A stretch of DNA of 64,000 nt from positions 119,725 to 183,724 of the forward strand of contig NZ_JABRPL010000004.1 of the NCBI RefSeq assembly GCF_013249015.1, written 5' to 3'. The notes under the pieces were generated by a model. The model was not told the origin of the DNA and did not search any database. It saw nothing but the letters and a program-made list of their open reading frames with translations. This DNA is from Rathayibacter agropyri. GTDB taxonomy: Bacteria > Actinomycetota > Actinomycetes > Actinomycetales > Microbacteriaceae. Shown here piece by piece: positions 1 through 64,000 of the stretch. Made by a program: the position numbers and the translations under genes. How positions within the stretch are numbered: position 1 is the first letter of the stretch; every line of letters starts with the position of its first letter.

Positions 1-55
1 GGACGCCTCAGGAAGGTCTCGGTCACCCGGCCCTAGAAATCGGAGAACACACCAC

Positions 56-1618
56 ATGACAACGACGTCAGCGACGTCGACGCGCGGTGGAGCGCGCGTC
101 CACGTCCAGCGCTTCGGCACCTTCCTCTCGGGAATGGTCATGCCGAACATCGCGGCCTTCATCGCCTGGGGCTTCATCACGGCCCTCTTCATCCAGACCG
201 GATGGCTCCCGCTTCTCGGTGTCGACGCCACCTGGGTTCAGCAGCTTGGCGGCTGGAGCACCGACCCCGACGTGGTGAACGTCGGACTCGTCGGCCCGAT
301 GATCACCTACCTCCTCCCGCTCCTCATTGCGAACACCGGTGGCCGCATGGTCTACGGCGCGCGCGGAGGAGTGGTTGGCACCATCGCGACCATGGGCGTC
401 ATCGTCGGCGCTGGCATTCCAATGTTTATCGGGGCCATGATCATGGGCCCGCTCTCGGCATGGCTGATGAAGAAGGTCGACGCGCTCTGGGACGGCAAGA
501 TCAAGCCCGGCTTCGAGATGCTGGTCAACAACTTCTCGGCCGGAATTCTCGGCCTGCTTCTTGCGGTCCTCGCCTTCCTCGGCGTCGCGCCGGTCATCGC
601 TGCCTTCTCCGGTGCACTCGGAGTCGGCGTGGAGTGGCTGGTCAACGCCGGTCTGCTCCCGCTGACGTCGATCTTCATCGAGCCGGCGAAGATCCTGTTC
701 CTCAATAACGCGATCAACCACGGCGTGCTTACCCCGCTGGGCGTGCAGCAGGCGGAGGAGACGGGCAAGTCCTTCCTCTTCCTCCTCGAGGCCAACCCCG
801 GCCCCGGAATGGGCGTCCTGCTCGCGTTCTCGATCTTCGGCGTCGGCGCCGCCCGCGCCTCCGCTCCCGGTGCAGCGATCATCCACTTCATCGGCGGTAT
901 CCACGAGATCTACTTCCCGTACGTGCTGATGAAGCCGGCCCTGCTCGCCGCCGTTATCCTCGGCGGCATGACCGGAGTCGCGACGAACGTCGCTTTCAAC
1001 TCCGGCCTCCGCGCCCCCGCCTCGCCCGGTTCGATCATCGCGGTGCTCCTGCAGACCGCGAACGACAGCTTCCTCGGCGTGATCCTCTCGGTGATTCTCG
1101 CCACCGCCGTGTCGTTCCTCGTCGCCTCGGTGATCCTGCGAGCGAGCCGCACGCGCGACCTCGCCGCTGCGGAGGAGAACGACGACAAGCTCGCCGCCGC
1201 CGTCGCCGCGAACGAGGCCAACAAGGGCAAGGACAGCGCCGTCGGCTCGCTCATCAACGCCCGCGGAGCTAATGCCCCGCAGGACTCCACCGGCGCCTCG
1301 ACCGCGGGGGCCACGGTGACCGCGACCCAGGTCCGCTCCATCGTGTTCGCCTGCGACGCCGGCATGGGATCCTCCGCCATGGGCGCCTCGGTGCTGCGCA
1401 ACAAAATGAAGAAGGCGGGCTATGAGGACGTCACGGTCACCAACAAGGCGATCGCGGCGCTCGAGGACGACGTGGACCTGGTCATCACCCAGGCCGAACT
1501 CACGGAGCGCGCCCGCCAGCGCACTCCGGGCGCCATCCACGTCTCCGTCGATAACTTCATGAACAGCCCGAAGTACGACGAGGTCGTCTCGCTGGTCGCG
1601 GAGCAGCACGGCAAGTAG
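56..1618 (+). CDS. mtlA: Mannitol-specific PTS permease, EIICB
   Basis: The protein imports mannitol and phosphorylates it to mannitol-1-phosphate. Residues 1 to about 370 are the very hydrophobic EIIC channel domain. An Ala/Glu/Lys-rich linker spans about 375-425. The EIIB domain follows, with the phosphocysteine loop VFACDAGMGSS and the acceptor cysteine at C433. There is no fused EIIA domain; EIIA is the separate gene 107 bp downstream. The 520-aa length fits an IICB form. ATG is chosen because it is the first start in frame and begins a plausible cytoplasmic N-terminus. It heads the operon mtlA-mtlF-mtlD. No MtlR-type regulator is in the window, and only 55 bases of upstream sequence are visible, so the promoter cannot be judged. 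Confidence 0.95.
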   Translation: MTTTSATSTRGGARVHVQRFGTFLSGMVMPNIAAFIAWGFITALFIQTGWLPLLGVDATWVQQLGGWSTDPDVVNVGLVGPMITYLLPLLIANTGGRMVYGARGGVVGTIATMGVIVGAGIPMFIGAMIMGPLSAWLMKKVDALWDGKIKPGFEMLVNNFSAGILGLLLAVLAFLGVAPVIAAFSGALGVGVEWLVNAGLLPLTSIFIEPAKILFLNNAINHGVLTPLGVQQAEETGKSFLFLLEANPGPGMGVLLAFSIFGVGAARASAPGAAIIHFIGGIHEIYFPYVLMKPALLAAVILGGMTGVATNVAFNSGLRAPASPGSIIAVLLQTANDSFLGVILSVILATAVSFLVASVILRASRTRDLAAAEENDDKLAAAVAANEANKGKDSAVGSLINARGANAPQDSTGASTAGATVTATQVRSIVFACDAGMGSSAMGASVLRNKMKKAGYEDVTVTNKAIAALEDDVDLVITQAELTERARQRTPGAIHVSVDNFMNSPKYDEVVSLVAEQHGK

Positions 1619-1635
1619 TACGCCACCTCCTCGAA

Positions 1636-1691
1636 GGGAACCCGTAGGGTGCGACAGAGCGGACCCGCTCCGCTCGCCCCCGCGGGTTCCC
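1636..1691 (+). promoter_or_regulatory. Intercistronic hairpin between mtlA and mtlF
   Basis: The arms GGGAACCCG and CGGGTTCCC (1636-1644 and 1683-1691) pair perfectly across a GC-rich loop that can itself fold (AGAGCGG/CCGCTC). There is no T-run. Its position inside an operon suggests a processing or stability element or partial attenuation rather than a full terminator. Function is inferred. Confidence 0.5.
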
Positions 1692-1725
1692 TCGCTGTCA
1701 GCACCTTTACGGAAGGACGCACGCC

Positions 1726-2160
1726 ATGAGCGAAGTGCTCACCATCGGACAGATCAACGCCTCCGGCACCGCCACGACGAAGGAGGCCGCCATCAAGGAG
1801 GCCGCCGACATGCTCGTGGGAGTCGGCGCGGTCACCCCCGCCTACTACGAGGCCATGCTCGCCCGCGAGGCGACCGTCTCGACCTATATGGGTAACCTCC
1901 TCGCCATTCCGCACGGCACCAATGACGCGAAGGACGAGATCCGCTCGTCTGCCCTCTCGTTCGTCCGCTACGCGCAGCCGATTGACTGGGACGGCAACGA
2001 GGTGCGCTTCGTCGTCGGCATCGCCGGGGTCAACAATGAGCACCTCGAGATCCTCTCCAAGATCGCCATCATCTTTTCGGAGGAGGACGAGGTGCAGAAG
2101 CTTCTCGATGCCCCCGATGCGCAAGCGCTCTACAGCCTGCTGGGCGAGGTCAACTCCTGA
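1726..2160 (+). CDS. mtlF: Mannitol PTS EIIA component
   Basis: This is a stand-alone 144-aa EIIA domain that passes phosphate from HPr to the EIIB cysteine of MtlA. The conserved motif AIPHGTND places the phosphorylated histidine at H63. The length matches single-domain EIIA-Mtl/Fru proteins. A GGAAGGA ribosome binding site lies 9-10 nt before the ATG. The stop codon shares one base with the mtlD start (TGATG), so the two are probably translationally coupled. Confidence 0.94.
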
Positions 2161-3299
2161 TGGCCACCGCCGTCCATTTTGGCGCCGGCAACATCGGCCG
2201 CGGCTTCGTTGGCCTGATCCTGCACGGCGCCGGATATGAAATCGTCTTCGCCGATGTCAATGCGGACCTTATTGGTCAGCTTGCCGCCGCCGACGGTTAC
2301 GAGGTGCACGAGGTGGGGGAGGAGCCGACGACCCACTTCGTTGACCGCTTCCGCGCGATCGACTCCTCCGCCGACGAGGAGGCGCTCGTGCGTGAGATCG
2401 CCGCCGCCGACATTGTGACGACGGCCGTCGGACCGAACATCCTCCGCTTCGTCGCGCCGGTCATTGCGAAGGGCCTCGCCGCCCGCGCGGAGTCGGCACC
2501 GCGGCTGGCGGTCATGGCCTGCGAGAACGCGATCAGCGCGACCCGCTTGCTCCAGGCCGAAGTCGCGGCGAACCTGGGCGCGGACGAGTGGGAGCTCGTG
2601 CGCTCGCGGGCCGTCTTTGCCGACACGGCGGTCGACCGCATTGTGCCGAACCAGGAGCCGGGTCAGGGCTTGGACGTTACCGTCGAGACATTCTTCGAGT
2701 GGGTCATTGATCGCACGCCCTTCGAGGGCAGCGAGCCGGAGCTCCCGGGCGCGACCTACGTGGACGACCTGGAGCCGTTTATTGAGCGCAAGCTCTTCAC
2801 GGTGAACACGGGCCACGCGACGGCGGCCTACGTCGGCTTCGCAGCGGGAGCGCACAAGCTCTCGGATGCGCTCGCGCTGCCCGAGGTGCGCGACGCGGTG
2901 AGGGCGGCGCTCGAGGACACGAAGGCGCTCATCGTTGCGAAGCACGGCTTCAGCGATGCGGAGCAGCAGGCGTACCTCGAGAAGACGCTGAAGCGCTTCG
3001 CTAATCCGTACTTGACGGATACGGTTGATCGGGTGGGCCGCCAGCCGCTGCGGAAGCTCTCGCGGCATGAGCGGTTCATCGGGCCGGCGGCCGAGCTCGC
3101 GGAGCGCGGGCGGGTTCCCGAAGGGCTGATTGCGGCCATTGGCGCTGCGCTGCGCTTTGACGTGCCGGAGGATCCGCAAAGCGTTGAGTTGAAGCAGAAG
3201 CTGGCGGCGCTCTCGCCGGAGGAGTTCGTCGCCGACGTCACGGGCCTGTCCGCCGAGCATCCGCTGTTCCCCCACCTCGTGGCAATCCTCCGCCCCTGA
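2160..3299 (+). CDS. mtlD: Mannitol-1-phosphate 5-dehydrogenase
   Basis: The enzyme oxidises mannitol-1-phosphate to fructose-6-phosphate with NAD+, completing the pathway begun by MtlA and MtlF. The N-terminal NAD-binding loop [11 protein letters not shown] is at about residues 6-16, and the polyol dehydrogenase C-terminal domain follows. At 379 aa the length is normal for the long-chain mannitol dehydrogenase family. It is the last gene of the operon. A palindromic dispersed repeat follows within 25 bp and probably ends transcription. Confidence 0.95.
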
Positions 3300-3320
3300 C
3301 CCCTCAACCCCTCCGCGGTC

Positions 3321-3402
3321 CGCGAGATCGTGGTGAACGGACGAGATCCTCTGCCGAGGCGGGGGATCTCGTCCGTTCGGGGGCATCTCGCGACATTTCG
3401 CG
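3321..3402 (+). repeat. Dispersed palindromic repeat, copy 1
   Basis: This is a palindrome of about 80 bp lying between the convergent genes mtlD and lepB. Its arms contain GAACGGACGAGATC and GATCTCGTCCGTTC, flanked by CGCGAGAT and ATCTCGCG. An asymmetric tail GACATTTCGCG lies on the right. Related copies are at 11316-11396, 24530-24604 and, inverted, 49448-49528. It can fold into a long stem and may act as a bidirectional terminator. Confidence 0.85.
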
Positions 3403-3426
3403 GGCGGGAGGGGAGGGGGAGGGGCG

Positions 3427-4140
3427 CTAGAAGAGGTGCCAGCGGGTGAGTGGCCAGGCGACAGCGAAGACACGGCCGGTGACGCGGTCGAGAGGGACGG
3501 TCTTGACGCAGGAGTCGACTGGGCCGGAGGCTCCGCGGCACTCGCCGAGGGAGTCGTTCGAGTTGGAGCGGTGGTCGCCGAGGACGAAGAGGGAGTTCTC
3601 GGGCACCGTGTACTCCTGGAAGCACCGCAAGGAAGCGGGACTGGTGGTGCAGTCAAGGGTTCCCGGCGTGAACGGGAAGTTCTCGAAGACGTAGGACTCG
3701 TCGAGCGGCTGACCGTCCACGAGGACGTGGCCCTCCGCGTCGCAGCACGAGACGGTATGCCCGCCCTCGGCAATCAGCCGCTTGACGAGGAACTCCTCGT
3801 GCGAGGGGCCGATGCTGGTGACGTCGCCGAAGGTCTTGACCACCTCGGACAGGGCGCTGCCGGGGGAGTCGCTCGCTCCCCACCGCGCATCGCGCGAGAA
3901 GACGACGATCTGCCCCTGCTCGGGACCGCCCTGGAGTTCCAGGGTCCGGTCGACCAGGATCCGATCGCCGAAGAAGCCTCCGCCCTGGAGCGTGTTCTCC
4001 ATCGATCCCGAGGGGACCGTGTACACCTTCACGAAGAAGGTCTGCACCAGCGCGATGACCACGATCGCCACCACCACAGTGACCACCGGATGCGCGTACC
4101 AGCGTCGTCCCCCGGTTGTCGTCCTCGTCCTGCGCGCCAT
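3427..4140 (-). CDS. lepB: Type I signal peptidase
   Basis: This membrane-bound serine/lysine protease cleaves signal peptides of exported proteins. One N-terminal membrane helix spans about residues 17-37. It is followed by VPSGSM with catalytic S46, then [11 protein letters not shown] with the probable general base K120. The C-terminal box [10 protein letters not shown] is present. The 237-aa start at 4140 is preferred because [11 protein letters not shown] is a typical short basic N-terminus, whereas upstream starts add non-conserved low-complexity sequence. It is convergent with mtlD and divergent from infA. Confidence 0.93.
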
Positions 4141-4276
4141 CTGCTGTCCCTCCGCTCGACGGGGCAAGCCTAGGCGGAGCGACCAGGGAGCCCGGCGCAA
4201 GGCACCGGATCCGGCGACGAGGCGCCGTGCCGGAGTGCACTCCGCGCCGCCACGAGCAGCGACACGCCCGAGCTGG

Positions 4277-4318
4277 CGAATCGTCGACGATTCGCGTATT
4301 ATCGACCCTTGGTGTTTT
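4277..4318 (+). promoter_or_regulatory. Probable infA promoter with an 18-bp palindrome and a shared leader
   Basis: A perfect 18-bp palindrome CGAATCGTCGACGATTCG (4277-4294) ends two bases before a -10-like TATTAT (4297-4302). It therefore fills the -35/-10 spacer, where a repressor or activator could bind. The sequence then runs into TCGACCCTTGGTGTTTT (4302-4318), which is repeated exactly upstream of rplM at 8761-8777. The promoter assignment is inferred. Confidence 0.55.
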
Positions 4319-4432
4319 GCGCGTGCTCTGGCATGCCCGCGAACCCCGATCCGGGCTCTCGCCCGGTGGTGGATCGTCGCGGAAACATTCGCACGACCAG
4401 TACACACACTACTTCCGAACGACAGTGAGGCT

Positions 4433-4654
4433 ATGGCCAAAAAAGACGGTGTCATCGAAATCGAAGGTGCGGTTGTCGAGGCGCTCCCCAACGCGATGTT
4501 CCGCGTGGAGCTGACCAACGGACACAAAGTTCTCGCCCATATCTCGGGCAAGATGCGTCAGCACTACATCAGGATCCTCCCCGAGGACCGGGTGATCGTG
4601 GAGCTGAGCCCCTACGACCTGACCCGCGGCCGGATCGTCTACCGCTACAAGTAG
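4433..4654 (+). CDS. infA: Translation initiation factor IF-1
   Basis: IF-1 is a 73-aa OB-fold protein that binds the 30S A site during initiation. The whole protein matches the family, from [12 protein letters not shown] to the C-terminal RGRIVYRYK. It is the first gene of infA-rpmJ-rpsM-rpsK-rpoA-rplQ. About 290 bp of non-coding DNA separates it from lepB and holds the probable promoter. Confidence 0.97.
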
Positions 4655-4752
4655 GCGTTCGCTCCGCTGACGTTCGCGACGTGTGTGTCCTGTAAGGAAC
4701 GGCCCCGGCATCCGCCGGGAGCACGACGCCAGCGAAATCAAGGACAAGAACA

Positions 4753-4869
4753 ATGAAGGTCAACCCCAGCGTCAAGCGCATCTGCGATCACTGCAAGATC
4801 ATCCGCCGCCACGGCAACGTGATGGTCATCTGCAGTAGCAACCCGCGCCACAAGCAGCGACAGGGCTAG
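4753..4869 (+). CDS. rpmJ: 50S ribosomal protein L36
   Basis: This is a 38-aa protein beginning [15 protein letters not shown]. It carries the zinc-ribbon ligand set C11, C14, C27 and H32, so it is the zinc-binding (C+) form rather than the zinc-independent paralogue. It lies between infA and rpsM, as in most actinobacteria. The 197-bp gap to rpsM contains small GC hairpins, for example CCGGCTTCGGCCGG near 4971. Confidence 0.96.
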
Positions 4870-5066
4870 TCCCGCCGCTTCGGCAAGGAAGCGCCAGGGT
4901 GGCACGCCGCCCCGACTGAGCACGACGAGCAAGTGAATACCCCCGCAGCACCAGAAATCGCGCAGCACTCCGGCTTCGGCCGGGGTGGACGGCGAGGACA
5001 CCTTCGGTCGGAGGCCGAGGCACCGGTGCTGCTTCATACCTCCACTCACTCACAGGAGAAGCCACA

Positions 5067-5447
5067 ATGGCACGTCTGGCAGGAGTAGACATCCCGCGCG
5101 AGAAGCGCGTGGAGGTCGCACTGACCTACATCTACGGTGTCGGCCGCACTCGCGCGCTCGCGACCCTCAGCGACACCGGGATCGACGGCAACACCCGCGT
5201 CAAGGATCTGAGCGACGACCAGCTCATCGCCCTCCGCGACCATATCGAGGGCAACTACAAGGTGGAGGGTGACCTCCGCCGTGAGGTCGCCGCCGATATC
5301 CGCCGCAAGGTCGAGATCGGCTCGTACCAGGGCCTCCGTCACCGTCGCGGCCTCCCGGTCCGTGGACAGCGCACCAAGACGAACGCGCGCACCCGCAAGG
5401 GACCCAAGCGCACCGTCGCCGGCAAGAAGAAGGCCGGCCGCAAGTAA
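5067..5447 (+). CDS. rpsM: 30S ribosomal protein S13
   Basis: S13 contacts the large subunit and P-site tRNA in the head of the 30S subunit. The protein starts [14 protein letters not shown] and ends with the basic tail [15 protein letters not shown]. The helix-two-turn-helix and the [15 protein letters not shown] segment are intact. Length is 126 aa. An AGGAGAAG ribosome binding site precedes the ATG. Confidence 0.97.
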
Positions 5448-5480
5448 CGCGGGCGACACGGACCTAGAGGAGATACAGAA

Positions 5481-5879
5481 TTGGCTACCCCCAAGTCGGC
5501 TGCGCGCAAGCCGCGCCGCAAGGAGAAGAAGAACATCGCAGTGGGTCAGGCCCACATCAAGTCGACGTTCAACAACACGATCGTCTCGATCACCGACCCC
5601 GCCGGGGCCGTCATCAGCTGGGCCTCGTCCGGCGGAGTCGGCTTCAAAGGCTCGCGCAAGTCAACGCCGTTCGCGGCGCAGCTCGCCGCCGAGTCGGCTG
5701 CGCGTCAGGCGCAGGAGCACGGCATGAAGAAGGTCGACGTCTTCGTCAAGGGCCCGGGCTCGGGTCGTGAGACCGCGATCCGCTCGCTCCAGGCCGCCGG
5801 CCTCGAGGTCGGCTCGATCAACGACGTCACTCCGCAGGCGCACAACGGCTGCCGCCCGCCGAAGCGTCGCCGCGTCTAA
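5481..5879 (+). CDS. rpsK: 30S ribosomal protein S11
   Basis: S11 forms part of the 30S platform near the mRNA exit. The protein begins [18 protein letters not shown] and keeps the conserved core [20 protein letters not shown] and the tail [11 protein letters not shown]. Initiation is at a TTG codon 8 nt after GAGGAG, and no better start exists. At 132 aa the size is normal. Confidence 0.96.
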
Positions 5880-6026
5880 GCAGCACTCGCAGCCGTCGGT
5901 CGGCCGCACGATCCGCTGGTACAGCGGGGAGTGGGGCCGTCCGGCGGATCGCGCATTTCTTTCACAACTCCACACCTCGTAAACGCACGTGTCATATAGC
6001 GGACACGTGATCGAAAGGAATCATCA

Positions 6027-7013
6027 GTGCTTATCGCACAGCGTCCGACGCTCACCGAGGAGAACATCTCGGAGTTCCGTTCCCGCTTCGTCATCGAGCC
6101 CCTCGAGCCCGGCTTCGGCTACACGCTCGGCAACTCGCTGCGTCGCACCCTGCTGTCCTCCATCCCCGGCGCCGCTGTCACCAGCATCCGCATCGACGGA
6201 GTCCTGCACGAGTTCACGACCGTTCCCGGGGTCCGCGAGGACGTCACCGAGATCATCCTGAATATCAAGGGACTCGTCGTCTCGTCCGAGCACGACGAGC
6301 CGATCACCGCTTACCTGCGCAAGCAGGGTGCCGGTCAGGTCACCGCCGCCGACATCTCGGCTCCGGCCGGTGTCGAGATCCACAACCCGGAACTCGTCAT
6401 CGCCACGCTCAATGACAAGGCGAAGTTCGAACTCGAGCTCACCATCGAGCGCGGCCGCGGTTACGTCTCGGCGACCCAGAATCGCAGCGAGTTCTCCGAG
6501 GCCGGCCAGATTCCGGTCGACTCGATCTACTCGCCCGTCCTGAAGGTCACCTACCGCGTCGAGGCCACCCGTGCCGGGGAGCGCACCGACTTCGACCGCC
6601 TGGTCGTTGACGTGGAGACCAAGGCCGCGATCACGCCCCGCGACGCGATCGCCTCTGCAGGACGCACGCTGACCGAGCTCTTCGGGCTCGCCCGTGAGCT
6701 GAACAATGCGGCCGAGGGCATCGAGATCGGCCCCGCGCCGGTCGATGCTGTCCTGTCGACTGAGCTGTCTATGCCCATCGAGGACCTCGACCTCTCGGTG
6801 CGCAGCTACAACTGTCTCAAGCGCGAGGGCATCAACAATGTGAACGAGCTCGTCGCCCTCTCGGAGACGCAGCTCATGAACATCCGCAACTTCGGTCAGA
6901 AGTCGGTGGATGAGGTCAAGGAGAAGCTGACGGAGCTGGGCCTGTCGCTCAAGGACTCGGTTCCCGGGTTCGACGGTGCCCACTTCTACAGCTACGACGA
7001 CGAGAGCATCTAG
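6027..7013 (+). CDS. rpoA: DNA-directed RNA polymerase alpha subunit
   Basis: The alpha dimer is the scaffold for RNA polymerase assembly and contacts activators and UP elements. The N-terminal assembly domain (about 1-230) includes [17 protein letters not shown]. The C-terminal domain (about 245-315) carries [19 protein letters not shown] and the helix-hairpin-helix. It starts at GTG after GAAAGGAA. The 147-bp gap after rpsK is long for this operon. Confidence 0.97.
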
Positions 7014-7085
7014 GTCTCTCGCCCCGGAGCCTGTGGTTCCTCGCGTTCGACCTGCTGACACCCCTTTTAGTACTGGAGTAAACCC

Positions 7086-7613
7086 ATGCCCAAGCCCACC
7101 AAGGGCCCCCGCCTCGGAGGCGGTCCCGCACACGAACGTCTGCTCCTCGCGAACCTGGCCGCGGCCCTGTTCACGCACAAGAGCATCAAGACGACCGAGA
7201 CCAAGGCCAAGCGCCTGCGCCCACTCGCCGAGCGTCTGGTGACGTTCGCCAAGCGCGGCGACCTGCACGCCCGCCGTCGCGTCCTCGCGACGATCGGCGA
7301 CAAGTCGGTCGTTCATGAGCTCTTTACCGAGATCGCTCCCCTCGTCGCCGAGCGCGAGGGCGGCTACACCCGCATCACCAAGATCGGTCCCCGCAAGGGG
7401 GATAACGCGCCGATGGCCGTCATCGAGCTCGTCCTCGAGCCCGTGACTCCGAAGGTAAAGAAGTCGCGCACCACCACGGCGCCCGTGTCCACTCCGGTGG
7501 ACGACGCCCCCGTCGAGGAGACCGCCGTCGAGGAGGCGCCCGTGCAGGACGCTGCCGCCGACGACGCCGCGGTGCAGGACGCTCCGGTCGAGGAGACCGG
7601 CGAGACCAAGTAG
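7086..7613 (+). CDS. rplQ: 50S ribosomal protein L17 with long acidic tail
   Basis: The L17 core spans residues 1 to about 120 ([25 protein letters not shown]). After it comes a tail of about 50 residues rich in Ala, Glu, Asp and Val, with repeating [16 protein letters not shown] units. Such tails are common in actinobacterial L17. This one is low-complexity and probably disordered. It is the last ribosomal gene of the operon and is followed by a strong hairpin. Confidence 0.96.
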
Positions 7614-7629
7614 TCGCGCCCGAAAGGCC

Positions 7630-7665
7630 GAGAGCCCTCCGTCCTTAACGGGACGGGGGGCTCTC
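7630..7665 (+). terminator. Terminator hairpin after rplQ
   Basis: The arm GAGAGCCCTCCGTCC (7630-7644) pairs with GGGACGGGGGGCTCTC (7650-7665) across the loop TTAAC. A poor T-run follows, as is usual in high-GC actinobacteria. It closes the infA-rplQ operon. Confidence 0.85.
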
Positions 7666-7811
7666 GCCGTCTCCGCGAGCGGTGGCGCTGGCGCGAAGTG
7701 CGGACGGTGGCACGGCCGGACTCGACGAGTGTGGTTGCGCCGGGAAAGGCGCTCCTCGGTCGGCGTGCCGCTCACAGTGGCGTGAGGGCGACTCCGCTCT
7801 AGGATCGAGGG

Positions 7812-8705
7812 ATGCCGTACCGCGTCCGCCTCGATCTGGCCTACGACGGCACGCAGTTCTCCGGCTGGGCCAAGCAGCCGGGTCTTCGCACCGTGCAGGG
7901 GGTGCTCGAGGAGTCGCTGGCCCTCGTGCTGCGCTCCGAGCAGCACCCGACCGTGACCGTTGCCGGGCGTACCGACGTCGGGGTGCACGCGAGCGCGCAG
8001 GTCGCCCATGTCGACCTGACTCCCGAGCAGTGGGCCCGGCTGAGCGGCGGAGGTCGTCGCGCGGCGGAGGTGCCGCTGCCCCCTGCCGCGATCCTCGAGC
8101 GGCGACTACGCGGCATCCTGGGCCAGTACTCCGACGTCTCCGTGCACCGCGTGACGCAGGCACCGGCGGGATTCGACGCCCGCTTCTCGGCGCGCTGGCG
8201 TCGTTACGAGTACCGCCTCGCTGACGCCTCCTCGATGCGGCACCCGCTCGAGCGCGTGTTCACGACCTGGATCACCGACTCCCTCGACCTCGACGCGATG
8301 AACGGCGCTGCTCGCTCGCTCCTCGGCCTGCACGACTACGCCTCGTTCTGTCGGGCGCGGGAGGGCGCGACGACCATCCGCAGCCTGCTCGACTTCACCT
8401 GGGAGCGGGACCGCGACGGCGTGCTGCACGCGCACGTGCGCGCCGACGCGTTCTGCCACAGCATGGTCCGTGCCCTCGTGGGGGCCTGCGTGGCAGTCGG
8501 CGCGGGCAAGCTCGACGCGGCGGTTGTACCCGTGCTGCGCGACGCGGCTCGGCGGACGAACGCGTTCGCGGTGATGCCGGCTCGCGGCCTCATCCTGCGC
8601 GAGGTCGATTATCCCGAGGACGCGGCGCTCGCAGCGCGCGCCGTCCTGACGCGCGCTCAGCGCACGGCGCGGTCGGAGGGGCCGGAGCAGGAGCCCGGGG
8701 ACTGA
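7812..8705 (+). CDS. truA: tRNA pseudouridine(38-40) synthase
   Basis: TruA converts U38-U40 of the tRNA anticodon arm to pseudouridine. The catalytic motif AGRTDVGVHA places the nucleophilic aspartate at D55. The core LAYDGTQFSGWAKQP and the C-terminal FCHSMVRALVG are present. Length is 297 aa. A TAGGAT box at 7800-7805 lies only 6 nt before the ATG, so the gene appears to have its own leaderless promoter after the rplQ terminator. Confidence 0.95.
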   Translation: MPYRVRLDLAYDGTQFSGWAKQPGLRTVQGVLEESLALVLRSEQHPTVTVAGRTDVGVHASAQVAHVDLTPEQWARLSGGGRRAAEVPLPPAAILERRLRGILGQYSDVSVHRVTQAPAGFDARFSARWRRYEYRLADASSMRHPLERVFTTWITDSLDLDAMNGAARSLLGLHDYASFCRAREGATTIRSLLDFTWERDRDGVLHAHVRADAFCHSMVRALVGACVAVGAGKLDAAVVPVLRDAARRTNAFAVMPARGLILREVDYPEDAALAARAVLTRAQRTARSEGPEQEPGD

Positions 8706-8754
8706 GGCTGTCGGCGCCACCGAGAGCCGTGCTTGGGATCACGGGGGCTTTGCT

Positions 8755-8777
8755 GTAATGTCGACCCTTGGTGTTTT
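8755..8777 (+). promoter_or_regulatory. Probable rplM promoter and shared leader motif
   Basis: GTAATG precedes TCGACCCTTGGTGTTTT (8761-8777), a 17-nt stretch identical to 4302-4318 upstream of infA. In both places it directly follows an AT-rich -10-like hexamer. This suggests that both ribosomal operons start transcription with the same sequence. The leader from here to the rplM start is about 130 nt. Confidence 0.55.
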
Positions 8778-8898
8778 CGGCCGTGTGCTGAGCGCCCGAA
8801 GTTGAGCCCTCCACCGGATCGGTTCGGCCCCTCGCGGGTCGAACAGCCACGGAGCGGGATCCACGAACACCTCACTCCGATCAGAAAGCAGCACTCAC

Positions 8899-9345
8899 GT
8901 GACTCGCACTTTTTCTCCGAAGCCGGCTGATGTCCAGCACGACTGGATCGTCATCGACGCGGCCGACGTCGTGCTTGGTCGTCTCGCCACACACGCCGCG
9001 GCTCTCCTGCGCGGCAAGCACAAGGCGACTTTCGCGCCGCACATGGACATGGGTGACTTCGTCATCATCGTCAATGCAGAGAAGGTCGCGCTCACCGGCC
9101 AGAAGCTCCTCCAGAAAAAGGCCTACCGCCACTCCGGCTACCCTGGCGGCCTCTCGGCCACCACGTACGCCGAACTCCTCGAGAAGAACCCGGTCCGCGC
9201 CGTCGAGAAGGCCATCCGCGGCATGCTCCCCAAGAACTCCCTCGGCCGTGCGCAGCTGCGCAAGCTGAAGGTCTACGCGGGCTCCGAGCACCCCCACGCG
9301 GCGCAGCAGCCCCAGGCGTACGCCTTCAACCAGGTCGCCCAGTAG
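8899..9345 (+). CDS. rplM: 50S ribosomal protein L13
   Basis: L13 is an early-assembly protein of the large subunit. It shows [17 protein letters not shown] near the N-terminus, HSGYPGGL in the middle and [19 protein letters not shown], all family hallmarks. It starts at GTG after GAAAGCAG and is 148 aa. It heads rplM-rpsI-glmM. Confidence 0.97.
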
Positions 9346-9399
9346 GCTCCGGCCCCTCCCCGACATCTCAGACTTCGAAGACAAAGGATCACCTGAACC

Positions 9400-9885
9400 G
9401 TGGCGCAGATCGCAGACCAGATTGACGTGGCTCCCGAGAGCTACTCCACCGAAAGCCCGGCCACCGAGGCGTCCCCGACGCCGCGCGCCGTGCTCAACGT
9501 CTCCGGCGCAGCCGTGGGCCGCCGCAAGCAGGCCATCGCCCGCGTGCGCCTCGTCCCCGGCAACGGCGGCATGACCGTGAATGCTCGCGAGTTCGCGGAG
9601 TACTTCCCCAACAAGCTGCACCAGCAGCTGATCACCGACCCGTTCAAGGTGCTCGACCTCATCGGCTCCTACGACGTCGTCGCGAAGATCACCGGCGGCG
9701 GCCCCTCCGGTCAGGCAGGCGCCCTGCGCCTCGCCATCGCCCGTGCGCTCAACGAGATCGACCGTGAGAACAACCGCGCCGTCCTCAAGAAGGCGGGCTT
9801 CCTGACCCGCGACGCCCGCGTCATCGAGCGCAAGAAGGCCGGCCTCAAGAAGGCCCGCAAGGCGTCCCAGTTCTCGAAGCGCTGA
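9400..9885 (+). CDS. rpsI: 30S ribosomal protein S9
   Basis: S9 reaches the P-site tRNA with its C-terminal tail, here [11 protein letters not shown]. An extra N-terminal segment of about 30 residues, rich in Glu, Ser, Thr and Pro, precedes the conserved core ([14 protein letters not shown]). This extension is common in actinobacteria. GTG start, 161 aa. Confidence 0.97.
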
Positions 9886-9939
9886 TCGACGCGGCCGTTC
9901 GGCCGTTCGACCAGAAGGCTCGAGAAGGGACTGCGCACC

Positions 9940-11289
9940 ATGCCGCGCCTGTTCGGAACAGACGGAGTCCGTGGCCTCGCCAATCGCGAGGTCACGGCCG
10001 ACCTGGCCCTCGGCCTTGCCCAGGCGGCCGCCCGTGTACTCGGTGCGGTCGCCAGGGCAGAGGGCCGTCGGCCTGTTGCTGTGCTCGCTCGCGACCCCCG
10101 CATCTCCGGTCAATTCATCGGTGCGGCCGTCGCGGCCGGCCTTGCGAGCGCTGGCGTCGATGTGCTCGACGCCGGTGTCATCCCCACGCCGGCCACTGCG
10201 TATCTCATTGCTGATGAGGGCGCAGACTTCGGCGTCATGATCTCCGCGTCGCATAATCCCGCCGCCGACAACGGCATCAAGTTCTTCGCCGCCGGTGGCC
10301 GCAAGCTCCCCGACGAACTCGAGAACCGCATTGAAGCGGCTCTCGGAGTCCCTCCGCTCACGCCTACCGGAGCGGACGTCGGGCGCATCCGCCGCTTTTC
10401 CGACGCCGAGGACCGCTACGTCCTCCACCTGCTCGGTTCCCTCGAGGGCACCCGGCTGGACGGACTGCATGTCGTCATCGACTGCGCGCACGGCGCCGCA
10501 GCCGGTATCTCGCCCGAGGTGTTTACCGACGCCGGAGCGACCGTCACCGTCATCGGCAATGATCCCAACGGCCTGAACATCAACGACGGGGTGGGATCGA
10601 CCCACCTCGCCACCGTCGCGGCAGCCGTGCTCGCTGCGGGCGCCGACCTCGGCATCGCCCACGACGGCGACGCCGACCGCTGCCTCGCCGTCGACGCCGA
10701 AGGCCGCATCGTGGACGGCGACCAGATCATGGCGATTCTCGCGACCGCGATGGCGCGCCGTGGATCCCTCCGGGACGGGGTGCTCGTGGCCACCGTGATG
10801 AGCAACCTCGGCCTCAAGCTCGCGATGGCCGACGCTGGCATCCGCGTCATCGAGACGGCGGTCGGCGACCGTTACGTCCTCGAGGCGATGAACGATGGCG
10901 ACTTCTCTCTCGGCGGGGAACAGTCTGGCCACGTGATCATGAGCCGTTACGCCACGACCGGCGACGGTGTGCTCACCGGGCTCCAGCTCGCGGCCGAGAT
11001 GGCACGCACGGGGCGGAGCATCGCCGACTTGGCCGCCGTGATGGACGTGTTCCCACAGACGCTCGTCAACGTCCGCGGCGTCAACCGCGAGGGCGTTCAC
11101 GACGACGACGTGATCGCCTTCGCGATTGCCGAGGCCGAGGCCGAGCTGGGCAGCGATGGGCGCGTGCTCCTGCGCCCCTCAGGCACTGAGCCGATGGTGC
11201 GAGTGATGGTGGAGGCGAAGACGCAGGAGACCGCCGACCGGCTCGCGGACTCCCTGGCCGCAGTCGTGCTGGAGCGGTTGCGCTCCTAA
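9940..11289 (+). CDS. glmM: Phosphoglucosamine mutase
   Basis: GlmM interconverts glucosamine-6-phosphate and glucosamine-1-phosphate, a step toward UDP-GlcNAc and peptidoglycan. It shows LFGTDGVRG at the N-terminus, the active-site phosphoserine loop [12 protein letters not shown] (S104), the metal loop DGDADRC, and [11 protein letters not shown] at the C-terminus. Length is 449 aa. It follows rpsI by 54 bp, the usual actinobacterial linkage. glmS, which makes its substrate, lies 1.2 kb downstream. Confidence 0.96.
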
Positions 11290-11315
11290 CCGCCACTCGC
11301 CGCGCGGTTTCGTCC

Positions 11316-11396
11316 ACGAGATGGGGCGAGTCGGACGAGATGGCTTGCCGCGGCGCCCGATCTCGTCCGTTTGCCGGGATCTCGCGACATTTCGCG
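11316..11396 (+). repeat. Dispersed palindromic repeat, copy 2
   Basis: Same family as 3321-3402 and in the same orientation. Arms contain CGGACGAGATGG and GATCTCGTCCG, with the right tail ATCTCGCGACATTTCGCG. It lies between the convergent genes glmM and coaA, ending 12 bp from the coaA stop. Confidence 0.85.
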
Positions 11397-11407
11397 GTGG
11401 GCAGGGG

Positions 11408-12364
11408 TCAGATCTTGCGGAGGAGGATGGAGGAGACCGTGTGGTCGGCCTGCTTGCGCAGGACGAGGCTTGCGCGGGAGCGGGTGGGACGCACGTTCTG
11501 CACGAGGTTCGGCTCGTTGATGGCTGTCCAGATGCTCCGGGCGCGCTCGCGGGCCTGATCGGGGGTCAGCGCCGCGAAGCGATGGAAGTAGGAATTCGGG
11601 TTAGCGAAGGCGCCCTGCTGCAGCGTGAGGAAGCGCTCCTCGTACCAGCGCGCGATGTCACTGGTGCGTGCATCCACGTAGACGGTGAAGTCGAACAAAT
11701 CGCTCACCGCCAGGCCGCGCCCGAAAGCGGGCGGCTGGAGCACGTTCAGGCCCTCGATGATCAGCACGTCCGGCCGGCGCACGACGATCTCGGCATCGGG
11801 GACGATGTCATAGACGAGGTGGGAGTAGAACGGTGCGCGCACCTCCGCGGCGCCGCCCTTCACCTCTGAGACGAAACGCAACAGGGCGCGGCGGTCATAC
11901 GACTCCGGGAACCCCTTACGGCTCATCAGCCCGCGGCGTTCAAGTTCACTGTTCGGCAGGAGGAAGCCATCGGTCGTCACCAGTTCCACCCGCGGAGTGT
12001 CCTCCCAGCGCGCGAGCAGCTCCCTCAGCAGGCGGGCGATGGTCGACTTGCCCACTGCGACGGAGCCGGCGACGCCGATCACGAACGGCGTGGGCTGCGC
12101 GCGCTCGCCGAGGAAGGTGCTTGTTGCCCGGTGCAGGTGCTTCGCGCCCCCCGCGTACAGGGTGAGCAGGCGCGAGAGCGGTAGGTAGACCTCGGCGACC
12201 TCGGTCAGGCTCAACCGGTCACCGAGTCCGCGCAGTTGCACGACCTCGGTCTCTGTGAGGGGCAGTTCGGTGCTCCGGGCCAGCTCGGCCCAGTCGGAGC
12301 GAACGATCTCGACGAAAGGGGAGGGGTGGGCGTCGCGCGCGGGATCGCGGAGTGACGACGGCAT
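11408..12364 (-). CDS. coaA: Type I pantothenate kinase
   Basis: The enzyme phosphorylates pantothenate, the first committed step of coenzyme A synthesis. It has the Walker A loop [12 protein letters not shown], the substrate-binding TTDGFLLPN, and the C-terminal RADHTV-type segment ([16 protein letters not shown]). The 318-aa start [11 protein letters not shown] is chosen by family length; the frame stays open far upstream without homology. It is divergent from glmS with 78 bp between them, so the two promoters must be close together. Confidence 0.95.
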
Positions 12365-12442
12365 GAGGACCGATCCTAGCGTCCGCCTCGCCGTGCGCTT
12401 CACGCCGCGGGAGTGGTCTCTGCGCCGCTTAGAATCAAGCCC

Positions 12443-14290
12443 ATGTGTGGAATCGTTGGATACGTCGGTGAGCGCGACAGCTTGGCCGTCCTGCTCGGAG
12501 GCTTGAAGCGTCTGGAGTACCGAGGGTACGACTCGGCCGGCGTGGCCGTGATCGACGCCGACGGACAGCTCGACAGCCGCAAGCGCTCGGGCAAGCTCAG
12601 CATTCTGGTCGATGACCTCGAGGCGACTCCGCTCGCCGAGGGTACGACCGGGATCGGGCACACCCGCTGGGCGACGCACGGCGGCCCGACCGACCACAAC
12701 GCACACCCCCATCTGGCCGATGACGGGAAGCTCGCGGTCATCCACAACGGCATCATCGAGAACTTTCAGCCCCTCAAGGAGCAGTTGCTCGCTGAGGGTG
12801 CTGTCTTTGAGAGCGAGACCGACACCGAGGTCGCCGCCCACCTCATCGCCCGCGAGTACCTCCGCACCGGCGACCTCGTGCTCGCGTTTCAGGCCGTGGT
12901 CGCGCACCTCGAGGGCGCGTTCACGCTGCTCGCGCTGCACCAGGATCATCCGGGTGTCGTCGTCGGTGCCCGCCGCAACTCCCCGCTCGTGATCGGCCTG
13001 GGCGACGGCGAGAACTTCCTTGGCTCGGACGTCGCGGCCTTCGTCGAATTCACGCGCCGCGCGGTCGCGATCGGCCAGGACCAGATCGTCACGATCACTC
13101 CTGCACTCGTCACCGTCACCGACTTCTTCGGCAACGCCGTCGAGACCGAGCCCTTCGAAATCGCCTGGGACGCCTCCGCTTCCGAGAAGGGCGGCTGGTC
13201 GAGCTTTATGGCGAAAGAGATCACGGAGGGGCCGGAGGCGGTCGCCAATACCCTCCGCGGCCGGATCCACGAGGGCGCGATCACGCTGCCCGAACTCGAG
13301 GCGCTCGATCCGGTCCTCACCCAGATCGACCGCATCACCGTCATCGCCTGCGGCACCGCCGCCTACTCGGGAATGGTCGCGAAGTACGCGATCGAGAAGT
13401 GGGCGCGCGTTCCCGTGGAGGTCGAGTTGAGTCACGAGTTCCGCTACCGCGATCCGGTCCTCTCGCCGCGGACGCTGGTGATCTCGATCAGCCAGTCGGG
13501 CGAGACGATGGACACGCTGATGGCGGTCAAGTACGCCAGGGAGCACGGCGCCAGGACCCTCTCGGTCTGCAACACGCAGGGTGCGACGATCCCGCGGGAG
13601 TCGGACGCTGTGCTGTACACGCACGCGGGCCCGGAGGTCGCGGTCGCCTCGACCAAGGCGTTCGTTGCCCAAATCGCGGCGCTCTACCTCTTCGGGCTGC
13701 ACCTCGCCACGGTGCGCGGTGCAGCCTCCGCCGAGGTCGTCGCCTCGCAGGCCGCCCAACTCGCCGCGATTCCGGAGAAGCTGTCGCAGGTGCTCGACGC
13801 CTCCGACGACATCGCCCAACTCGCAGGGTGGATGGCCGACACCCGCGCGGTCCTGTTCCTCGGGCGCCACGTCGGCTACCCGGTCGCGCTGGAGGGCGCG
13901 CTGAAGCTCAAGGAGTTGGCCTACATCCACGCCGAGGGCTTCGCCGCGGGCGAGCTGAAGCACGGACCGATCGCCCTGATCGAGCCGGGCCAGGTCGTCT
14001 TCGTGATCGTTCCCAGCCCGAGCGAGTCGTATGAGTTGCAGCGCAAGGTGATCTCGAACATTCAGGAGATCAAGGCCCGCGGCGCTCGCGTCATCGCGAT
14101 CGCGGAGCAGGGCGACACCGCCGCGATCCAGATCGCCGACGAGGTCGTGCCGATCCCGCTGGCCGATCCGCTGTTCGAGCCGCTGCTGGCCGTGACTCCG
14201 CTGCAGATGTTCGCGATGGAGCTGGCGAGTGCCAAGGGTCTGGACGTCGATCAGCCGCGCAACCTCGCCAAATCGGTCACGGTCGAGTGA
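12443..14290 (+). CDS. glmS: Glutamine--fructose-6-phosphate aminotransferase
   Basis: GlmS makes glucosamine-6-phosphate from fructose-6-phosphate and glutamine. The mature N-terminus starts at the nucleophile C2 (MCGIVGYVG), which fixes the start at 12443. The glutaminase domain spans about 1-240. Two SIS sugar-isomerase domains follow ([10 protein letters not shown] and [12 protein letters not shown] regions), and the protein ends AKSVTVE. Length is 615 aa. TAGAAT at 12430-12435 lies 7 nt before the ATG, so the message is probably leaderless. It heads a tightly packed seven-gene run to tsaD. Confidence 0.97.
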
Positions 14291-14297
14291 TCGCACC

Positions 14298-14648
14298 GTG
14301 ATCGTCGGGATCGGGGTGGACGTGGTTGATCTCGCGCGCTTCGAGCGCGCGCTGCTGCGCACGCCTCGCCTCCGCGATCGATTGTTCGCTGAGAGCGAAC
14401 GTACGCTCTCCGTCCCCTCGCTGGCGGGGCGATTCGCGGCCAAGGAGGCGCTGATCAAGGCGCTCGGCGATTCGGTCGGCGCGGGCTGGCACGACATGGT
14501 CGTTGAGAGCGACGAGCACGGTAATCCCTCGTTCGCCCTGCAGGGACCGGCGCGCGCTGCTGTGGAGGCGCGCGGGATCGCCCGCGTGCACCTCTCGATG
14601 ACGCATGACGCCGGCGTCGCGTGCGCCTTCGTCGTGGCCGAGTCGTGA
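14298..14648 (+). CDS. acpS: Holo-[acyl-carrier-protein] synthase
   Basis: AcpS moves 4'-phosphopantetheine from CoA to acyl carrier protein. The family motifs [13 protein letters not shown] and [12 protein letters not shown] are present. Length is 116 aa from a GTG placed 7 nt after the glmS stop. It overlaps alr by 4 nt (GTGA). Its substrate CoA depends on coaA, which is encoded divergently just upstream. Confidence 0.93.
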
Positions 14649-15784
14649 GCGCGCCGCTCTCGTACCGCGAGGCGGTGATCAACGTCGATGCGATCACGGC
14701 CAACGTCGGCCGCCTCCGCGAGCTGACGGGGGCCCGGCGTCTGATGGCCGTCGTGAAGGCCGACGGTTATGGGCACGGCGCGCTCGCCACCGCGCAGGCG
14801 GCGCTCGCGGGGGGAGCCGATGCCCTCGGCACGGCCGAGTTGCGCGAGGCTGTCGCCCTGCGCGCGGCTGGCGTCGTCGCTCCGCTGCTCTGCTGGTTGC
14901 ACGACCCGGGCGAAGACTTCGACGCGGCGCTGGAGCACTCGATTGACGTAGCAGTGTCCTCCGTCGCGCAACTCGACGCCCTGGCACAGGCGGCCGAGGA
15001 CCACGGCGTGCGCGCTGCCGTCCAGCTCAAGGTCGACACCGGACTGAGCCGCAACGGTGCTCCCGAGGGGGAGTGGGTGCCGGTCGCCCAGGCGCTCGCC
15101 AGGCACGCCGCGCGCGGCTCGGTGCACCTGACCGGTCTGTTCTCGCACCTCTCGAACACGTCCCGCGAGGACGACCTCGCCCAGCTCGCGCAGCTGCGCG
15201 CCGCAGACGCGGTCCTCCGCCGATTCGGCATGCAATCGCCGGTCCTGCACCTGGCGGCGACGGCGGCCGCGCTCCGCCTGCCGGAGACTCGGCTGGACAT
15301 GGTGCGGACCGGCATCGGCGTCTACGGCCTGTCGCCCGTCGAGGACGACACGTCGCTCGGACTCGGCCTCGTGCCGGCGATGACGCTGCAGGGCCGGGTC
15401 GCCGGCGTCCGCCTCGTCGCGCGGGGGACCGGGGTCAGCTACGACTACACCTACCGGACCGAAGGGGACACGATGCTCGCGCTCGTCCCGTTCGGTTATG
15501 CGGACGGCATCCCGCGCAGCGCGTCCGGAGTCGCCGAGGTCTCGATCGGCGGGCGGCGCCACCGCATCGCGGGACGCGTCGCAATGGATCAATTCGTCGT
15601 CGATGTCGGCGACGTCCCGGTCGCTGTGGGCGATCCGGTGGTCCTCTGGGGCGACCCCACCACCGGCGTCCCCTCGGTGGACGAGTGGGCGCGCTGGTGC
15701 GGAACCATCAACTACGAGTTGGTCACACGTCTCGGGCCGCGCGTGCCGCGACGGCTGCTCCCCGCGGCGGTTAGCCGTGCCTGA
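14645..15784 (+). CDS. alr: Alanine racemase
   Basis: This PLP enzyme makes D-alanine for peptidoglycan. The PLP lysine is K38 in [12 protein letters not shown], and the second catalytic base is in the VSYDYTYR segment. The start is GTG within the acpS stop (GTGA overlap), giving 379 aa. An in-frame start 8 codons upstream would run deeper into acpS and is less likely. Confidence 0.95.
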
Positions 15785-16268
15785 TCGATCCTGGTTCGCC
15801 GAGCGCACTGTCGAGGTCGCCGATCCGGAGGCGATGGCCGCGCTCGGCCGGTCACTGGGCCGTGTGCTGCGCGCCGGCGATCTGCTGGTGCTGACCGGTC
15901 CGCTCGGCGCCGGAAAGACCACGTTCACCCGTGGCCTGGGCGAGGGCCTGGGCGTGCGGGGCCCGGTCACGAGTCCCACGTTCGTGATCGCGCGCACGCA
16001 TCCACCCCTGCACGACGGGCCCCCGCTCGTGCATGTGGACGCCTACCGGGTTGGCTCGCCCGTCGAACTCGACGACCTCGACCTCGACCTTGAGCACTCG
16101 GTCGTCGTGGTCGAGTGGGGTGCCGGGATGCTGGACGGGGTCGCGGAGTCATGGCTCGACATCATCATCGAGCGGCCGATGGCGGGCATCGACGCTGGAG
16201 AGGTCGAGGAGGGCGCGGAGCCGGTGGAGCCGCGCACCGTCCGCTTCCACGGCACCGGCTGGAGCTGA
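15777..16268 (+). CDS. tsaE: tRNA t6A biosynthesis ATPase TsaE
   Basis: TsaE is the small ATPase that drives the TsaB-TsaD-TsaE cycle for N6-threonylcarbamoyladenosine at tRNA position 37. The Walker A loop [13 protein letters not shown], the switch segment SPTFVIA and HVDAYR are present. GTG at 15777 overlaps the alr stop by 8 nt and gives 163 aa. The C-terminal [14 protein letters not shown] stretch is variable. Co-location with tsaB and tsaD supports the call. Confidence 0.93.
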
Positions 16269-16289
16269 CCCCGCCGGTACCCTGGACGG

Positions 16290-16910
16290 GTGCTCCTCGC
16301 GATAGACACCTCCTCCGGAACCTCCGTCGCCGTCGTCGACGCCGCGGGCAAGGTGCGCTCCGAGCGCACCGAGACCGACACCATGCGTCACGCCGAGGTC
16401 GTCGGTCGGCTGATCCAGGAGGCGCTCGACGCGGCCGGCTCGGCGCCGGCCGACATTGAGGCGGTCGCGGTCGGCATGGGTCCCGGGCCGTTCACCGGGC
16501 TGCGGGTCGGCATCGCTGCCGCCCGGGCCTTCGCGCTCGGCCGCGGCATCACGACCTTCCCCGTCGTTTCGCACGACGCGATCGCCCTCGGGGCGCTGCG
16601 TCACGGTCAGCCGAAGGGCTTCCTCGTCGTCACCGATGCCCGCCGCCGCGAGTTGTACTGGAGCGCTTACGACGGCCTCGACGAGCAGGGCGTCCCGGTG
16701 CGCGCCTCCGGCCCTGGCCTCGACAAGCCCGCCTCCCTTCCGCACCCCGAACTCCCGCGTCTGGAGGCAGCCTCGGTGTCCGCGGCCGAGCTCGGAGTCG
16801 TCGCGTCCCGGCTGCGCGCCGCTGGCCGCATCGGAGCGGACGACGAGCCGCTCTACCTCCGCTCGCCCGACGTCACGCTGTCGGCCGGCCCCAAGCGAGT
16901 CACCGCGTGA
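16290..16910 (+). CDS. tsaB: tRNA t6A biosynthesis protein TsaB
   Basis: TsaB is the non-catalytic ASKHA-fold partner of TsaD. LLAIDTSSGTSVAVVD at the N-terminus and GMGPGPFTGLRVG are diagnostic. Length is 206 aa. TACCCT at about 16277 lies 7 nt before the GTG start, so an internal leaderless promoter is possible although the operon could also read through. It overlaps rimI by 4 nt. Confidence 0.94.
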   Translation: MLLAIDTSSGTSVAVVDAAGKVRSERTETDTMRHAEVVGRLIQEALDAAGSAPADIEAVAVGMGPGPFTGLRVGIAAARAFALGRGITTFPVVSHDAIALGALRHGQPKGFLVVTDARRRELYWSAYDGLDEQGVPVRASGPGLDKPASLPHPELPRLEAASVSAAELGVVASRLRAAGRIGADDEPLYLRSPDVTLSAGPKRVTA

Positions 16911-17380
16911 GTGACGCGAGGCTGCGCGAGGCGGCAGCCGGCGACCTCGATGCGATTATGGCGATCGAGGAGTCGGAGTTTGCGGGCGATGCTTGGTCGC
17001 GAGGGACGATGGCGGAGGAGATCCGGAGCCGACACACCCGCTATCTGGTCGCCGAACAGGAGGGGGCGCTCGTCGGCTACGCTGGCCTGCTCTGCCCGGT
17101 GGGGGCACACGAGGGTGACGTGCAGACGATCGCGGTCGTCGCCTCCGTGCGCCGCACCGGCCTCGGCCGTCGCCTGCTGTGTGCGCTGCTTGAGGCCGCC
17201 GCCGAGTGCGGCGCCCGCGAGGTCTTTCTCGAGGTGCGCGCCGACAACCTCGCCGCGCAGACCCTCTACCGTTCGGAGGGCTTCGAGGAGATCGGGGTCC
17301 GCCCCGCCTACTACCAGCCCGATGGAGTGGACGCGATCGTGATGCGCCTGCCCCTCGTCCCGACCCAGGAGACACCGTGA
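16907..17380 (+). CDS. rimI: Ribosomal-protein-alanine N-acetyltransferase
   Basis: This GNAT-fold enzyme acetylates the N-terminal alanine of ribosomal protein S18 and perhaps other proteins. The acetyl-CoA loop [11 protein letters not shown] and the C-terminal [19 protein letters not shown] are typical of RimI. Length is 157 aa with GTGA overlaps on both sides. The tsaB-rimI-tsaD order is widespread in actinobacteria. Confidence 0.93.
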
Positions 17381-18441
17381 ACGCCGGCCCCCTCGTCCTC
17401 GGCATCGAGACCAGCTGCGACGAGACCGGCATCGGGATCGTCCGCGGCACGACGCTGCTGGCGAACACCATTGCCTCCTCGATGGAGGAGCACGCGCGCT
17501 ACGGCGGTGTCGTCCCCGAGGTCGCCGCCCGCGCGCATCTGGAGGCGCTCGAGCCCACCCTGCACGCTGCGCTCGCCGAGGCCGGAGTCGCGCTCGGCGA
17601 CCTGGACGCCATCGCCGTGACCTGCGGACCCGGTCTCTCGGGCGCTCTGATGGTCGGCGTCGGCGCCGCGAAGGCGCTCGCCGTCTCGCTCGGACTGCCG
17701 CTCTATGCGGTGAACCACCTCGTCGGCCACGTCGGCGCCGACGTGCTTCGCGCCGATGGGAGCGAGGGCAGCCCGGTCGAGGTGCCCACGATCGCGCTGC
17801 TGGTCTCGGGCGGACACACCTCGCTCCTGCACGTGCGCGACCTGGTCTCGGATGTCGAGCTCCTCGGCGAGACGATCGACGACGCCGCGGGGGAGGCTTT
17901 CGACAAGGTGGCGCGCGTGCTCGGCCTGCCTTACCCCGGCGGCCCGCAGATCGATCGGGTCGCGGCCGACGGCGATCCGCGCGCAATCCGCTTCCCGCGT
18001 GGGCTGACCCTCCCAAAAGATCTGGAGAGGCACCGTTACGACTTCTCGTTCTCGGGACTGAAGACGGCCGTCGCGCGCTGGGTCGAGAAGAAGCAGGACG
18101 CGGGCGAGGAGGTGCCGGTCGCCGATGTCGCCGCCAGCTTCCGTGAGGCGGTCGCCGACGTTCTCCTCACTAAGGCGCTCGCCGCCTGCCGGGACCGCAC
18201 CGTCCCGAGCCTCCTGCTGGGTGGCGGAGTGGTCGCGAACGCGCGGGTGCGTGCGCTCGCGGAGGAGCGCTGCGCGGCGGCCGGAGTCGCGCTGCGAATC
18301 CCTGCACTCTCGCTCTGCACCGACAATGGCGCCATGATCGCTGCTCTGGCGGCTCAGCTCATCGAGGCAGGACAGCCGCCGTCGGGGCTCGGCTTTGGCG
18401 CCGACTCCACGCTGCCGGTGACGCAGATTCAGATGCGCTGA
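17377..18441 (+). CDS. tsaD: tRNA N6-adenosine threonylcarbamoyltransferase
   Basis: TsaD is the catalytic subunit that transfers the threonylcarbamoyl group to A37 of ANN-decoding tRNAs. [12 protein letters not shown] at the N-terminus, the metal-binding HLVGH histidines, SGGHTSL and the C-terminal [10 protein letters not shown] are present. The GTG at 17377 (4-nt overlap with rimI) gives 354 aa. It is the last gene of the glmS run. Confidence 0.96.
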
Positions 18442-18544
18442 TCGAGACTGGCGGGTGGAGCATGCGGCACCCCGCATTTTGACAGGCGGATCGTCCCGCT
18501 GCCACTCTTAACCCCGACCATTTATTTTTGATCAGGGGGATTCC

Positions 18545-18817
18545 ATGACCACTTCGTACACGCCCACTCCGTACACCTCCACTTCTGACCGCTACAACGT
18601 CCTGGCGATCGTCGGCTTCGTCGGTTCGTTCTTTGTCGCCATCGTGGGCATCGTGCTCGGCTTCATCGCCCTGTCGCAGATCAAGCGCACGGGAGAGAAG
18701 GGGCGCGGCCTCGCTCTCGCCGCGGTCATCATCGGCTTTGTCGCGATTATCGCCTACATCATCGTCATCATTGGCTTCGTCGTCGTCGCGGCCACGGCGC
18801 CTCCGCAGGGCTCCTGA
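18545..18817 (+). CDS. Small DUF4190-type membrane protein
   Basis: A 90-aa protein with a Thr/Tyr/Pro-rich N-terminus and two membrane helices (about 22-46 and 59-84). They are joined by the DUF4190 signature GFIALSQIKRTGEKGRGLALA. The function of this family is unknown. An AGGGGGA ribosome binding site precedes the ATG. It is the first of three neighbouring proteins of the same plan, which looks like local duplication. Confidence 0.8.
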   Translation: MTTSYTPTPYTSTSDRYNVLAIVGFVGSFFVAIVGIVLGFIALSQIKRTGEKGRGLALAAVIIGFVAIIAYIIVIIGFVVVAATAPPQGS

Positions 18818-18863
18818 TCGCCTCGATGACCGGGGGCTTCCACACCCCATCAGGAGGGACACC

Positions 18864-19256
18864 GTGACCGACGAGACTGCGCACGGACTGCACAGTGCAC
18901 CACAGACCGGACCGACGTCCGTGCCGTTCGCCCCTCCGCTCGGCGAGCCGTCGGCGGCCTACCCGCCGCCGACGGCTCCAGCCGACCTCTCTGCTGTCCC
19001 GCTACCGCGCCGAGCGCCGCTGAACTCACTCGCAGTAGCGGCGCTGGTCTGCGGCCTGCTCGGCCTCGCTCCGGCCGCGATCGTGCTGGGTCATGTCGGC
19101 GTCGCTCAGGTCGCTCGCTCGGGGGAGCGCGGCCGAGGGTTCGCCGTCGCCGGCCTGGTCCTCGGCTACGTCGCGATCGTCCTCGTGGTCATCACCTTCT
19201 TTGTCTGGACCGCTTTCGTGGCCGACCTGCGCGACGGTGGCTACCTACCGGCGTGA
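18864..19256 (+). CDS. DUF4190-type membrane protein
   Basis: The first half (about 1-60) is Pro/Ala/Thr-rich and probably cytoplasmic. It is followed by two helices around ALVCGLLGLAPAAIV and the signature GHVGVAQVARSGERGRGFAVAGL. Length is 130 aa from a GTG 7 nt after AGGAGGGA; no ATG is available in that region. It lies 46 bp after its paralogue, so the two are probably cotranscribed. Function unknown. Confidence 0.8.
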   Translation: MTDETAHGLHSAPQTGPTSVPFAPPLGEPSAAYPPPTAPADLSAVPLPRRAPLNSLAVAALVCGLLGLAPAAIVLGHVGVAQVARSGERGRGFAVAGLVLGYVAIVLVVITFFVWTAFVADLRDGGYLPA

Positions 19257-19299
19257 GGTGGAGGGCCGCCGCCCTCGGTGCGCTGGCTAGACTCGGCCC

Positions 19300-19824
19300 A
19301 TGAGCGACAGCACTCAGCCCGGCCCCGACGAGCAGCAGGGGTCCGTCCCCGTTCCACCCGTTCCGCCCGCTCCACCCGTCCCGCCGGCGCCGCCCGCGGG
19401 GCCGTCAGGCGGCACACCCGGATACCGGGCGGCGACGCCGAGTGCCGGTGTCACTCCGCCGAGCTACGGCACTCCACAGCCGCCACTGACCGCGCCGGCC
19501 TCGGCATACTCCCCGGCCCCGATCGCGCCGCGCACCCTGAGCATCGTCGGGATGATCCTCGGCATCGTCGGCCTGGTCATCTCCGTCTTCGCCTGGGGCT
19601 TCGGCTTCCTCCTCTCGGCTCCCGCGGTCGTCCTCGGCTTCTTGGGTCGCCGCCGCGAGCCGGGTGCCCGCGGCTTCGCCCTGACCGCGATCATCACCGG
19701 CTTCGCGGGGATCGTCGTTTCGCTGATCTACCTGGCGATCACGATCGTCGTCAGGCTGACGACGCGGCGGGTCGCTCCACCCGCTCGGCGAGCAGCGCGC
19801 GGTGCCTGCCCTGAATCCTGGTGA
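19300..19824 (+). CDS. Proline-rich DUF4190-like membrane protein
   Basis: Residues 1 to about 80 are very rich in Pro, Ala, Gly and Thr, with VPPAPP-type repeats. Two membrane segments follow in the DUF4190 arrangement, though the loop is RRREPGARGFALTAI. TAGACT at 19285 lies 9 nt before the ATG. The last 74 nt overlap the convergent methyltransferase gene. The C-terminal tail RRVAPPARRAARGACPESW is therefore antisense-constrained and may not be conserved. Confidence 0.7.
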   Translation: MSDSTQPGPDEQQGSVPVPPVPPAPPVPPAPPAGPSGGTPGYRAATPSAGVTPPSYGTPQPPLTAPASAYSPAPIAPRTLSIVGMILGIVGLVISVFAWGFGFLLSAPAVVLGFLGRRREPGARGFALTAIITGFAGIVVSLIYLAITIVVRLTTRRVAPPARRAARGACPESW

Positions 19825-20959
19825 GGATCAGCACGGCACCTCGGCTACCCGCGAGCCCCAGTCGTCTGCGGAAGCGCGCAGGATCGATATCGACCCCGCG
19901 CTTCTTGATCTCGAGCACGCCGATGCCCCGCGCGCGCAGTTCCTTCGCCAAGGTTCGCTCATCGAGCGGGAGTTCGGCGAGCACGCGGAAGCTGCGAAGG
20001 AACGGCGAGGAGGCCGCTTCGTCGCCGGTGAGGTAGGCGATTCCGGGGGAGAGCATCCGGGAGCCGCTCGCGCGCGCCAGCTCTCCCAGCAGGCGTGCAC
20101 GGATCGCGGAGCCGTCTGGTTCGTGCACGAAGGCGCCGAGGACGCCCACCTCCTCGTCCTCGCTGTCCGCCGCCGCCGTGAGTTCGGCCGCCCCTCCGGC
20201 ACCGAGTAGCAGAGCGGAGCGGCGCACGCCCGGTCGTGCTAGCGCGCCGAACCAGAGACCTGTTTCGACCAGTTCGCCGTCGACCGAGACCCACTGCGCC
20301 TCCGCCTCCTTTGGCAGGCGCTCGCGGTCGAAGCCGGGGCCGACCTTAACACCCACCGGTCGGTGCTCGGCGAGGCCGAACGCGAACTCGAGCGAGGGGG
20401 AGTAGTCGTCAGGATCGTCGAGTCGCCGGGTCTCGCGATGGCCGGCCGTCCGCCGGGCCGGGTCGAGGTAGACGGCGTCGAAGCCGGTCAGGTCGAAGGA
20501 CTCTGCTCCCGCGTGGACAGCTCGCGCGGTGGGGAAGGGTGCGAGGTTGAAGCTGGCGAGCGCGGCTGTGACCTCGTCGGCCTCGACGGCGGTGACCTCC
20601 AGGTCGATCGCGGCCATCGCGAGAGCATCGCCGCCGATGCCGCTGCCCAGATCGGCGATGCGCGTTGCTCCAGCGGAGGCAAAGCGGCCAGCGTGCAGGG
20701 CGGCGACCCGCAGACGGGTGGCCTGCTCGAGGCCCGAATCCGTGAACAGCATCGATCGCGCGAACTCGCCGAACTTCGCCTCCGCTCTCTGGCGCAGGCG
20801 TGCCTGAGTGAGCACAGCCGCGACCAGCTCCGGGGAGTGGCCGGCCGAGCGCAGGCGGGCGACGGCGCGCACGAGGTCATCCGACCGGTAGCCGTCGAGG
20901 GAGTCAAGGAGCCGCAGGCCCTCGGGGGAGAGGAGCTCGACCAGCTCGGCGCGTTGCAT
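19751..20959 (-). CDS. THUMP-like class I SAM-dependent methyltransferase
   Basis: A 402-aa protein with the SAM-binding loop IADLGSGIGGDALAMA (near residues 100-115) and the acidic motif VYLDPARR. This is the arrangement of the actinobacterial THUMP-like domain methyltransferases. The substrate is probably RNA, but that is inferred from family naming only. The C-terminal FRRRLGLAGSRGAVLILTRI segment fits the THUMP-like domain. It is convergent with, and overlaps, the proline-rich membrane protein gene. Confidence 0.85.
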   Translation of the reverse strand: MQRAELVELLSPEGLRLLDSLDGYRSDDLVRAVARLRSAGHSPELVAAVLTQARLRQRAEAKFGEFARSMLFTDSGLEQATRLRVAALHAGRFASAGATRIADLGSGIGGDALAMAAIDLEVTAVEADEVTAALASFNLAPFPTARAVHAGAESFDLTGFDAVYLDPARRTAGHRETRRLDDPDDYSPSLEFAFGLAEHRPVGVKVGPGFDRERLPKEAEAQWVSVDGELVETGLWFGALARPGVRRSALLLGAGGAAELTAAADSEDEEVGVLGAFVHEPDGSAIRARLLGELARASGSRMLSPGIAYLTGDEAASSPFLRSFRVLAELPLDERTLAKELRARGIGVLEIKKRGVDIDPARFRRRLGLAGSRGAVLILTRIQGRHRALLAERVERPAASSA

Positions 20960-21003
20960 CCGGCCATGCTAGGCCACGGTCTGAGACGCGCTTGCCACGG
21001 TAC

Positions 21004-21076
21004 TTGGCACTCTGATTGCACGAGTGCCAGCGATGCCCCTACGATGGATCTAGCACTCTCGGAGCGTGTGTGCCAA
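21004..21076 (+). promoter_or_regulatory. groES promoter with two CIRCE-like operators
   Basis: The CIRCE consensus is TTAGCACTC-N9-GAGTGCTAA. The first box, TTGGCACTC-N9-GAGTGCCAG (21004-21030), has fully paired arms. The second, CTAGCACTC-N9-GTGTGCCAA (21050-21076), is imperfect. A candidate promoter TTGCAC (21016-21021) / TACGAT (21040-21045) lies within and between them, so HrcA binding should block RNA polymerase. Confidence 0.85.
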
Positions 21077-21119
21077 TGACCGCGCTCCGCCCATTTCGTC
21101 GTCAAGAAAGAGGTCAACC

Positions 21120-21416
21120 GTGTCGGTGTCCATCAAGCCGCTCGAAGATCGCATCGTCATCAAGCAGGTCGAGGCGGAGCAGGTGACCGCTTCCGGTCTC
21201 GTCATCCCCGATACCGCCAAGGAGAAGCCGCAGGAGGGCGAAGTCGTCGCCGTGGGCCCCGGCCGCATCGATGACAACGGCAACCGCGTCCCGCTCGACG
21301 TCGCGGTCGGCGACAAGGTCATCTACTCCAAGTACGGCGGAACCGAAGTCAAGTTCGGCGGTGAGGATCTCCTGGTCCTCTCTGCTCGCGACGTCCTCGC
21401 GGTCGTCGTCCGCTAG
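21120..21416 (+). CDS. groES: Co-chaperonin GroES
   Basis: GroES caps the GroEL folding chamber. The 98-aa protein runs [13 protein letters not shown] to [14 protein letters not shown] and has the mobile-loop segment [20 protein letters not shown]. The GTG start lies 8 nt after AAGAAAGAGG. The gene stands alone: a strong terminator follows and no groEL is adjacent, so its partner must be encoded elsewhere. HrcA/CIRCE heat-shock control is indicated upstream. Confidence 0.96.
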
Positions 21417-21427
21417 TCCGGATTCCT

Positions 21428-21463
21428 CGAAGGGCCCGGCGACTCAGGTCGCCGGGCCCTTCG
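21428..21463 (+). terminator. Terminator hairpin after groES
   Basis: CGAAGGGCCCGGCGAC (21428-21443) pairs perfectly with GTCGCCGGGCCCTTCG across a TCAG tetraloop, 11 nt after the groES stop. It isolates groES from rarD. Confidence 0.9.
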
Positions 21464-21554
21464 TCGTCCATGGCCGGTCCTCCTGGCAGCCACTGGCCTG
21501 ATTCCGCCCGCTCGAGCCGGTTCGGGCGCCGGTCTCCTGCGTAGCATCTGAGGG

Positions 21555-22559
21555 GTGTCCGCGCCCCGAACCCCCTCCGATTCCCTCAGGCCCTCGACCG
21601 AGGGCATCCCCGTTGGCGAAGGAGTGGAGGCGCTCTCGGCGCCGGCGACTCCCTCCGCGGGCGGGATGTCATCGACGGGCCTGCTGTTCGCTTTCGGCGC
21701 GTACCTGCTGTGGGGCGCGATGCCCCTCTACTTCATCGCGATGGCGCCGGCCTCGCCATTCGAGATCGTCGCCTTCCGCGTTCTGTTCTCGCTCGTGTTC
21801 TGCGTCATCCTGCTCACCGTCACGCGCGGTTGGCACTCGTTCGCCGCGCTGCTGCGCCAGCCGCGGTTGCTGGGAGTCATGGCGATCGCGGGTGTGCTGA
21901 TCTATGTCAACTGGCAGGTCTACGTCATCGCCACCACGACGGGGCACGTGATCGAGGCAGCGCTGGGCTACTTCATGAATCCGCTGGTCACGGTGCTGCT
22001 GGGCGTCCTCGTCCTGCGCGAGCGACTTCGCCCGGCGCAGTGGGTCGCAATGGGTGTCAGCGCCATCGCTGTGCTGGTCATTGCGGTGGGGTACGGAGCG
22101 TTTCCCTGGGTCTCGCTCGCCCTCGCCTTCTCGTTCGGCTTCTACGGCCTGGTGAAGAGCCGGGTCGGGGGCAGAGTGGACGCGGTGGGCGGGCTCACGC
22201 TCGAGACGCTGTGGCTGACCCCGCTCGCCGTCGTGCAGCTCGCGGTGGTCGGCTCGACGGTCGGACTGACCCTCACCACACACGGGTCGGGGCACGCGGT
22301 CATCCTTGCCTCAGCCGGCATCGTTACCGCAGTTCCGCTGCTGCTTTTCGCCGGAGCGGCACGGCGCCTGCCGCTATCGATCGTCGGCTTCGTGCAGTAC
22401 CTGACGCCGTTCCTGCAGTTCCTGGTGGGTGCGTTCGTGCTGCACGAGGAGATGCCTCTGGAACGCTGGATCGGCTTCGCGCTGGTGTGGTGCTCCCTGG
22501 CTATTTTCTCAGCCGACCTCATCTCCGCCGAGCGCAGACGGCGCCGGATGTCCGTGTGA
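21555..22559 (+). CDS. rarD: EamA-family transporter RarD
   Basis: An integral membrane protein with about ten helices and two EamA (DMT superfamily) repeats. The RarD signature YLLWGAMPLYF is near residue 53. Family members are presumed exporters of metabolites, and the substrate is unknown. GTG at 21555 gives 334 aa with a 37-residue Pro/Ser-rich N-terminus. A start at 21666 would remove that extension. TAGCAT at 21542 sits 7 nt before the GTG, which supports the longer, leaderless form. Confidence 0.85.
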   Translation: MSAPRTPSDSLRPSTEGIPVGEGVEALSAPATPSAGGMSSTGLLFAFGAYLLWGAMPLYFIAMAPASPFEIVAFRVLFSLVFCVILLTVTRGWHSFAALLRQPRLLGVMAIAGVLIYVNWQVYVIATTTGHVIEAALGYFMNPLVTVLLGVLVLRERLRPAQWVAMGVSAIAVLVIAVGYGAFPWVSLALAFSFGFYGLVKSRVGGRVDAVGGLTLETLWLTPLAVVQLAVVGSTVGLTLTTHGSGHAVILASAGIVTAVPLLLFAGAARRLPLSIVGFVQYLTPFLQFLVGAFVLHEEMPLERWIGFALVWCSLAIFSADLISAERRRRRMSV

Positions 22560-22728
22560 CCCGCGGAACACGTTGCGCAGCCGCCACCGGACGGCGGAAA
22601 GGTAACGATCCGGTCGCGAAACGTATTGGAAACACCCCCGTATTGTTCACGGGTGCTTCGGAGGTTAGGTTGGCCGAGCGGTTGCCACCGGCGCCGCTCC
22701 CACTGACACATACCTTTCAAGGAGCAAC

Positions 22729-24015
22729 ATGGGCGTTTACGCGAAGGCCGGTTCGGCCCCCGCGCGGTCCCTCCGGGCAACCCTCGGCGGCGTCGCCATC
22801 CTGGGCGCCAGCGCTCTCGTTCTCGCCGGCTGCGCCGGTGGGGGCGGCAGCGGAGCGGGCGGTGACAGCGGCTCGGGCGACCTGTCCCTGAAGATCGGCA
22901 CGATCCTCCCCCAGACCGGCACCCTCGCCGTCCTCGGTCCGCCCGAGATCGCGGGCGTGGACGCGGCAGTCGTTGACATCAACGACGCCAAGGCCGGCAT
23001 CACGATCGAGGCGGAGCAGAAGGACTCGGGCGACACGACGACCGACATCGCGACGCAGTCAGCGACGTCCCTCATCGCCGACAACGTGTCCGCCATCATT
23101 GGCGCGGCGTCCTCTGGCGTGTCGAAGACCTTCATCGACCAGGTGACCCAGGCGGGCGTCGTGCAGATCTCGCCGGCCAACACCTCGCCGGACTTCACCA
23201 CCTATGAGGACGACGGCTACTACTGGCGTACCGCGCCCTCGGACGTGCTCCAGGGCCGCATCCTCGGCAACAAGATCCTCGGCGATGGCAAGACCAACGT
23301 GTCGATCCTGTACATGAATGACGCGTACGGCACCGGCCTCGAGAAGAACATCAAGGAGACCCTCGAGGCGGGCGGGGCAGCGGTCGTGGCCGAGGAGATC
23401 TTCGAGCCGGCGTCGACCGACTTCAACTCGGCGCTGACCTCGGTCCTCGCTCCGAACCCTGACGCGCTGGTCGTCATCTCGTTCGACGAGATCAAGACCA
23501 TCGCGGAGCAGCTTTCGGCGAAGGGCTTTGACTTCTCGAAGCTCTATGGCACCGACGGCAACTACGGAGTCATTACCGAGGCCGACAGCAACGTCAACAT
23601 CGCCGGCGCGCAGTTCACCAACCCCGGTGTCCAGGCGTCCGACGACTTCCAGTCGAAGCTGCAGGCGTTGGTGACGTCGCAGGGTAACGACGCGCTGACC
23701 GTGTTCAGCTATGCGCCGGAGTCGTACGATGCCACGGTCCTGACCGCTCTCGCCTCGCTCCAGGGCAAGGCGACCGACGGTGCGACCATCCGTGACAACC
23801 TCAAGACGGTCTCGGAGGGCGGCACGAAGTGCACGACCTTCGCCGACTGCGCGAAGCTGATCGCCGACGGAGAGGACATCGACTACGACGGCCTGTCGGG
23901 TCCGATCTCGTTCGACGACAACGGCGACACGAGCGAGGCGTCCGTCTCGATCTACAAGTACGGAGCGGGTAACACCACCTCGTTCGAGGAGACCGTCGAG
24001 GGTTCGCTGAACTGA
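22729..24015 (+). CDS. Branched-chain amino acid ABC transporter, substrate-binding lipoprotein
   Basis: A periplasmic-binding-protein type 1 fold lipoprotein that delivers the ligand to the permease encoded at 25-29 kb. The signal peptide ends in the lipobox LAGC (C35), followed by a Gly/Ser linker and the mature domain beginning LKIGTILPQTG. Length is 428 aa. AAGGAGC precedes the ATG. It is transcribed away from the permease/ATPase operon, with a small reading frame between them. LivJ/LivK-type amino acid binding is inferred; related urea- and amide-binding proteins share the fold. Confidence 0.9.
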   Translation: MGVYAKAGSAPARSLRATLGGVAILGASALVLAGCAGGGGSGAGGDSGSGDLSLKIGTILPQTGTLAVLGPPEIAGVDAAVVDINDAKAGITIEAEQKDSGDTTTDIATQSATSLIADNVSAIIGAASSGVSKTFIDQVTQAGVVQISPANTSPDFTTYEDDGYYWRTAPSDVLQGRILGNKILGDGKTNVSILYMNDAYGTGLEKNIKETLEAGGAAVVAEEIFEPASTDFNSALTSVLAPNPDALVVISFDEIKTIAEQLSAKGFDFSKLYGTDGNYGVITEADSNVNIAGAQFTNPGVQASDDFQSKLQALVTSQGNDALTVFSYAPESYDATVLTALASLQGKATDGATIRDNLKTVSEGGTKCTTFADCAKLIADGEDIDYDGLSGPISFDDNGDTSEASVSIYKYGAGNTTSFEETVEGSLN

Positions 24016-24049
24016 CACGCGGGGACGCGGCTTCGGCCGTGATCCAGGA

Positions 24050-24075
24050 GGGGCTCGGTCGTAGGACCGGGCCCC
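24050..24075 (+). terminator. Terminator hairpin after the binding-protein gene
   Basis: GGGGCTCGGTC (24050-24060) pairs with GACCGGGCCCC (24065-24075) around a GTAG loop, with one G-T pair. It lies 35 nt after the stop. Confidence 0.8.
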
Positions 24076-24529
24076 TGTGTCGTGTGCGGGAGGCGGGCAC
24101 TGAATTGTCTTCTGGGTGAGCGGAAGAGATCCTACGACCGGTGCGGGCACCCCGGGGCGCAAGCCGCGGCGGGGCTCGGAGAGGAGGCCCCCATCGGCGG
24201 GCTGGTCGCGTCCGGCGTGTCGTCGGTACAGTTCAGACCGCGTCCCCCGTCCCGGTGTGCGCGTTCTGGCGAAACAACTCCGAAAACCGGCCACGAAACT
24301 CCACCAACGTCGACGACCCTGTCTGCGTACGCACAATCGAGGCAGCAGGGCAAGGCGAGACTAGTACCGCCGCGGGCGAAGAGGATGTCGCGGTGGAGGC
24401 AATCTGGAGCATGAGTGATCGCCGTTTACCGCAAGTCCGGTCGCTCGGCAAAGACCGAGATACGCACGCTCATCGCGTCGATCAGTAGTGACTCGCGAGC
24501 CCTCACAGGCGACCCTCTAAAGTGCCGTA
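24076..24529. other. Non-coding gap, nothing recognised
   Basis: This stretch of about 450 bases follows the terminator. Several frames stay open in this GC-rich DNA, but none shows a recognisable protein, a convincing ribosome binding site or sustained codon bias. I see no RNA gene. Confidence 0.5.
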
Positions 24530-24604
24530 AGCCCGCTCATGCACGAGATCCCCTGCCACAGCAGAGGATCTCGTCCGTTAATGTGCATCTCGCGACATTT
24601 CGCG
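24530..24604 (+). repeat. Dispersed palindromic repeat, copy 3
   Basis: The right half is well kept: GAGGATCTCGTCCGTTAATGTGCATCTCGCGACATTTCGCG in pattern, read as segments GGATCTCGTCCGTT, CATCTCGCG and ACATTTCGCG. The left arm is degenerate (CATGCACGAGATCCCC). It lies 9 bp from the 3' end of the small minus-strand gene. Confidence 0.8.
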
Positions 24605-24613
24605 TCAGGGGCG

Positions 24614-24817
24614 CTACGAGGCGCGGATAAGGTCAGCCTCCTGGGCCAGGCGATAGGTGACGAAGGAGCGGCTGTAGTTACGGCGCTTACCGTTGGACGT
24701 CTCGGCGATGACGACCTGGGCATAGACGCCGATGACGCTCCAACGCTCGTAGTCGCCGATTGCTCCGGTGCCGAAGCTCGCACCGAGTGCGACGGGGGCG
24801 GGGGTGTAGCTCTTCAT
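24614..24817 (-). CDS. Hypothetical small protein
   Basis: A 67-aa protein beginning MKSYTPAPVALGASFGTG, with no membrane helix and no motif I recognise. AAGGAG lies 7 nt before the ATG at 24817 and decides the start over an ATG nine codons upstream. It sits between the binding-protein gene and the permease operon, but a role in transport is only a guess. The good ribosome binding site and the repeat element at its 3' end support it as a real gene. Confidence 0.55.
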   Translation of the reverse strand: MKSYTPAPVALGASFGTGAIGDYERWSVIGVYAQVVIAETSNGKRRNYSRSFVTYRLAQEADLIRAS

Positions 24818-25119
24818 GGACGGCTCCTTCGACGTGGACGACACGGCGCTCGTGGCACCGCGGACAGGGGTGGATCTGCGACGGATCGCGACCCTTCCGG
24901 GGAAGAGGCGAGGGGGCTGCTCCCCTCATCAGGGGGAGGACCTACGTCCCCAAAACTACGGCAGCGAAGGATGTGGGGTGTCACCCGCGAGGGGGGTGCT
25001 GCTTCGGAGAATGACTCGTTGTTCCTTCCCTGCACAGGAGCAGGACCGGCGCGCGTGAGTTGCTCGGTCCCCAGCCCCGCGCTTCCAGGCACGACTTCGA
25101 CGCTGTCGACCGGAAACGA
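24818..25119. other. Non-coding gap upstream of the small gene
   Basis: About 300 bases with no supportable gene. A short hairpin TCCCCTCATCAGGGGGA lies at 24921-24937, followed by GGACCTACGTCCCC. Either could belong to the minus-strand promoter or leader of the small gene. Confidence 0.4.
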
Positions 25120-25155
25120 CGAAGGGCCCGCCGTCCGAAGACGACGGGCCCTTCG
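25120..25155 (-). terminator. Terminator hairpin of the liv operon
   Basis: CGAAGGGCCCG (25120-25130) pairs with CGGGCCCTTCG (25145-25155), and the inner bases pair partly as well. It lies about 10 nt beyond the livF stop on the minus strand. Confidence 0.82.
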
Positions 25156-25164
25156 AGGCAGTGC

Positions 25165-25953
25165 TCAGCCGCCGACGGTGGGGGTGCTCGTGGTGACCTC
25201 GTTGGTCGTCGCGAGCGTGCCCAGGTAAAGCTCGATCACTTTGGGGTCGTTCATGAGATCGCGGCCGGCGCCCTCGTAGGCATCGCGGCCCTGGTCGAGG
25301 ACGTAGCCGCGGTCGCAGATCTGCAGCGCACGCCGAGCGTTCTGCTCGACGATCATGATGGAAACGCCCGCGCGGTTGATCCGCTGCACATTGACGAAGG
25401 TCTCGTCCTGACGCATCGGTGACAGCCCCGCGCTGGGTTCGTCGAGCAGGAGCATTGACGGATCCATCATCAGGGCTCGTGACATTGCCACCATCTGGCG
25501 CTCACCGCCCGAGAGCGATCCCGAGCGCTGCTTGAGCCGTTTGCTCAGCTCGGGAAAGAGTTCGGTGACGAACTCGAGCCGCTGGCGGTACATCTTCGGC
25601 TTCTGATACATGCCCATCTCGAGGTTCTCCTCAATAGTGAGCGACGGGAAGACGTTGTTGTTCTGCGGCACGAAGCCGACGCCCTTTGATACGAGCTTGT
25701 CGGCCTTCTGCCCGGTGATGTCCTCGCCGTTGAGCAGCACTGTGCCCTGGCGAATGTTCACGAGTCCAAACATCGCCTTCAAGAGCGTCGACTTCCCGGC
25801 GCCGTTAGGGCCGATGATCCCGACGAGTTCGCCGCGCTTCACGTACACGTTCGAGCCGTTGAGGATGTTGACCCCCGGCACGTAGCCTGCGTGCAGATCG
25901 TGCGTTTCGAGCGTGTTCGGCGTCTGCTGCGTGGTCTGCGTTTCCTGGGTCAC
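25165..25953 (-). CDS. livF: Branched-chain amino acid ABC transporter ATP-binding protein LivF
   Basis: One of the two ATPases that power the permease. It has Walker A GPNGAGKST, the ABC signature LSGGERQMVAMSRAL and Walker B LLLDEPSAGL. Length is 262 aa with a short Thr/Gln-rich N-terminus. It is the last gene of livH-livM-livG-livF and overlaps livG by 4 nt. Confidence 0.93.
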   Translation of the reverse strand: MTQETQTTQQTPNTLETHDLHAGYVPGVNILNGSNVYVKRGELVGIIGPNGAGKSTLLKAMFGLVNIRQGTVLLNGEDITGQKADKLVSKGVGFVPQNNNVFPSLTIEENLEMGMYQKPKMYRQRLEFVTELFPELSKRLKQRSGSLSGGERQMVAMSRALMMDPSMLLLDEPSAGLSPMRQDETFVNVQRINRAGVSIMIVEQNARRALQICDRGYVLDQGRDAYEGAGRDLMNDPKVIELYLGTLATTNEVTTSTPTVGG

Positions 25954-26951
25954 TTCTCGTCCCTCCCCGGCTCCACCGCGTGGGCCGTCGTGCGGCTGTG
26001 CTCGTGCGGATGCAGGCCGGCCTGCTCGGCCTGCTTCTCGACGTCCTCGCGCACGAGGTCCGACTCCATCTCCTCGGCGATCTCGAGCTGGCCCTCGATC
26101 GTGCCGAGGTCGGTGTCGTGGTGGGCGCCGAGGTAGGCGTCGATGACCGCCTGGTCGTTCATCACTGTCGAGGGGGGTCCCTCCGCGACGACCCTGCCCT
26201 CGGCCATCACGATCACCCAGTCGGCGATCGTGTTGACCATGTGCATGTCGTGCTCGACGAACAGCACGGTCATGCCTTCGTCTTTGAGGTTGACAATGTG
26301 GCCCAGGAGCGACTGCGTCAGCGCCGGGTTCACGCCCGCCATCGGCTCGTCGAGCATGACCAGCTCTGGCTCGGACATCAGCGCGCGGGCCATTTCGAGC
26401 AGTTTCTTCTGGCCGCCGGAGAGGCTTGACGCGTAGTCATCCTTCTTCGTATCGAGCTTGAACTTCTCGAGCAGGCGGAGAGCACGCTTCTCGATCGACT
26501 CCTCCTCCTTCGACCACAGCGGGCGAATGAGCGAGGTGAAGATGTTCTCGCCCTTTTGCCCCTTGGCGCCGAGGAGCATGTTCTCGAGTACCGTCATCCC
26601 GCCGAGTGCCTTGGTGAGCTGGAAAGTGCGCACCATGCCCATCCGCGACACCTTGAAGGCCGGGACGTTGGCGAGGTTCTTGCCCTTGAAGGTCCAGGTG
26701 CCCGTGTTGGGCTTGTCGAAGCCCGTCAGCAGGTTGAAGAACGTGGTCTTGCCGGCTCCGTTCGGGCCGATGAGGGCGGTGATGGAGCCGCGCGGAATCT
26801 CGACGTGCGCGACGTCGACCGCGGTGAGACCACCGAAGCGGCGGCTGACATTGTCCGCGACGACGATAGGGTCCTTCTTTCTGACCCCGGGGACGATGTT
26901 CTCCTCGGTAATGTCCGAGACGCGCGTTTTCGGCGTTGTCGTGTTAGGCAA
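25950..26951 (-). CDS. livG: Branched-chain amino acid ABC transporter ATP-binding protein LivG
   Basis: The second ATPase of the importer. Walker A is GPNGAGKTTFFNLL, the signature is LSGGQKKLLEMARAL, and the D-loop region is MLDEPMAGVNP, typical of LivG. At 333 aa it is longer than usual. The extra residues are an N-terminal segment of about 30 and a His/Glu-rich C-terminal tail of about 55. It overlaps livM by 8 nt. Confidence 0.93.
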   Translation of the reverse strand: MPNTTTPKTRVSDITEENIVPGVRKKDPIVVADNVSRRFGGLTAVDVAHVEIPRGSITALIGPNGAGKTTFFNLLTGFDKPNTGTWTFKGKNLANVPAFKVSRMGMVRTFQLTKALGGMTVLENMLLGAKGQKGENIFTSLIRPLWSKEEESIEKRALRLLEKFKLDTKKDDYASSLSGGQKKLLEMARALMSEPELVMLDEPMAGVNPALTQSLLGHIVNLKDEGMTVLFVEHDMHMVNTIADWVIVMAEGRVVAEGPPSTVMNDQAVIDAYLGAHHDTDLGTIEGQLEIAEEMESDLVREDVEKQAEQAGLHPHEHSRTTAHAVEPGRDEK

Positions 26952-27930
26952 AGTGGAGGTCCTTCTTCTTGCCGAAGATGCCCTGAGGTCTGAAAATCAC
27001 CAGGAGCATGAGAGCCACCCCCACCACGATGAACCGGATCGGTCCGGTCTGCACGGTGGTGAGGCGGATGAGGTCGTTGTTGAGGACCCCGGAGTCGATC
27101 CCGAGCGTGAGGAGCCCATCGGTCAGACCGAGGACGACCCAGAAGATGATCGAGCCGACGACGGGTCCGAAGACCGTCGCGGCGCCGCCCAGCAGCATGA
27201 TCGTGTAGAGGAAGAACGTGAGCTGGGTGCCGTAGTTGTCCGGCTGGAGCGAGCGAGGGAGGATGAACAGCGCTCCCGCGAGACCGCCCAGCACGCCTCC
27301 GAGAATCAGCGCCTGGATCTTGTACGAGAAGACGTTCTTGCCGAGCGAGCGCACGGCGTCCTCATCCTCGCGGATACCCTTGATGACGCGTCCCCACGGG
27401 CTGCGCATCAGGAGGAACACCAGCAGGCAGGCGAGGAGCACGAGGCTCCAGCCGACAATGCGCACCCACCACTGGTCCTGGCTGTAGGTGAGGACGCCGA
27501 TGCCCCAGCGGCCCTTAGGCAGCGGGTTGAGGTCGTTGAATGCCTTCGCCGCGCCGTTGATGCCCTCGGAGCCCCCGGTGATCGCCGAGAACTCCGGCGT
27601 CTTGACCGAGAGGCGGATGATCTCCGCTGCCGCGATCGTCACGATCGAGAGGTAGTCCGCCCTCAGGCGCAACGTCGGGATGCCGAGGATGAGGGCGAAG
27701 ACCGTGGCAGCGACGATGGTCGCGAGGAAGGAGCCCCAGACCGGCCACTCGAACTTGACCGAGGTGATAGCAAAGGCGTATCCGCCCACCGCCATGAAGC
27801 CGGCCTGTCCGAAGTTCAGCAGGCCCGTGAATCCGAAGTGGATGACCAGGCCGATGGTCGCGAGCGCATAGGCCGCGACGGTGGGATCGACGATCTGCCC
27901 GATCGCCAGCCAGATGAAGTTGAGGTTCAT
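26944..27930 (-). CDS. livM: Branched-chain amino acid ABC transporter permease LivM
   Basis: An integral membrane subunit of 328 aa with about eight to nine helices. It keeps the family segment GFTGLLNFGQAGFMAVGGYA and the cytoplasmic coupling region SPWGRVIKGIREDEDAVRSLGKN, which contacts the ATPases. It starts 6 nt after the livH stop. Confidence 0.93.
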   Translation of the reverse strand: MNLNFIWLAIGQIVDPTVAAYALATIGLVIHFGFTGLLNFGQAGFMAVGGYAFAITSVKFEWPVWGSFLATIVAATVFALILGIPTLRLRADYLSIVTIAAAEIIRLSVKTPEFSAITGGSEGINGAAKAFNDLNPLPKGRWGIGVLTYSQDQWWVRIVGWSLVLLACLLVFLLMRSPWGRVIKGIREDEDAVRSLGKNVFSYKIQALILGGVLGGLAGALFILPRSLQPDNYGTQLTFFLYTIMLLGGAATVFGPVVGSIIFWVVLGLTDGLLTLGIDSGVLNNDLIRLTTVQTGPIRFIVVGVALMLLVIFRPQGIFGKKKDLHFA

Positions 27931-27936
27931 GGTGTC

Positions 27937-29358
27937 CTAGCCGATCCGTTCCTTGCGGCCCAGGATTCCCTGCGGCCTGACCAGAAGGATGATGATCATG
28001 AGGATGAGCGGAGCCACGTACTTGAGGTTCTCCGGGATCCAGATCGTCGAGATGTTCATCATCAGGCCGATGATGAGCGAGCCGACCAGCGCTCCGTAGG
28101 CGGAGCCGAGGCCGCCGAGCGTGATCGCCGCGAAGATCAGCAGCAGGATCGACGCTCCGGTGTCCCAGCGCAGCGATTGGTAATAGCCGATGTAGACGCC
28201 CGCCAGCGCCGCGAGAGCGCCCGACATTACCCAGACGACGCGGATGACGCGCTCGACGTTGATGCCCGAGGCGGAGGCGAGGGCACGGTTGTCCGAGACC
28301 GCGCGCATCGCCTTACCGATCTTCGTCTTCGTGAGCACGTAGGCGACTCCGACGATGCAGATCACTCCAATGGCGGCGCCGACGAGGTCGGTGAACTTGA
28401 GGCTGATCCCGAGCGCCGGCACGGTGAAGAACGGCGCGGTGCTATTGGGGAGCGAGAGCCGGTCGGCACCGAAGAAGAACACGAACACGTAGCGCAGCGC
28501 CAGTGAGAGCCCGATGGTCACGATCATCAGCGGGATGAGCTGGATGCCCTTCTTCCGCAGCGGTTTCCAGAGCAGCCCGTCCTGGGCGTAGCCGAATGCT
28601 CCGCCGAGGATTACTGCGATCGGGATGGCCAGCAGCGCGGGGAGTCCGAAGACGCCCGAGAAGAGGTAGGCCATCAGCGCGCCGAACGTGACCAGCTCGC
28701 CGTGGGCGAAGTTGTTCAACCCGGTCACGCCGTAGATCAACGAGGCGCCAATCGCCGCGAGGGCGATCAGGAGTCCGAAGATCAGACCGGTGACGACCTT
28801 GGGCCAGAAGATGATCCAGAAGGTGTCGGCCGACACTGGCTGATTGACGGCGTTCGACGTCCCATCGGGGTTCGTCGCGTCATTGCCCGTCGTGCCCTCG
28901 GTTGCGGGGCTCGTCGGCGCGGCGGAGTCGGTGGGGACGGGGATGGTCGCCCCGGTGCCCTTCGGGTTCGCCGTCGAGACGATGAAGTTCACGATCTGGT
29001 TCTGCGACGCGACGATCTTCACCTGCTTGGGGTTTTGACCGGCGGCCGGGTAGCCCTTATCGGCGGGAAGGGTCTCCTCATCGATGGTCACCGTGTAGGT
29101 GCCCGCGGCCTCCAGGGGGAACGTGGCCCGGCCGTCCTCACCGGTGGTCACGGTCGCGGAGGCGTCGCCGCCGAGTTCGACGGTCACTCCCGTCAGGTTC
29201 TCGTTCGTCGTCTGCACGCGGACCCAGGCGATGATCGACTGATCGGTGGCGGTGGCCGCGAGGGCTGCGGGGGCGGCGGCCGCGATACCGGTCAGAGATG
29301 CGGCGAGAAGACCGAGCGCAAGCAGGCGGTCGCGGAGTCTCGAACGTCTCCTATCCAC
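27937..29358 (-). CDS. livH: LivH permease fused to an exported N-terminal domain
   Basis: Residues from about 175 to the end form a normal LivH permease (GLNNFAHGELVTFGAL, KAMRAVSDNRALASASGI). In front lies a signal-peptide-like segment (LLALGLLAASLTGIAAAAPAALA). A carboxypeptidase-regulatory/Cna-B-like beta domain follows (TGVTVELGGDASATVTTGEDGRATFPL pattern), then a Thr/Pro/Asn linker. This makes 473 aa against about 300 for standard LivH. GTG at 29358 is chosen because GGGAGG lies 6 nt upstream. A start 33 codons earlier adds Arg/Cys-rich sequence without support. The extra domain should face outward. Confidence 0.88.
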   Translation of the reverse strand: MDRRRSRLRDRLLALGLLAASLTGIAAAAPAALAATATDQSIIAWVRVQTTNENLTGVTVELGGDASATVTTGEDGRATFPLEAAGTYTVTIDEETLPADKGYPAAGQNPKQVKIVASQNQIVNFIVSTANPKGTGATIPVPTDSAAPTSPATEGTTGNDATNPDGTSNAVNQPVSADTFWIIFWPKVVTGLIFGLLIALAAIGASLIYGVTGLNNFAHGELVTFGALMAYLFSGVFGLPALLAIPIAVILGGAFGYAQDGLLWKPLRKKGIQLIPLMIVTIGLSLALRYVFVFFFGADRLSLPNSTAPFFTVPALGISLKFTDLVGAAIGVICIVGVAYVLTKTKIGKAMRAVSDNRALASASGINVERVIRVVWVMSGALAALAGVYIGYYQSLRWDTGASILLLIFAAITLGGLGSAYGALVGSLIIGLMMNISTIWIPENLKYVAPLILMIIILLVRPQGILGRKERIG

Positions 29359-31240
<1,882 letters not shown>

Positions 31241-31257
31241 GGGGTGGTGACGGGGCC

Positions 31258-31349
31258 GGCGGCGAGTCGGGATTGCGGCCCCTCTGCCCGATGGGCCTTC
31301 GGCCCATACGCCCACCACGCCGGAGGGGCCGCAATCCCGACTCGCCGCC
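31258..31349 (+). repeat. 27-bp perfect inverted repeat after guaB
   Basis: The arms 31258-31284 and 31323-31349 are perfect reverse complements over 27 bp (GGCGGCGAGTCGGG... and ...CCCGACTCGCCGCC). The 38-nt loop contains a second hairpin, ATGGGCCTTCGGCCCAT (31291-31307). It starts 18 nt after the guaB stop, so it may act as a terminator. It is much longer than needed for that, and a REP- or MITE-like origin is possible. Confidence 0.8.
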
Positions 31350-31635
31350 TCCCTCCGGGAGTCGAGCGTCGGCGCTCAGGGGGAGAGCCTTGGGGGCGCA
31401 GCGCGAGCGGCGCGGGGCGCCGGCGCTTCTGCATCCTTTCGGACGGCTTCTGCTATCCCGTCGGGCGAAGTGGTACCGGCGGACCGTAGGGAAGGAGCGC
31501 TAAGCGGCGATCCGCGTGCCAGCGGATCGCTGTGGCGCGGACGCAGGACGCTCTGCGGAACGTCACCACGTCGTGAAGCCGACCGCGGGCGAGCGACGAG
31601 CGGAGCGAGGAGCGAGCCACAGTAAACTCAGCGCC
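31350..31635 (+). promoter_or_regulatory. Leader region of the guaB paralogue
   Basis: This GC-rich gap has no supportable gene. It holds a perfect 9-bp hairpin GCGATCCGC/GCGGATCGC with a 6-nt loop (31507-31530) and purine-rich GAGCGA repeats near 31588-31618. TAAACT at 31623-31628 ends 7 nt before the downstream ATG, which suggests a leaderless start. Confidence 0.5.
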
Positions 31636-32754
31636 ATGGAGATCGAGATCGGGCGTGCCAAGCGCGCTCGCCGTGCGTACGCCTTCGACGACATTGCCGT
31701 CGTCCCGAGTCGGCGGACGCGCGACCCCGAGGTCGTGTCGGTGAAGTGGTCGATCGACGCGTACCAGTTCGCGACGCCGATCCTCGCCGCTCCCATGGAC
31801 TCGGTGGTTTCGCCGGCGACCGCGATCACACTGGGGCGTCTGGGCGCGCTGGGCGTGCTTGATCTCGAGGGCCTCTGGACCCGCTACGAGGATCCGGAGC
31901 CGTTGCTGGCGGAAATTCGCGAATTGCCCGCCGAGAGGGCCACGCAGAGGATGCAGGAGATTTACTCCGCACCGATCCGCACCGAGTTGGTGACCGCTCG
32001 CCTGGCTGAGATCCGCGCGGCGGGGGTCACCGTCGCGGGTGCGCTCTCTCCCCAGCGCACGGCCGAACTCCACCAGACCGTCGTGGATGCGGGAGTTGAC
32101 GTCTTCGTCATCCGCGGCACCACGGTGTCGGCCGAGCATGTCTCTCGCGACACGGAGCCGCTGAACCTCAAGAAGTTTATCTATGAGCTCGACGTGCCGG
32201 TCATCGTCGGAGGCGCCTCCACCTATACGGCGGCCCTGCACCTGATGCGCACCGGCGCGGCCGGCGTCCTCGTCGGCTTCGGGGGCGGCGCCGCCTCCAC
32301 TACCCGCGCGACCCTCGGCATCCAGGCCCCGATGGCGACCGCCGTCGCCGATGTGGCAGGTGCTCGTCGCGACTACCTCGACGAGTCCGGCGGACGCTAC
32401 GTGCACGTGATCGCCGACGGTGGCCTCGGCACCTCGGGCGACATCGTCAAGGCCGTCGCCGTCGGAGCGGACGCCGTGATGCTGGGTTCGGCGCTCGCCC
32501 GAGCGACCGATGCGCCCGGCGGCGGCTGGCACTGGGGAGCGGAGGCGCACCACCCGCAGCTCCCGCGCGGCCGCCGCGTCCAGGTCGGCACCGTCGGCAC
32601 GCTCGAGCAGGTCCTCTACGGCCCCGCCACCGGAGCCGACGGCACCGCCAACCTGATCGGCGCTCTCCGCCGCTCGATGGCGACCACCGGCTACTCCGAC
32701 CTCAAGGAGTTCCAGCGCGTCGAGGTCGTCGTCGCGCCGTACCAGCCCAGTTGA
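31636..32754 (+). CDS. GuaB3-type IMP dehydrogenase family protein
   Basis: A 372-aa IMPDH/GMPR-family barrel without CBS domains. It begins MEIEIGRAKRARRAYAFDDIA and contains the typical ESGGRYVHVIADGGLGTSGD. At the position of the catalytic cysteine, the loop reads GGGAASTTRATLG, so Ser (S221) stands where GuaB has Cys. This fits the GuaB3 group, whose activity is not settled across actinobacteria. Upstream in-frame starts give an Arg-rich unconserved extension and were rejected. Its proximity to guaB and guaA ties it to purine metabolism. Confidence 0.88.
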   Translation: MEIEIGRAKRARRAYAFDDIAVVPSRRTRDPEVVSVKWSIDAYQFATPILAAPMDSVVSPATAITLGRLGALGVLDLEGLWTRYEDPEPLLAEIRELPAERATQRMQEIYSAPIRTELVTARLAEIRAAGVTVAGALSPQRTAELHQTVVDAGVDVFVIRGTTVSAEHVSRDTEPLNLKKFIYELDVPVIVGGASTYTAALHLMRTGAAGVLVGFGGGAASTTRATLGIQAPMATAVADVAGARRDYLDESGGRYVHVIADGGLGTSGDIVKAVAVGADAVMLGSALARATDAPGGGWHWGAEAHHPQLPRGRRVQVGTVGTLEQVLYGPATGADGTANLIGALRRSMATTGYSDLKEFQRVEVVVAPYQPS

Positions 32755-32766
32755 CGATTCACCGCG

Positions 32767-32814
32767 CGAGGGAACCCCCGGAGTTGAGGCAGCCGCGGAC
32801 AGCGGGCTCCCTCG
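32767..32814 (+). terminator. Probable terminator hairpin after the guaB paralogue
   Basis: CGAGGGAACCC (32767-32777) pairs with GGGCTCCCTCG (32804-32814) with one mismatch, 12 nt after the stop. Confidence 0.65.
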
Positions 32815-32934
32815 ACGGGTCGGGGTTCCCCAGCCGGCGGAGGGCGGCGGGCGAACGACGCACGGGGTCTGCGGGGGCGCGCCTAAGCTAGAGGTCCCGA
32901 GTCAGGAGCGCCGCAGGGCGTGGATGGAGCACGC

Positions 32935-33453
32935 ATGGTCGAGGTTCGCAGGGTCAAGCTGCCCGGAGTCGGCGTTCTGCACACGTTCCTGACCGCCGAT
33001 GGCGGCAAGGTCGGCGTCATCGCGCACCGCTCTGGTCACAGCGACCTGATCACGTTCGCCGAGGGCGACCAGGACGGTGCGAAGGTCTCGCTCCGGCTCA
33101 GCGACGACGAGGCGCACACGCTCGCGGAGCTGCTCGGCGGCACGCAGATCACCGAGTCGCTTACCGCTCTCGACCAGATCCCCGGCCTCTCGATCGACTG
33201 GTTCACTGTCGATTACGACGACCACATCGCCGGCCAGCAGCTCGGCAAGCCTGCCGACCGCGGGATCGTCGGCCTCACGGTCGTCGCCGTCGTCCGCGGG
33301 GACGCGGCAAACCCCGCTCCGGCCCCCGACTTCCGCGTCTTCCCGGGCGACACCCTGGTAGTCGCGGGCAGCCCCGAGAAGGTCGCCAAGGCGTTCGCCT
33401 TCTTCCGCACCGGCAGCTTCGCCAAGGCGGTCGACGCCCCGCCCGGAGTCTGA
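32935..33453 (+). CDS. Regulatory subunit of a cation:proton antiporter (KhtT-like)
   Basis: A 172-aa soluble protein beginning MVEVRRVKLPGVGVLHTF, the usual start of KhtT-like subunits. It has a C-terminal TrkA-C domain (RGIVGLTVVAVVRG, FPGDTLVVAGSPEKV). It probably gates the antiporter encoded 3 bp downstream in response to a nucleotide or ion signal. An in-frame GTG five codons upstream (32920) is the alternative start. Confidence 0.88.
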   Translation: MVEVRRVKLPGVGVLHTFLTADGGKVGVIAHRSGHSDLITFAEGDQDGAKVSLRLSDDEAHTLAELLGGTQITESLTALDQIPGLSIDWFTVDYDDHIAGQQLGKPADRGIVGLTVVAVVRGDAANPAPAPDFRVFPGDTLVVAGSPEKVAKAFAFFRTGSFAKAVDAPPGV

Positions 33454-33455
33454 GG

Positions 33456-34868
33456 ATGCACCACGGCGAAGACCTCATCGTCCTCGGGATCCTGTTCGTC
33501 GTCGCCTACGTCCTCGGTCGGCTGGGGAGGACGATCGGGCTCCCGGCCGTCCCCATCTACATGGTCGTCGGGCTCTTAGCGAGCCCGAACTTCCCACTGT
33601 TCCCCCTCAACTTCGAGTCGAGCTACATCGAGTTGACGGCCGTTTTCGGTTTGATCCTGCTCCTGTTCAACCTCGGGCTCGAGTTCGACCAGGACGAGTT
33701 CTTCGGCAACGCCGGGAGACTGATTCTCTCTGGCGGCTCTTACATCGCGGTCAACATGGTCGTCGGGTTGGGGTTCGGCTTCCTGCTCGGCTGGGGTAGC
33801 CGGGAAGCGCTCATCATCGCCGGCATCACGGCCACGAGTTCGAGCGCGATCGTCACCAAGCTGTTGATCGAGCTGAAGCGGCTGGCGAACCCCGAGACGC
33901 CGATGATCCTCGGCGTGACCGTGGTCGAGGACATCTTTATCGCGGTCTACTTGGCGATCGTGTCCGTCGTCCTCTCGGGGGAGACGGAGCCGTGGCCGGT
34001 CATCCTCAAGCTGCTCATCGCCTTCGCGTTCCTCGTGGTCATGTTCGCGATCGCCCGCTGGGGTGGCCGCGTGGTCTCGAGGTTCTTCCGCACGCGTGAC
34101 GACGAATTGTTCACGATCCTGTTCTTCGGACTCGCGATCCTCTTCGGCGGGATCGGCGAAGTCCTCGGAGTGACGGACGCGATCGGGGCCTTCCTCATCG
34201 GACTGGTCATCGGAGCGACCCGCTTCCGCTCGCGGGTGGAGCACATCGCTATTCCGCTGCGGGATGTGTTCGGCGCATTCTTCTTCGTCAACTTTGGGCT
34301 GGGGCTCGATCCTGGAGCGTTCCCGAGCGTCGTCGTCCCGGTGCTGATCGCCTCCATGATGACGATCGTGCTCAACCTCGGCGCAGGCCAGTTCGTCGCC
34401 TGGCTGAACAAGCTCGGGCCGAGAGCCGGCCTGAACGCGGCGTTTATCCTGCATAACCGCGGCGAGTTCGCGCTGATCCTGGCGACGCTCTCGCTCTCGG
34501 CGGGTCTTGACGAGCGGATCCAGCCTTTCGCCGGTCTGTACGTTCTCATCATGGCGATCGTTGGCCCGATCCTGGCCTCGCGCTCCGAGACCATCGGGGC
34601 ATTCCTCTCGCGTCGCCGGCACCGCCCCGCTCCGGTCCGCCCGGCGATGACCGAGGAGAACTTCGCTCTGGTCGAGGCAGCGATGGTGGCTCCCGGGGCC
34701 TCGGCGGCCGAGGAGCCGACGGAGCTGCCCCGGAGGTCGCCCGAGCACGACGAGCTCGACGATGAATTCCCCGATCCGATGCGACAGGCCCTGATCGACC
34801 AGGCGATGCAGCAGTCGGACGGGGCGCGTGACGGCCGCCCGAGGCGCCCACGGGAGCCGGACTACTGA
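33456..34868 (+). CDS. CPA2-family potassium/proton antiporter (KhtU/KefB-like)
   Basis: A membrane protein with about 12 helices, including FGLILLLFNLGLEFD and GAFLIGLVIGATRFRSRVEH. This is the CPA2 exchanger core. The last 80 residues are hydrophilic and acidic (PTELPRRSPEHDELDDEFPDP in two parts). There is no fused TrkA-N domain, which agrees with the separate KhtT-like regulator just upstream. Length is 470 aa. K+ export in exchange for H+ is inferred from the family. Confidence 0.88.
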   Translation: MHHGEDLIVLGILFVVAYVLGRLGRTIGLPAVPIYMVVGLLASPNFPLFPLNFESSYIELTAVFGLILLLFNLGLEFDQDEFFGNAGRLILSGGSYIAVNMVVGLGFGFLLGWGSREALIIAGITATSSSAIVTKLLIELKRLANPETPMILGVTVVEDIFIAVYLAIVSVVLSGETEPWPVILKLLIAFAFLVVMFAIARWGGRVVSRFFRTRDDELFTILFFGLAILFGGIGEVLGVTDAIGAFLIGLVIGATRFRSRVEHIAIPLRDVFGAFFFVNFGLGLDPGAFPSVVVPVLIASMMTIVLNLGAGQFVAWLNKLGPRAGLNAAFILHNRGEFALILATLSLSAGLDERIQPFAGLYVLIMAIVGPILASRSETIGAFLSRRRHRPAPVRPAMTEENFALVEAAMVAPGASAAEEPTELPRRSPEHDELDDEFPDPMRQALIDQAMQQSDGARDGRPRRPREPDY

Positions 34869-34950
34869 CCCAGCGGGGTTCCGACACTCGCGGGTTAGGC
34901 TTCCTGGGGCCCGGGAGATACCCCACGGGATGAGCGTGGACGAGGGACGA

Positions 34951-35763
34951 ATGACGCAGAGCACGGTGTGGCAGGTGGCCAGGCGCCCGCGCTGGATCGC
35001 GGCGCTCCTGCTCGCCCTCGTGATCGCCGGACTGTTCGCGGCGCTCGGCCAGTGGCAGATCGGCCGTGCCGTCGACGCAGCGGTGCCCAATTCCGGAGTA
35101 TCGGAGACGACGCTGGCGCTCGAGGACGTTGCGGCTCCCTCGCGCTCGATCACCGCGACCGCCGACGGTCAGCGCGTCGAGGGCAGCTCAAGCGTCGTCG
35201 CCGGGGGCGCTGAGATCCTCGGCGGACGCCTCAACGGGGAGCGGCCGGGCTGGTGGGTCATCGCTCGCACCCGCACCATCGACGCCGACCTGGTTCTCGC
35301 CTACGGCTGGACGGCCGACCGGGAGCAGGCGCAGACGGTTGCCGATCGCGTGAACAGCGGCGAGGAGCGGACCCCCATCGCCTTCACCGGTCGTCTTGTC
35401 GCGAATGAGGCAGCCGAAGTGCCCGCGGCGGGACTCGATCCGATGACCCTCACCGCGCTGTCCATCCCGGCCCTCATTAACCGCTGGCCGGATCCTCCGC
35501 AGGACGTCTACCAGGGCTATGTCGTCGTCGACCAGCCGATCGACGGCCTCGAGGCCATTGACTCCCCGGCCCGGGTGAGCGACGTATCGCTCAACTGGCT
35601 GAATGTGTTCTATGCGATCGAATGGGTCGTGTTCGCCGGATTCGCGCTCTACCTGTGGTTCCGGCTCGTCCGCGATGCGTGGGAGCGCGAGGCCGAGGAG
35701 GCACTTGACGCCGAGGAGCGGGCGCGGAACAACCGGGCCGAGGCCCCCGCCCCCGCACCGTAA
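34951..35763 (+). CDS. SURF1 family cytochrome oxidase biogenesis protein
   Basis: SURF1 proteins help assemble the haem a3 centre of cytochrome c oxidase. An N-terminal helix (ARRPRWIAALLLALVIAGLFAALGQWQIGR) and a C-terminal helix bracket an external domain. This is the SURF1 layout, with GQWQ and the PGWWVIARTR segment. The start at 34951 (GAGGGACGA just upstream) gives 270 aa; ATG 34930 is an alternative. The C-terminus is charged and Ala/Pro-rich. Confidence 0.85.
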   Translation: MTQSTVWQVARRPRWIAALLLALVIAGLFAALGQWQIGRAVDAAVPNSGVSETTLALEDVAAPSRSITATADGQRVEGSSSVVAGGAEILGGRLNGERPGWWVIARTRTIDADLVLAYGWTADREQAQTVADRVNSGEERTPIAFTGRLVANEAAEVPAAGLDPMTLTALSIPALINRWPDPPQDVYQGYVVVDQPIDGLEAIDSPARVSDVSLNWLNVFYAIEWVVFAGFALYLWFRLVRDAWEREAEEALDAEERARNNRAEAPAPAP

Positions 35764-35773
35764 ACTGGTCGCC

Positions 35774-36256
35774 ATGCCCCTCGAGCCCAAGCCTGCGCAG
35801 TTCCCTGCGATCAGGAGCGCCCTGCGCTTCTACCGGGTGACCTCGATCATCACCGGCGTGATGCTGCTTTTGCTCTGCGCCGAAATGCTGCTGAAGTATG
35901 TGTTCCACCTGGAGCTGTTCGCGTTCGGCCAGCAGGGCGTGCTGCACTTCGCACCGATGTACGAAGCGCCGGGAGGCGAGTACCGCTCGAGCGGCACCGG
36001 TGCGAACGTGTCCACCGGCATCCTGATCGCGCACGGCTGGTTCTACGTCGTCTACCTCTTCGCCGACTTCCGCCTGTGGAGCCTGATGCGCTGGCCGTTC
36101 GCGCGCTTCGTACTCATCGCGCTCGGCGGAGTCGTTCCTACCCTCTCCTTCTTCGTCGAGACTCGCATCGCCCGCGAGGTCGAGCAGTACCTCGAGCGCC
36201 GCACCGCCGGCGCCAACCCGAAGACCCCGACCGACTCCGTGGAGGCCCCCCATTAG
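35774..36256 (+). CDS. DUF3817 membrane protein
   Basis: A 160-aa protein with three to four helices, beginning with a soluble stretch and then [21 protein letters not shown]. The [13 protein letters not shown] segment is typical of DUF3817, a family of unknown function found directly upstream of guaA in many actinobacteria. TAAACT at 35761-35766 lies 7 nt before the ATG, so it is probably leaderless. Its stop overlaps the presumed guaA start. Confidence 0.88.
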
Positions 36257-37850
36257 CGAGCAGCCCACCGCTCCCCAGCCGCATCTCGCCGCGCAGCCCG
36301 TCCTCGTCGTCGACTTCGGCGCCCAGTACGCCCAGCTCATCGCCCGCCGCGTTCGCGAGGCGAACGTCTACTCCGAGATCGTGCCGTCGAACGCGACGGC
36401 GGCCGAGATTGCGGCCAAATCTCCGGTCGGCATCATCCTCTCCGGAGGGCCCTCCAGCGTGTACGAGGAGGGCGCTCCCCAGCTCGACCCCGCCATCTTC
36501 GACCTCGGCGTTCCCGTCCTGGGCATCTGCTACGGCTTCCAGGTGATGGCGAAAACCCTCGGCGGCGAGGTCGCCAACACCGGCCTTCGCGAGTACGGAG
36601 CGACGGACGCCGCGCTCTCGACCGACGGCGGAGTCCTCCTCGGCGAGCAGCCGACCGATCAGACGGTGTGGATGAGCCACGGCGACTCGGTCGCGAAGGC
36701 CCCTGACGGTTTCGAGGTGCTGGCCTCCACCACCTCCACCCCGGTCGCTGCGTTCGGCAACGACGCGCGCCGCCTCTACGGGGTGCAGTGGCACCCCGAG
36801 GTCAAGCACTCCGCGCACGGCCAGGCCGTCATCGAGAACTTTCTGCACCGCGCCGCCGGCATTCCCGCCGACTGGAACTCGTCGAACGTGATCGACGACC
36901 AGGTCGCCGTCATCCGCGAGCAGATCGGCTCCGGCCGCGTCATCTGCGGCCTCTCCGGCGGAGTCGACTCCGCCGTCGCCGCCGCCATCGTGCACCGGGC
37001 GATCGGCGACCAGCTGACCTGCGTGTTCGTCGATCACGGCCTGCTCCGCAAGGACGAGCGCCGCCAGGTCGAGGAGGACTACGTGGCCGCCACCGGCGTC
37101 CGCCTCGTGACCGTCGACGCCCGCGAGCAATTCCTCGACGCACTGGCCGGCGTGAGCGACCCGGAGCTGAAGCGCAAGATCATCGGCCGCGAATTCATCC
37201 GCACCTTCGAGGCGGCCGCCGAAGCCCTCGTGCTCGAAGCGAAGGGCGAAGGGGAGTCGATCGACTTTCTCGTGCAGGGCACCCTTTACCCCGACGTGGT
37301 CGAATCCGGCGGAGGCACTGGCACCGCCAACATCAAATCGCACCACAACGTCGGCGGCCTCCCCGAAGACCTCCAGTTTGCGCTTGTCGAACCGCTGCGC
37401 ACCCTCTTCAAGGATGAGGTCCGCGCCATTGGCCGCGAACTCGGCCTCCCCGAGACCATCGTCGGCCGCCAGCCCTTCCCCGGCCCGGGCCTCGGCATCC
37501 GCATCATCGGCGAGGTCACCCAGGAGCGGCTCGACCTGCTCCAAGACGCCGACGCCATCGTCCGCGCTGAACTCACCGCCGCCGGTCTGGACAGCGAGAT
37601 CTGGCAGTGCCCCGTCGTGCTGCTCGCCGACGTCCGCTCTGTCGGCGTCCAGGGCGACGGACGCACCTACGGCCACCCGATCGTGTTGCGCCCCGTCTCC
37701 TCTGAGGACGCGATGACCGCCGACTGGACCCGGCTGCCCTACGACCTCCTCGCCCGCATCTCCAACCGCATCACCAACGAGGTCAGCGGAGTGAACCGCG
37801 TCGTCCTCGACGTGACCTCCAAACCCCCCGCCACCATCGAGTGGGAGTAA
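36252..37850 (+). CDS. guaA: GMP synthase (glutamine-hydrolysing), probable ATT start
   Basis: GuaA converts XMP to GMP using glutamine. The class I amidotransferase domain has LGICYGFQ and VQWHPEV. The ATP pyrophosphatase domain has [12 protein letters not shown], and the C-terminal dimerisation domain ends PPATIEWE. Conserved sequence ([19 protein letters not shown]) begins about 30 codons before the first in-frame ATG at 36381. The frame holds no ATG, GTG or TTG upstream. The only sensible start is ATT at 36252, 6 nt after GGAGG and overlapping the DUF3817 stop (ATTAG). This gives 532 aa, the normal length. Confidence 0.9.
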
Positions 37851-37852
37851 CG

Positions 37853-37954
37853 CCGCGGGCCTCCGCACGGTCATCTGCGGCGTTGTCGTCGGTCACGATA
37901 CCTCCGGTATCGCTCCCTTCTCCGCCTTGCAGCTGACCGCGCGGAGGCCCGCGG
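37853..37954 (+). repeat. Large inverted repeat after guaA
   Basis: CCGCGGGCCTCCGC (37853-37866) and GCGGAGGCCCGCGG (37941-37954) are perfect reverse complements. Pairing continues inward with CGGTCATCTGC/GCAGCTGACCG (one mismatch), and a central hairpin GATACCTCCGGTATC closes the structure. It begins 2 nt after the guaA stop, so it is probably a terminator. It resembles the one after guaB in scale but not in sequence. Confidence 0.75.
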
Positions 37955-38099
37955 CATGTGTAGGGGGCGTCGTTGCATGACGGGGGTGTGCGGTGTGCAG
38001 GGATGAGGGGAGGAAGCGGGCTCGGCAGCTTGGGGGGGACGCGTGGGGAGGCAGGGATGTCCTGCAGATCGCACGGGGGTTTCCGTCCGGCAGGGCGGG

Positions 38100-38462
38100 T
38101 TAGGCGGGGGCGTCGACGACGCCGATGAAGCGGGTGCCGATGCCGTCGTATTCGTCGCGGCGGTGGCCCTCGGGATGGGGTGGCCATGCGTCCGCGGAAT
38201 GGTCCTCGCACGCCAGAAATGTGAAGTCCGGCCACCACTTCTTGGGGCGGGCGGCCTCAGAACGGCCGCAGACGGCGCATGCGAGGGTCACCCATACCGG
38301 TCGTCGCCCCGTGCGGTTCTCGCGCGACTGAACCAGCCACGGAGGCGGATCCTGCTCGAGAGCGACACACTCCTCCTCCGAAAGCTTCTCGGGCAGACCG
38401 TGCCGCACCGCCATCTCGACGGGAATGTCGAGGCGCTGAGCGGCCTCGCGACGCGGAATCAC
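38100..38462 (-). CDS. Hypothetical protein with CxxC motif
   Basis: A 120-aa protein starting at GTG (MIPRREAAQRLDIP). It has a helical N-terminus, then WVTLACAVCGRSEAAR and FLACEDHSADAW. The CxxC plus C..H pattern could bind zinc. No membrane helix. It lies 9 bp after the membrane acyltransferase-like gene on the same strand and may be cotranscribed. I do not recognise a named family. Confidence 0.65.
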   Translation of the reverse strand: MIPRREAAQRLDIPVEMAVRHGLPEKLSEEECVALEQDPPPWLVQSRENRTGRRPVWVTLACAVCGRSEAARPKKWWPDFTFLACEDHSADAWPPHPEGHRRDEYDGIGTRFIGVVDAPA

Positions 38463-38471
38463 CCGGCCACC

Positions 38472-39506
38472 CTAACCCAGCGCCGGCCGGGCGAGCTGCC
38501 GACGCGGCCGCAGTGAGGCACGCGCGACCAGCCACTCCAGCGGTCCCTGCCCGACCAGCCGCCGCCACCCCAGAGCGAACCCGACAGAGCCGACGACGAA
38601 GGCCGTGACGAGGGGCCAGCTACGCCACGCCTCGAAATCGAACGGTTCGTAGGGCACCAAGTACACGGCCAGGGCCACGAGCTGCACTGAGTAGATCGTC
38701 AGCGGCATGGCGCCCACCGCGGCGAGCGGAGCGGTAACCCTGCGCAGGAGCGGCAGCTGCTCAGTGAGCGCCATCGACGCGCCGAGAACGACGGCCGCGA
38801 ATCCGCCCGACCCGACCAGCTCGGGGGTGGTGCTGGCGTGCGCTTCAACCGACTCGGGCCCACCGAGGATCAGGCCGCCGCCGTACCCGAGCACTACCGC
38901 AGCAGCCCCGCCGATCACGAGCCATCGTGCAGTGGTCACCGAGCGGATGCTGCACCGCGCGATCAGCAGCCCCAGCACCACGTAGGCCAGCCACGACGCG
39001 ACAGGGTAGTACTGGGTCAGCCAGGTCACCGGCAGGGCGGCCAGCACGGACTCCTCGGGTGGGAGCGTCGCGAGCCACCTGTTCCCCGAGATCGTGAGCT
39101 CATCGACGAGGATCGGACCCGCGATCGCGATGAGCGCGACCAGCACGGCGAGGACCGCTCTCGGCAGGAACAGCAGCAGCGCCGTCGCCGCGAACATCAG
39201 GCTGTAGTGCGGCAGGATCACCGCGATCGGCGTCCCGAGCAGGTTCAGGGCCAGGCCGAGAGCGAGGAGGAGGAGTGCGCGCAGCAGGATGGACGCGGTG
39301 TCGCGCCACGGCCTCGCCGATCGGCCCGCACCCCCGGTCATGAGTCCTATCGAGACGCCAGCGAGTACGGCGAAAAGTACCGCACTGCGGCCGTCCCAGA
39401 GCATCTCGCGTTCGATCGGAGCGAGGTGGGCGGCGAGCATCCCGAGTACGGCAAGACCTCGCGCGACGTCGAGGCCGGGAAGACGGGAGTCGCGAGCGGC
39501 AGCCAC
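38472..39506 (-). CDS. Acyltransferase-like membrane protein (DUF418/HGSNAT type)
   Basis: A 344-aa polytopic protein with about ten helices. It begins with the motif RLPGLDVARGLAVLGMLAAHLAP (in two parts RLPGLDVARG and LAVLGMLAAH), shared by DUF418, DUF1624 and heparan-alpha-glucosaminide N-acetyltransferase-like proteins. It probably moves an acyl or acetyl group onto an envelope glycan, but the substrate cannot be read. GTG start. Confidence 0.75.
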   Translation of the reverse strand: MAAARDSRLPGLDVARGLAVLGMLAAHLAPIEREMLWDGRSAVLFAVLAGVSIGLMTGGAGRSARPWRDTASILLRALLLLALGLALNLLGTPIAVILPHYSLMFAATALLLFLPRAVLAVLVALIAIAGPILVDELTISGNRWLATLPPEESVLAALPVTWLTQYYPVASWLAYVVLGLLIARCSIRSVTTARWLVIGGAAAVVLGYGGGLILGGPESVEAHASTTPELVGSGGFAAVVLGASMALTEQLPLLRRVTAPLAAVGAMPLTIYSVQLVALAVYLVPYEPFDFEAWRSWPLVTAFVVGSVGFALGWRRLVGQGPLEWLVARASLRPRRQLARPALG

Positions 39507-39601
39507 CCGCTCATCGTGCCAGGCGCTCCTTCGATTGCGCCAGGAACGCGGACGGGCGCCCGACCCTGAGGTCGAGCGCCCGTCCGCGAACAGAGGCCCT
39601 G

Positions 39602-40384
39602 CTACTGGCGGAAGATCGCAATGAGGCGCAGGAGCTCGAGGTACATCCAGACCACGGTGACCAGGATGCCGTAGGCGCCGGTCCAGCCGTAGATGCGCGG
39701 GGCGCGGTTGCGTACGCCCTGCTGGATGAACTCGAAGTCCATCACGAGTGAGTAGGTCGCAAGAGCGATGGCGATGAGGCCGATCACGATGCCGATGAAG
39801 CCGGTCCGCAGACCAAATCCGCCGCCGACGCCGAACAGGCCGAGGCCCAGGTTCACCAGCGAGAAGACCGCATAGCTGATCATCCCGATGAAGAAGATCT
39901 TGTTCAGCTTCGGGGAGGTGCGGATCTTGCCGTTCATGAACAGCGTCAGAGTGACGCCGATCACGACGACCGTGGCCAGGAGGGCCTGGACGACCGCACC
40001 TTCGTAGGCGCTCTCGAAGAAGCGCGAGATCGCGCCCACGCCGATGCCCTGGGTCGCCGCATAGCCGAGGATCAGGGCGGGAGACGGCACCTTCTTGAAA
40101 GCGTTGACGATGCCGAGCACCAGGGCGACGAGCACGGCCGGCAGCATCAGTGCCGGAACGAACCAGCCGACGGTGGCACCCGCGAGGAGCACCACGAAGG
40201 CGAGAGCCGTCTTCGCGAGGGTGTCCTCGATGGTCATCCGATCGGTCTCGACCGAGCTGGCGGCCGGACGGTTGTACATCTGGTCGAGCGTGTCGGGGGA
40301 GACATCCGGGAGGTCCTGCACGCGGCCGGCGTAACCGCGGTTGCTGAACTCCGGGCGTCCGAACGCCGGATTATTGCTTGCCAT
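39602..40384 (-). CDS. Bax inhibitor-1/YccA family membrane protein
   Basis: A 260-aa protein with a soluble N-terminus of about 60 residues (NNPAFGRPEFSNRGYAG) followed by seven helices. This is typical of actinobacterial Bax1-I family proteins. The C-terminal helices include YSLVMDFEFIQQGV and YLELLRLIAIFR. The ATG at 40384 fits the conserved MASNNPAF start. The function in bacteria is unclear. Confidence 0.9.
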   Translation of the reverse strand: MASNNPAFGRPEFSNRGYAGRVQDLPDVSPDTLDQMYNRPAASSVETDRMTIEDTLAKTALAFVVLLAGATVGWFVPALMLPAVLVALVLGIVNAFKKVPSPALILGYAATQGIGVGAISRFFESAYEGAVVQALLATVVVIGVTLTLFMNGKIRTSPKLNKIFFIGMISYAVFSLVNLGLGLFGVGGGFGLRTGFIGIVIGLIAIALATYSLVMDFEFIQQGVRNRAPRIYGWTGAYGILVTVVWMYLELLRLIAIFRQ

Positions 40385-40498
40385 GGTTCCTCTTCTCTCA
40401 GGTGCGCTGGTCTCCGAGGGAGCCTGCGGATCTGAGTCGCTGTGGGTGCGGGAGATGTCAAGAGTCCTGGAAGACCATCGACAATGCACCCACACTAT

Positions 40499-40515
40499 CT
40501 GAGAGCGCCTCTCAG
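40499..40515 (-). promoter_or_regulatory. Inverted repeat in the divergent promoter region
   Basis: CTGAGAG-CGC-CTCTCAG is a perfect 7-bp inverted repeat. On the minus strand it runs directly into a -10-like TAGTGT, about 110 bp before the Bax1-I gene. A role as an operator is inferred from position only. Confidence 0.4.
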
Positions 40516-40602
40516 AGTCTGGCTGTTCACTCCGAGCTGATCTCGACTCGACGCACAACCGGCGTGCCGGGAACCGTAGCCTGGCGCCCATAGGATCACG
40601 GC

Positions 40603-41643
40603 ATGCCAGCGCGTCGCACTCCGCTCGTTATCGGTCACCGCGGAGCAAGCGGCTACCGCCCCGAGCACACTCGATCCGCCTATGAGCTGGCGATCGCCCT
40701 GGGGGCAGACGCGCTCGAGCCCGACCTCGTCGCCACCCGGGACGGCGTGCTCGTGCTGAGGCATGAGAACGAGATCTCGGGGACGACGGACATCGAGCGC
40801 CACCCCGAATTTGCTGAGCGGCGCTGCACCAAGCGGATCGATGGGCGCGAGATCACCGGTTGGTTCACTGAGGACTTCACCTGGGATGAGCTGTCGCTCC
40901 TGCACGCTCGGGAGCGGCTGCCTGCCGTCCGGCCTGCGAGCGCCACCTTTGACGGCCAGTTCCCGCTCCTGCGCTTCAGCGAGCTCCTCGCTCTGCTCGA
41001 CCGGGCGGCCGAGGACGCTCCTGACGCGCCGCCGGAACTCGTCGTTGAACTCAAGCACGCGACCTACTTCGACGGCCTCGGGCTCTCGCTCGACGTGCTG
41101 CTACGCCAGGAGCTCACCGCCGCGGGCTGGGGGGAACGGGATCCGCGCCTAACGATCGAGAGCTTCGAGAAGACGGTCCTCGAACGCCTCGCCGTGAGCG
41201 GGGTCGGCACCCGCCGGGTCTACCTCCTCGAGTCCCGGGGCGCGCCCCCTGACCTCGTTGCGGCGCATGGCGTCCACGCGACTCCCTACTCCGCCTTCAC
41301 CACTCCCTCGGGACTGCGCAACCTCGCCGGCACGGTCCATGGGATCAGCGTCGACAAGAGCATGCTGTTCCGCCGGGACGCTGCGGGCCGCGTTGTCGGG
41401 ACGAACTCTCTCGTCGCCGATGCGCACGCCGTCGGGCTGGAGGCCTACTGCTGGACCCTCCGCGCGGAGAACCGCTTCTTGGACAAAGTCCACCGTCGCG
41501 GCAAGGACCCTGCCGAGTACGGCGCCTGGCAGGAGGAGTTCGCCCTCATTCTGCAGACGGGAATCGACGGCGTCTTCGCGGATCAGCCGGATCTCGCCGT
41601 CGAGGCGCGTGCGGTCGATTCCGAGCGCCGGGTGCGGGGATGA
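40603..41643 (+). CDS. Glycerophosphodiester phosphodiesterase
   Basis: The enzyme hydrolyses glycerophosphodiesters to glycerol-3-phosphate and an alcohol. It has IGHRGASGYRPEHT at the N-terminus with the two catalytic histidine regions, the acidic pair ALEPD, and a C-terminal GIDGVFADQPD. Length is 346 aa with no signal peptide, so it is cytoplasmic. TAGGAT at 40591 lies 6 nt before the ATG (leaderless). It neighbours PAP2-type phosphatases, giving a loose phospholipid theme. Confidence 0.93.
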   Translation: MPARRTPLVIGHRGASGYRPEHTRSAYELAIALGADALEPDLVATRDGVLVLRHENEISGTTDIERHPEFAERRCTKRIDGREITGWFTEDFTWDELSLLHARERLPAVRPASATFDGQFPLLRFSELLALLDRAAEDAPDAPPELVVELKHATYFDGLGLSLDVLLRQELTAAGWGERDPRLTIESFEKTVLERLAVSGVGTRRVYLLESRGAPPDLVAAHGVHATPYSAFTTPSGLRNLAGTVHGISVDKSMLFRRDAAGRVVGTNSLVADAHAVGLEAYCWTLRAENRFLDKVHRRGKDPAEYGAWQEEFALILQTGIDGVFADQPDLAVEARAVDSERRVRG

Positions 41644-41867
41644 GCGCGCCGGCGAGGCTGCGCATCGGCTGACGCTCGGCGCGCGCGGAGCCGGAGTGGA
41701 GCCTCCGATGCCATCATGGGCAGATCACTCGGCGCTCCCGCCCCGCCCCGCCTTCTGCTCGCGACTAGCCACACCTGCACCGCTGTGCCCCCCAAGCCGC
41801 TGAGCTCCGACATCGTTGACGCCCCACATCGCTGAGCCCCAAGATCGCCGACGAGAGGAGGCGCACG

Positions 41868-42752
41868 ATGAGCACCCGCACCCGCATCACCCGCCGCTGG
41901 TTCATCACCGCGCTCCTCGCGGCGCTCGGCGTCGCCGTTGTCTACGGGCTCGCCGTGCTGACGCCGCAGGGGCAGGGTGTCGAGAACTCGGGTCTCCGTG
42001 GAGCCGACCAGGTGTTCGGCCGCGCGACCGGTGCCGCGGCCGGTACGCTCGCCGAGTTCACCCCGATCTCGATGCTCCTCGGCGCCCTGCTCGTCGCGCT
42101 GATCGCTCTGATCCGGAGGCGCCCGGCTCTCGCCATCGCCTCCGTGGGCTCGATTGTCATGACGGCCGCGCTCACGCAAGTGTTGAAGAACGTCGTGCTC
42201 GAGCGTCCCGAACTGGTCATTGCAGACTCCTGGTACACGGGCGGCAGCTTCCCGAGCGGACATACGGCCGCCGCGGTCTCGGTGGTCTTCGCGCTGGCGA
42301 TGGTGGTTCCCGGGCGCGGCCGGACGGTTGTCCTCGCCCTCGGCGGGGTGGTCGTGGTGCTCGTCGGCAACCTGACGATGGCGGCGTCCTGGCACCGCGC
42401 GAGTGACGTCCTCGGCGCCGACCTCGTGGCGCTAGCGTCCGCCTCCGTTGCCTGCGCGTGGCTGACGGCTCGGGCCCAGGTGGGACGCGCACCGAAGCGG
42501 ACCCCCCACCGTGGTACGAGGCGGCTCCTGTTGACGTGCTCGATCGTCGTCGTTGTGCTGCTGGCTGCGCTCGCCGTGCAGGGGATCCAGTACTACCCCG
42601 ATGACACGAAGGACCTCGCCGCCTTCGTGCTGCTCCAGCTGTTGGCGATGTCGACTTCGACTCTCGCCGTGCTCGGCTTCTCGCTGGCGTGGCGCGGTCT
42701 CGATGTCGGAGGATCGCTGGCGGCGGCCGTCCCGCGGCAGCGTGCGGCATGA
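41868..42752 (+). CDS. PAP2-family membrane phosphatase
   Basis: A 294-aa protein with about six to seven helices and the PAP2 motifs: LKNVVLERPEL (motif 1 region), FPSGHTAA (motif 2) and SWHRASDVLGAD (motif 3). It probably dephosphorylates a lipid phosphate at the outer membrane face. AGGAGG lies just before the ATG. Confidence 0.88.
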   Translation: MSTRTRITRRWFITALLAALGVAVVYGLAVLTPQGQGVENSGLRGADQVFGRATGAAAGTLAEFTPISMLLGALLVALIALIRRRPALAIASVGSIVMTAALTQVLKNVVLERPELVIADSWYTGGSFPSGHTAAAVSVVFALAMVVPGRGRTVVLALGGVVVVLVGNLTMAASWHRASDVLGADLVALASASVACAWLTARAQVGRAPKRTPHRGTRRLLLTCSIVVVVLLAALAVQGIQYYPDDTKDLAAFVLLQLLAMSTSTLAVLGFSLAWRGLDVGGSLAAAVPRQRAA

Positions 42753-42795
42753 GTCAGCGCCCGGTGTCGGAGGGTCGACTTACACTCGGAGGGAC

Positions 42796-45252
42796 ATGAG
42801 CTTTCTCTTCAATCCGAGCGACTCCCGCGCCACCCCGGTCATCGTCGGTACCCCCGGCGGCTCCGGCGACGCGCCCCGCAACGACTCCGCGCACGAGCAG
42901 CTGGTCGCGGGCCTCAACCCGCAGCAGCGCGAGGCGGTCGAGTACCGGGGCGACGCGCTCCTGATCGTCGCGGGCGCGGGGTCGGGTAAGACGAGCGTGC
43001 TCACCCGGCGCATCGCGAGCCTCCTGGGCAACGGCGAGGCGTGGCCGAGCCAGATCCTCGCCATCACTTTCACGAACAAGGCCGCGGCCGAGATGCGCGA
43101 GCGCGTCGAAAAGCTAGTGGGGCAGAACGCCGAGGGGATGTGGATCTCGACGTTCCACTCGGCGTGCGTGCGGATCCTGCGCCGCGAGGCCGAGAACTTC
43201 GGGATGACCGGGTCGTTCACGATCTACGACTCCGGCGACCAGCGCGCACTGCTCAAGCGCATCGTGAAGGACCTCGAGGCCGACTCCCTCGGCATCACCG
43301 TCGCGAGCGCCTCCGCGAAGATCTCGAAGCTCAAGAACGAGCTCGCCGACGTCGACTCCTACGCCAGGACCGCCAACCTGAGCGACCCCAACGAGGAGAT
43401 GTTCCTCCAGGTCTTCCGTGCCTACTCCCGTGCGCTCGAGGGGGCGAACGCCTTTGACTTCGACGACCTCATTGCGCAAACGGTTTACCTCTTCCGGGCG
43501 TTCCCGCACGTCGCGGCGAAGTACCAGCGGCGGTTCCGCCATGTACTCGTCGATGAGTACCAGGACACGAATCACGCGCAGTACTCGCTGATCCACGAGC
43601 TGACCCGGCCAGTTCCCCCCGCGACGGTGACGGCCGCCCACTTCGACCGGCCCTACCGCGGACCGGTCACTGCCGACGGCTCGATCCCGGGGGCCTCGCT
43701 CACCGTCGTCGGCGACTCCGACCAGTCGATCTACGCGTTCCGCGGCGCCGATATCCGTAACATCGTTGAGTTCGAGCGCGACTTCCCGGGCTGTCGCGTG
43801 ATCCTGCTCGAGCAGAACTACCGCTCCACGCAGAACATCCTGTCGGCGGCCAACGCCGTCATATCGAACAATTTCGACCGCCGTGCGAAGAACCTCTGGT
43901 CCTCCAGCGGTGACGGCGAGAAGATCGTCGGCTACACGGGGTACTCGGGGCATGACGAGGCGCAGTTCGTCGTGGACGAGATCGCGCGGCTCCACGCGGC
44001 GGGCACCGGCTACGACCAGATCGCCGTGTTTTATCGAACTAATGCGCAGACGCGCGCACTCGAGGAAATCTTCATCCGCTCGGCGCTGCCCTACCGGATT
44101 CTCGGTGGCACGAAGTTCTACGAGCGCGCCGAGATCAAGGACGCGCTGGCGTACCTGATCGCGGTCGCCAACCCGGCCGACGTGCTGGCACTGCGCCGCA
44201 TTATGAACACGCCCAAGCGCGGCATCGGTCCGGCGACCCAGGCGCAGCTGCAGTCGTTCGCTGACACCAACGGGGTTACCCTCCGCGAGTCGATGCGCAA
44301 CGCCGGGTCGCTCGGCATGGGTCCCAAGGTGACGAAGGCGATCGTCGATCTCGCGACCCTGCTCGATGAGTGCGCGCTCCTGCTCGATCCGGGCCGAGAG
44401 GGCGGCGAGGCGAAGGTGCACGAGGTGCTGACCGCGCTGCTCACCCGTAGCGGGTATCTCGAGATGCTCCGCTCCAGCCGCGACCCACAGGATGAGGCGC
44501 GCGCCGAGAACGTGGATGAGCTGATTGCCGTCACGAAGGAGTTCGCGCGGAACAACCCCGACGGCGGGCTGGTCGACTTCCTCACCGAGGTCTCGCTCGT
44601 CGCCGCGGCGGACGACCTGGAAGACGACTCGGGCACCGTCTCGCTGATGACCCTGCACACCGCGAAGGGCCTCGAGTACGACGCGGTGTTCCTCACCGGC
44701 ATCGAGGAGGACCTGCTCCCGCACCGTATTTCGGCCAATGAACCCGGCGGTCCGGCGGAGGAGCGGCGACTTTTCTACGTGGGCATCACACGCGCACGCA
44801 AGCGTCTCTACTTGTCGCTGGCGATGACGCGGGCGCAGTACGGCGAGACGTCAGTCGCGATGCCGAGCCGGTTCCTGCAGGAGATCCCCGGTGAGCTGAT
44901 CCAGTGGCGGCAGTCGCCCGGAGCGGCGACGTCGCGCGGCGGCACCCAACCGCGTGCGCTGAACGCACAGCGTCCCGGATTTGGGCGCTCGCGCTCCAAC
45001 ACCGAATTCCGCGAGGCTCTGGCCGCGGCCCCGAAGGCGAAGGGCGAGTTCCCGAACCGGATCACGGGCATGGTGCGCGACAACGGCGACCTCGAGTTGA
45101 TCGCGGGGGATCGGATCCGGCACACCGACTTTGGCGAGGGCCGCGTGAACGCGGTCACCGGCGAGGGCAGCAAGCGCGTCGCGCACGTCCTCTTCGATCA
45201 GGTCGGCGCGAAGAAGCTGCTCATCAAGGTCGCGCCGATCGAGAAGCTCTAG
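42796..45252 (+). CDS. ATP-dependent DNA helicase, UvrD/PcrA type
   Basis: A superfamily 1A 3'-5' helicase of 818 aa. Motifs in order: Q motif LNPQQREAVEY, Walker A GAGSGKTSVLTRR (about 59-71), motif II LVDEYQDTN, motif III GDSDQSIYAFRGAD, motif IV QNYRST, motif V TLHTAKGLEYD and motif VI YVGITRARKRLYL. The C-terminal extension with the HTDFGEGRV segment is the PcrA/UvrD signature. Roles in nucleotide excision repair and in removing stalled complexes are inferred. TACACT at 42781 lies 9 nt before the ATG. Confidence 0.94.
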   Translation: MSFLFNPSDSRATPVIVGTPGGSGDAPRNDSAHEQLVAGLNPQQREAVEYRGDALLIVAGAGSGKTSVLTRRIASLLGNGEAWPSQILAITFTNKAAAEMRERVEKLVGQNAEGMWISTFHSACVRILRREAENFGMTGSFTIYDSGDQRALLKRIVKDLEADSLGITVASASAKISKLKNELADVDSYARTANLSDPNEEMFLQVFRAYSRALEGANAFDFDDLIAQTVYLFRAFPHVAAKYQRRFRHVLVDEYQDTNHAQYSLIHELTRPVPPATVTAAHFDRPYRGPVTADGSIPGASLTVVGDSDQSIYAFRGADIRNIVEFERDFPGCRVILLEQNYRSTQNILSAANAVISNNFDRRAKNLWSSSGDGEKIVGYTGYSGHDEAQFVVDEIARLHAAGTGYDQIAVFYRTNAQTRALEEIFIRSALPYRILGGTKFYERAEIKDALAYLIAVANPADVLALRRIMNTPKRGIGPATQAQLQSFADTNGVTLRESMRNAGSLGMGPKVTKAIVDLATLLDECALLLDPGREGGEAKVHEVLTALLTRSGYLEMLRSSRDPQDEARAENVDELIAVTKEFARNNPDGGLVDFLTEVSLVAAADDLEDDSGTVSLMTLHTAKGLEYDAVFLTGIEEDLLPHRISANEPGGPAEERRLFYVGITRARKRLYLSLAMTRAQYGETSVAMPSRFLQEIPGELIQWRQSPGAATSRGGTQPRALNAQRPGFGRSRSNTEFREALAAAPKAKGEFPNRITGMVRDNGDLELIAGDRIRHTDFGEGRVNAVTGEGSKRVAHVLFDQVGAKKLLIKVAPIEKL

Positions 45253-45256
45253 CCGG

Positions 45257-45847
45257 ATGGCGGGTAGCTCCGCGGCGGCGCACGTCGCGACCGAGGCGTT
45301 CTCGCCGGCGGTCCTCGCGGTCGTGGTGCCGGTCGTCGTCGGTGCCCGGGTGGCCGATCCGCCGCTGCTCGGTATGGCATGGGGTGCTCTCGCCGCGCTC
45401 TTCATCGGCGTGCTGCCGTACCTGGTCATCCGCATTCTGATGCGCAGCGGGCGAATCCACGGCGATCATCACGTGCCGGACCGCCGCGAGCGGGCGCTGC
45501 CGATCGGGCTCGCGCTCGTCTCCATCGTCGTCGGGCTGGTGCTGCTGGCCGCTCTCGGCGCCCCGGCCGCGGTGACGACCTTCGGCGTGGTGACCGTCGC
45601 GGTCGTGGCCGCCGTGGGGGTCGTGAACCTCGTCTGGAAGCTCTCGGGGCACGCCGCGGTCGTCGCGACCTGCGCGGTCGTCGTGCTGATCGCCTACGGA
45701 CCGCTGTCGCTCGCGGTCACCGTGCCGATCGTGCTCTGCGTGCTCTGGTCGCGGGTCCGCCTCGGCGCGCACACTCCCGCACAGGTGATCGCGGGAGCCG
45801 CGGCCGGCGCCGCGCTGGCGTCCGCCATCTGGATCCTCCTGCCCTGA
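45257..45847 (+). CDS. PAP2-like membrane protein
   Basis: A 196-aa protein with six helices. It keeps VWKLSGHAAVVA and RVRLGAHTPAQVIAGA, which correspond to PAP2 motifs 2 and 3. The first motif (K...RP) is not visible, so activity is uncertain. It starts 4 nt after the helicase stop and is probably cotranscribed with it. Confidence 0.78.
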   Translation: MAGSSAAAHVATEAFSPAVLAVVVPVVVGARVADPPLLGMAWGALAALFIGVLPYLVIRILMRSGRIHGDHHVPDRRERALPIGLALVSIVVGLVLLAALGAPAAVTTFGVVTVAVVAAVGVVNLVWKLSGHAAVVATCAVVVLIAYGPLSLAVTVPIVLCVLWSRVRLGAHTPAQVIAGAAAGAALASAIWILLP

Positions 45848-45878
45848 CGCGCGCCACCCATCCCCGCTCCGTCCCCCG

Positions 45879-45955
45879 CCACCTCCGCGAGATGCTTCTT
45901 GAGTACGCGACGGGCGGGGACGGGGGCGTACCGAAGAGGCATCTCGCGGAGGTGG
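45879..45955 (+). repeat. Inverted repeat after the PAP2-like gene
   Basis: CCACCTCCGCGAGATGC (45879-45895) and GCATCTCGCGGAGGTGG (45939-45955) pair perfectly, with further inner pairing GTACGC/GCGTAC. The CGCGAGATG/CATCTCGCG core is shared with the dispersed palindromic repeats, but the ACGGACGAGATC arms and the ACATTTCGCG tail are absent. It may be a distant family member. Confidence 0.6.
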
Positions 45956-46103
45956 GCAGTCGACTGCCAGCGCATCACGGCGGGGGAGTGCGCATCCGAA
46001 AGGCTCGGGGAAGGGGGTGCGGTCGGTCCGTCGCCTCTCTACAGTCGGGATGCTGCGGGGTGTTCCCGAGGATGCGGTGTCCTGCAGGAGGAATGAGGCG
46101 CGG

Positions 46104-46400
46104 ATGAGCGGCGAGGCCGTGCTGTACACGGATGCGGTGGTGACGGCTCCGTTCGCGCTCGCGGTGATCGCGGAGGCGACGGGGTCGCGAGTGGTCGGCG
46201 CAAGGACCGCCGATGCGTACGTGCCGCTGTATAGCGGTCCGACGAGCGCCCGCGTCGAGATCGCGGGCTTCGGTGACAGCGTGCCGGTCTCGGTGGATGT
46301 GCGCGACGAGCGCGGCATCGACGAGGCACGGGCGGCCGCGCAGGCGCTCGGCCTTGAGCTGGCGGCCTATGCGGGCTGGGTCGTCACTCCCGGATTCTGA
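46104..46400 (+). CDS. Hypothetical protein
   Basis: A 98-aa soluble, alpha/beta-looking protein (MSGEAVLYTDAVVTAPFALAV). No motif is recognised. GGAGGA lies 11 nt before the chosen ATG. Its stop directly abuts the stop of the convergent MpaB-like gene, forming the palindrome TGATCA. Confidence 0.6.
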   Translation: MSGEAVLYTDAVVTAPFALAVIAEATGSRVVGARTADAYVPLYSGPTSARVEIAGFGDSVPVSVDVRDERGIDEARAAAQALGLELAAYAGWVVTPGF

Positions 46401-47177
46401 TCAGCCTCGGCGCACCCGCGCCAGGTAGTAGCGGCACGGCGCCGTGCGGATCACAGCAGGGAGGAGACGGTAGACGGCGAAGGTGCGCTGGAGTGTCCGG
46501 TCGAACCGTCGCTCCTGCCGGTCGTCCCAGCGGAAGCCGAATGGTGCGCGCAGCTGGGCGGGAAGCAGGCCAGCCGTGAGCAACCGGAGGTAGGGGCCGA
46601 ACGGGCGCAGGTACCAGGCCGCGATGCTCTGACCGAGGAGGTCCCGGGCGACCCGGCGTGCCTGTGGGGTCACCTTGAGGCGGGCGAGTTGTTCTTCCCA
46701 GTAGGCATCGAAGGCGGCGCGGGAGTCGGGCCACAGTTCCTCGGGCATTTGCAGCGCCGTGCCGACCACGACTGAGCGGCGCACGATGTCGTCGGCCTGC
46801 TCCGGGTCCAGAGCGCCGAACGCGCCCTCGTAAAGCTGCAGCATCGACTGTGTGAGCGTGGCGGCGACCCAGCGCTGGAGCTCCGGGTCGAAGGCCGTAT
46901 AGCCCGGCCCGTGGACGGGGACGTGGGCGCGGTTTACCCGGCGGCGCACGGCGCGCACGTCGTCCGGCGTGCCGTAGTGCAGCACGTAGAGGTAGGAGAG
47001 CGTGCCGTGCAGGCGGTTCACTGCGCGGTGCACAAAGTCGGAGTGGTCGGCGACTCCGTACCCCACGGCCGGATATGCGATCTGCAGGAGGATAGCCCGC
47101 GCCCCCGCGAGGAGGAAGACGCCCTCGCGGAACACATCGGGTCGGGACCGCGAGCAAGAGGGGCGGACGGGCGGCAT
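46401..47177 (-). CDS. Oxygenase MpaB family protein (DUF2236)
   Basis: A 258-aa protein of the MpaB/Lcp-like haem oxygenase family. It shows [27 protein letters not shown] (in parts [11 protein letters not shown] and [12 protein letters not shown]) and [20 protein letters not shown], typical of this family. Family members oxidise varied organic substrates, and the specific substrate is unknown. ATG at 47177 is chosen because the conserved region begins near there; upstream in-frame starts overlap the sucC promoter region. Confidence 0.83.
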
Positions 47178-47349
47178 GCACTCCACGCTACGCGGCGGGA
47201 CGGCGGCGGGCGCGGAGTGGTGGGAGGACAGCGCGGAGTGCTCGCGGAGTAGACTCGGCGCGGCCCAGGGACAGTGCCGAGACTCCGGCGACGTCCGGGC
47301 CACCTTGACTCGAAATTCAAGCGCGCTCGGCGCGGAATGGGAATGCAGC

Positions 47350-48513
47350 GTGGATCTCTTCGAATACCAGGCCCGTGATCTGTTCGAGAAGTACGGCGTC
47401 CCCGTGCTCCCGGGCATTGTCGCCGACACGCCCGAGGAGGTGCGCGCCGCGGCCCAGAAGCTCGGCGGCGTCACCGTCGTGAAGGCGCAGGTCAAGATCG
47501 GTGGTCGCGGCAAGGCGGGCGGCGTGAAGGTCGCGAAGACCCCCGAGGACGCGTTTACCGTGGCACAGTCGATCCTGGGTCTGGACATCAAGGGCCACGT
47601 CGTCAAGCGCGTCATGGTCGCCGGCGGTGCGCGCATCGACCGCGAGTTCTACTTCTCTGTGCTGCTCGACCGGGCCAACCGCTCCTACCTCTCGCTCACC
47701 TCCTACGAGGGCGGCATGGAGATCGAGCAGCTCGCCGTCGAGCGGCCCGACGCTCTCGCCCGCGTCGAGGTCGTCCCCGGCCAGGGCATCGACGCGGCCA
47801 AGGCCGAGGAGATCGCCCGTGCGGCGAAGTTCCCGGAGGAGCTCATCGCCAAGGTCGCGCCGGTGCTCGTGAAGCTCTACGACGTCTACACCGGCGAGGA
47901 CGCCACCCTTGTCGAGGTGAATCCGCTCGTGCTGACCGAGGAGGGCGACATAGTCGCTCTCGACGGGAAGGTCTCGCTCGACGAGAACGCCGGCTTCCGC
48001 CACTCGGAGCACGCCGCTCTCGAGGACACGGACGCCGCCGACCCGCTCGAGGCCAAGGCCAAGGCGAATGACCTCAACTACGTGAAGCTCGACGGCGAGG
48101 TCGGCATCATCGGCAATGGCGCGGGCCTGGTCATGTCCACACTCGATGTCGTTGCCTACGCGGGCGAGCGGCACAACGGCGTGAAGCCGGCCAACTTCCT
48201 CGACATCGGCGGCGGAGCCTCCGCCCAGGTCATGGCGAACGGCCTCGATGTGATCCTGGGTGACCAGCAGGTCAAGAGCGTCTTCGTCAACGTCTTCGGC
48301 GGGATCACCGCGTGCGACGCGGTCGCGAACGGCATCCTCCAGGCGCTCGAGATCCTCGGCGACGCAGCGACCAAGCCGCTTGTCGTCCGCCTCGACGGCA
48401 ACAAGGTCGAGGAGGGGCGTGCGATCCTCCAGGCCGCCGCCAACCCGCTCATCACGCTCGCCGCGACTATGGACGAGGGCGCCGATAAGGCCGCCGCACT
48501 CGCCGCCGCCTAA
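47350..48513 (+). CDS. sucC: Succinyl-CoA synthetase beta subunit (ADP-forming)
   Basis: SucC and SucD interconvert succinyl-CoA and succinate with substrate-level phosphorylation. The ATP-grasp segment [19 protein letters not shown] and the CoA-ligase domain with [10 protein letters not shown] are present. GTG at 47350 ([17 protein letters not shown]) gives the usual 387 aa; an open frame upstream has no homology. Confidence 0.96.
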
Positions 48514-48547
48514 CGGACCCGACCACTCAAGGAATCAGAGAACAAGC

Positions 48548-49435
48548 ATGTCGATCTTCCTCACCAAGGACTCCAAGGTCATCGTCCAGGGCATTACCGG
48601 CGGCGAGGGCACCAAGCACACCGCGCTAATGCTCAAGGCCGGCACGAACGTCGTCGGCGGCGTCAACGCCCGCAAGGCCGGCACGACCGTTACCCACGGC
48701 GATGTCAAACTCCCCGTCTTCGGGACAGTAAAGGAGGCGATGGCGGCTACCGGCGCCGACGTCTCCATCGCGTTCGTCCCGCCCGCCTTCTCGAAGGACG
48801 CCGTCATCGAGGCGATCGATGCCGAGATCGGCCTCCTCGTCGTCATCACCGAGGGCATTCCGGTGCAGGACTCCGCGGAGTTCTGGGCGTACGCGCAGGA
48901 GAAGGGGAACAAGACCCGCATCATCGGCCCGAACTGCCCCGGAATCATCACGCCGGGCGAGTCGCTCGTCGGAATCACGCCCGCGACGATCACCGGCACA
49001 GGTCCGATCGGCCTCGTGTCGAAGTCGGGCACACTGACCTACCAGATGATGTACGAGTTGCGCGACCTGGGCTTCTCGACCGCGATCGGAATCGGCGGCG
49101 ACCCGATCATCGGGACGACGCACATCGACGCGCTCGCCGCGTTCGAGGCCGACCCCGAGACCAGGGCGATCGTGATGATCGGTGAGATCGGCGGCGACGC
49201 GGAGGAGCGCGCGGCCGAGTTTATCAAGGCCAATGTCACCAAGCCGGTCGTCGGCTACGTCGCAGGCTTTACCGCTCCCGAGGGCAAGACGATGGGCCAC
49301 GCTGGCGCAATCGTCTCCGGCTCGGCCGGCACCGCGCAGGCCAAGAAGGAGGCCCTCGAGGCCGCGGGCGTTCGCGTGGGTAAGACGCCGTCCGAGACCG
49401 CCGCGCTCCTCCGCGAGGTCTACGCAGCGCTGTAG
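48548..49435 (+). CDS. sucD: Succinyl-CoA synthetase alpha subunit
   Basis: The alpha subunit carries the phosphohistidine, H251 in [10 protein letters not shown], and the CoA-binding fold starting [10 protein letters not shown]. Length is 295 aa. It follows sucC by 34 bp with AAGGAATCAG upstream of the ATG. A palindromic dispersed repeat follows 12 bp after the stop. Confidence 0.96.
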
Positions 49436-49447
49436 CCTCTCGCCTCT

Positions 49448-49528
49448 CGCGAAATGTCGCGAGATGTACTCGAACGGACGAGATCCCGTGCCGCGGCACG
49501 GGATTTCGTCCGTTCTTGCATATCTCGC
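49448..49528 (-). repeat. Dispersed palindromic repeat, copy 4 (inverted)
   Basis: This copy is in the opposite orientation: it begins CGCGAAATGTCGCGAGATG and then has GAACGGACGAGATCCCGTGCC pairing with GGCACGGGATTTCGTCCGTTC (given here as arms ACGGACGAGATC and GATTTCGTCCGT). The inner arms are nearly perfect around a GCG centre. It lies at the sucD 3' end. Confidence 0.88.
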
Positions 49529-49651
49529 TGCCACGACTCCCAGGGTCGATCGCTGGTCCTCGTCACGGGCTCGACACGAGGGGACCAGCTGTCCCGCGCG
49601 GCGCGCCTCTCCCCGGGCTCGGAGTGACCCGCCGATAGGCTCATCAGGCTC

Positions 49652-50866
49652 ATGAACCGGATCACCGTCGCCCTCCTCGCCGCCTTCGACGCCGCGCTGT
49701 CGGCGCTCATCGGCATCGCGATCCCGCTTGTCCCACTCACCGTCCTCTGGGCCGTCCAGTACGACACCGCCGTTGACTGGGGCGTGTTCTGGCGCATCGC
49801 CGCCGACTCCTGGCTGCTCGGCCACGGCGCGGACCTGCAGGCTGGCCTGGCCCCCGACTCCGCCCTGGCCCTGGGGTTGCCTGGCGGCACGGAGCGCTTC
49901 GCCGTGACCATCGCGCCACTGGCCTTCTCGTTGCTCACCCTGGTCCTCGGCGCACGCACGGGCAGGCGTGCGCAGGAGTCGCCGTTTCGTTCCATCGGAA
50001 TCCTCGTCTCGATCGGCACGTACTTCCTTCTCGCGCTCCTCGTCGTGCTCAGTTCCCCGGACTCTGCGGTGGCCGTCGATCCCGTGCAGGGAACGGTGCT
50101 GCCGCCCCTGGTCTTCGCGCTCGGCGTGCTGATCGGCTCGGCACTGCACTCCGCGGGCAGCGGCGAGGGGGACCGGATCGGCGAGTTCGCCGCGGAGTCC
50201 CTGCACCGCCTCCCCGAGCCCGCGCCCGGCCTGATCCTCGCGTCACTGCGCGGCGGCGCCCTGGCAGCGGCGGGCGTGATCGGCGCGGCGGCTGTGCTGG
50301 TCGCGGTGCTCCTGGTCGCGAACTACACCGCCGTGGTCGCGCTGTACGAGGGACTGGGCGGCGAGGCGCTCGGCGGCTTCACGCTGACGCTGGGGCAGCT
50401 GGCATTCGTCCCCAATCTCGTGATCTGGGCCGCGAGCTGGCTGATCGGACCCGGCTTCGCGCTCGGAGCGGGTTCCTCCGTGAGCCCGGCGGGCACGCTG
50501 CTTGGACCGATCCCGTCGATCCCGGTACTCGCGGCGCTGCCGCAGGGCGATTCGGCCCTCGGTTTCCTCGGCCTGCTCGTGCCTGTGCTGGTGGGTTTCG
50601 CCGCCGGATGGCGCCTGCGTCGCGCCGTGCTCGACGCCCTCGACGGCCGCTCGCTGCTGCGCTGGGGCGCCGCGGCTGCCGTCGGCATCGGAGTCGTGGG
50701 TGGGCTGCTGCTCGGGCTGCTCGCCTGGTTCTCGGCGGGGGCCGCAGGGCCGGGGCGGCTCGCGCAGGTCGGGCCGGACCCACTGGTGGTCGGGGCCGTC
50801 GCGGCCCTCGAACTGGCACTCGCGGCCGGGATCGGGCTCGCCGCCGGTCGCACCCCGCGCGGCTGA
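49652..50866 (+). CDS. DUF6350 polytopic membrane protein
   Basis: A 404-aa protein with about nine to ten helices and almost no soluble domain. The N-terminus MNRITVALLAAFDAALSALIG and the LPGGTERF and GSSVSPAG segments fit the DUF6350 family. This family occurs next to sucCD and upstream of purN/purH in many actinobacteria. Function unknown. Conserved synteny stops at its 3' end: transposon remains begin about 20 nt later. Confidence 0.82.
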   Translation: MNRITVALLAAFDAALSALIGIAIPLVPLTVLWAVQYDTAVDWGVFWRIAADSWLLGHGADLQAGLAPDSALALGLPGGTERFAVTIAPLAFSLLTLVLGARTGRRAQESPFRSIGILVSIGTYFLLALLVVLSSPDSAVAVDPVQGTVLPPLVFALGVLIGSALHSAGSGEGDRIGEFAAESLHRLPEPAPGLILASLRGGALAAAGVIGAAAVLVAVLLVANYTAVVALYEGLGGEALGGFTLTLGQLAFVPNLVIWAASWLIGPGFALGAGSSVSPAGTLLGPIPSIPVLAALPQGDSALGFLGLLVPVLVGFAAGWRLRRAVLDALDGRSLLRWGAAAAVGIGVVGGLLLGLLAWFSAGAAGPGRLAQVGPDPLVVGAVAALELALAAGIGLAAGRTPRG

Positions 50867-50884
50867 CACGAGGGGGGCGTCCGC

Positions 50885-51190
50885 CCAGAGTCGCGATGCG
50901 CGTCGACCTTGGCCTTGGTCAGGTGCGCATCGTCCCAGTCACGATCGGGAAAGGGCACGATCGGGAAAGGGCACGATCGGGAAAGGGCCGCTTCTTCCAG
51001 GCGTCAATGGCCTGCTGCGAGAAGCCCACAACCCGGCAGGCTGCGGCGATGGCGATCCCGTCAACGACAACGTCAAGGTCAGCGGGAACAGAATTCCGCG
51101 CAGACCTCGCACGAAGAGAAATACGCCAACGCCCGCCGCATCACCTCCGTTTTTTGCGCCAGGAGGCGATTCCGACGCTTCAGGTCGCGC
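50885..51190 (-). pseudogene. IS3-family remnant: orfA 3' end and orfB 5' end
   Basis: Read on the minus strand, about 51187-51110 gives RDLKRRNRLLAQ and EVMRRALAYFS, matching the coiled-coil end of IS3 OrfA. About 51080-50890 gives ACRVVGFSQQAI and later RDWDDAHLTKAKVDAH, matching the start of IS3 OrfB (usual ACRVLGFS and RDWDDAHL). The OrfB part breaks off near 50890, so most of orfB is missing. A 16-bp tandem triplication disrupts it internally. The missing orfA start is found at 52427-52552. Confidence 0.7.
50941..50988. repeat. 16-bp tandem repeat, three copies
   Basis: ACGATCGGGAAAGGGC is repeated three times without interruption. It lies within the orfB remnant and expands the sequence before RDWDDAHL. 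It looks like replication slippage in an already dead gene. Confidence 0.9.
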
Positions 51191-51214
51191 ACGGTGAGGC
51201 TTAGGCAAAATTGG

Positions 51215-51989
51215 TCTTTTCTGGATGAAGAAGATGAGTTCGCGGACGGCGTTGGAAGCGTCTCGGAAGGTGCGCAGTGGCCGCCTGTAGCCGGTGCGGA
51301 GTATCCGCCAGGTCTTGATGTTAGCGATTGTTCGCTCGATCATGTATCGGTGAGTGTTGACGAAGCGATTGTGTTCTTTCGCTTAATCCGGCAGATGTTC
51401 TTCGCCTCGTTTCTTTTTCATCGGTGTGACCAATCCGGTGCCTTGGTAGCCTTTGTCGGCCAGCGTGGTCGAGAGGTTGAGGACGTCGGCTAACCCGGTT
51501 TCTCGAAAGGCGTGGGCATTGTGGTGCTCGCCCGCGATCAGACCGAGATATGGACCGACCGACCGGAGAGATCCGCGAGGACCTGGGAGTTGTGCCCTGT
51601 GGTCTTGTGTGCCCTGCGGTCTTGTCTGTGGGGGAGTACAGCTCGGGTGCGTCTGCCCAGGACCAGCACAGGAGCAGGGTGCCGTCGATGACGGCCGTCG
51701 TCTCATCGAGCGCGGCCTTGACATGCGGCTGCTCGTCATCGGCAACGACATTAAGCATCGCTCCCATCAACGCGATCGTCCGCGACACGGTCGACTGTTG
51801 GATACTGACCACATTAGCGATCAACTGCTCGGTGATATTTTGGCGATAGTAGAGAAGGGTGACATGCAGCGCTCCCACGAGCGAGAGCTTGCGTGGCCGT
51901 CCTCGACGCCACATGAATTCGTTCTCGATCCGTTCGGCGAGGATCGCGTAGTGCTGGGTGGTCATTGCTGTAGTAGTCCGTGTGCTCAT
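51215..51989 (-). pseudogene. IS5-like DDE transposase, inactivated
   Basis: The N-terminal part MSTRTTTAMTTQHYAIL... with the HTH region (RRGRPRKLSLVGALHV, QQSTVSRTIALMG) and the first catalytic segment AVIDGTLLL is intact. A 17-bp tandem duplication (51591-51607 and 51608-51624) then shifts the frame. A one-base loss near 51546 shifts it again into GEHHNAHAFRETGLADVL. A TAA at 51383-51385 replaces a sense codon before AKEHNRFVNTHRYMIERTIANIKTW (given as AKEHNRFVNT and MIERTIANIKTW). Three lesions make activity implausible. Confidence 0.8.
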
Positions 51990-52051
51990 CGGCGGGGTCC
52001 TTTGCGAAGAGTTTCTGTCGCATGTTGCTCTTCCATAAGGCTCATGCAAGC

Positions 52052-52118
52052 TTCAGGTCAAGCGCCACAAAAGCCCTGGTCGGAGGTCCGTTCGTTGAGC
52101 ATGCATGGATACTTTGCA
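52052..52118. repeat. 67-bp direct repeat, copy A
   Basis: Copy A shares 62 of 67 bases with 52351-52417 (core GAGCGCCACAAAAGCCC in copy B, and GGTCGGAGGTCCGTTCG in both). It lies just upstream of the transposase start, so it is probably part of the native end of the IS element. Confidence 0.8.
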
Positions 52119-52335
52119 GAGGCTTGAATCAGAGCGCATAAGCCGGTCTTATTCGTGACCGACACGTGCGAATCTAGCTCGGTCAGTCGGATTGTGCATA
52201 ATCCGCATTTCTGGTCGCGACGTCTGGAGGCTTACTCGAGCCCTGCGAGTTAACTACAAAATCCCTGATCAGCGCGCATTTCCAGGCCGCAATCGTGTGC
52301 TCTGAACAAGCCTCATACTCATTTGGTGTCACGTA

Positions 52336-52425
52336 GAGGCTTCTGCACAATTCAGGTTGAGCGCCACAAAAGCCCTGGTCGGAGGTCCGTTCGTTGAGCA
52401 TGCAAGGGTATTTTGCATAAACCTC
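52336..52425. repeat. 90-bp MITE-like unit containing repeat copy B
   Basis: It begins GAGGCTTCTGCACAATTC and ends TTTTGCATAAACCTC. These ends are inverted versions of each other and of the IS terminal repeat. The centre is the 67-bp sequence also present at 52052-52118. It has no coding capacity, as expected for a miniature derivative mobilised by the IS transposase. Confidence 0.6.
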
Positions 52426-52426
52426 C

Positions 52427-52552
52427 TTTTCATTCCGTTCGCGATCGAGTTCTCCGAGACCCCATGTCCTTCGCGATCTGCGCCATCGGTGTTCTACTTC
52501 GTGCCTTAGCTACGACATCCTGGCGGACCTTATCCCGAGACGGATTTGGCAC
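52427..52552 (-). pseudogene. IS3-family orfA 5' remnant
   Basis: From a GTG at 52552 the minus strand reads VPNPSRDKVRQDVVAKARSR and then PMAQIAKDMG. This resembles the start of IS3 OrfA proteins (PKPFPEEFRRDVVA and QIAKDFG). One base out of frame it continues as VSENSIANGMK (usual VSEATLHNWMK) up to the transposon junction. Together with 50885-51190 it is the other half of an interrupted element. Confidence 0.55.
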
Positions 52553-52825
52553 TAGTACGGGTGTCTTCCCGGGCAGCGACCGACCGTCGCCCTGCCCCAG
52601 GCAGTCAACTGAATCTTCCCGTGGAACGCCGAAATGACGGGGAATCTGCCTACCGGCCACCACAGCGAGCTGCGGGCATGTTCGATGGAGCCCCGACAGC
52701 AGCACCGGTCATAGTCCCTGGCCAAGGCGCGGGGATGCACAATGGTGACTCCCGGGGCTTCTGATCGTGTGCTGGCGGCATGCTACGGTCTCGGAGCAGT
52801 ATCAGGACCAAGAAAGGAACATTCC
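52553..52825 (+). promoter_or_regulatory. Region upstream of the type VIIb-like operon
   Basis: No gene is supportable here. TACGGT near 52784 could be a -10 box about 40 nt before the EsxA-like start, with AGAAAGGAAC as ribosome binding site. The rest may be older transposon debris. Confidence 0.35.
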
Positions 52826-53116
52826 ATGGCTCAGATTAGTGTTACGCCCGAAGAACTGAAGCAGCAGGCTCAGGTCTACACCCGCTCGAAGGAAGAGATC
52901 GAGCAGGCCATTCAGAAGGTGAACCAGATGAACTCGACCATTGGTGAGGAGTGGAAGGGTCAGGCGTTCCAGGCGTATCTCGAGCAGTACAACCAGCTTT
53001 CCGAGAGCGTGAAGAAGTTCGAGGAGTTGCTGGTGAACATCAACGAGCAGTTGAACAAGTACGCGGACACCATTGCTGAGCGTGACGCGCAGGATGCGCA
53101 GAGCTTCGGCTTCTAG
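52826..53116 (+). CDS. EsxA-like WXG100 protein
   Basis: A 96-aa helical hairpin protein with the W-x-G turn in GEEWKGQAF (W43). The flanking helices are rich in Gln, Glu and Lys (SKEEIEQAIQKVNQMN, LEQYNQLSESVKKFEELL). It starts with TPEELKQQAQVY, close to Bacillota EsxA/YukE, and is normally secreted as a dimer by the type VII machine. It ends DAQDAQSFGF; the DAQDAQ motif recurs at the C-terminus of the small protein at 60663-60950. It is the first gene of the operon. Confidence 0.93.
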   Translation: MAQISVTPEELKQQAQVYTRSKEEIEQAIQKVNQMNSTIGEEWKGQAFQAYLEQYNQLSESVKKFEELLVNINEQLNKYADTIAERDAQDAQSFGF

Positions 53117-53633
53117 CAGCTTCCCGGGCGCAGAAGACTCGGCACGGCGATCTCTCCTCGCGAGAGGGTTGTGTGCAGGTGCGTTTGCTGTCGCGGTGAC
53201 GGTAAGCGCACCTGCTTTCGCGTTCGCCTCCGATGACGACGGTGAGGGGCGGCTGAATCTTGACACCACTGTTCTCGTGAACGAGTCGGTGGGCGCCGGT
53301 TCCACGGGAGACTTCGCGATTCGTGGTGACCTGTTCTCCGCGGATGTTTCTGCGAGGGCGCACAAGGAGCAAGAGGCGGCGGCTGGCCGGCTGACGGTCG
53401 CCAACACCCTGGACTTCGCGCACGTGGAGACCAGCGTGGCCGACTATCAGCAAGTCCGGGCGGCACTGTTCGGTGACTACTCGTCGCGAGAGGCGCCCAC
53501 GGCGACGCAGGAGGAGAGCGAAGCGTCTCCCGTGTTGTACGGCGCAGCAGCTGCGGTGGTGGTGCCGCTGGTGCTGGTGGCGGGCGTGCTGCTGGGGAGG
53601 TTCTGGGCGAGGAGAAAGCGGGCGGCGGTGTGA
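53094..53633 (+). CDS. EssA-like membrane protein of the type VIIb-like system
   Basis: The protein has a signal-peptide-like segment (LLARGLCAGAFAVAVTVSAPAFAFA in parts), an external domain of about 110 residues and a C-terminal helix (LYGAAAAVVVPLVLVAGVLLG) ending in RRKRAAV. This layout, its size and its place between esxA and the YukD-like gene match EssA. Sequence identity to EssA cannot be judged by eye. The start is uncertain: ATG 53094 (179 aa, overlapping esxA), GTG 53082 or TTG 53169 are all possible. The 3' end overlaps the next gene by 4 nt. Confidence 0.6.
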   Translation: MRRASASSSFPGAEDSARRSLLARGLCAGAFAVAVTVSAPAFAFASDDDGEGRLNLDTTVLVNESVGAGSTGDFAIRGDLFSADVSARAHKEQEAAAGRLTVANTLDFAHVETSVADYQQVRAALFGDYSSREAPTATQEESEASPVLYGAAAAVVVPLVLVAGVLLGRFWARRKRAAV

Positions 53634-53863
53634 TCGAAGTCACCCTGGAGCATGCGGGCAAGCAGGTCGACCTGCTGGTGCCCGGCGAGGTCACGTTCGA
53701 TCGGCTGACGCAGCTGATCCGGGATGGCTGTGCGGCGAGGGGAATGGTGCTGCCCGAAGGGTTCTCGTTAGCGCTCGATGACAAAGCCCTCGCCGTGAGC
53801 GGCTACGACGTCATCTCGTCGTTCGGGATCGGCAACGGTGACCGTCTCCAGATTCAGACTTAA
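53630..53863 (+). CDS. Ubiquitin-like EsaB/YukD protein
   Basis: A 77-aa beta-grasp-looking protein, VIEVTLEHAGKQVDLLVPGEVTFDRL, ending GIGNGDRLQIQT. YukD/EsaB is the small cytoplasmic ubiquitin-like component of type VIIb systems. Length and position directly before the EssB-like gene fit. GTG start in a 4-nt overlap. Confidence 0.82.
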   Translation: MIEVTLEHAGKQVDLLVPGEVTFDRLTQLIRDGCAARGMVLPEGFSLALDDKALAVSGYDVISSFGIGNGDRLQIQT

Positions 53864-53876
53864 GAGTGAGTGAGTG

Positions 53877-55016
53877 ATGCGCATTACTGTGGAGGGCACA
53901 GCTCTCGAACTCGATCAAAGCCCTGATGCCCTTCATGTGGGTCTGGAAAAGAACGGGTTTGACGGCTCGTGTCTGGATGTGATCGCTCGATACGTCGATA
54001 TGCACGAGACCGATACGGGGATCGCGCTCGACTATGCTCTCGCGGCAGGTGAGATCAGCTTCCGGGAGGCGATCGGCCGGGCGCGGACGCGGCTGGATCG
54101 GCTGCTCTTGGCTCAGAGCCTGGTGGCCTGTGTCCGCTACCGGGGTGGTCTCGCGGTGCCGTTGATTCACCCTGACAATGTGTATCTGTCCGGTGGCCTC
54201 CTCCGGGTGGTGCATGTCGGGTTGCAGGGCATGCTCGCTCCGATGGTGTTCGATGAGGCACGGTTCCTCGCTTCGCTGCAGGCGATGGTGTTGCAGGTGT
54301 TCCGTCCCAAGCTGACGTTCGAGCAGCTCGTGGACGGGGCGGCGGCTCTGCGGGACAAGTTCTCGACCGTGGTGACGCACGCCACCACGACAGACGAACT
54401 GTTCTCGTGCATTGATGCGCAGGTGAGAGCCGAGCAGGCGGATGTCGCAGCGACCAAGGTGAGCGTCTCCAAGCGCCGGTACTCGTGGTATCGCGTGCTC
54501 GGCGTGCTCGGCCTCGTCGCGGCGCTGGCCGCCGGCGCATTCGCCTGGCAGACAGCGTCGCAGAACCGTGTGCAGGCCGCGGTGGTTGCCGGCCAAGCCC
54601 GGTTCCTCGCGAGCGACTATGCGGGCACGCTGGCCGAGTTGCACGATTTCGCAGCTCCGTCGTTGCCTGCGTCTGCAAAGTATGTGCTGGCGGTGTCGAG
54701 CGTCAATCTCCACGATCTCACGGCGACGCAAAAGCAGAAGATTCTGAATACGATCTCCCAAAAGACCGACGATGTGACGTTGAACTATTGGATCGCGATG
54801 GGTCGCGGTGAATTCGAGCAGGCTCTCGATTACGCCAAGAACCTCGGCGACGATCAGCTCACTCTATTGGCTTACACGGATCTGTATCAGGCGACGAAGC
54901 TGGATACCCAGATGGCTGGTGGCAAGAAGCAGGAACTTCTCGACGAGGACGCGAAAGCGATCGAGGAGTTGACCGCGAAGCTCGGCGGCACCGGCGACAC
55001 GGCAGGCAAAAAATGA
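53877..55016 (+). CDS. EssB/YukC-like pseudokinase membrane protein
   Basis: A 379-aa protein with a cytoplasmic N-terminal part of about 200 residues resembling the YukC pseudokinase fold (AVPLIHPDNVYLSGGLLRVVHVG in parts). One helix spans about 204-226 (VLGVLGLVAALAAGAFAW), and a helical external domain rich in Ala, Gln and Lys follows. This is the EssB topology; EssB bridges EssC to the rest of the secretion channel. ATG 53877 is preferred to the adjoining GTG 53874. The stop overlaps essC (ATGA). Confidence 0.85.
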   Translation: MRITVEGTALELDQSPDALHVGLEKNGFDGSCLDVIARYVDMHETDTGIALDYALAAGEISFREAIGRARTRLDRLLLAQSLVACVRYRGGLAVPLIHPDNVYLSGGLLRVVHVGLQGMLAPMVFDEARFLASLQAMVLQVFRPKLTFEQLVDGAAALRDKFSTVVTHATTTDELFSCIDAQVRAEQADVAATKVSVSKRRYSWYRVLGVLGLVAALAAGAFAWQTASQNRVQAAVVAGQARFLASDYAGTLAELHDFAAPSLPASAKYVLAVSSVNLHDLTATQKQKILNTISQKTDDVTLNYWIAMGRGEFEQALDYAKNLGDDQLTLLAYTDLYQATKLDTQMAGGKKQELLDEDAKAIEELTAKLGGTGDTAGKK

Positions 55017-58000
55017 GCGTGTCCGACACGGAGCAGCCGGTGAGTGTCCAGCGCGCGGGACTCGATTCCCGGCTCGTCCCGGCCGAGCTGCTATTCCTGG
55101 TGTACGTACTGGACGATCAGCGCGCGATCAGGCTGTCGCTCACCGAGGAGCGTCCCTTTGTCGAGCATCAGGGTCATAAGTTCAGTGTGATCAACGACCT
55201 GCTCTATGTCGACGGCGAGAAGCTCAGCGCCGGGCTGCAGGGCGTTGGCGCACTGGAGTGCGTGGTGGTGCCAGCCGCCCGCGCGCGCACGGTGACGTTC
55301 ATCATCGATGGTCGCAGCGACTTCGTCATCGGCGACGACCCGAATGCCGGTATCAGGGTCGCGGATTCGCCGTTACTGGTCCTGCATGACGACGTGCTGA
55401 TCGTTGACCCCCGCGACCAGCTCGTGTTCGTGAACGGCGTCCTGGTCCGCGGGAGGCAGGTCTGCGATCTCGTTGTCGGCACGGTGGTGCTCACTGCCGG
55501 CTACCTCGTGGAGAAGCGTCCGGCCCAGTTCAAGCTCACCAGCTTCGGGCCGGGGGCCGTGGTCGACCCCGCGAAGGCGTTGGTGCAGCCTGCGGTGCGG
55601 GAGTTCCCGGAAGGGTTCCCCGACTATCGGAGGTCCCCGAAGCTGAACGTGGAGGTCCGCGAGGCTGAGTTCCGGCTGCAGGGGCCGGACAAGCCGCCTT
55701 CGAAGCCGAAGAACCGGTTGATGCGGCTGGTCTTGCCGCCGTTCTTCATGATCGCGGTAGCCGGTGTGACGGTGATGATCACCGGCAGCAACCCGGCGAT
55801 GATCCTCGGTATGGGGCTCGCGACCCTGCTGACGGCATCGTTCACGGTGTCGCAGTACGTCACCGAGAAAGCGGAGACGAAAGTGGCCGCGCTCACGCAG
55901 GAGGAGGACTACGCCGGCTACCTCGTCAGGACCGTTGCCGCAGTGACCCAGGCACACGACGAGGAGGGCGACGTACTGCGATATCAGCAGCCAAGCCCGC
56001 GGGAACTTATCGACCTGGTCGAGGTGTACGACCGCAGGATCTACGAGCGTCAACGCTTCAACAAAGACTTCCTCCACGTCTCCCTCGGATACTCCGACCG
56101 CCCGTCGGTGCTGTCGGTGTCCTCCGATGTGAATGACAAAGACGCCAGCGACGAGGCGCGGCAGGTCGCAGAACTCGCAGCGGGGTTCCAGACGCAACGC
56201 GACGCCCCGACACCGGTTGGGCTGATGGGGCAGACCCTCGGATTCGTCGGCCCGCCGGAGGTCGTCCAGGCCCAGTTGCAGGCAGTGCTGTTCCAGACGG
56301 CGTTCTTCCACTCGTACCGTGACGTGAACGTTGTCAGCCTCATCTCCCGTGAGGCGTATCGGCAGACGTGGCGTGCGTGGCGGCTGTTGCCGCATTTCAG
56401 GATGCAGGAGCTGAACATGCGCGGGCTCGTGTACAACGACAGACTGCGCGACATCGTGTTGAACAGCTTTTACCAGCTGCTGCAGAAGCGGAAGCAAGCG
56501 GTCAAGGACGCAGGCACGCAGAAGCCCCAGTTCGCGCCGCACTACGTGTTCACGATCTGCGACGACCGGCACCTCGCCGGCCACGGCATCAACGAACTGC
56601 TCGCCGAGGACATGAGCGAGTTGGGGGTGACGGTGATCTGGTGCAGCGAAGACGCGAAACTCCTGCCCGAGACGGTCACCGCTCTCATTCAGGCGCCGAA
56701 CTTCGTGAAAGGCGAACTCGTCACCAATGCTGACGTGTACGTTGCGACGCCCTTCGTCCCTTACGGCGTGCCGTCGAATCTTGAGCATTCACTGCGGAAG
56801 CTGTCGAACCTGAACCACCTTGAGGTCGAGAAGAACGCCGTGCCGGAGACGTTGACCCTGCTGGAGCAGTACGAGGTCACGACCGTCGAGGACCTGCAGA
56901 TCGCGCAGCGGTGGGACAGGGCCGAACCGAACAAGTCGATCGCGTCGCTGATCGGGTGGCGCGGCCGATCCGACTCCGTGTACTGGGATTTGCACGAGCG
57001 CGCCCACGGTCCGCACGCGCTGGTCGGCGGTACCACCGGATCCGGCAAGTCCGAGTTCCTGACCACGTACCTGATCGGGCTTACGATCAACTTTTCCCCG
57101 GAAGACGTGGGGATGCTCATCATCGACTGGAAGGGCGGTGGCATCGCTAACACGCTCGACAAGCTGCCGCACTTCATGGGCGCCATCACCAACCTCGATG
57201 GCGCGGGCACGGCGCGGGCGCTGGCGAGCATCAAGGCGGAGCTGAACAAGCGCCAGCGCGAGTTCGCGGTGTACGGGGTGAACAGCATTAACGCGTACAT
57301 GAGCCTGTACAAGCACCGGCACGCCCCGAAGCCTGACGTGAAGTACCCGTCGAAGCCGTTGCCGCATCTGGTGCTGGTGTCTGATGAGTTCGCGGAGCTG
57401 AAGGCGAACGTGCCGGAGTTCCTCGACGAACTCACCTCGGTCGCCCGCATCGGTAGAAGCCTTGGCGTGCACCTGATCCTTGCGACACAGAAGCCCAGCG
57501 GTGTGGTCAACGACCAGATCGAGGCGAACTCGACGTCGAAGATCGCGCTCAAGATGGCGAGCGAACAGGACTCGAACGAGCTGTTGAAGACCACCGATGC
57601 GGCCCACATCACCAACCCGGGGCGCGGCTATCTGAAGGTCGGGCAGAACGAGGTCTACGAGCTGTTCCAGAGCGGCTACGCCGGAGTGCCGTACGACCCG
57701 GACGCGGTCGTCACCGAGCAGGTGGATGAGCGGATCTACACGATCAACGAGGTCGGCCAGTACGAGCTGTTCTACGACCCCGACGAAGAGGTCGAACAGG
57801 GCAAAGACACCAGCGATCTGCCCTCACAGCTCGAAGCCGTCATCGACGCCATTGCCACCATCTTTACCGGCGACCCCAGGCTTGAGCTCCCGGACAAGCC
57901 GTGGCTACCGAACCTTGCCGAGAACATCGCCGCTCCGGAACCCGCAGGATCCGGTCTGCGCGTGCCCTTGGGCATGCTCGATATCCCGTCTCGGCAGGCG

Positions 58001-59494
58001 CAGGAGAGCTACGACTTCGACCTCGCGAAGGCTGGGCACACGGTTCTCTTCGGCAGCCCCGGCTTCGGCAAGTCGACCGTGCTGCAGACCCTGACGATCG
58101 GCCTCGCCACGACGTCGACGCCTGAGCAGGTGCAGGTCAACCTCATCGACTTCGGGAACAACGGTTTGCTGCCGCTGCGCGGCCTCCCCCATGTCGCCGA
58201 TATCGTCACGCTCGAAGAAAGCGAGAAGCTCGGCAAGATGCTGGAGGGAATCGGTGGCGTGCTGGCGGCGCGGAAGCAGTCGTTCAGAGACGCCGGTGTC
58301 GCGAATCTGGAGCAGTACTCCGCGAAGACCGGTCGGCGCCTCCCAGTCGTGGTGAACGTGCTCGACGGATACGACAACCTCACCGCGAACGATCGGCGTA
58401 AGGAGCAGATCGACGACCTGCTGCTGCAGGTGCTCCGCGAAGGCGCCGGCCTCGGCGTCTATCTGGTCATGAGCGCAAGCCGGGTCGGCGGAGTACGCGT
58501 GAACATGCTCAGCAACATTTCCACGAAGCTGAGCCTGTACCTCAACGACGAGAGCGAACTCGCCCAACTCATGGGCCGCGAACGGCTGCTGCAGGTCGAC
58601 ACACTCGGCCGAGGACAGGTGATCGTGGAGACGCCAACCGCGATCCAGTTCTACCAACCGGCTCCCGGCGAGACCAGCGCCGAGACGCTCGCCGCGCTCG
58701 AAGCGCAGGTCGCCGCCCTCGACGCCGCCTGGACGGGGAAACGGCCTGCGCGGATCCCGATGGTGCCGCGGGAGCTCACGCCGGAGGCGTTCGCCGGCTT
58801 CGCGACGGTCACGACCGTCGAGAGCAAGGGCGGCGTGCCGTTGGCGTTGTCGAAGGCCACCACCGAGGCACGCGGGTTCTTGCCGCGCTCGCAGCCGTTC
58901 TTCCTGTTCGCCGCCAAGGACGACGAGCAGGAACTCCTCTTCCAGCAAACCCTGCTCACTCAGGGCGGGAGGGTGAACACCGACTTCCTTGTCATCGACT
59001 TCGACGAGCGATTCGACGACGCACTCGAGCGCACGCCGCTGCCCGCGAACTTCAGCTACATCACGAGCAAGAGCGACGCGAGCGAGATCGTCGCCGGCAT
59101 CGTCGCGTACCTGAGCCTCAACAAGCAGAAGGTTCAGGGCGCCCCTCTGGTGCTCGTGATCGCGAACCTGCCCGACTTCATCGCCAGCACCGGGGTAAAA
59201 CCGGACGACTTTGTGCTGGCGGTGAAGAACACCTTCAAATCAGGGCTGGACTTCATGATCTTCAGTAGGCACGACTACCTTGCCAAATCGTTCGACCCGG
59301 TGCCCAAGCTTCTGCGGGAACAGAAGTTCACCGGCTTTGTCGGTGCTCGCGCCTACGACAGCCCGCTGGTGAAGGGCATGGGCACGTCGACCGAGCCGGA
59401 GCCGAGCATCGACGAGCCGTACTTCGTGTTGCGCGGCGGCAGCGCCTTCGAGAAGGTCAAGCTTCCGCAGGCCCAGGAGCAGGCGCATGACTGA
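55013..59494 (+). CDS. EssC/YukBA-type FtsK/SpoIIIE ATPase
   Basis: The motor of the type VIIb-like machine, 1493 aa in a single chain. An FHA-like N-terminal region (about 75-180, FVIGDDPNAGIRVADSPL) is followed by two membrane helices (about 238-285). Then come ATPase domain D1 with Walker A GGTTGSGKSEF (about 672) and LIIDWKGGG, and D2 with GSPGFGKSTVLQTL (about 1014). A degenerate D3 (FLFAAKDDEQELLFQQTLL) has no P-loop. One fused chain with FHA domains is the EssC plan; ESX EccC lacks the FHA domains. It overlaps the next gene by 8 nt. Confidence 0.93.
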   Translation: MSVSDTEQPVSVQRAGLDSRLVPAELLFLVYVLDDQRAIRLSLTEERPFVEHQGHKFSVINDLLYVDGEKLSAGLQGVGALECVVVPAARARTVTFIIDGRSDFVIGDDPNAGIRVADSPLLVLHDDVLIVDPRDQLVFVNGVLVRGRQVCDLVVGTVVLTAGYLVEKRPAQFKLTSFGPGAVVDPAKALVQPAVREFPEGFPDYRRSPKLNVEVREAEFRLQGPDKPPSKPKNRLMRLVLPPFFMIAVAGVTVMITGSNPAMILGMGLATLLTASFTVSQYVTEKAETKVAALTQEEDYAGYLVRTVAAVTQAHDEEGDVLRYQQPSPRELIDLVEVYDRRIYERQRFNKDFLHVSLGYSDRPSVLSVSSDVNDKDASDEARQVAELAAGFQTQRDAPTPVGLMGQTLGFVGPPEVVQAQLQAVLFQTAFFHSYRDVNVVSLISREAYRQTWRAWRLLPHFRMQELNMRGLVYNDRLRDIVLNSFYQLLQKRKQAVKDAGTQKPQFAPHYVFTICDDRHLAGHGINELLAEDMSELGVTVIWCSEDAKLLPETVTALIQAPNFVKGELVTNADVYVATPFVPYGVPSNLEHSLRKLSNLNHLEVEKNAVPETLTLLEQYEVTTVEDLQIAQRWDRAEPNKSIASLIGWRGRSDSVYWDLHERAHGPHALVGGTTGSGKSEFLTTYLIGLTINFSPEDVGMLIIDWKGGGIANTLDKLPHFMGAITNLDGAGTARALASIKAELNKRQREFAVYGVNSINAYMSLYKHRHAPKPDVKYPSKPLPHLVLVSDEFAELKANVPEFLDELTSVARIGRSLGVHLILATQKPSGVVNDQIEANSTSKIALKMASEQDSNELLKTTDAAHITNPGRGYLKVGQNEVYELFQSGYAGVPYDPDAVVTEQVDERIYTINEVGQYELFYDPDEEVEQGKDTSDLPSQLEAVIDAIATIFTGDPRLELPDKPWLPNLAENIAAPEPAGSGLRVPLGMLDIPSRQAQESYDFDLAKAGHTVLFGSPGFGKSTVLQTLTIGLATTSTPEQVQVNLIDFGNNGLLPLRGLPHVADIVTLEESEKLGKMLEGIGGVLAARKQSFRDAGVANLEQYSAKTGRRLPVVVNVLDGYDNLTANDRRKEQIDDLLLQVLREGAGLGVYLVMSASRVGGVRVNMLSNISTKLSLYLNDESELAQLMGRERLLQVDTLGRGQVIVETPTAIQFYQPAPGETSAETLAALEAQVAALDAAWTGKRPARIPMVPRELTPEAFAGFATVTTVESKGGVPLALSKATTEARGFLPRSQPFFLFAAKDDEQELLFQQTLLTQGGRVNTDFLVIDFDERFDDALERTPLPANFSYITSKSDASEIVAGIVAYLSLNKQKVQGAPLVLVIANLPDFIASTGVKPDDFVLAVKNTFKSGLDFMIFSRHDYLAKSFDPVPKLLREQKFTGFVGARAYDSPLVKGMGTSTEPEPSIDEPYFVLRGGSAFEKVKLPQAQEQAHD

Positions 59495-59930
59495 GGAACA
59501 GGAGCTGCTGCCCCTCGGGACGGCCGTCGAGATCGAAGGCGACGACGGCATCTACGTCATCATCGCCCGAGGCTTTCAGAAGCATGACGACGGCTTCCTC
59601 GCCGGTTACAAGGGTGTGCCCCATCCGCAAGGCGCGGCGGCCGGAGTGCGCGAGATCGTGATTCGACAGACGCAGATCACGAACGTCATTCACCGCGGCC
59701 ACAGCAACGACGAAGACACAGCGTTCGCGGAAGATCTGCTCGAGAAGGCGAAGATCCCGCCCAAGGTCTCGCCCCCTCCCGCCGCGGAGCCCGCCCTGAC
59801 CGTCGACCTCACCACACCCGCCGCTCTCCCTCCACCGGCTGCGGCCGAGGGCGCGGGAGCGCCACCCAATAGAGCGAAAAATGCCGCAGACCCATTTAGT
59901 GAGCTTCGACGTAAAGGAAGACAAGTATGA
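59487..59930 (+). CDS. DUF4176-type protein 1
   Basis: A 147-aa protein. The first 95 residues carry the DUF4176 pattern (LLPLGTAVEIEGDDGIYVIIARGF, with YKGVPHPQGA and QTQITNVIHRG). The tail is Pro/Ala-rich and ends NAADPFSELRRKGR. DUF4176 proteins accompany LXG toxin genes in Bacillota and are thought to help deliver the toxin to the secretion machine. A second copy follows at once. Confidence 0.75.
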   Translation: MTEEQELLPLGTAVEIEGDDGIYVIIARGFQKHDDGFLAGYKGVPHPQGAAAGVREIVIRQTQITNVIHRGHSNDEDTAFAEDLLEKAKIPPKVSPPPAAEPALTVDLTTPAALPPPAAAEGAGAPPNRAKNAADPFSELRRKGRQV

Positions 59931-60331
59931 CTGATTTGCATCCTGACTCCCGGCCCCTGGAGAGCCGCACGTTCTTGCCGTTGGGAAGTGTGGTGATTCT
60001 GAATGGTTCGGTGAAGAAGCTAGTGATCGTCAGTCGAGGGTCGATCGTCGAGGATGTGTTCTTCGACTATGGCGCGTTCCTGTACCCGGAGGGCCTGATC
60101 CACACGAATATCGCCTATTTCAACCAGGACGACATTATGACGACCGTGCACGAAGGGTACCGGGACACGGACGACGAACTGGCCGTCGACATGTTGAACG
60201 ATGCCCACACTCGATTCCAGCAGAAACGAAACGAATCGGTCTCCGCTTCCGTCCCGGTAGCGTCCGCTGCCAGGGCCGCAGAGGACGACCCGTTCGCCAG
60301 TGTGCGGGACCTGGGAGATGACGATGAATGA
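59927..60331 (+). CDS. DUF4176-type protein 2
   Basis: A 134-aa paralogue of the upstream gene with the same opening, FLPLGSVVILNGSVKKLVIVSRG, then YGAFLYPEGLIHTN and IMTTVHEGYRDTDDE. It ends with an acidic tail (DDPFASVRDLGDDDE) sharing the DPF motif with its neighbour. ATGA overlap with the previous gene. Confidence 0.75.
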   Translation: MTDLHPDSRPLESRTFLPLGSVVILNGSVKKLVIVSRGSIVEDVFFDYGAFLYPEGLIHTNIAYFNQDDIMTTVHEGYRDTDDELAVDMLNDAHTRFQQKRNESVSASVPVASAARAAEDDPFASVRDLGDDDE

Positions 60332-60641
60332 GGACCAGGCGTTGGCGCAGGTGCAGGAACTCGACGAGGTCATCGCCCAGCTGGACACGGTGCGCAGCAA
60401 TGTCGAGGCGTTCCGTGTCGATGACTACAAAGATGCGGGAGGGGCGCAGTGGGCGGGGCAGGGACGCACCCGATTCACGGCCGCTGTCGACACTGCGAAG
60501 TCGAACTTCGAACAGATCGGTGAGCAGATCGAGCAGGCCATCAGTGATTGCAAGAGCAAACAGCGCACGCTCGCTTTTTCGATCAATCCGCTTGAGCATC
60601 CGGCTCTTTCCGTGCAAGCCGTCGCGATCGCGCTGAACTAA
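60324..60641 (+). CDS. Small W-x-G helical protein (LXG accessory)
   Basis: A 105-aa, almost wholly helical protein with GGAQWAGQGRTRF. The W-x-G tryptophan is at residue 43, as in the EsxA-like protein. Position directly before the toxin suggests a toxin-targeting partner like the DUF5082/DUF5344-type helical proteins of Bacillota LXG operons. GGGAG lies 8 nt before ATG 60324; ATG 60318 is an alternative. Confidence 0.7.
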   Translation: MNEDQALAQVQELDEVIAQLDTVRSNVEAFRVDDYKDAGGAQWAGQGRTRFTAAVDTAKSNFEQIGEQIEQAISDCKSKQRTLAFSINPLEHPALSVQAVAIALN

Positions 60642-60662
60642 ACAGGCACAAGGAGGTATCAG

Positions 60663-60950
60663 ATGGTGGACGCCGGTACGCGAGGTATTCGCGATGGGTT
60701 TCATGACGAGACCCGGAATGTCTCTGCGCTCACGTCTCGTGTGGCAGAGACCAAGGATGGGTGGAATCGGGGAGACGGTCTGAACGTGACCGGCACCACG
60801 GTTGTGTCGGAGATTTATTCCGAGCTGTCGACGTTGATCGCGTCGTATGGTGCCGCGGCGCAGAAGGACACGAACGAGTTCGACCAGCTCGGAGTGAATA
60901 TCGAAGTGCAGGACGCGCAGGATGCGCAGGGCGGCGAGGTGTCCGAGTGA
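60663..60950 (+). CDS. Small helical protein upstream of the LXG toxin
   Basis: A 95-aa protein starting MVDAGTRGIRDGFHDETRNVSAL, helical, with a Gly/Asn turn in the middle (GWNRGDGLNVTG). It ends IEVQDAQDAQGGEVSE. It probably corresponds to the second helical accessory protein of LXG operons. The DAQDAQ motif matches the end of the EsxA-like protein. It has the strongest ribosome binding site of the locus (AAGGAGGT). Its stop overlaps the toxin start (GTGA). Confidence 0.7.
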   Translation: MVDAGTRGIRDGFHDETRNVSALTSRVAETKDGWNRGDGLNVTGTTVVSEIYSELSTLIASYGAAAQKDTNEFDQLGVNIEVQDAQDAQGGEVSE

Positions 60951-62920
60951 GTGTGGTGGAGTTTTCTGCGGATTCGTGGCAGGCGTCGTCTCCGGGGTTG
61001 CAGAAGAGTCTCGCGGATCGGGTTGAGGCGCTTGAGGCGCTCCTGCAGGGGCTTCAGAGTCTGGCGGCCTCGGGGAATATCAGTGGTCAGGGTGCGGATG
61101 CGATGCGTGCGTATCTTCGGGAGGTGCATGTCCCGATCGTGCAGTCGCTGTTGGTGTGTCTGTCGACGTTCCAGACCGCGATCGGGGTGTATTGGAACGG
61201 ATACTCCCAGGTGGACACGGACGGGAACTTCCGGCTCGTGAACGACGAGTTCGACGCGCACCGTGTCCAGCTTGATACCGGCATCGAGCAGTTGCGCGGG
61301 TTCGCCGCCGACTTGCGGTCGATTGCTGCGAGCGCGTCGCATCTGGTGTCGTTGGACGGCGCGGGCGCTGGCGCGGCCGATGCCGCTGCGGAGGGTTTCG
61401 AGCGGATGCGGTCGATTGTGACGTCTCAGCAGGAGACGTGGGCGGCGTATGAGGCCACGGATCCGGGGTTCGGTCAGGTGAAGAACCTTGTGGCGGAGTT
61501 GAACCGGGTGGTCGCGAACCTGGGGAGTCTGACTGTCGGGCAGGGACGCTCCTACGTGTCGGGGAGCTTTAATCTGACGTTGCGGACGTTGGGGGAGTTG
61601 ACCGGGGGGATGCTGGATTACTGTCGGGAGAATCAGCAGGCTGCGTCCGATGGGTGGGACAGCTTGTTCTCTGGGTATGTCGAGGATGTTGAAGCGGAGC
61701 AGGATCGGCAACGGAAAGAGGATGCCCTGTGGGGGGTGTTGTGGGATGGGATCCAGGTCGTTGAGGGTGTGGTGATTGTCGCGGTGGGCGTGGTGGGTAC
61801 GCCGTTCAGCGCGGGCGCGACGTTGGCGTTCGCGGGGCTGGGTGGGTCGCTGATCGTTGGGGGTGTGAACAGCGCGATTGACGACGCATCGATCGCGTCG
61901 ACCGGTGAGGGGTTGAATCTGGTCGGGATGGCCAGCGATCAGGTGGCCCAATGGTATGACGTCACTGTGATGCAGCCGGCGGTCGAGTCCGGGTCATGGG
62001 CGGGGCAGTTCGTCGCGAGTGTCGGGTCGGGTGTCGGGCAGGTGATGAGCGGTGCGGCGCAGATGAATTTGCGTGACACGGGGCGTGGGATCGAGGCCCT
62101 CATGTTCGACGAGGATGTGCGTAACGAAGCGTTGCAGCAGGTCACGACGCTCGTTGACCAGGTCCGCGCGGGGAACCCGGTTGTGATCGGACAGATCGTT
62201 GGGAACATTGTGCCAGGGGCGGCGGCGTTGAAGATCGCGAAAACGACCGGACTTGTGGGCGAGGCGAACAAATTCGCTGACTTCGCGAAACCCATCATCA
62301 CGAACCCGAGCAGGACCACCAGTGCCCTGGACTGGCTCAAGAACCAGATCGGCGCGGGCGGGGTGACAGTCAGCGACGAATTCGAGCCGACAATACGACC
62401 AGCAGACCGCATTGACGGGTCGACCGTGAAGTCGGATAGTGTCGACCAGCCGGGCGGGAGTAATGCTCCGGGTCCGGTGAAGTATCCGACTGGCCGGTTG
62501 CCGAAGCGTGGTGTACCGAACTCTTTCGGGTATGATTCTGACGGGGTTCGTCTTCCCTACGCGAATAGTCGCCCTGATTACGCGCCCGGACAAGTCAAAA
62601 GGGTGTGGAGGGAAACCCGGAAGAAACAAGTGAGCGACATCAGGGCCGGCGAACCGGGGGCGCCGCCGAGGTGCCCCAAGCGGCATCAGCTCTGGGTCAA
62701 AGACAAGTCAGGCGACTGGAAACTTATCAAGTGGCGACCCGGAGAACCCCGCGCTGGCCTCTGGGACATGGGACACCTCCCACGGGCCGAATATGCCAAA
62801 CTTCGAAACCGGTACCTCAATCATGAGATTACGAAGAAAGAATTCTTGGATCAATATCACAACGCGGAGAATTATCAAGTTGAAGATCCGGGCAGAAACC
62901 GGTCCCATATCGATGAATAG
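60947..62920 (+). CDS. LXG-domain toxin with GH-E nuclease tip
   Basis: A 657-aa secreted toxin candidate. Residues 1 to about 210 form an LXG domain: long helices, ISGQGADAMRAYLREVHVP, then LVCLSTFQTAIGVYW. A hydrophobic stretch (about 265-310) and a helical middle region follow, then a Pro/Gly linker near 495-520. The tip (about 525-657) has WDMGHLPRAEYAKLRNRYL and EFLDQYHNAENYQVEDP, the GH-E pattern of HNH/EndoVII-type nucleases, with H610 and E615 as likely active-site residues. A DNase is inferred. No signal peptide, as expected for type VII export. Base composition is visibly less GC-rich in the tip. Confidence 0.88.
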   Translation: MSVVEFSADSWQASSPGLQKSLADRVEALEALLQGLQSLAASGNISGQGADAMRAYLREVHVPIVQSLLVCLSTFQTAIGVYWNGYSQVDTDGNFRLVNDEFDAHRVQLDTGIEQLRGFAADLRSIAASASHLVSLDGAGAGAADAAAEGFERMRSIVTSQQETWAAYEATDPGFGQVKNLVAELNRVVANLGSLTVGQGRSYVSGSFNLTLRTLGELTGGMLDYCRENQQAASDGWDSLFSGYVEDVEAEQDRQRKEDALWGVLWDGIQVVEGVVIVAVGVVGTPFSAGATLAFAGLGGSLIVGGVNSAIDDASIASTGEGLNLVGMASDQVAQWYDVTVMQPAVESGSWAGQFVASVGSGVGQVMSGAAQMNLRDTGRGIEALMFDEDVRNEALQQVTTLVDQVRAGNPVVIGQIVGNIVPGAAALKIAKTTGLVGEANKFADFAKPIITNPSRTTSALDWLKNQIGAGGVTVSDEFEPTIRPADRIDGSTVKSDSVDQPGGSNAPGPVKYPTGRLPKRGVPNSFGYDSDGVRLPYANSRPDYAPGQVKRVWRETRKKQVSDIRAGEPGAPPRCPKRHQLWVKDKSGDWKLIKWRPGEPRAGLWDMGHLPRAEYAKLRNRYLNHEITKKEFLDQYHNAENYQVEDPGRNRSHIDE

Positions 62921-62942
62921 AAATTGAGAAGAGGAGGACAAT

Positions 62943-63509
62943 ATGACATCTCCGAGTCATGCTGCTGAATATGGGACATATGAGGAGTTTTGTGCCGTCT
63001 ACGATCCCGCTACCATGCCGTTCACCCCGAGGCCTGGCGTAGATGGGCTCCTCGGCGGCGCTGTGGTGAATAAGGATCCTCGGGCGCGGTTGGCGATCGC
63101 GAATCGTCTGCTCGATGATGGCGCGGATCCCAGTCTGGTGAGCGCTGATGGTGATCGTATCAATGTGTTGCACGCGTTGTGGGGTCGCAGGCAGGTTCGC
63201 GACCCCGAAGCGGAAGCGGCGCTGATCGGACGGTTGTTGGACGGCGGGGCGGACATTAATCTGCGCTCACCCAGGTTCGGTCTTCCACTGACGATGCTTG
63301 TCACGGATATTTCGGCCAGCCACGAATATTTGCGGGCCGTATTTGCTGCGGTCACGGCGCACTCTCGACCTGACTTGACGGCGCATGTCGATCGGCGGCG
63401 TCAGGCCAGCGTGGGGCAGTATCTTGCGCAAACCAAGTCTGGTTTCATGCGTGATGAGGTTCGTGCGTATGCTGCGGCGACCGGGCAAGATATCGACGTG
63501 ATCTCATGA
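62943..63509 (+). CDS. Ankyrin-repeat-like candidate immunity protein
   Basis: A 188-aa protein directly after the toxin. It contains ankyrin-like units: ARLAIANRLLDDGADPSLVS with DGDRINVLHALW, then LIGRLLDGGADINLRS. Ankyrin-type proteins are a known immunity class for nuclease toxins, and the position suggests protection against the GH-E tip. GAGGAGG precedes the ATG. It overlaps the next gene by 4 nt. Confidence 0.75.
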   Translation: MTSPSHAAEYGTYEEFCAVYDPATMPFTPRPGVDGLLGGAVVNKDPRARLAIANRLLDDGADPSLVSADGDRINVLHALWGRRQVRDPEAEAALIGRLLDGGADINLRSPRFGLPLTMLVTDISASHEYLRAVFAAVTAHSRPDLTAHVDRRRQASVGQYLAQTKSGFMRDEVRAYAAATGQDIDVIS

Positions 63510-63877
63510 GCCAGAAGCAGGGTATGGAGATTATACCTCAAGCAGGGGCTTGTTTGATGACGGTGAACGCGTGGGAGGGCCGCGCTCCAGTGCGGTGGAT
63601 GCTACGGGAGCGGTCGAACGCACCTGTCGACAATGGCTGGCGTATCATGAGCGCGGCGGACAGCAGTGAGTACCTCGCCGACTCGACCAACTGGCGCATC
63701 ACCGATTTCAATGATGCCTGCGAGATCGAGCCCGCTCTGATCGGCATCTACGATCTACCTGTCGGAAGCGATCTACAAATCGTCATCGACGAGCACGGCA
63801 CACGCATCGTCGAAACGCCGACCGGTCGAGAACTGACACCCGAGAGAATGTATGTCCCACCACGCCACCGACGCTGA
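63506..63877 (+). CDS. DUF2185-like candidate immunity protein
   Basis: A 123-aa protein with VRWMLRERSNAPVDNGWRIM, DSSEYLADSTNW and IGIYDLPVGSDLQIVIDEHG, which resembles DUF2185 (Imm33-like) immunity proteins. It could protect against the same toxin, or be left over from an earlier toxin tip. ATGA overlap with the ankyrin-like gene. Confidence 0.7.
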   Translation: MSQKQGMEIIPQAGACLMTVNAWEGRAPVRWMLRERSNAPVDNGWRIMSAADSSEYLADSTNWRITDFNDACEIEPALIGIYDLPVGSDLQIVIDEHGTRIVETPTGRELTPERMYVPPRHRR

Positions 63878-63904
63878 CCTTCTTCCGCTTCCTACTCGCT
63901 CGGC

Positions 63905-63919
63905 TTTGCATAAGCCTCC
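63905..63919 (-). repeat. Lone IS-end-like motif
   Basis: TTTGCATAAGCCTCC matches 14 of 15 bases of TTTGCATAAACCTCC at 52412-52426, the right end of the IS5-like element and its derivative. No transposon body is attached on the left. The two motifs bracket the whole secretion and toxin operon as a short direct repeat. Confidence 0.5.
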
Positions 63920-64000
63920 AGGCGGGCCACTGGTATGACGTCACGGTGATGCAGCCGGCGGCCGGGTCGGGGTCGTGGGCGGGGCAGTTCGTCGCGAGTG
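63920..64000 (+). pseudogene. 5'-truncated duplicate of the LXG toxin middle region
   Basis: From about 63929 the sequence reads WYDVTVMQPAAGSGSWAGQF and then VAS, close to residues about 334-356 of the toxin (WYDVTVMQPAVESGSWAGQF). The alignment begins abruptly just after the IS-end-like motif, so there is no LXG domain or start. It continues past the window edge and probably leads into an alternative toxin tip. Confidence 0.8.

What the first reader, a model, noticed from the sequence alone, without database searches (positions are those of the whole stretch)
52826..63877. A type VIIb-like (Bacillota-style) secretion operon with an LXG toxin in an actinobacterium
Actinobacteria are known for ESX (T7SSa) systems with EccB/C/D/E and mycosin. 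This locus instead encodes, in one run with 4-8-nt overlaps, EsxA-like, EssA-like, EsaB/YukD, EssB/YukC and a single-chain FHA-containing EssC, then DUF4176 proteins, small helical partners, an LXG toxin and immunity genes. That is the T7SSb plan described mainly in Staphylococcus, Bacillus and Streptococcus. No Ecc or mycosin gene is present. The gene calls rest on motifs and order; the rarity of the system in this family is my inference.
Basis: partly seen in the sequence, partly recalled or inferred. Interest (0 to 1): 0.88.

Follow-up and report, generated by a model that had tools for sequence, protein, structure and literature searches.

The report
Bacillota-type toxin secretion island in Rathayibacter
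A plant-associated actinobacterium carries the genes of a protein-export machine, with a predicted nuclease toxin and its antidotes, of a type known mainly from the other large Gram-positive phylum (the group of Staphylococcus and Enterococcus), which suggests that such weapon systems have crossed between phyla.

Summary
Window 52826-63877 is a T7SSb (Bacillota-type) operon, esxA-essA-yukD-essB-essC, followed by two DUF4176 genes, two Lap-like partners, an LXG/GH-E toxin and two immunity candidates. EssC and EssB pass Firmicutes equivalog cut-offs (1336 against 778 bits; 253 against 230); EccC models stay below theirs. The host is a Rathayibacter near R. iranicus. EssC and EssB trees place it beside or within Lactobacillales T7SSb, far from EccC. 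A Lactobacillales relative shares the gene order at 85% (EsxA) and 61% (EssC) identity. EssB was found in 9 of 398 Microbacteriaceae genomes; separate samples of the order (347) and phylum (396) held only the centre genome. A single actinobacterial clade is rejected, so at least two acquisitions are likely. Nine of these EsaA proteins lack about 300 internal residues. Secretion and killing are inferred. The papers I saw (passages, up to June 2026) place T7SSb in Bacillota.

The parts
49652..50866 (+). DUF6350 membrane protein, chromosomal gene at the left border of the island
   Evidence: PF19877 280 bits; followed after 31 and 55 bp by purN in relatives G019 and G014, where no EssB was found
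51321..52049 (-). IS transposase remnant (HTH_Tnp_4 / DDE_Tnp_4 pieces) between DUF6350 and esxA
   Evidence: PF13613 29.8 bits (cut-off 27); PF13359 16.7, under cut-off
52826..53116 (+). EsxA, WXG100 protein
   Evidence: PF06013 65 bits, TIGR03930 73.2 bits; 85% identical in L005 and L006
53073..53633 (+). EssA-like small membrane protein (start codon uncertain, probably downstream of 53073)
   Evidence: no model hit itself; orthologues L006 and L005 pass TIGR03927 (35.5 and 45.9 against 32.45 bits), the other 8 of 10 scanned do not; shared motif in alignment A1
53630..53863 (+). EsaB/YukD ubiquitin-like protein
   Evidence: PF08817 30 bits against cut-off 27; NF052661 only 14.6 against 100
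53874..55016 (+). EssB/YukC pseudokinase membrane protein
   Evidence: PF10140 207.5 bits, TIGR03926 253.4 against 229.75; solved EssB/YukC relatives
55013..59494 (+). EssC, single-chain FHA-FtsK/SpoIIIE ATPase
   Evidence: TIGR03928 1335.7 against 778.4; FHA fold, best match 5fwh E 8.7e-9; trees
59487..59930 (+). DUF4176 protein 1 (putative targeting factor)
   Evidence: PF13780 52.9 bits
59927..60331 (+). DUF4176 protein 2 (putative targeting factor)
   Evidence: PF13780 72.4 bits
60318..60641 (+). small helical partner, WXG100/YwqH-like (ATG at 60318 or 60324)
   Evidence: WXG100 19 bits, under cut-off 27.3; 2 of 6 aligned members hit YwqH-like, best E 8.8e-6
60663..60950 (+). small helical partner, DUF3130/TIGR04197-like
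   Evidence: TIGR04197 17.9 bits, under cut-off 26; 2 of 6 aligned members match it weakly; invariant C-terminal I-x3-D; helical model of low confidence
60947..62920 (+). LXG toxin with C-terminal GH-E (HNH/EndoVII) nuclease domain
   Evidence: PF04740 38.4 bits, PF14410 68.3 bits; LXG model hits 6 of 6 aligned members, window included
62943..63509 (+). ankyrin-like candidate immunity protein
   Evidence: no Pfam or NCBIfam hit; phmmer matches to chain RBL7 (E 3.6e-10) and RNase L (E 0.002); that these are ankyrin-type repeats is recalled
63506..63877 (+). Imm33 immunity-domain protein
   Evidence: PF09951 64.5 bits against 25.4
63919..64000 (+). start of a second LXG cassette (middle part only), cut by the window end
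   Evidence: 90% identical to 61940-62021

Best explanation
It is a type VIIb secretion system acquired by Microbacteriaceae from a Lactobacillales-like source and carried on an island. Likely mechanism (inferred from characterised T7SSb): EssC, its FHA domains docked on EssB, with EssA, YukD and a distantly encoded EsaA, forms the membrane export machine; EsxA is exported and needed for export; [quoted passage not shown] the LXG protein carries a GH-E nuclease into neighbouring bacteria; the ankyrin-like and Imm33 proteins protect the producer. Shown here: gene identities, order, phylogenetic place, island site in relatives, co-variation of the EssC C-terminus with the toxin module. Inferred: assembly, secretion, nuclease activity, killing, immunity, direction of transfer.
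For: Model scores. FHA fold. EssC tree: EccC outside with support 100; with the core only and three canonical Bacillota as outgroup, the window clade nests inside Lactobacillales, supports 95-100 along the path; the EssB tree also puts it among Bacillota. Synteny esxA-essA-yukD-essB-essC-DUF4176-DUF4176-Lap-Lap-LXG with Enterococcus sp. MMGLQ5-1. EsaA over cut-off in 12 of 12 T7SSb-positive Microbacteriaceae genomes. EssC C-terminus: of 45 EssC/EccC sequences (11 of them pieces of at most 1246 residues, some not reaching that part), 8 have a C-terminal part like the window's (over 150 bits); Lap2 and LXG-N homologues occur together in 7 loci: 6 of those 8, and L009, whose EssC frame is broken. 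Relatives keep the LXG N-terminus and change the toxin end. Patchy presence, occupied and empty site; lower GC than the rest of the window (0.631 and 0.606 against 0.681). Roles of DUF4176, Lap and EssC C-terminus: passages of PMC10765036, PMC9600955, PMC4788903; EsxA: PMC13355648.
Against: No experiment. EsaA is not in the window and the window's own genome is not held. The full-length EssC tree makes the Lactobacillales rows a sister group, not the nest, so direction is less sure than relationship. EssC GC3 is already host-like (0.869), so the transfer is not recent. L054 has the matching EssC C-terminus without the module; L053 has an LXG-N hit without that C-terminus. IS remnants and truncated cassettes lie in the island. 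EssB is infrequent in an even Bacillota sample too (4 of 299 over cut-off).
Confidence: 0.9

Rival explanations
1. The system is vertically inherited from a common Gram-positive ancestor and was lost from nearly all other actinobacteria.
For: Host-like codon composition (GC3 0.869); present in several genera of one family.
Against: In the order sample 1 of 347 and in the phylum sample 1 of 396 genomes had EssB, in both the centre itself; 85% EsxA identity and shared gene order with Lactobacillales; one actinobacterial clade rejected (AU p 2.25e-5 for EssC; 0.019 for EssB).
Confidence: 0.05
2. The island is a decaying remnant that no longer secretes.
For: IS remnant beside esxA, truncated LXG cassettes; the EssC frame is broken in the R. 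iranicus draft contig L009 and in L052.
Against: The window frames from esxA to Imm33 are open; EssC and EssB are 95% and 93% identical to G008 over full length; five LXG frames with changed ends stand in G008.
Confidence: 0.1
3. The effectors act on the plant, the nematode vector or other eukaryotes rather than on bacteria.
For: The genus lives with grasses and nematodes (recalled); a T7SS of Group B Streptococcus is reported to mediate cytotoxicity (title and abstract start of PMC8675928, listing).
Against: LXG toxins with adjacent immunity genes, in arrays, are the pattern of interbacterial weapons (passages of PMC10765036, and PMC3482391).
Confidence: 0.08
4. It is an actinobacterial T7SSa or the actinobacterial T7SSd.
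For: Both occur in this phylum; EssC shares the ATPase core with EccC.
Against: EccC models stay under cut-off; no EccB, EccD or S8-peptidase similarity in the window; T7SSd loci are reported without a ubiquitin-like gene (PMC11217815 passage), which is present here. T7SSd sequences were not put in my trees.
Confidence: 0.01

Closest known systems
T7SSb of Lactobacillales (nearest: Enterococcus sp. MMGLQ5-1; characterised elsewhere in Streptococcus intermedius, S. aureus, B. subtilis)
   Same: EsxA, EssA, YukD, EssB, FHA-EssC; DUF4176, Lap-like and LXG genes downstream; EssC C-terminus varies with the effector module. In the near Lactobacillales genomes G1117, G1118, G1119 and G1121 esaA also lies about 8-16 kb downstream of essB instead of next to esxA
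   Different: actinobacterial host; esaA on the opposite strand at the far island end, or divergent from essB; EsaA about 300 residues shorter in the window's clade
B. subtilis YwqH-YwqI-YwqJ module (recalled)
   Same: two small helical partners, then an LXG toxin; one partner family hits YwqH-like
   Different: here directly behind the machinery operon, with two DUF4176 genes
Tox-GH-E / Imm-ank polymorphic toxin pair (PMC3482391, table passages)
   Same: GH-E nuclease domain beside an ankyrin-like gene; the paper lists Imm-ank for Tox-GH-E
   Different: a second, Imm33 gene follows; the ankyrin assignment is weak
T7SSa (ESX) of Actinomycetota
   Same: WXG100 protein and FtsK-type ATPase
   Different: no EccB, EccD or S8-peptidase similarity in the window; EssC far from EccC
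T7SSd of Actinomycetota (Olsenella, Bifidobacterium; PMC11217815)
   Same: FHA-bearing ATPase and an LXG-like candidate substrate in the same phylum (passages)
   Different: T7SSd is reported without a ubiquitin-like part; here YukD and EssB are present, and EsaA in relatives

Membership tests
T7SSb | EsxA (WXG100) encoded with the machine | tested here: met
T7SSb | EssC with N-terminal FHA domains, single chain | tested here: met
   TIGR03928 1335.7 bits; FHA by fold, 5fwh E 8.7e-9, TM 0.58/0.65, not by Pfam
T7SSb | EssB/YukC | tested here: met
   TIGR03926 253.4 against 229.75
T7SSb | EsaB/YukD | tested here: met
   PF08817 30 against 27; equivalog NF052661 not reached, 14.6 against 100
T7SSb | EssA | tested here: inconclusive
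   no direct hit; 2 of 10 scanned aligned proteins pass TIGR03927, two more match under cut-off, six do not match
T7SSb | EsaA | tested here: inconclusive
   not in the window; over cut-off in 12 of 12 T7SSb-positive Microbacteriaceae and in 33 of 34 genomes searched; the window's own genome is not held
T7SSb | EssC phylogenetically T7SSb, not EccC | tested here: met
T7SSb | EssC-dependent export of EsxA and LXG protein | not testable with these tools
   needs an experiment
LXG polymorphic toxin | N-terminal LXG domain, variable C-terminal toxin | tested here: met
Lap1 (DUF3130/TIGR04197) | family model over cut-off, FxxxD motif | tested here: not met
   17.9 bits against 26; I-x3-D, not F-x3-D, near the end. 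Called Lap-like only
T7SSa | EccB, EccD, mycosin | tested here: not met
   no similarity in the window by tblastn with five T7SSa proteins; EccD in 1 of 12 T7SSb-positive genomes, G002 (control 0 of 14)
T7SSd | TsdC-type ATPase, no ubiquitin-like part | not tested
   TsdC not in the trees; presence of YukD argues against

The most novel reading that the evidence does not exclude
A complete, working T7SSb has crossed from Lactobacillales-like bacteria into Microbacteriaceae at least twice, so that the phylum-based split T7SSa/T7SSb does not hold; in the larger of the two lineages the wall-spanning EsaA lost about 300 residues of its middle, an adaptation to a different cell envelope, and the machine drives an expanding LXG/immunity array used against close relatives.
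Probability: 0.5. Interest if true: 0.75.

Novelty: new member of a known kind. Interest (0 to 1): 0.64.

Why it matters
The papers I saw, including a 2024 survey and a June 2026 study, divide T7SSa (Actinomycetota) and T7SSb (Bacillota) by phylum (passages). Microbacteriaceae genomes with homologues of all six core T7SSb genes (EssA by alignment only) break that rule and give a natural test of which parts must change for the machine to work in another cell envelope: EsaA, thought to span the wall, is visibly altered. Leifsonia isolates from leaves or roots (by their names, L007 and L003) could become models for LXG warfare in plant microbiomes.

Tried and rejected
Contamination was considered and rejected: chromosomal genes and the operon are contiguous in the window and in a 3.1-Mb contig (G008), and the system is found in several genera. 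A T7SSa or T7SSd reading was rejected (T7SSd by gene content only). 'EsaA-less T7SSb' was my first idea when no esaA lay between esxA and essC; one search refuted it. A nearer donor in a Lachnospiraceae MAG contig (82% over 304 residues of EssC) was rejected: that stretch is simply conserved, and Enterococcus L006 has 86% there. The structure model of the second Lap-like protein had mean pLDDT 60 and was not searched. EssB is also infrequent in an even sample of Bacillota (4 of 299 over cut-off), so rarity alone does not separate the phyla; Lactobacillales are rich in it (55 of 198 over cut-off). The EccD control rang in 0 of 14 control genomes, so its absence from 11 of 12 rests on one positive, G002. 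Ten paper searches gave no title, abstract start or passage seen by me that reports T7SSb in Actinomycetota; the library holds open-licence papers only, and I opened 11 of the papers, in passages or parts. A paper on R. toxicus mentions T7SS proteins without naming the type (passage).

Rows left out before counts: the tree used 36 of the 45 EssC/EccC loci plus the window (left out: L009, L013, L015, L017, L024, L027, L028, L030, L031, mostly pieces); further dropped the four EccC-side rows and L014, L016, L020, L021, L052; one search used 13 of 32 canonical Bacillota EssB loci.
Full report
What is there. The + strand run 52826-63877 was read with tools. EsxA, YukD, EssB, EssC, two DUF4176 proteins and an LXG/GH-E toxin hit their families above curated cut-offs. 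EssC scores 1335.7 bits with the Firmicutes EssC equivalog (cut-off 778.4) and stays below the cut-offs of EccCa and EccCb. EssB scores 253.4 with T7_EssB (cut-off 229.75). phmmer finds solved YukB, EccC, EssB and YukC chains. The EssA gene has no direct hit; of ten aligned proteins scanned, those of Enterococcus sp. MMGLQ5-1 (L006) and Lactococcus (L005) pass the EssA model, L012 and L051 match it under cut-off, and six, the window's included, do not match; the central motif is shared. Pfam finds no FHA domain in EssC, but an AlphaFold2 model of residues 1-216 (mean pLDDT 81, 14 sequences) has solved EssC N-termini as its only matches with E under 0.001: 5fwh (E 8.7e-9), the B. subtilis T7b core unit 9qks, and 1wv3.

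Effector module. The protein at 60318-60641 looks WXG100/YwqH-like: WXG100 under cut-off, and 2 of 6 aligned members hit YwqH-like, at best E 8.8e-6. The one at 60663-60950 resembles TIGR04197 below cut-off, with an invariant I-x3-D near its end where characterised Lap1 proteins have FxxxD (PMC9600955 passages). I call both Lap-like only. The toxin ends in a GH-E HNH/EndoVII nuclease domain. The next gene is ankyrin-like by weak phmmer matches (the nature of those repeats is partly recalled), and the one after carries Imm33. PMC3482391 (table passages) lists Imm-ank as an immunity partner of Tox-GH-E, which fits the order here.

Host and site. A 1413-base segment of the window is 91% identical to the R. 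iranicus type-strain genome (G006, which holds L009) and 80-87% to the other 14 genomes of the genus sample. The window is thus a Rathayibacter near R. iranicus; its species is not settled. The island begins after DUF6350 (49652-50866). In G019 and G014, where no EssB was found, purN follows DUF6350 after 31 and 55 bp; G012, also without EssB, has purN next to DUF6350 too. In G008, a 3.1-Mb contig, 36,675 bp lie between DUF6350 and purN: esxA starts about 470 bp after DUF6350 without the window's transposase remnant, then come the T7SSb operon, an LXG array, two IS copies, and esaA on the minus strand next to purN. In R. iranicus (G006) esaA also lies beside purN on one contig, and an esxA start lies at the end of another contig after DUF6350. 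In G001 (VKM Ac-2855), the Leifsonia loci, G073 and G194 neither DUF6350 nor purN was found in the stretches examined, so nothing suggests a shared site there. In the stretches examined of G008 I counted five frames with an LXG N-terminus, two of them ending in GH-E and three otherwise, and two GH-E frames without it. The window itself ends 82 bases into its next cassette.

EsaA. PMC10765036 (passage) says that six core parts are always encoded: EsxA, EsaA, EsaB, EssA, EssB, EssC. EsaA is not in the window. TIGR03929 matches above cut-off in 33 of 34 genomes searched (the exception is G1120), among them 12 of 12 T7SSb-positive Microbacteriaceae. It lies about 10-17 kb from essB in G005, G073, G194 and G003, about 33 kb in G008, and next to and divergent from essB in G142, G281 and G394; in the near Lactobacillales genomes it also lies 8-16 kb downstream of essB. 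In G001 it lies just upstream of an esxA near a contig end. The model also picks up YhgE/Pip-type relatives, but those scored below cut-off. The nine EsaA frames of the window's clade are 638-686 residues; three of the second clade and two Lactobacillales are 922-967. The difference is an internal loss of about 300 residues, around residues 380-408 of the short form. Hydropathy found a membrane stretch at both ends in 12 of 14 frames and only the C-terminal one in L118 and L120.

Distribution. EssB over cut-off: 3 of 15 genomes in the genus sample, 9 of 398 in the family sample, 1 of 347 in the order and 1 of 396 in the phylum sample, both the centre genome itself. For comparison: 4 of 299 in Bacillota including the centre (6 at E 0.001), 55 of 198 in Lactobacillales (65 at E 0.001). 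EccD of T7SSa was found in 1 of 12 T7SSb-positive Microbacteriaceae (weak control, 0 of 14).

Phylogeny. In the full-length tree of 37 EssC/EccC rows the EssC side is split from the EccC side by a long branch with support 100; the window sits in a clade of nine Microbacteriaceae, sister to 18 Bacillota rows that are Lactobacillales or unassigned MAGs, and three other Microbacteriaceae (G142, G281, G394) branch outside both. With only the first about 1300 residues and three canonical Bacillota as outgroup (28 rows), the window clade (eight rows) lies inside Lactobacillales, next to Enterococcus MMGLQ5-1 and S. cuniculi (supports 95-100 along the path). The EssB tree (45 rows, 13 canonical) also places both actinobacterial clades among Bacillota. 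One clade of all actinobacterial rows is rejected in both (AU p 2.25e-5; 0.019; I had seen the first tree before these tests). The trees were quick ones and most Bacillota rows were picked by similarity to the window, so the donor and the number of transfers stay provisional. EssC GC3 is 0.869, like a host gene (0.887) and unlike Enterococcus L006 (0.312): not a recent event.

Specificity module. PMC4788903 (passages) reports that EssC C-terminal variants of S. aureus go with their own downstream genes. A similar pattern holds here across phyla. Leifsonia Root227 (L003) is closer in the EssC core (74.8%) than Enterococcus L006 (61.6%), yet only the Enterococcus protein shares the C-terminal part (60.2%; none detected in L003), and only it has the Lap2 and LXG homologues. 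Of 45 sequences examined, 11 of them pieces of at most 1246 residues, eight have the matching C-terminus: L049, L001, L007, L062, L006 and L023 with the module, L051 whose contig ends soon after the DUF4176 pair, and L054 without it; L009 has the module but a broken EssC frame; L053 has an LXG-N hit without the C-terminus.

How it most likely works. By analogy with characterised T7SSb: the toxin with its Lap-like partners and DUF4176 factors is brought to EssC and exported, with EsxA needed for export (PMC13355648 abstract passage), enters a neighbouring cell by a route that is unknown even for studied LXG toxins (PMC9600955 passage) and cuts nucleic acid; the two downstream proteins neutralise it in the producer. 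Gene identity, order, phylogeny and co-variation are shown; every activity is inferred.

Verdict. A real T7SSb locus in an actinobacterium, most likely horizontally acquired: a new member of a known kind in an unexpected phylum. In ten paper searches no title, abstract start or passage that I saw reports it. I read PMC11217815 in its abstract, the first two of seven parts and passages; the other papers opened (PMC5552033, PMC6106888, PMC12599244, PMC9600955, PMC10653861, PMC10765036, PMC5555719, PMC4788903, PMC3482391, PMC13355648) only in passages.

Noticed in passing
window 52412 and 63905: The same 15-base IS-end-like motif (one base differs) occurs at the IS end before esxA and directly before the truncated second LXG cassette, in the same orientation, as if IS recombination had cut that cassette.
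   Followed up: partly
window 52038-52118 and 52337-52417: Two 81-bp copies, 88% identical, 299 bp apart, between the transposase remnant and esxA.
   Followed up: no
window 50940-50987: A 16-bp unit repeated three times just after DUF6350, seen by eye.
   Followed up: no
L073 238-2163, L116-L123: EsaA of the window's clade lacks about 300 internal residues found in the second Microbacteriaceae clade and in two Lactobacillales.
   Followed up: partly
L009 (R. iranicus type strain) and L052 (G194): The EssC frame is broken in both; assembly errors cannot be excluded.
   Followed up: no
L044 (G002, Leifsonia sp. 71-9): A T7SSa EccD gene in a genome that also has T7SSb.
   Followed up: no
L051, L053, L054: A second, deeper Microbacteriaceae T7SSb lineage with long EsaA encoded divergently from essB.
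   Followed up: partly
L076 (Streptomyces plasmid) 4031-8795: A WXG100 gene beside a single-chain FtsK-type protein with no EccD or EssB among the listed neighbours; very long branch in the tree.
   Followed up: no
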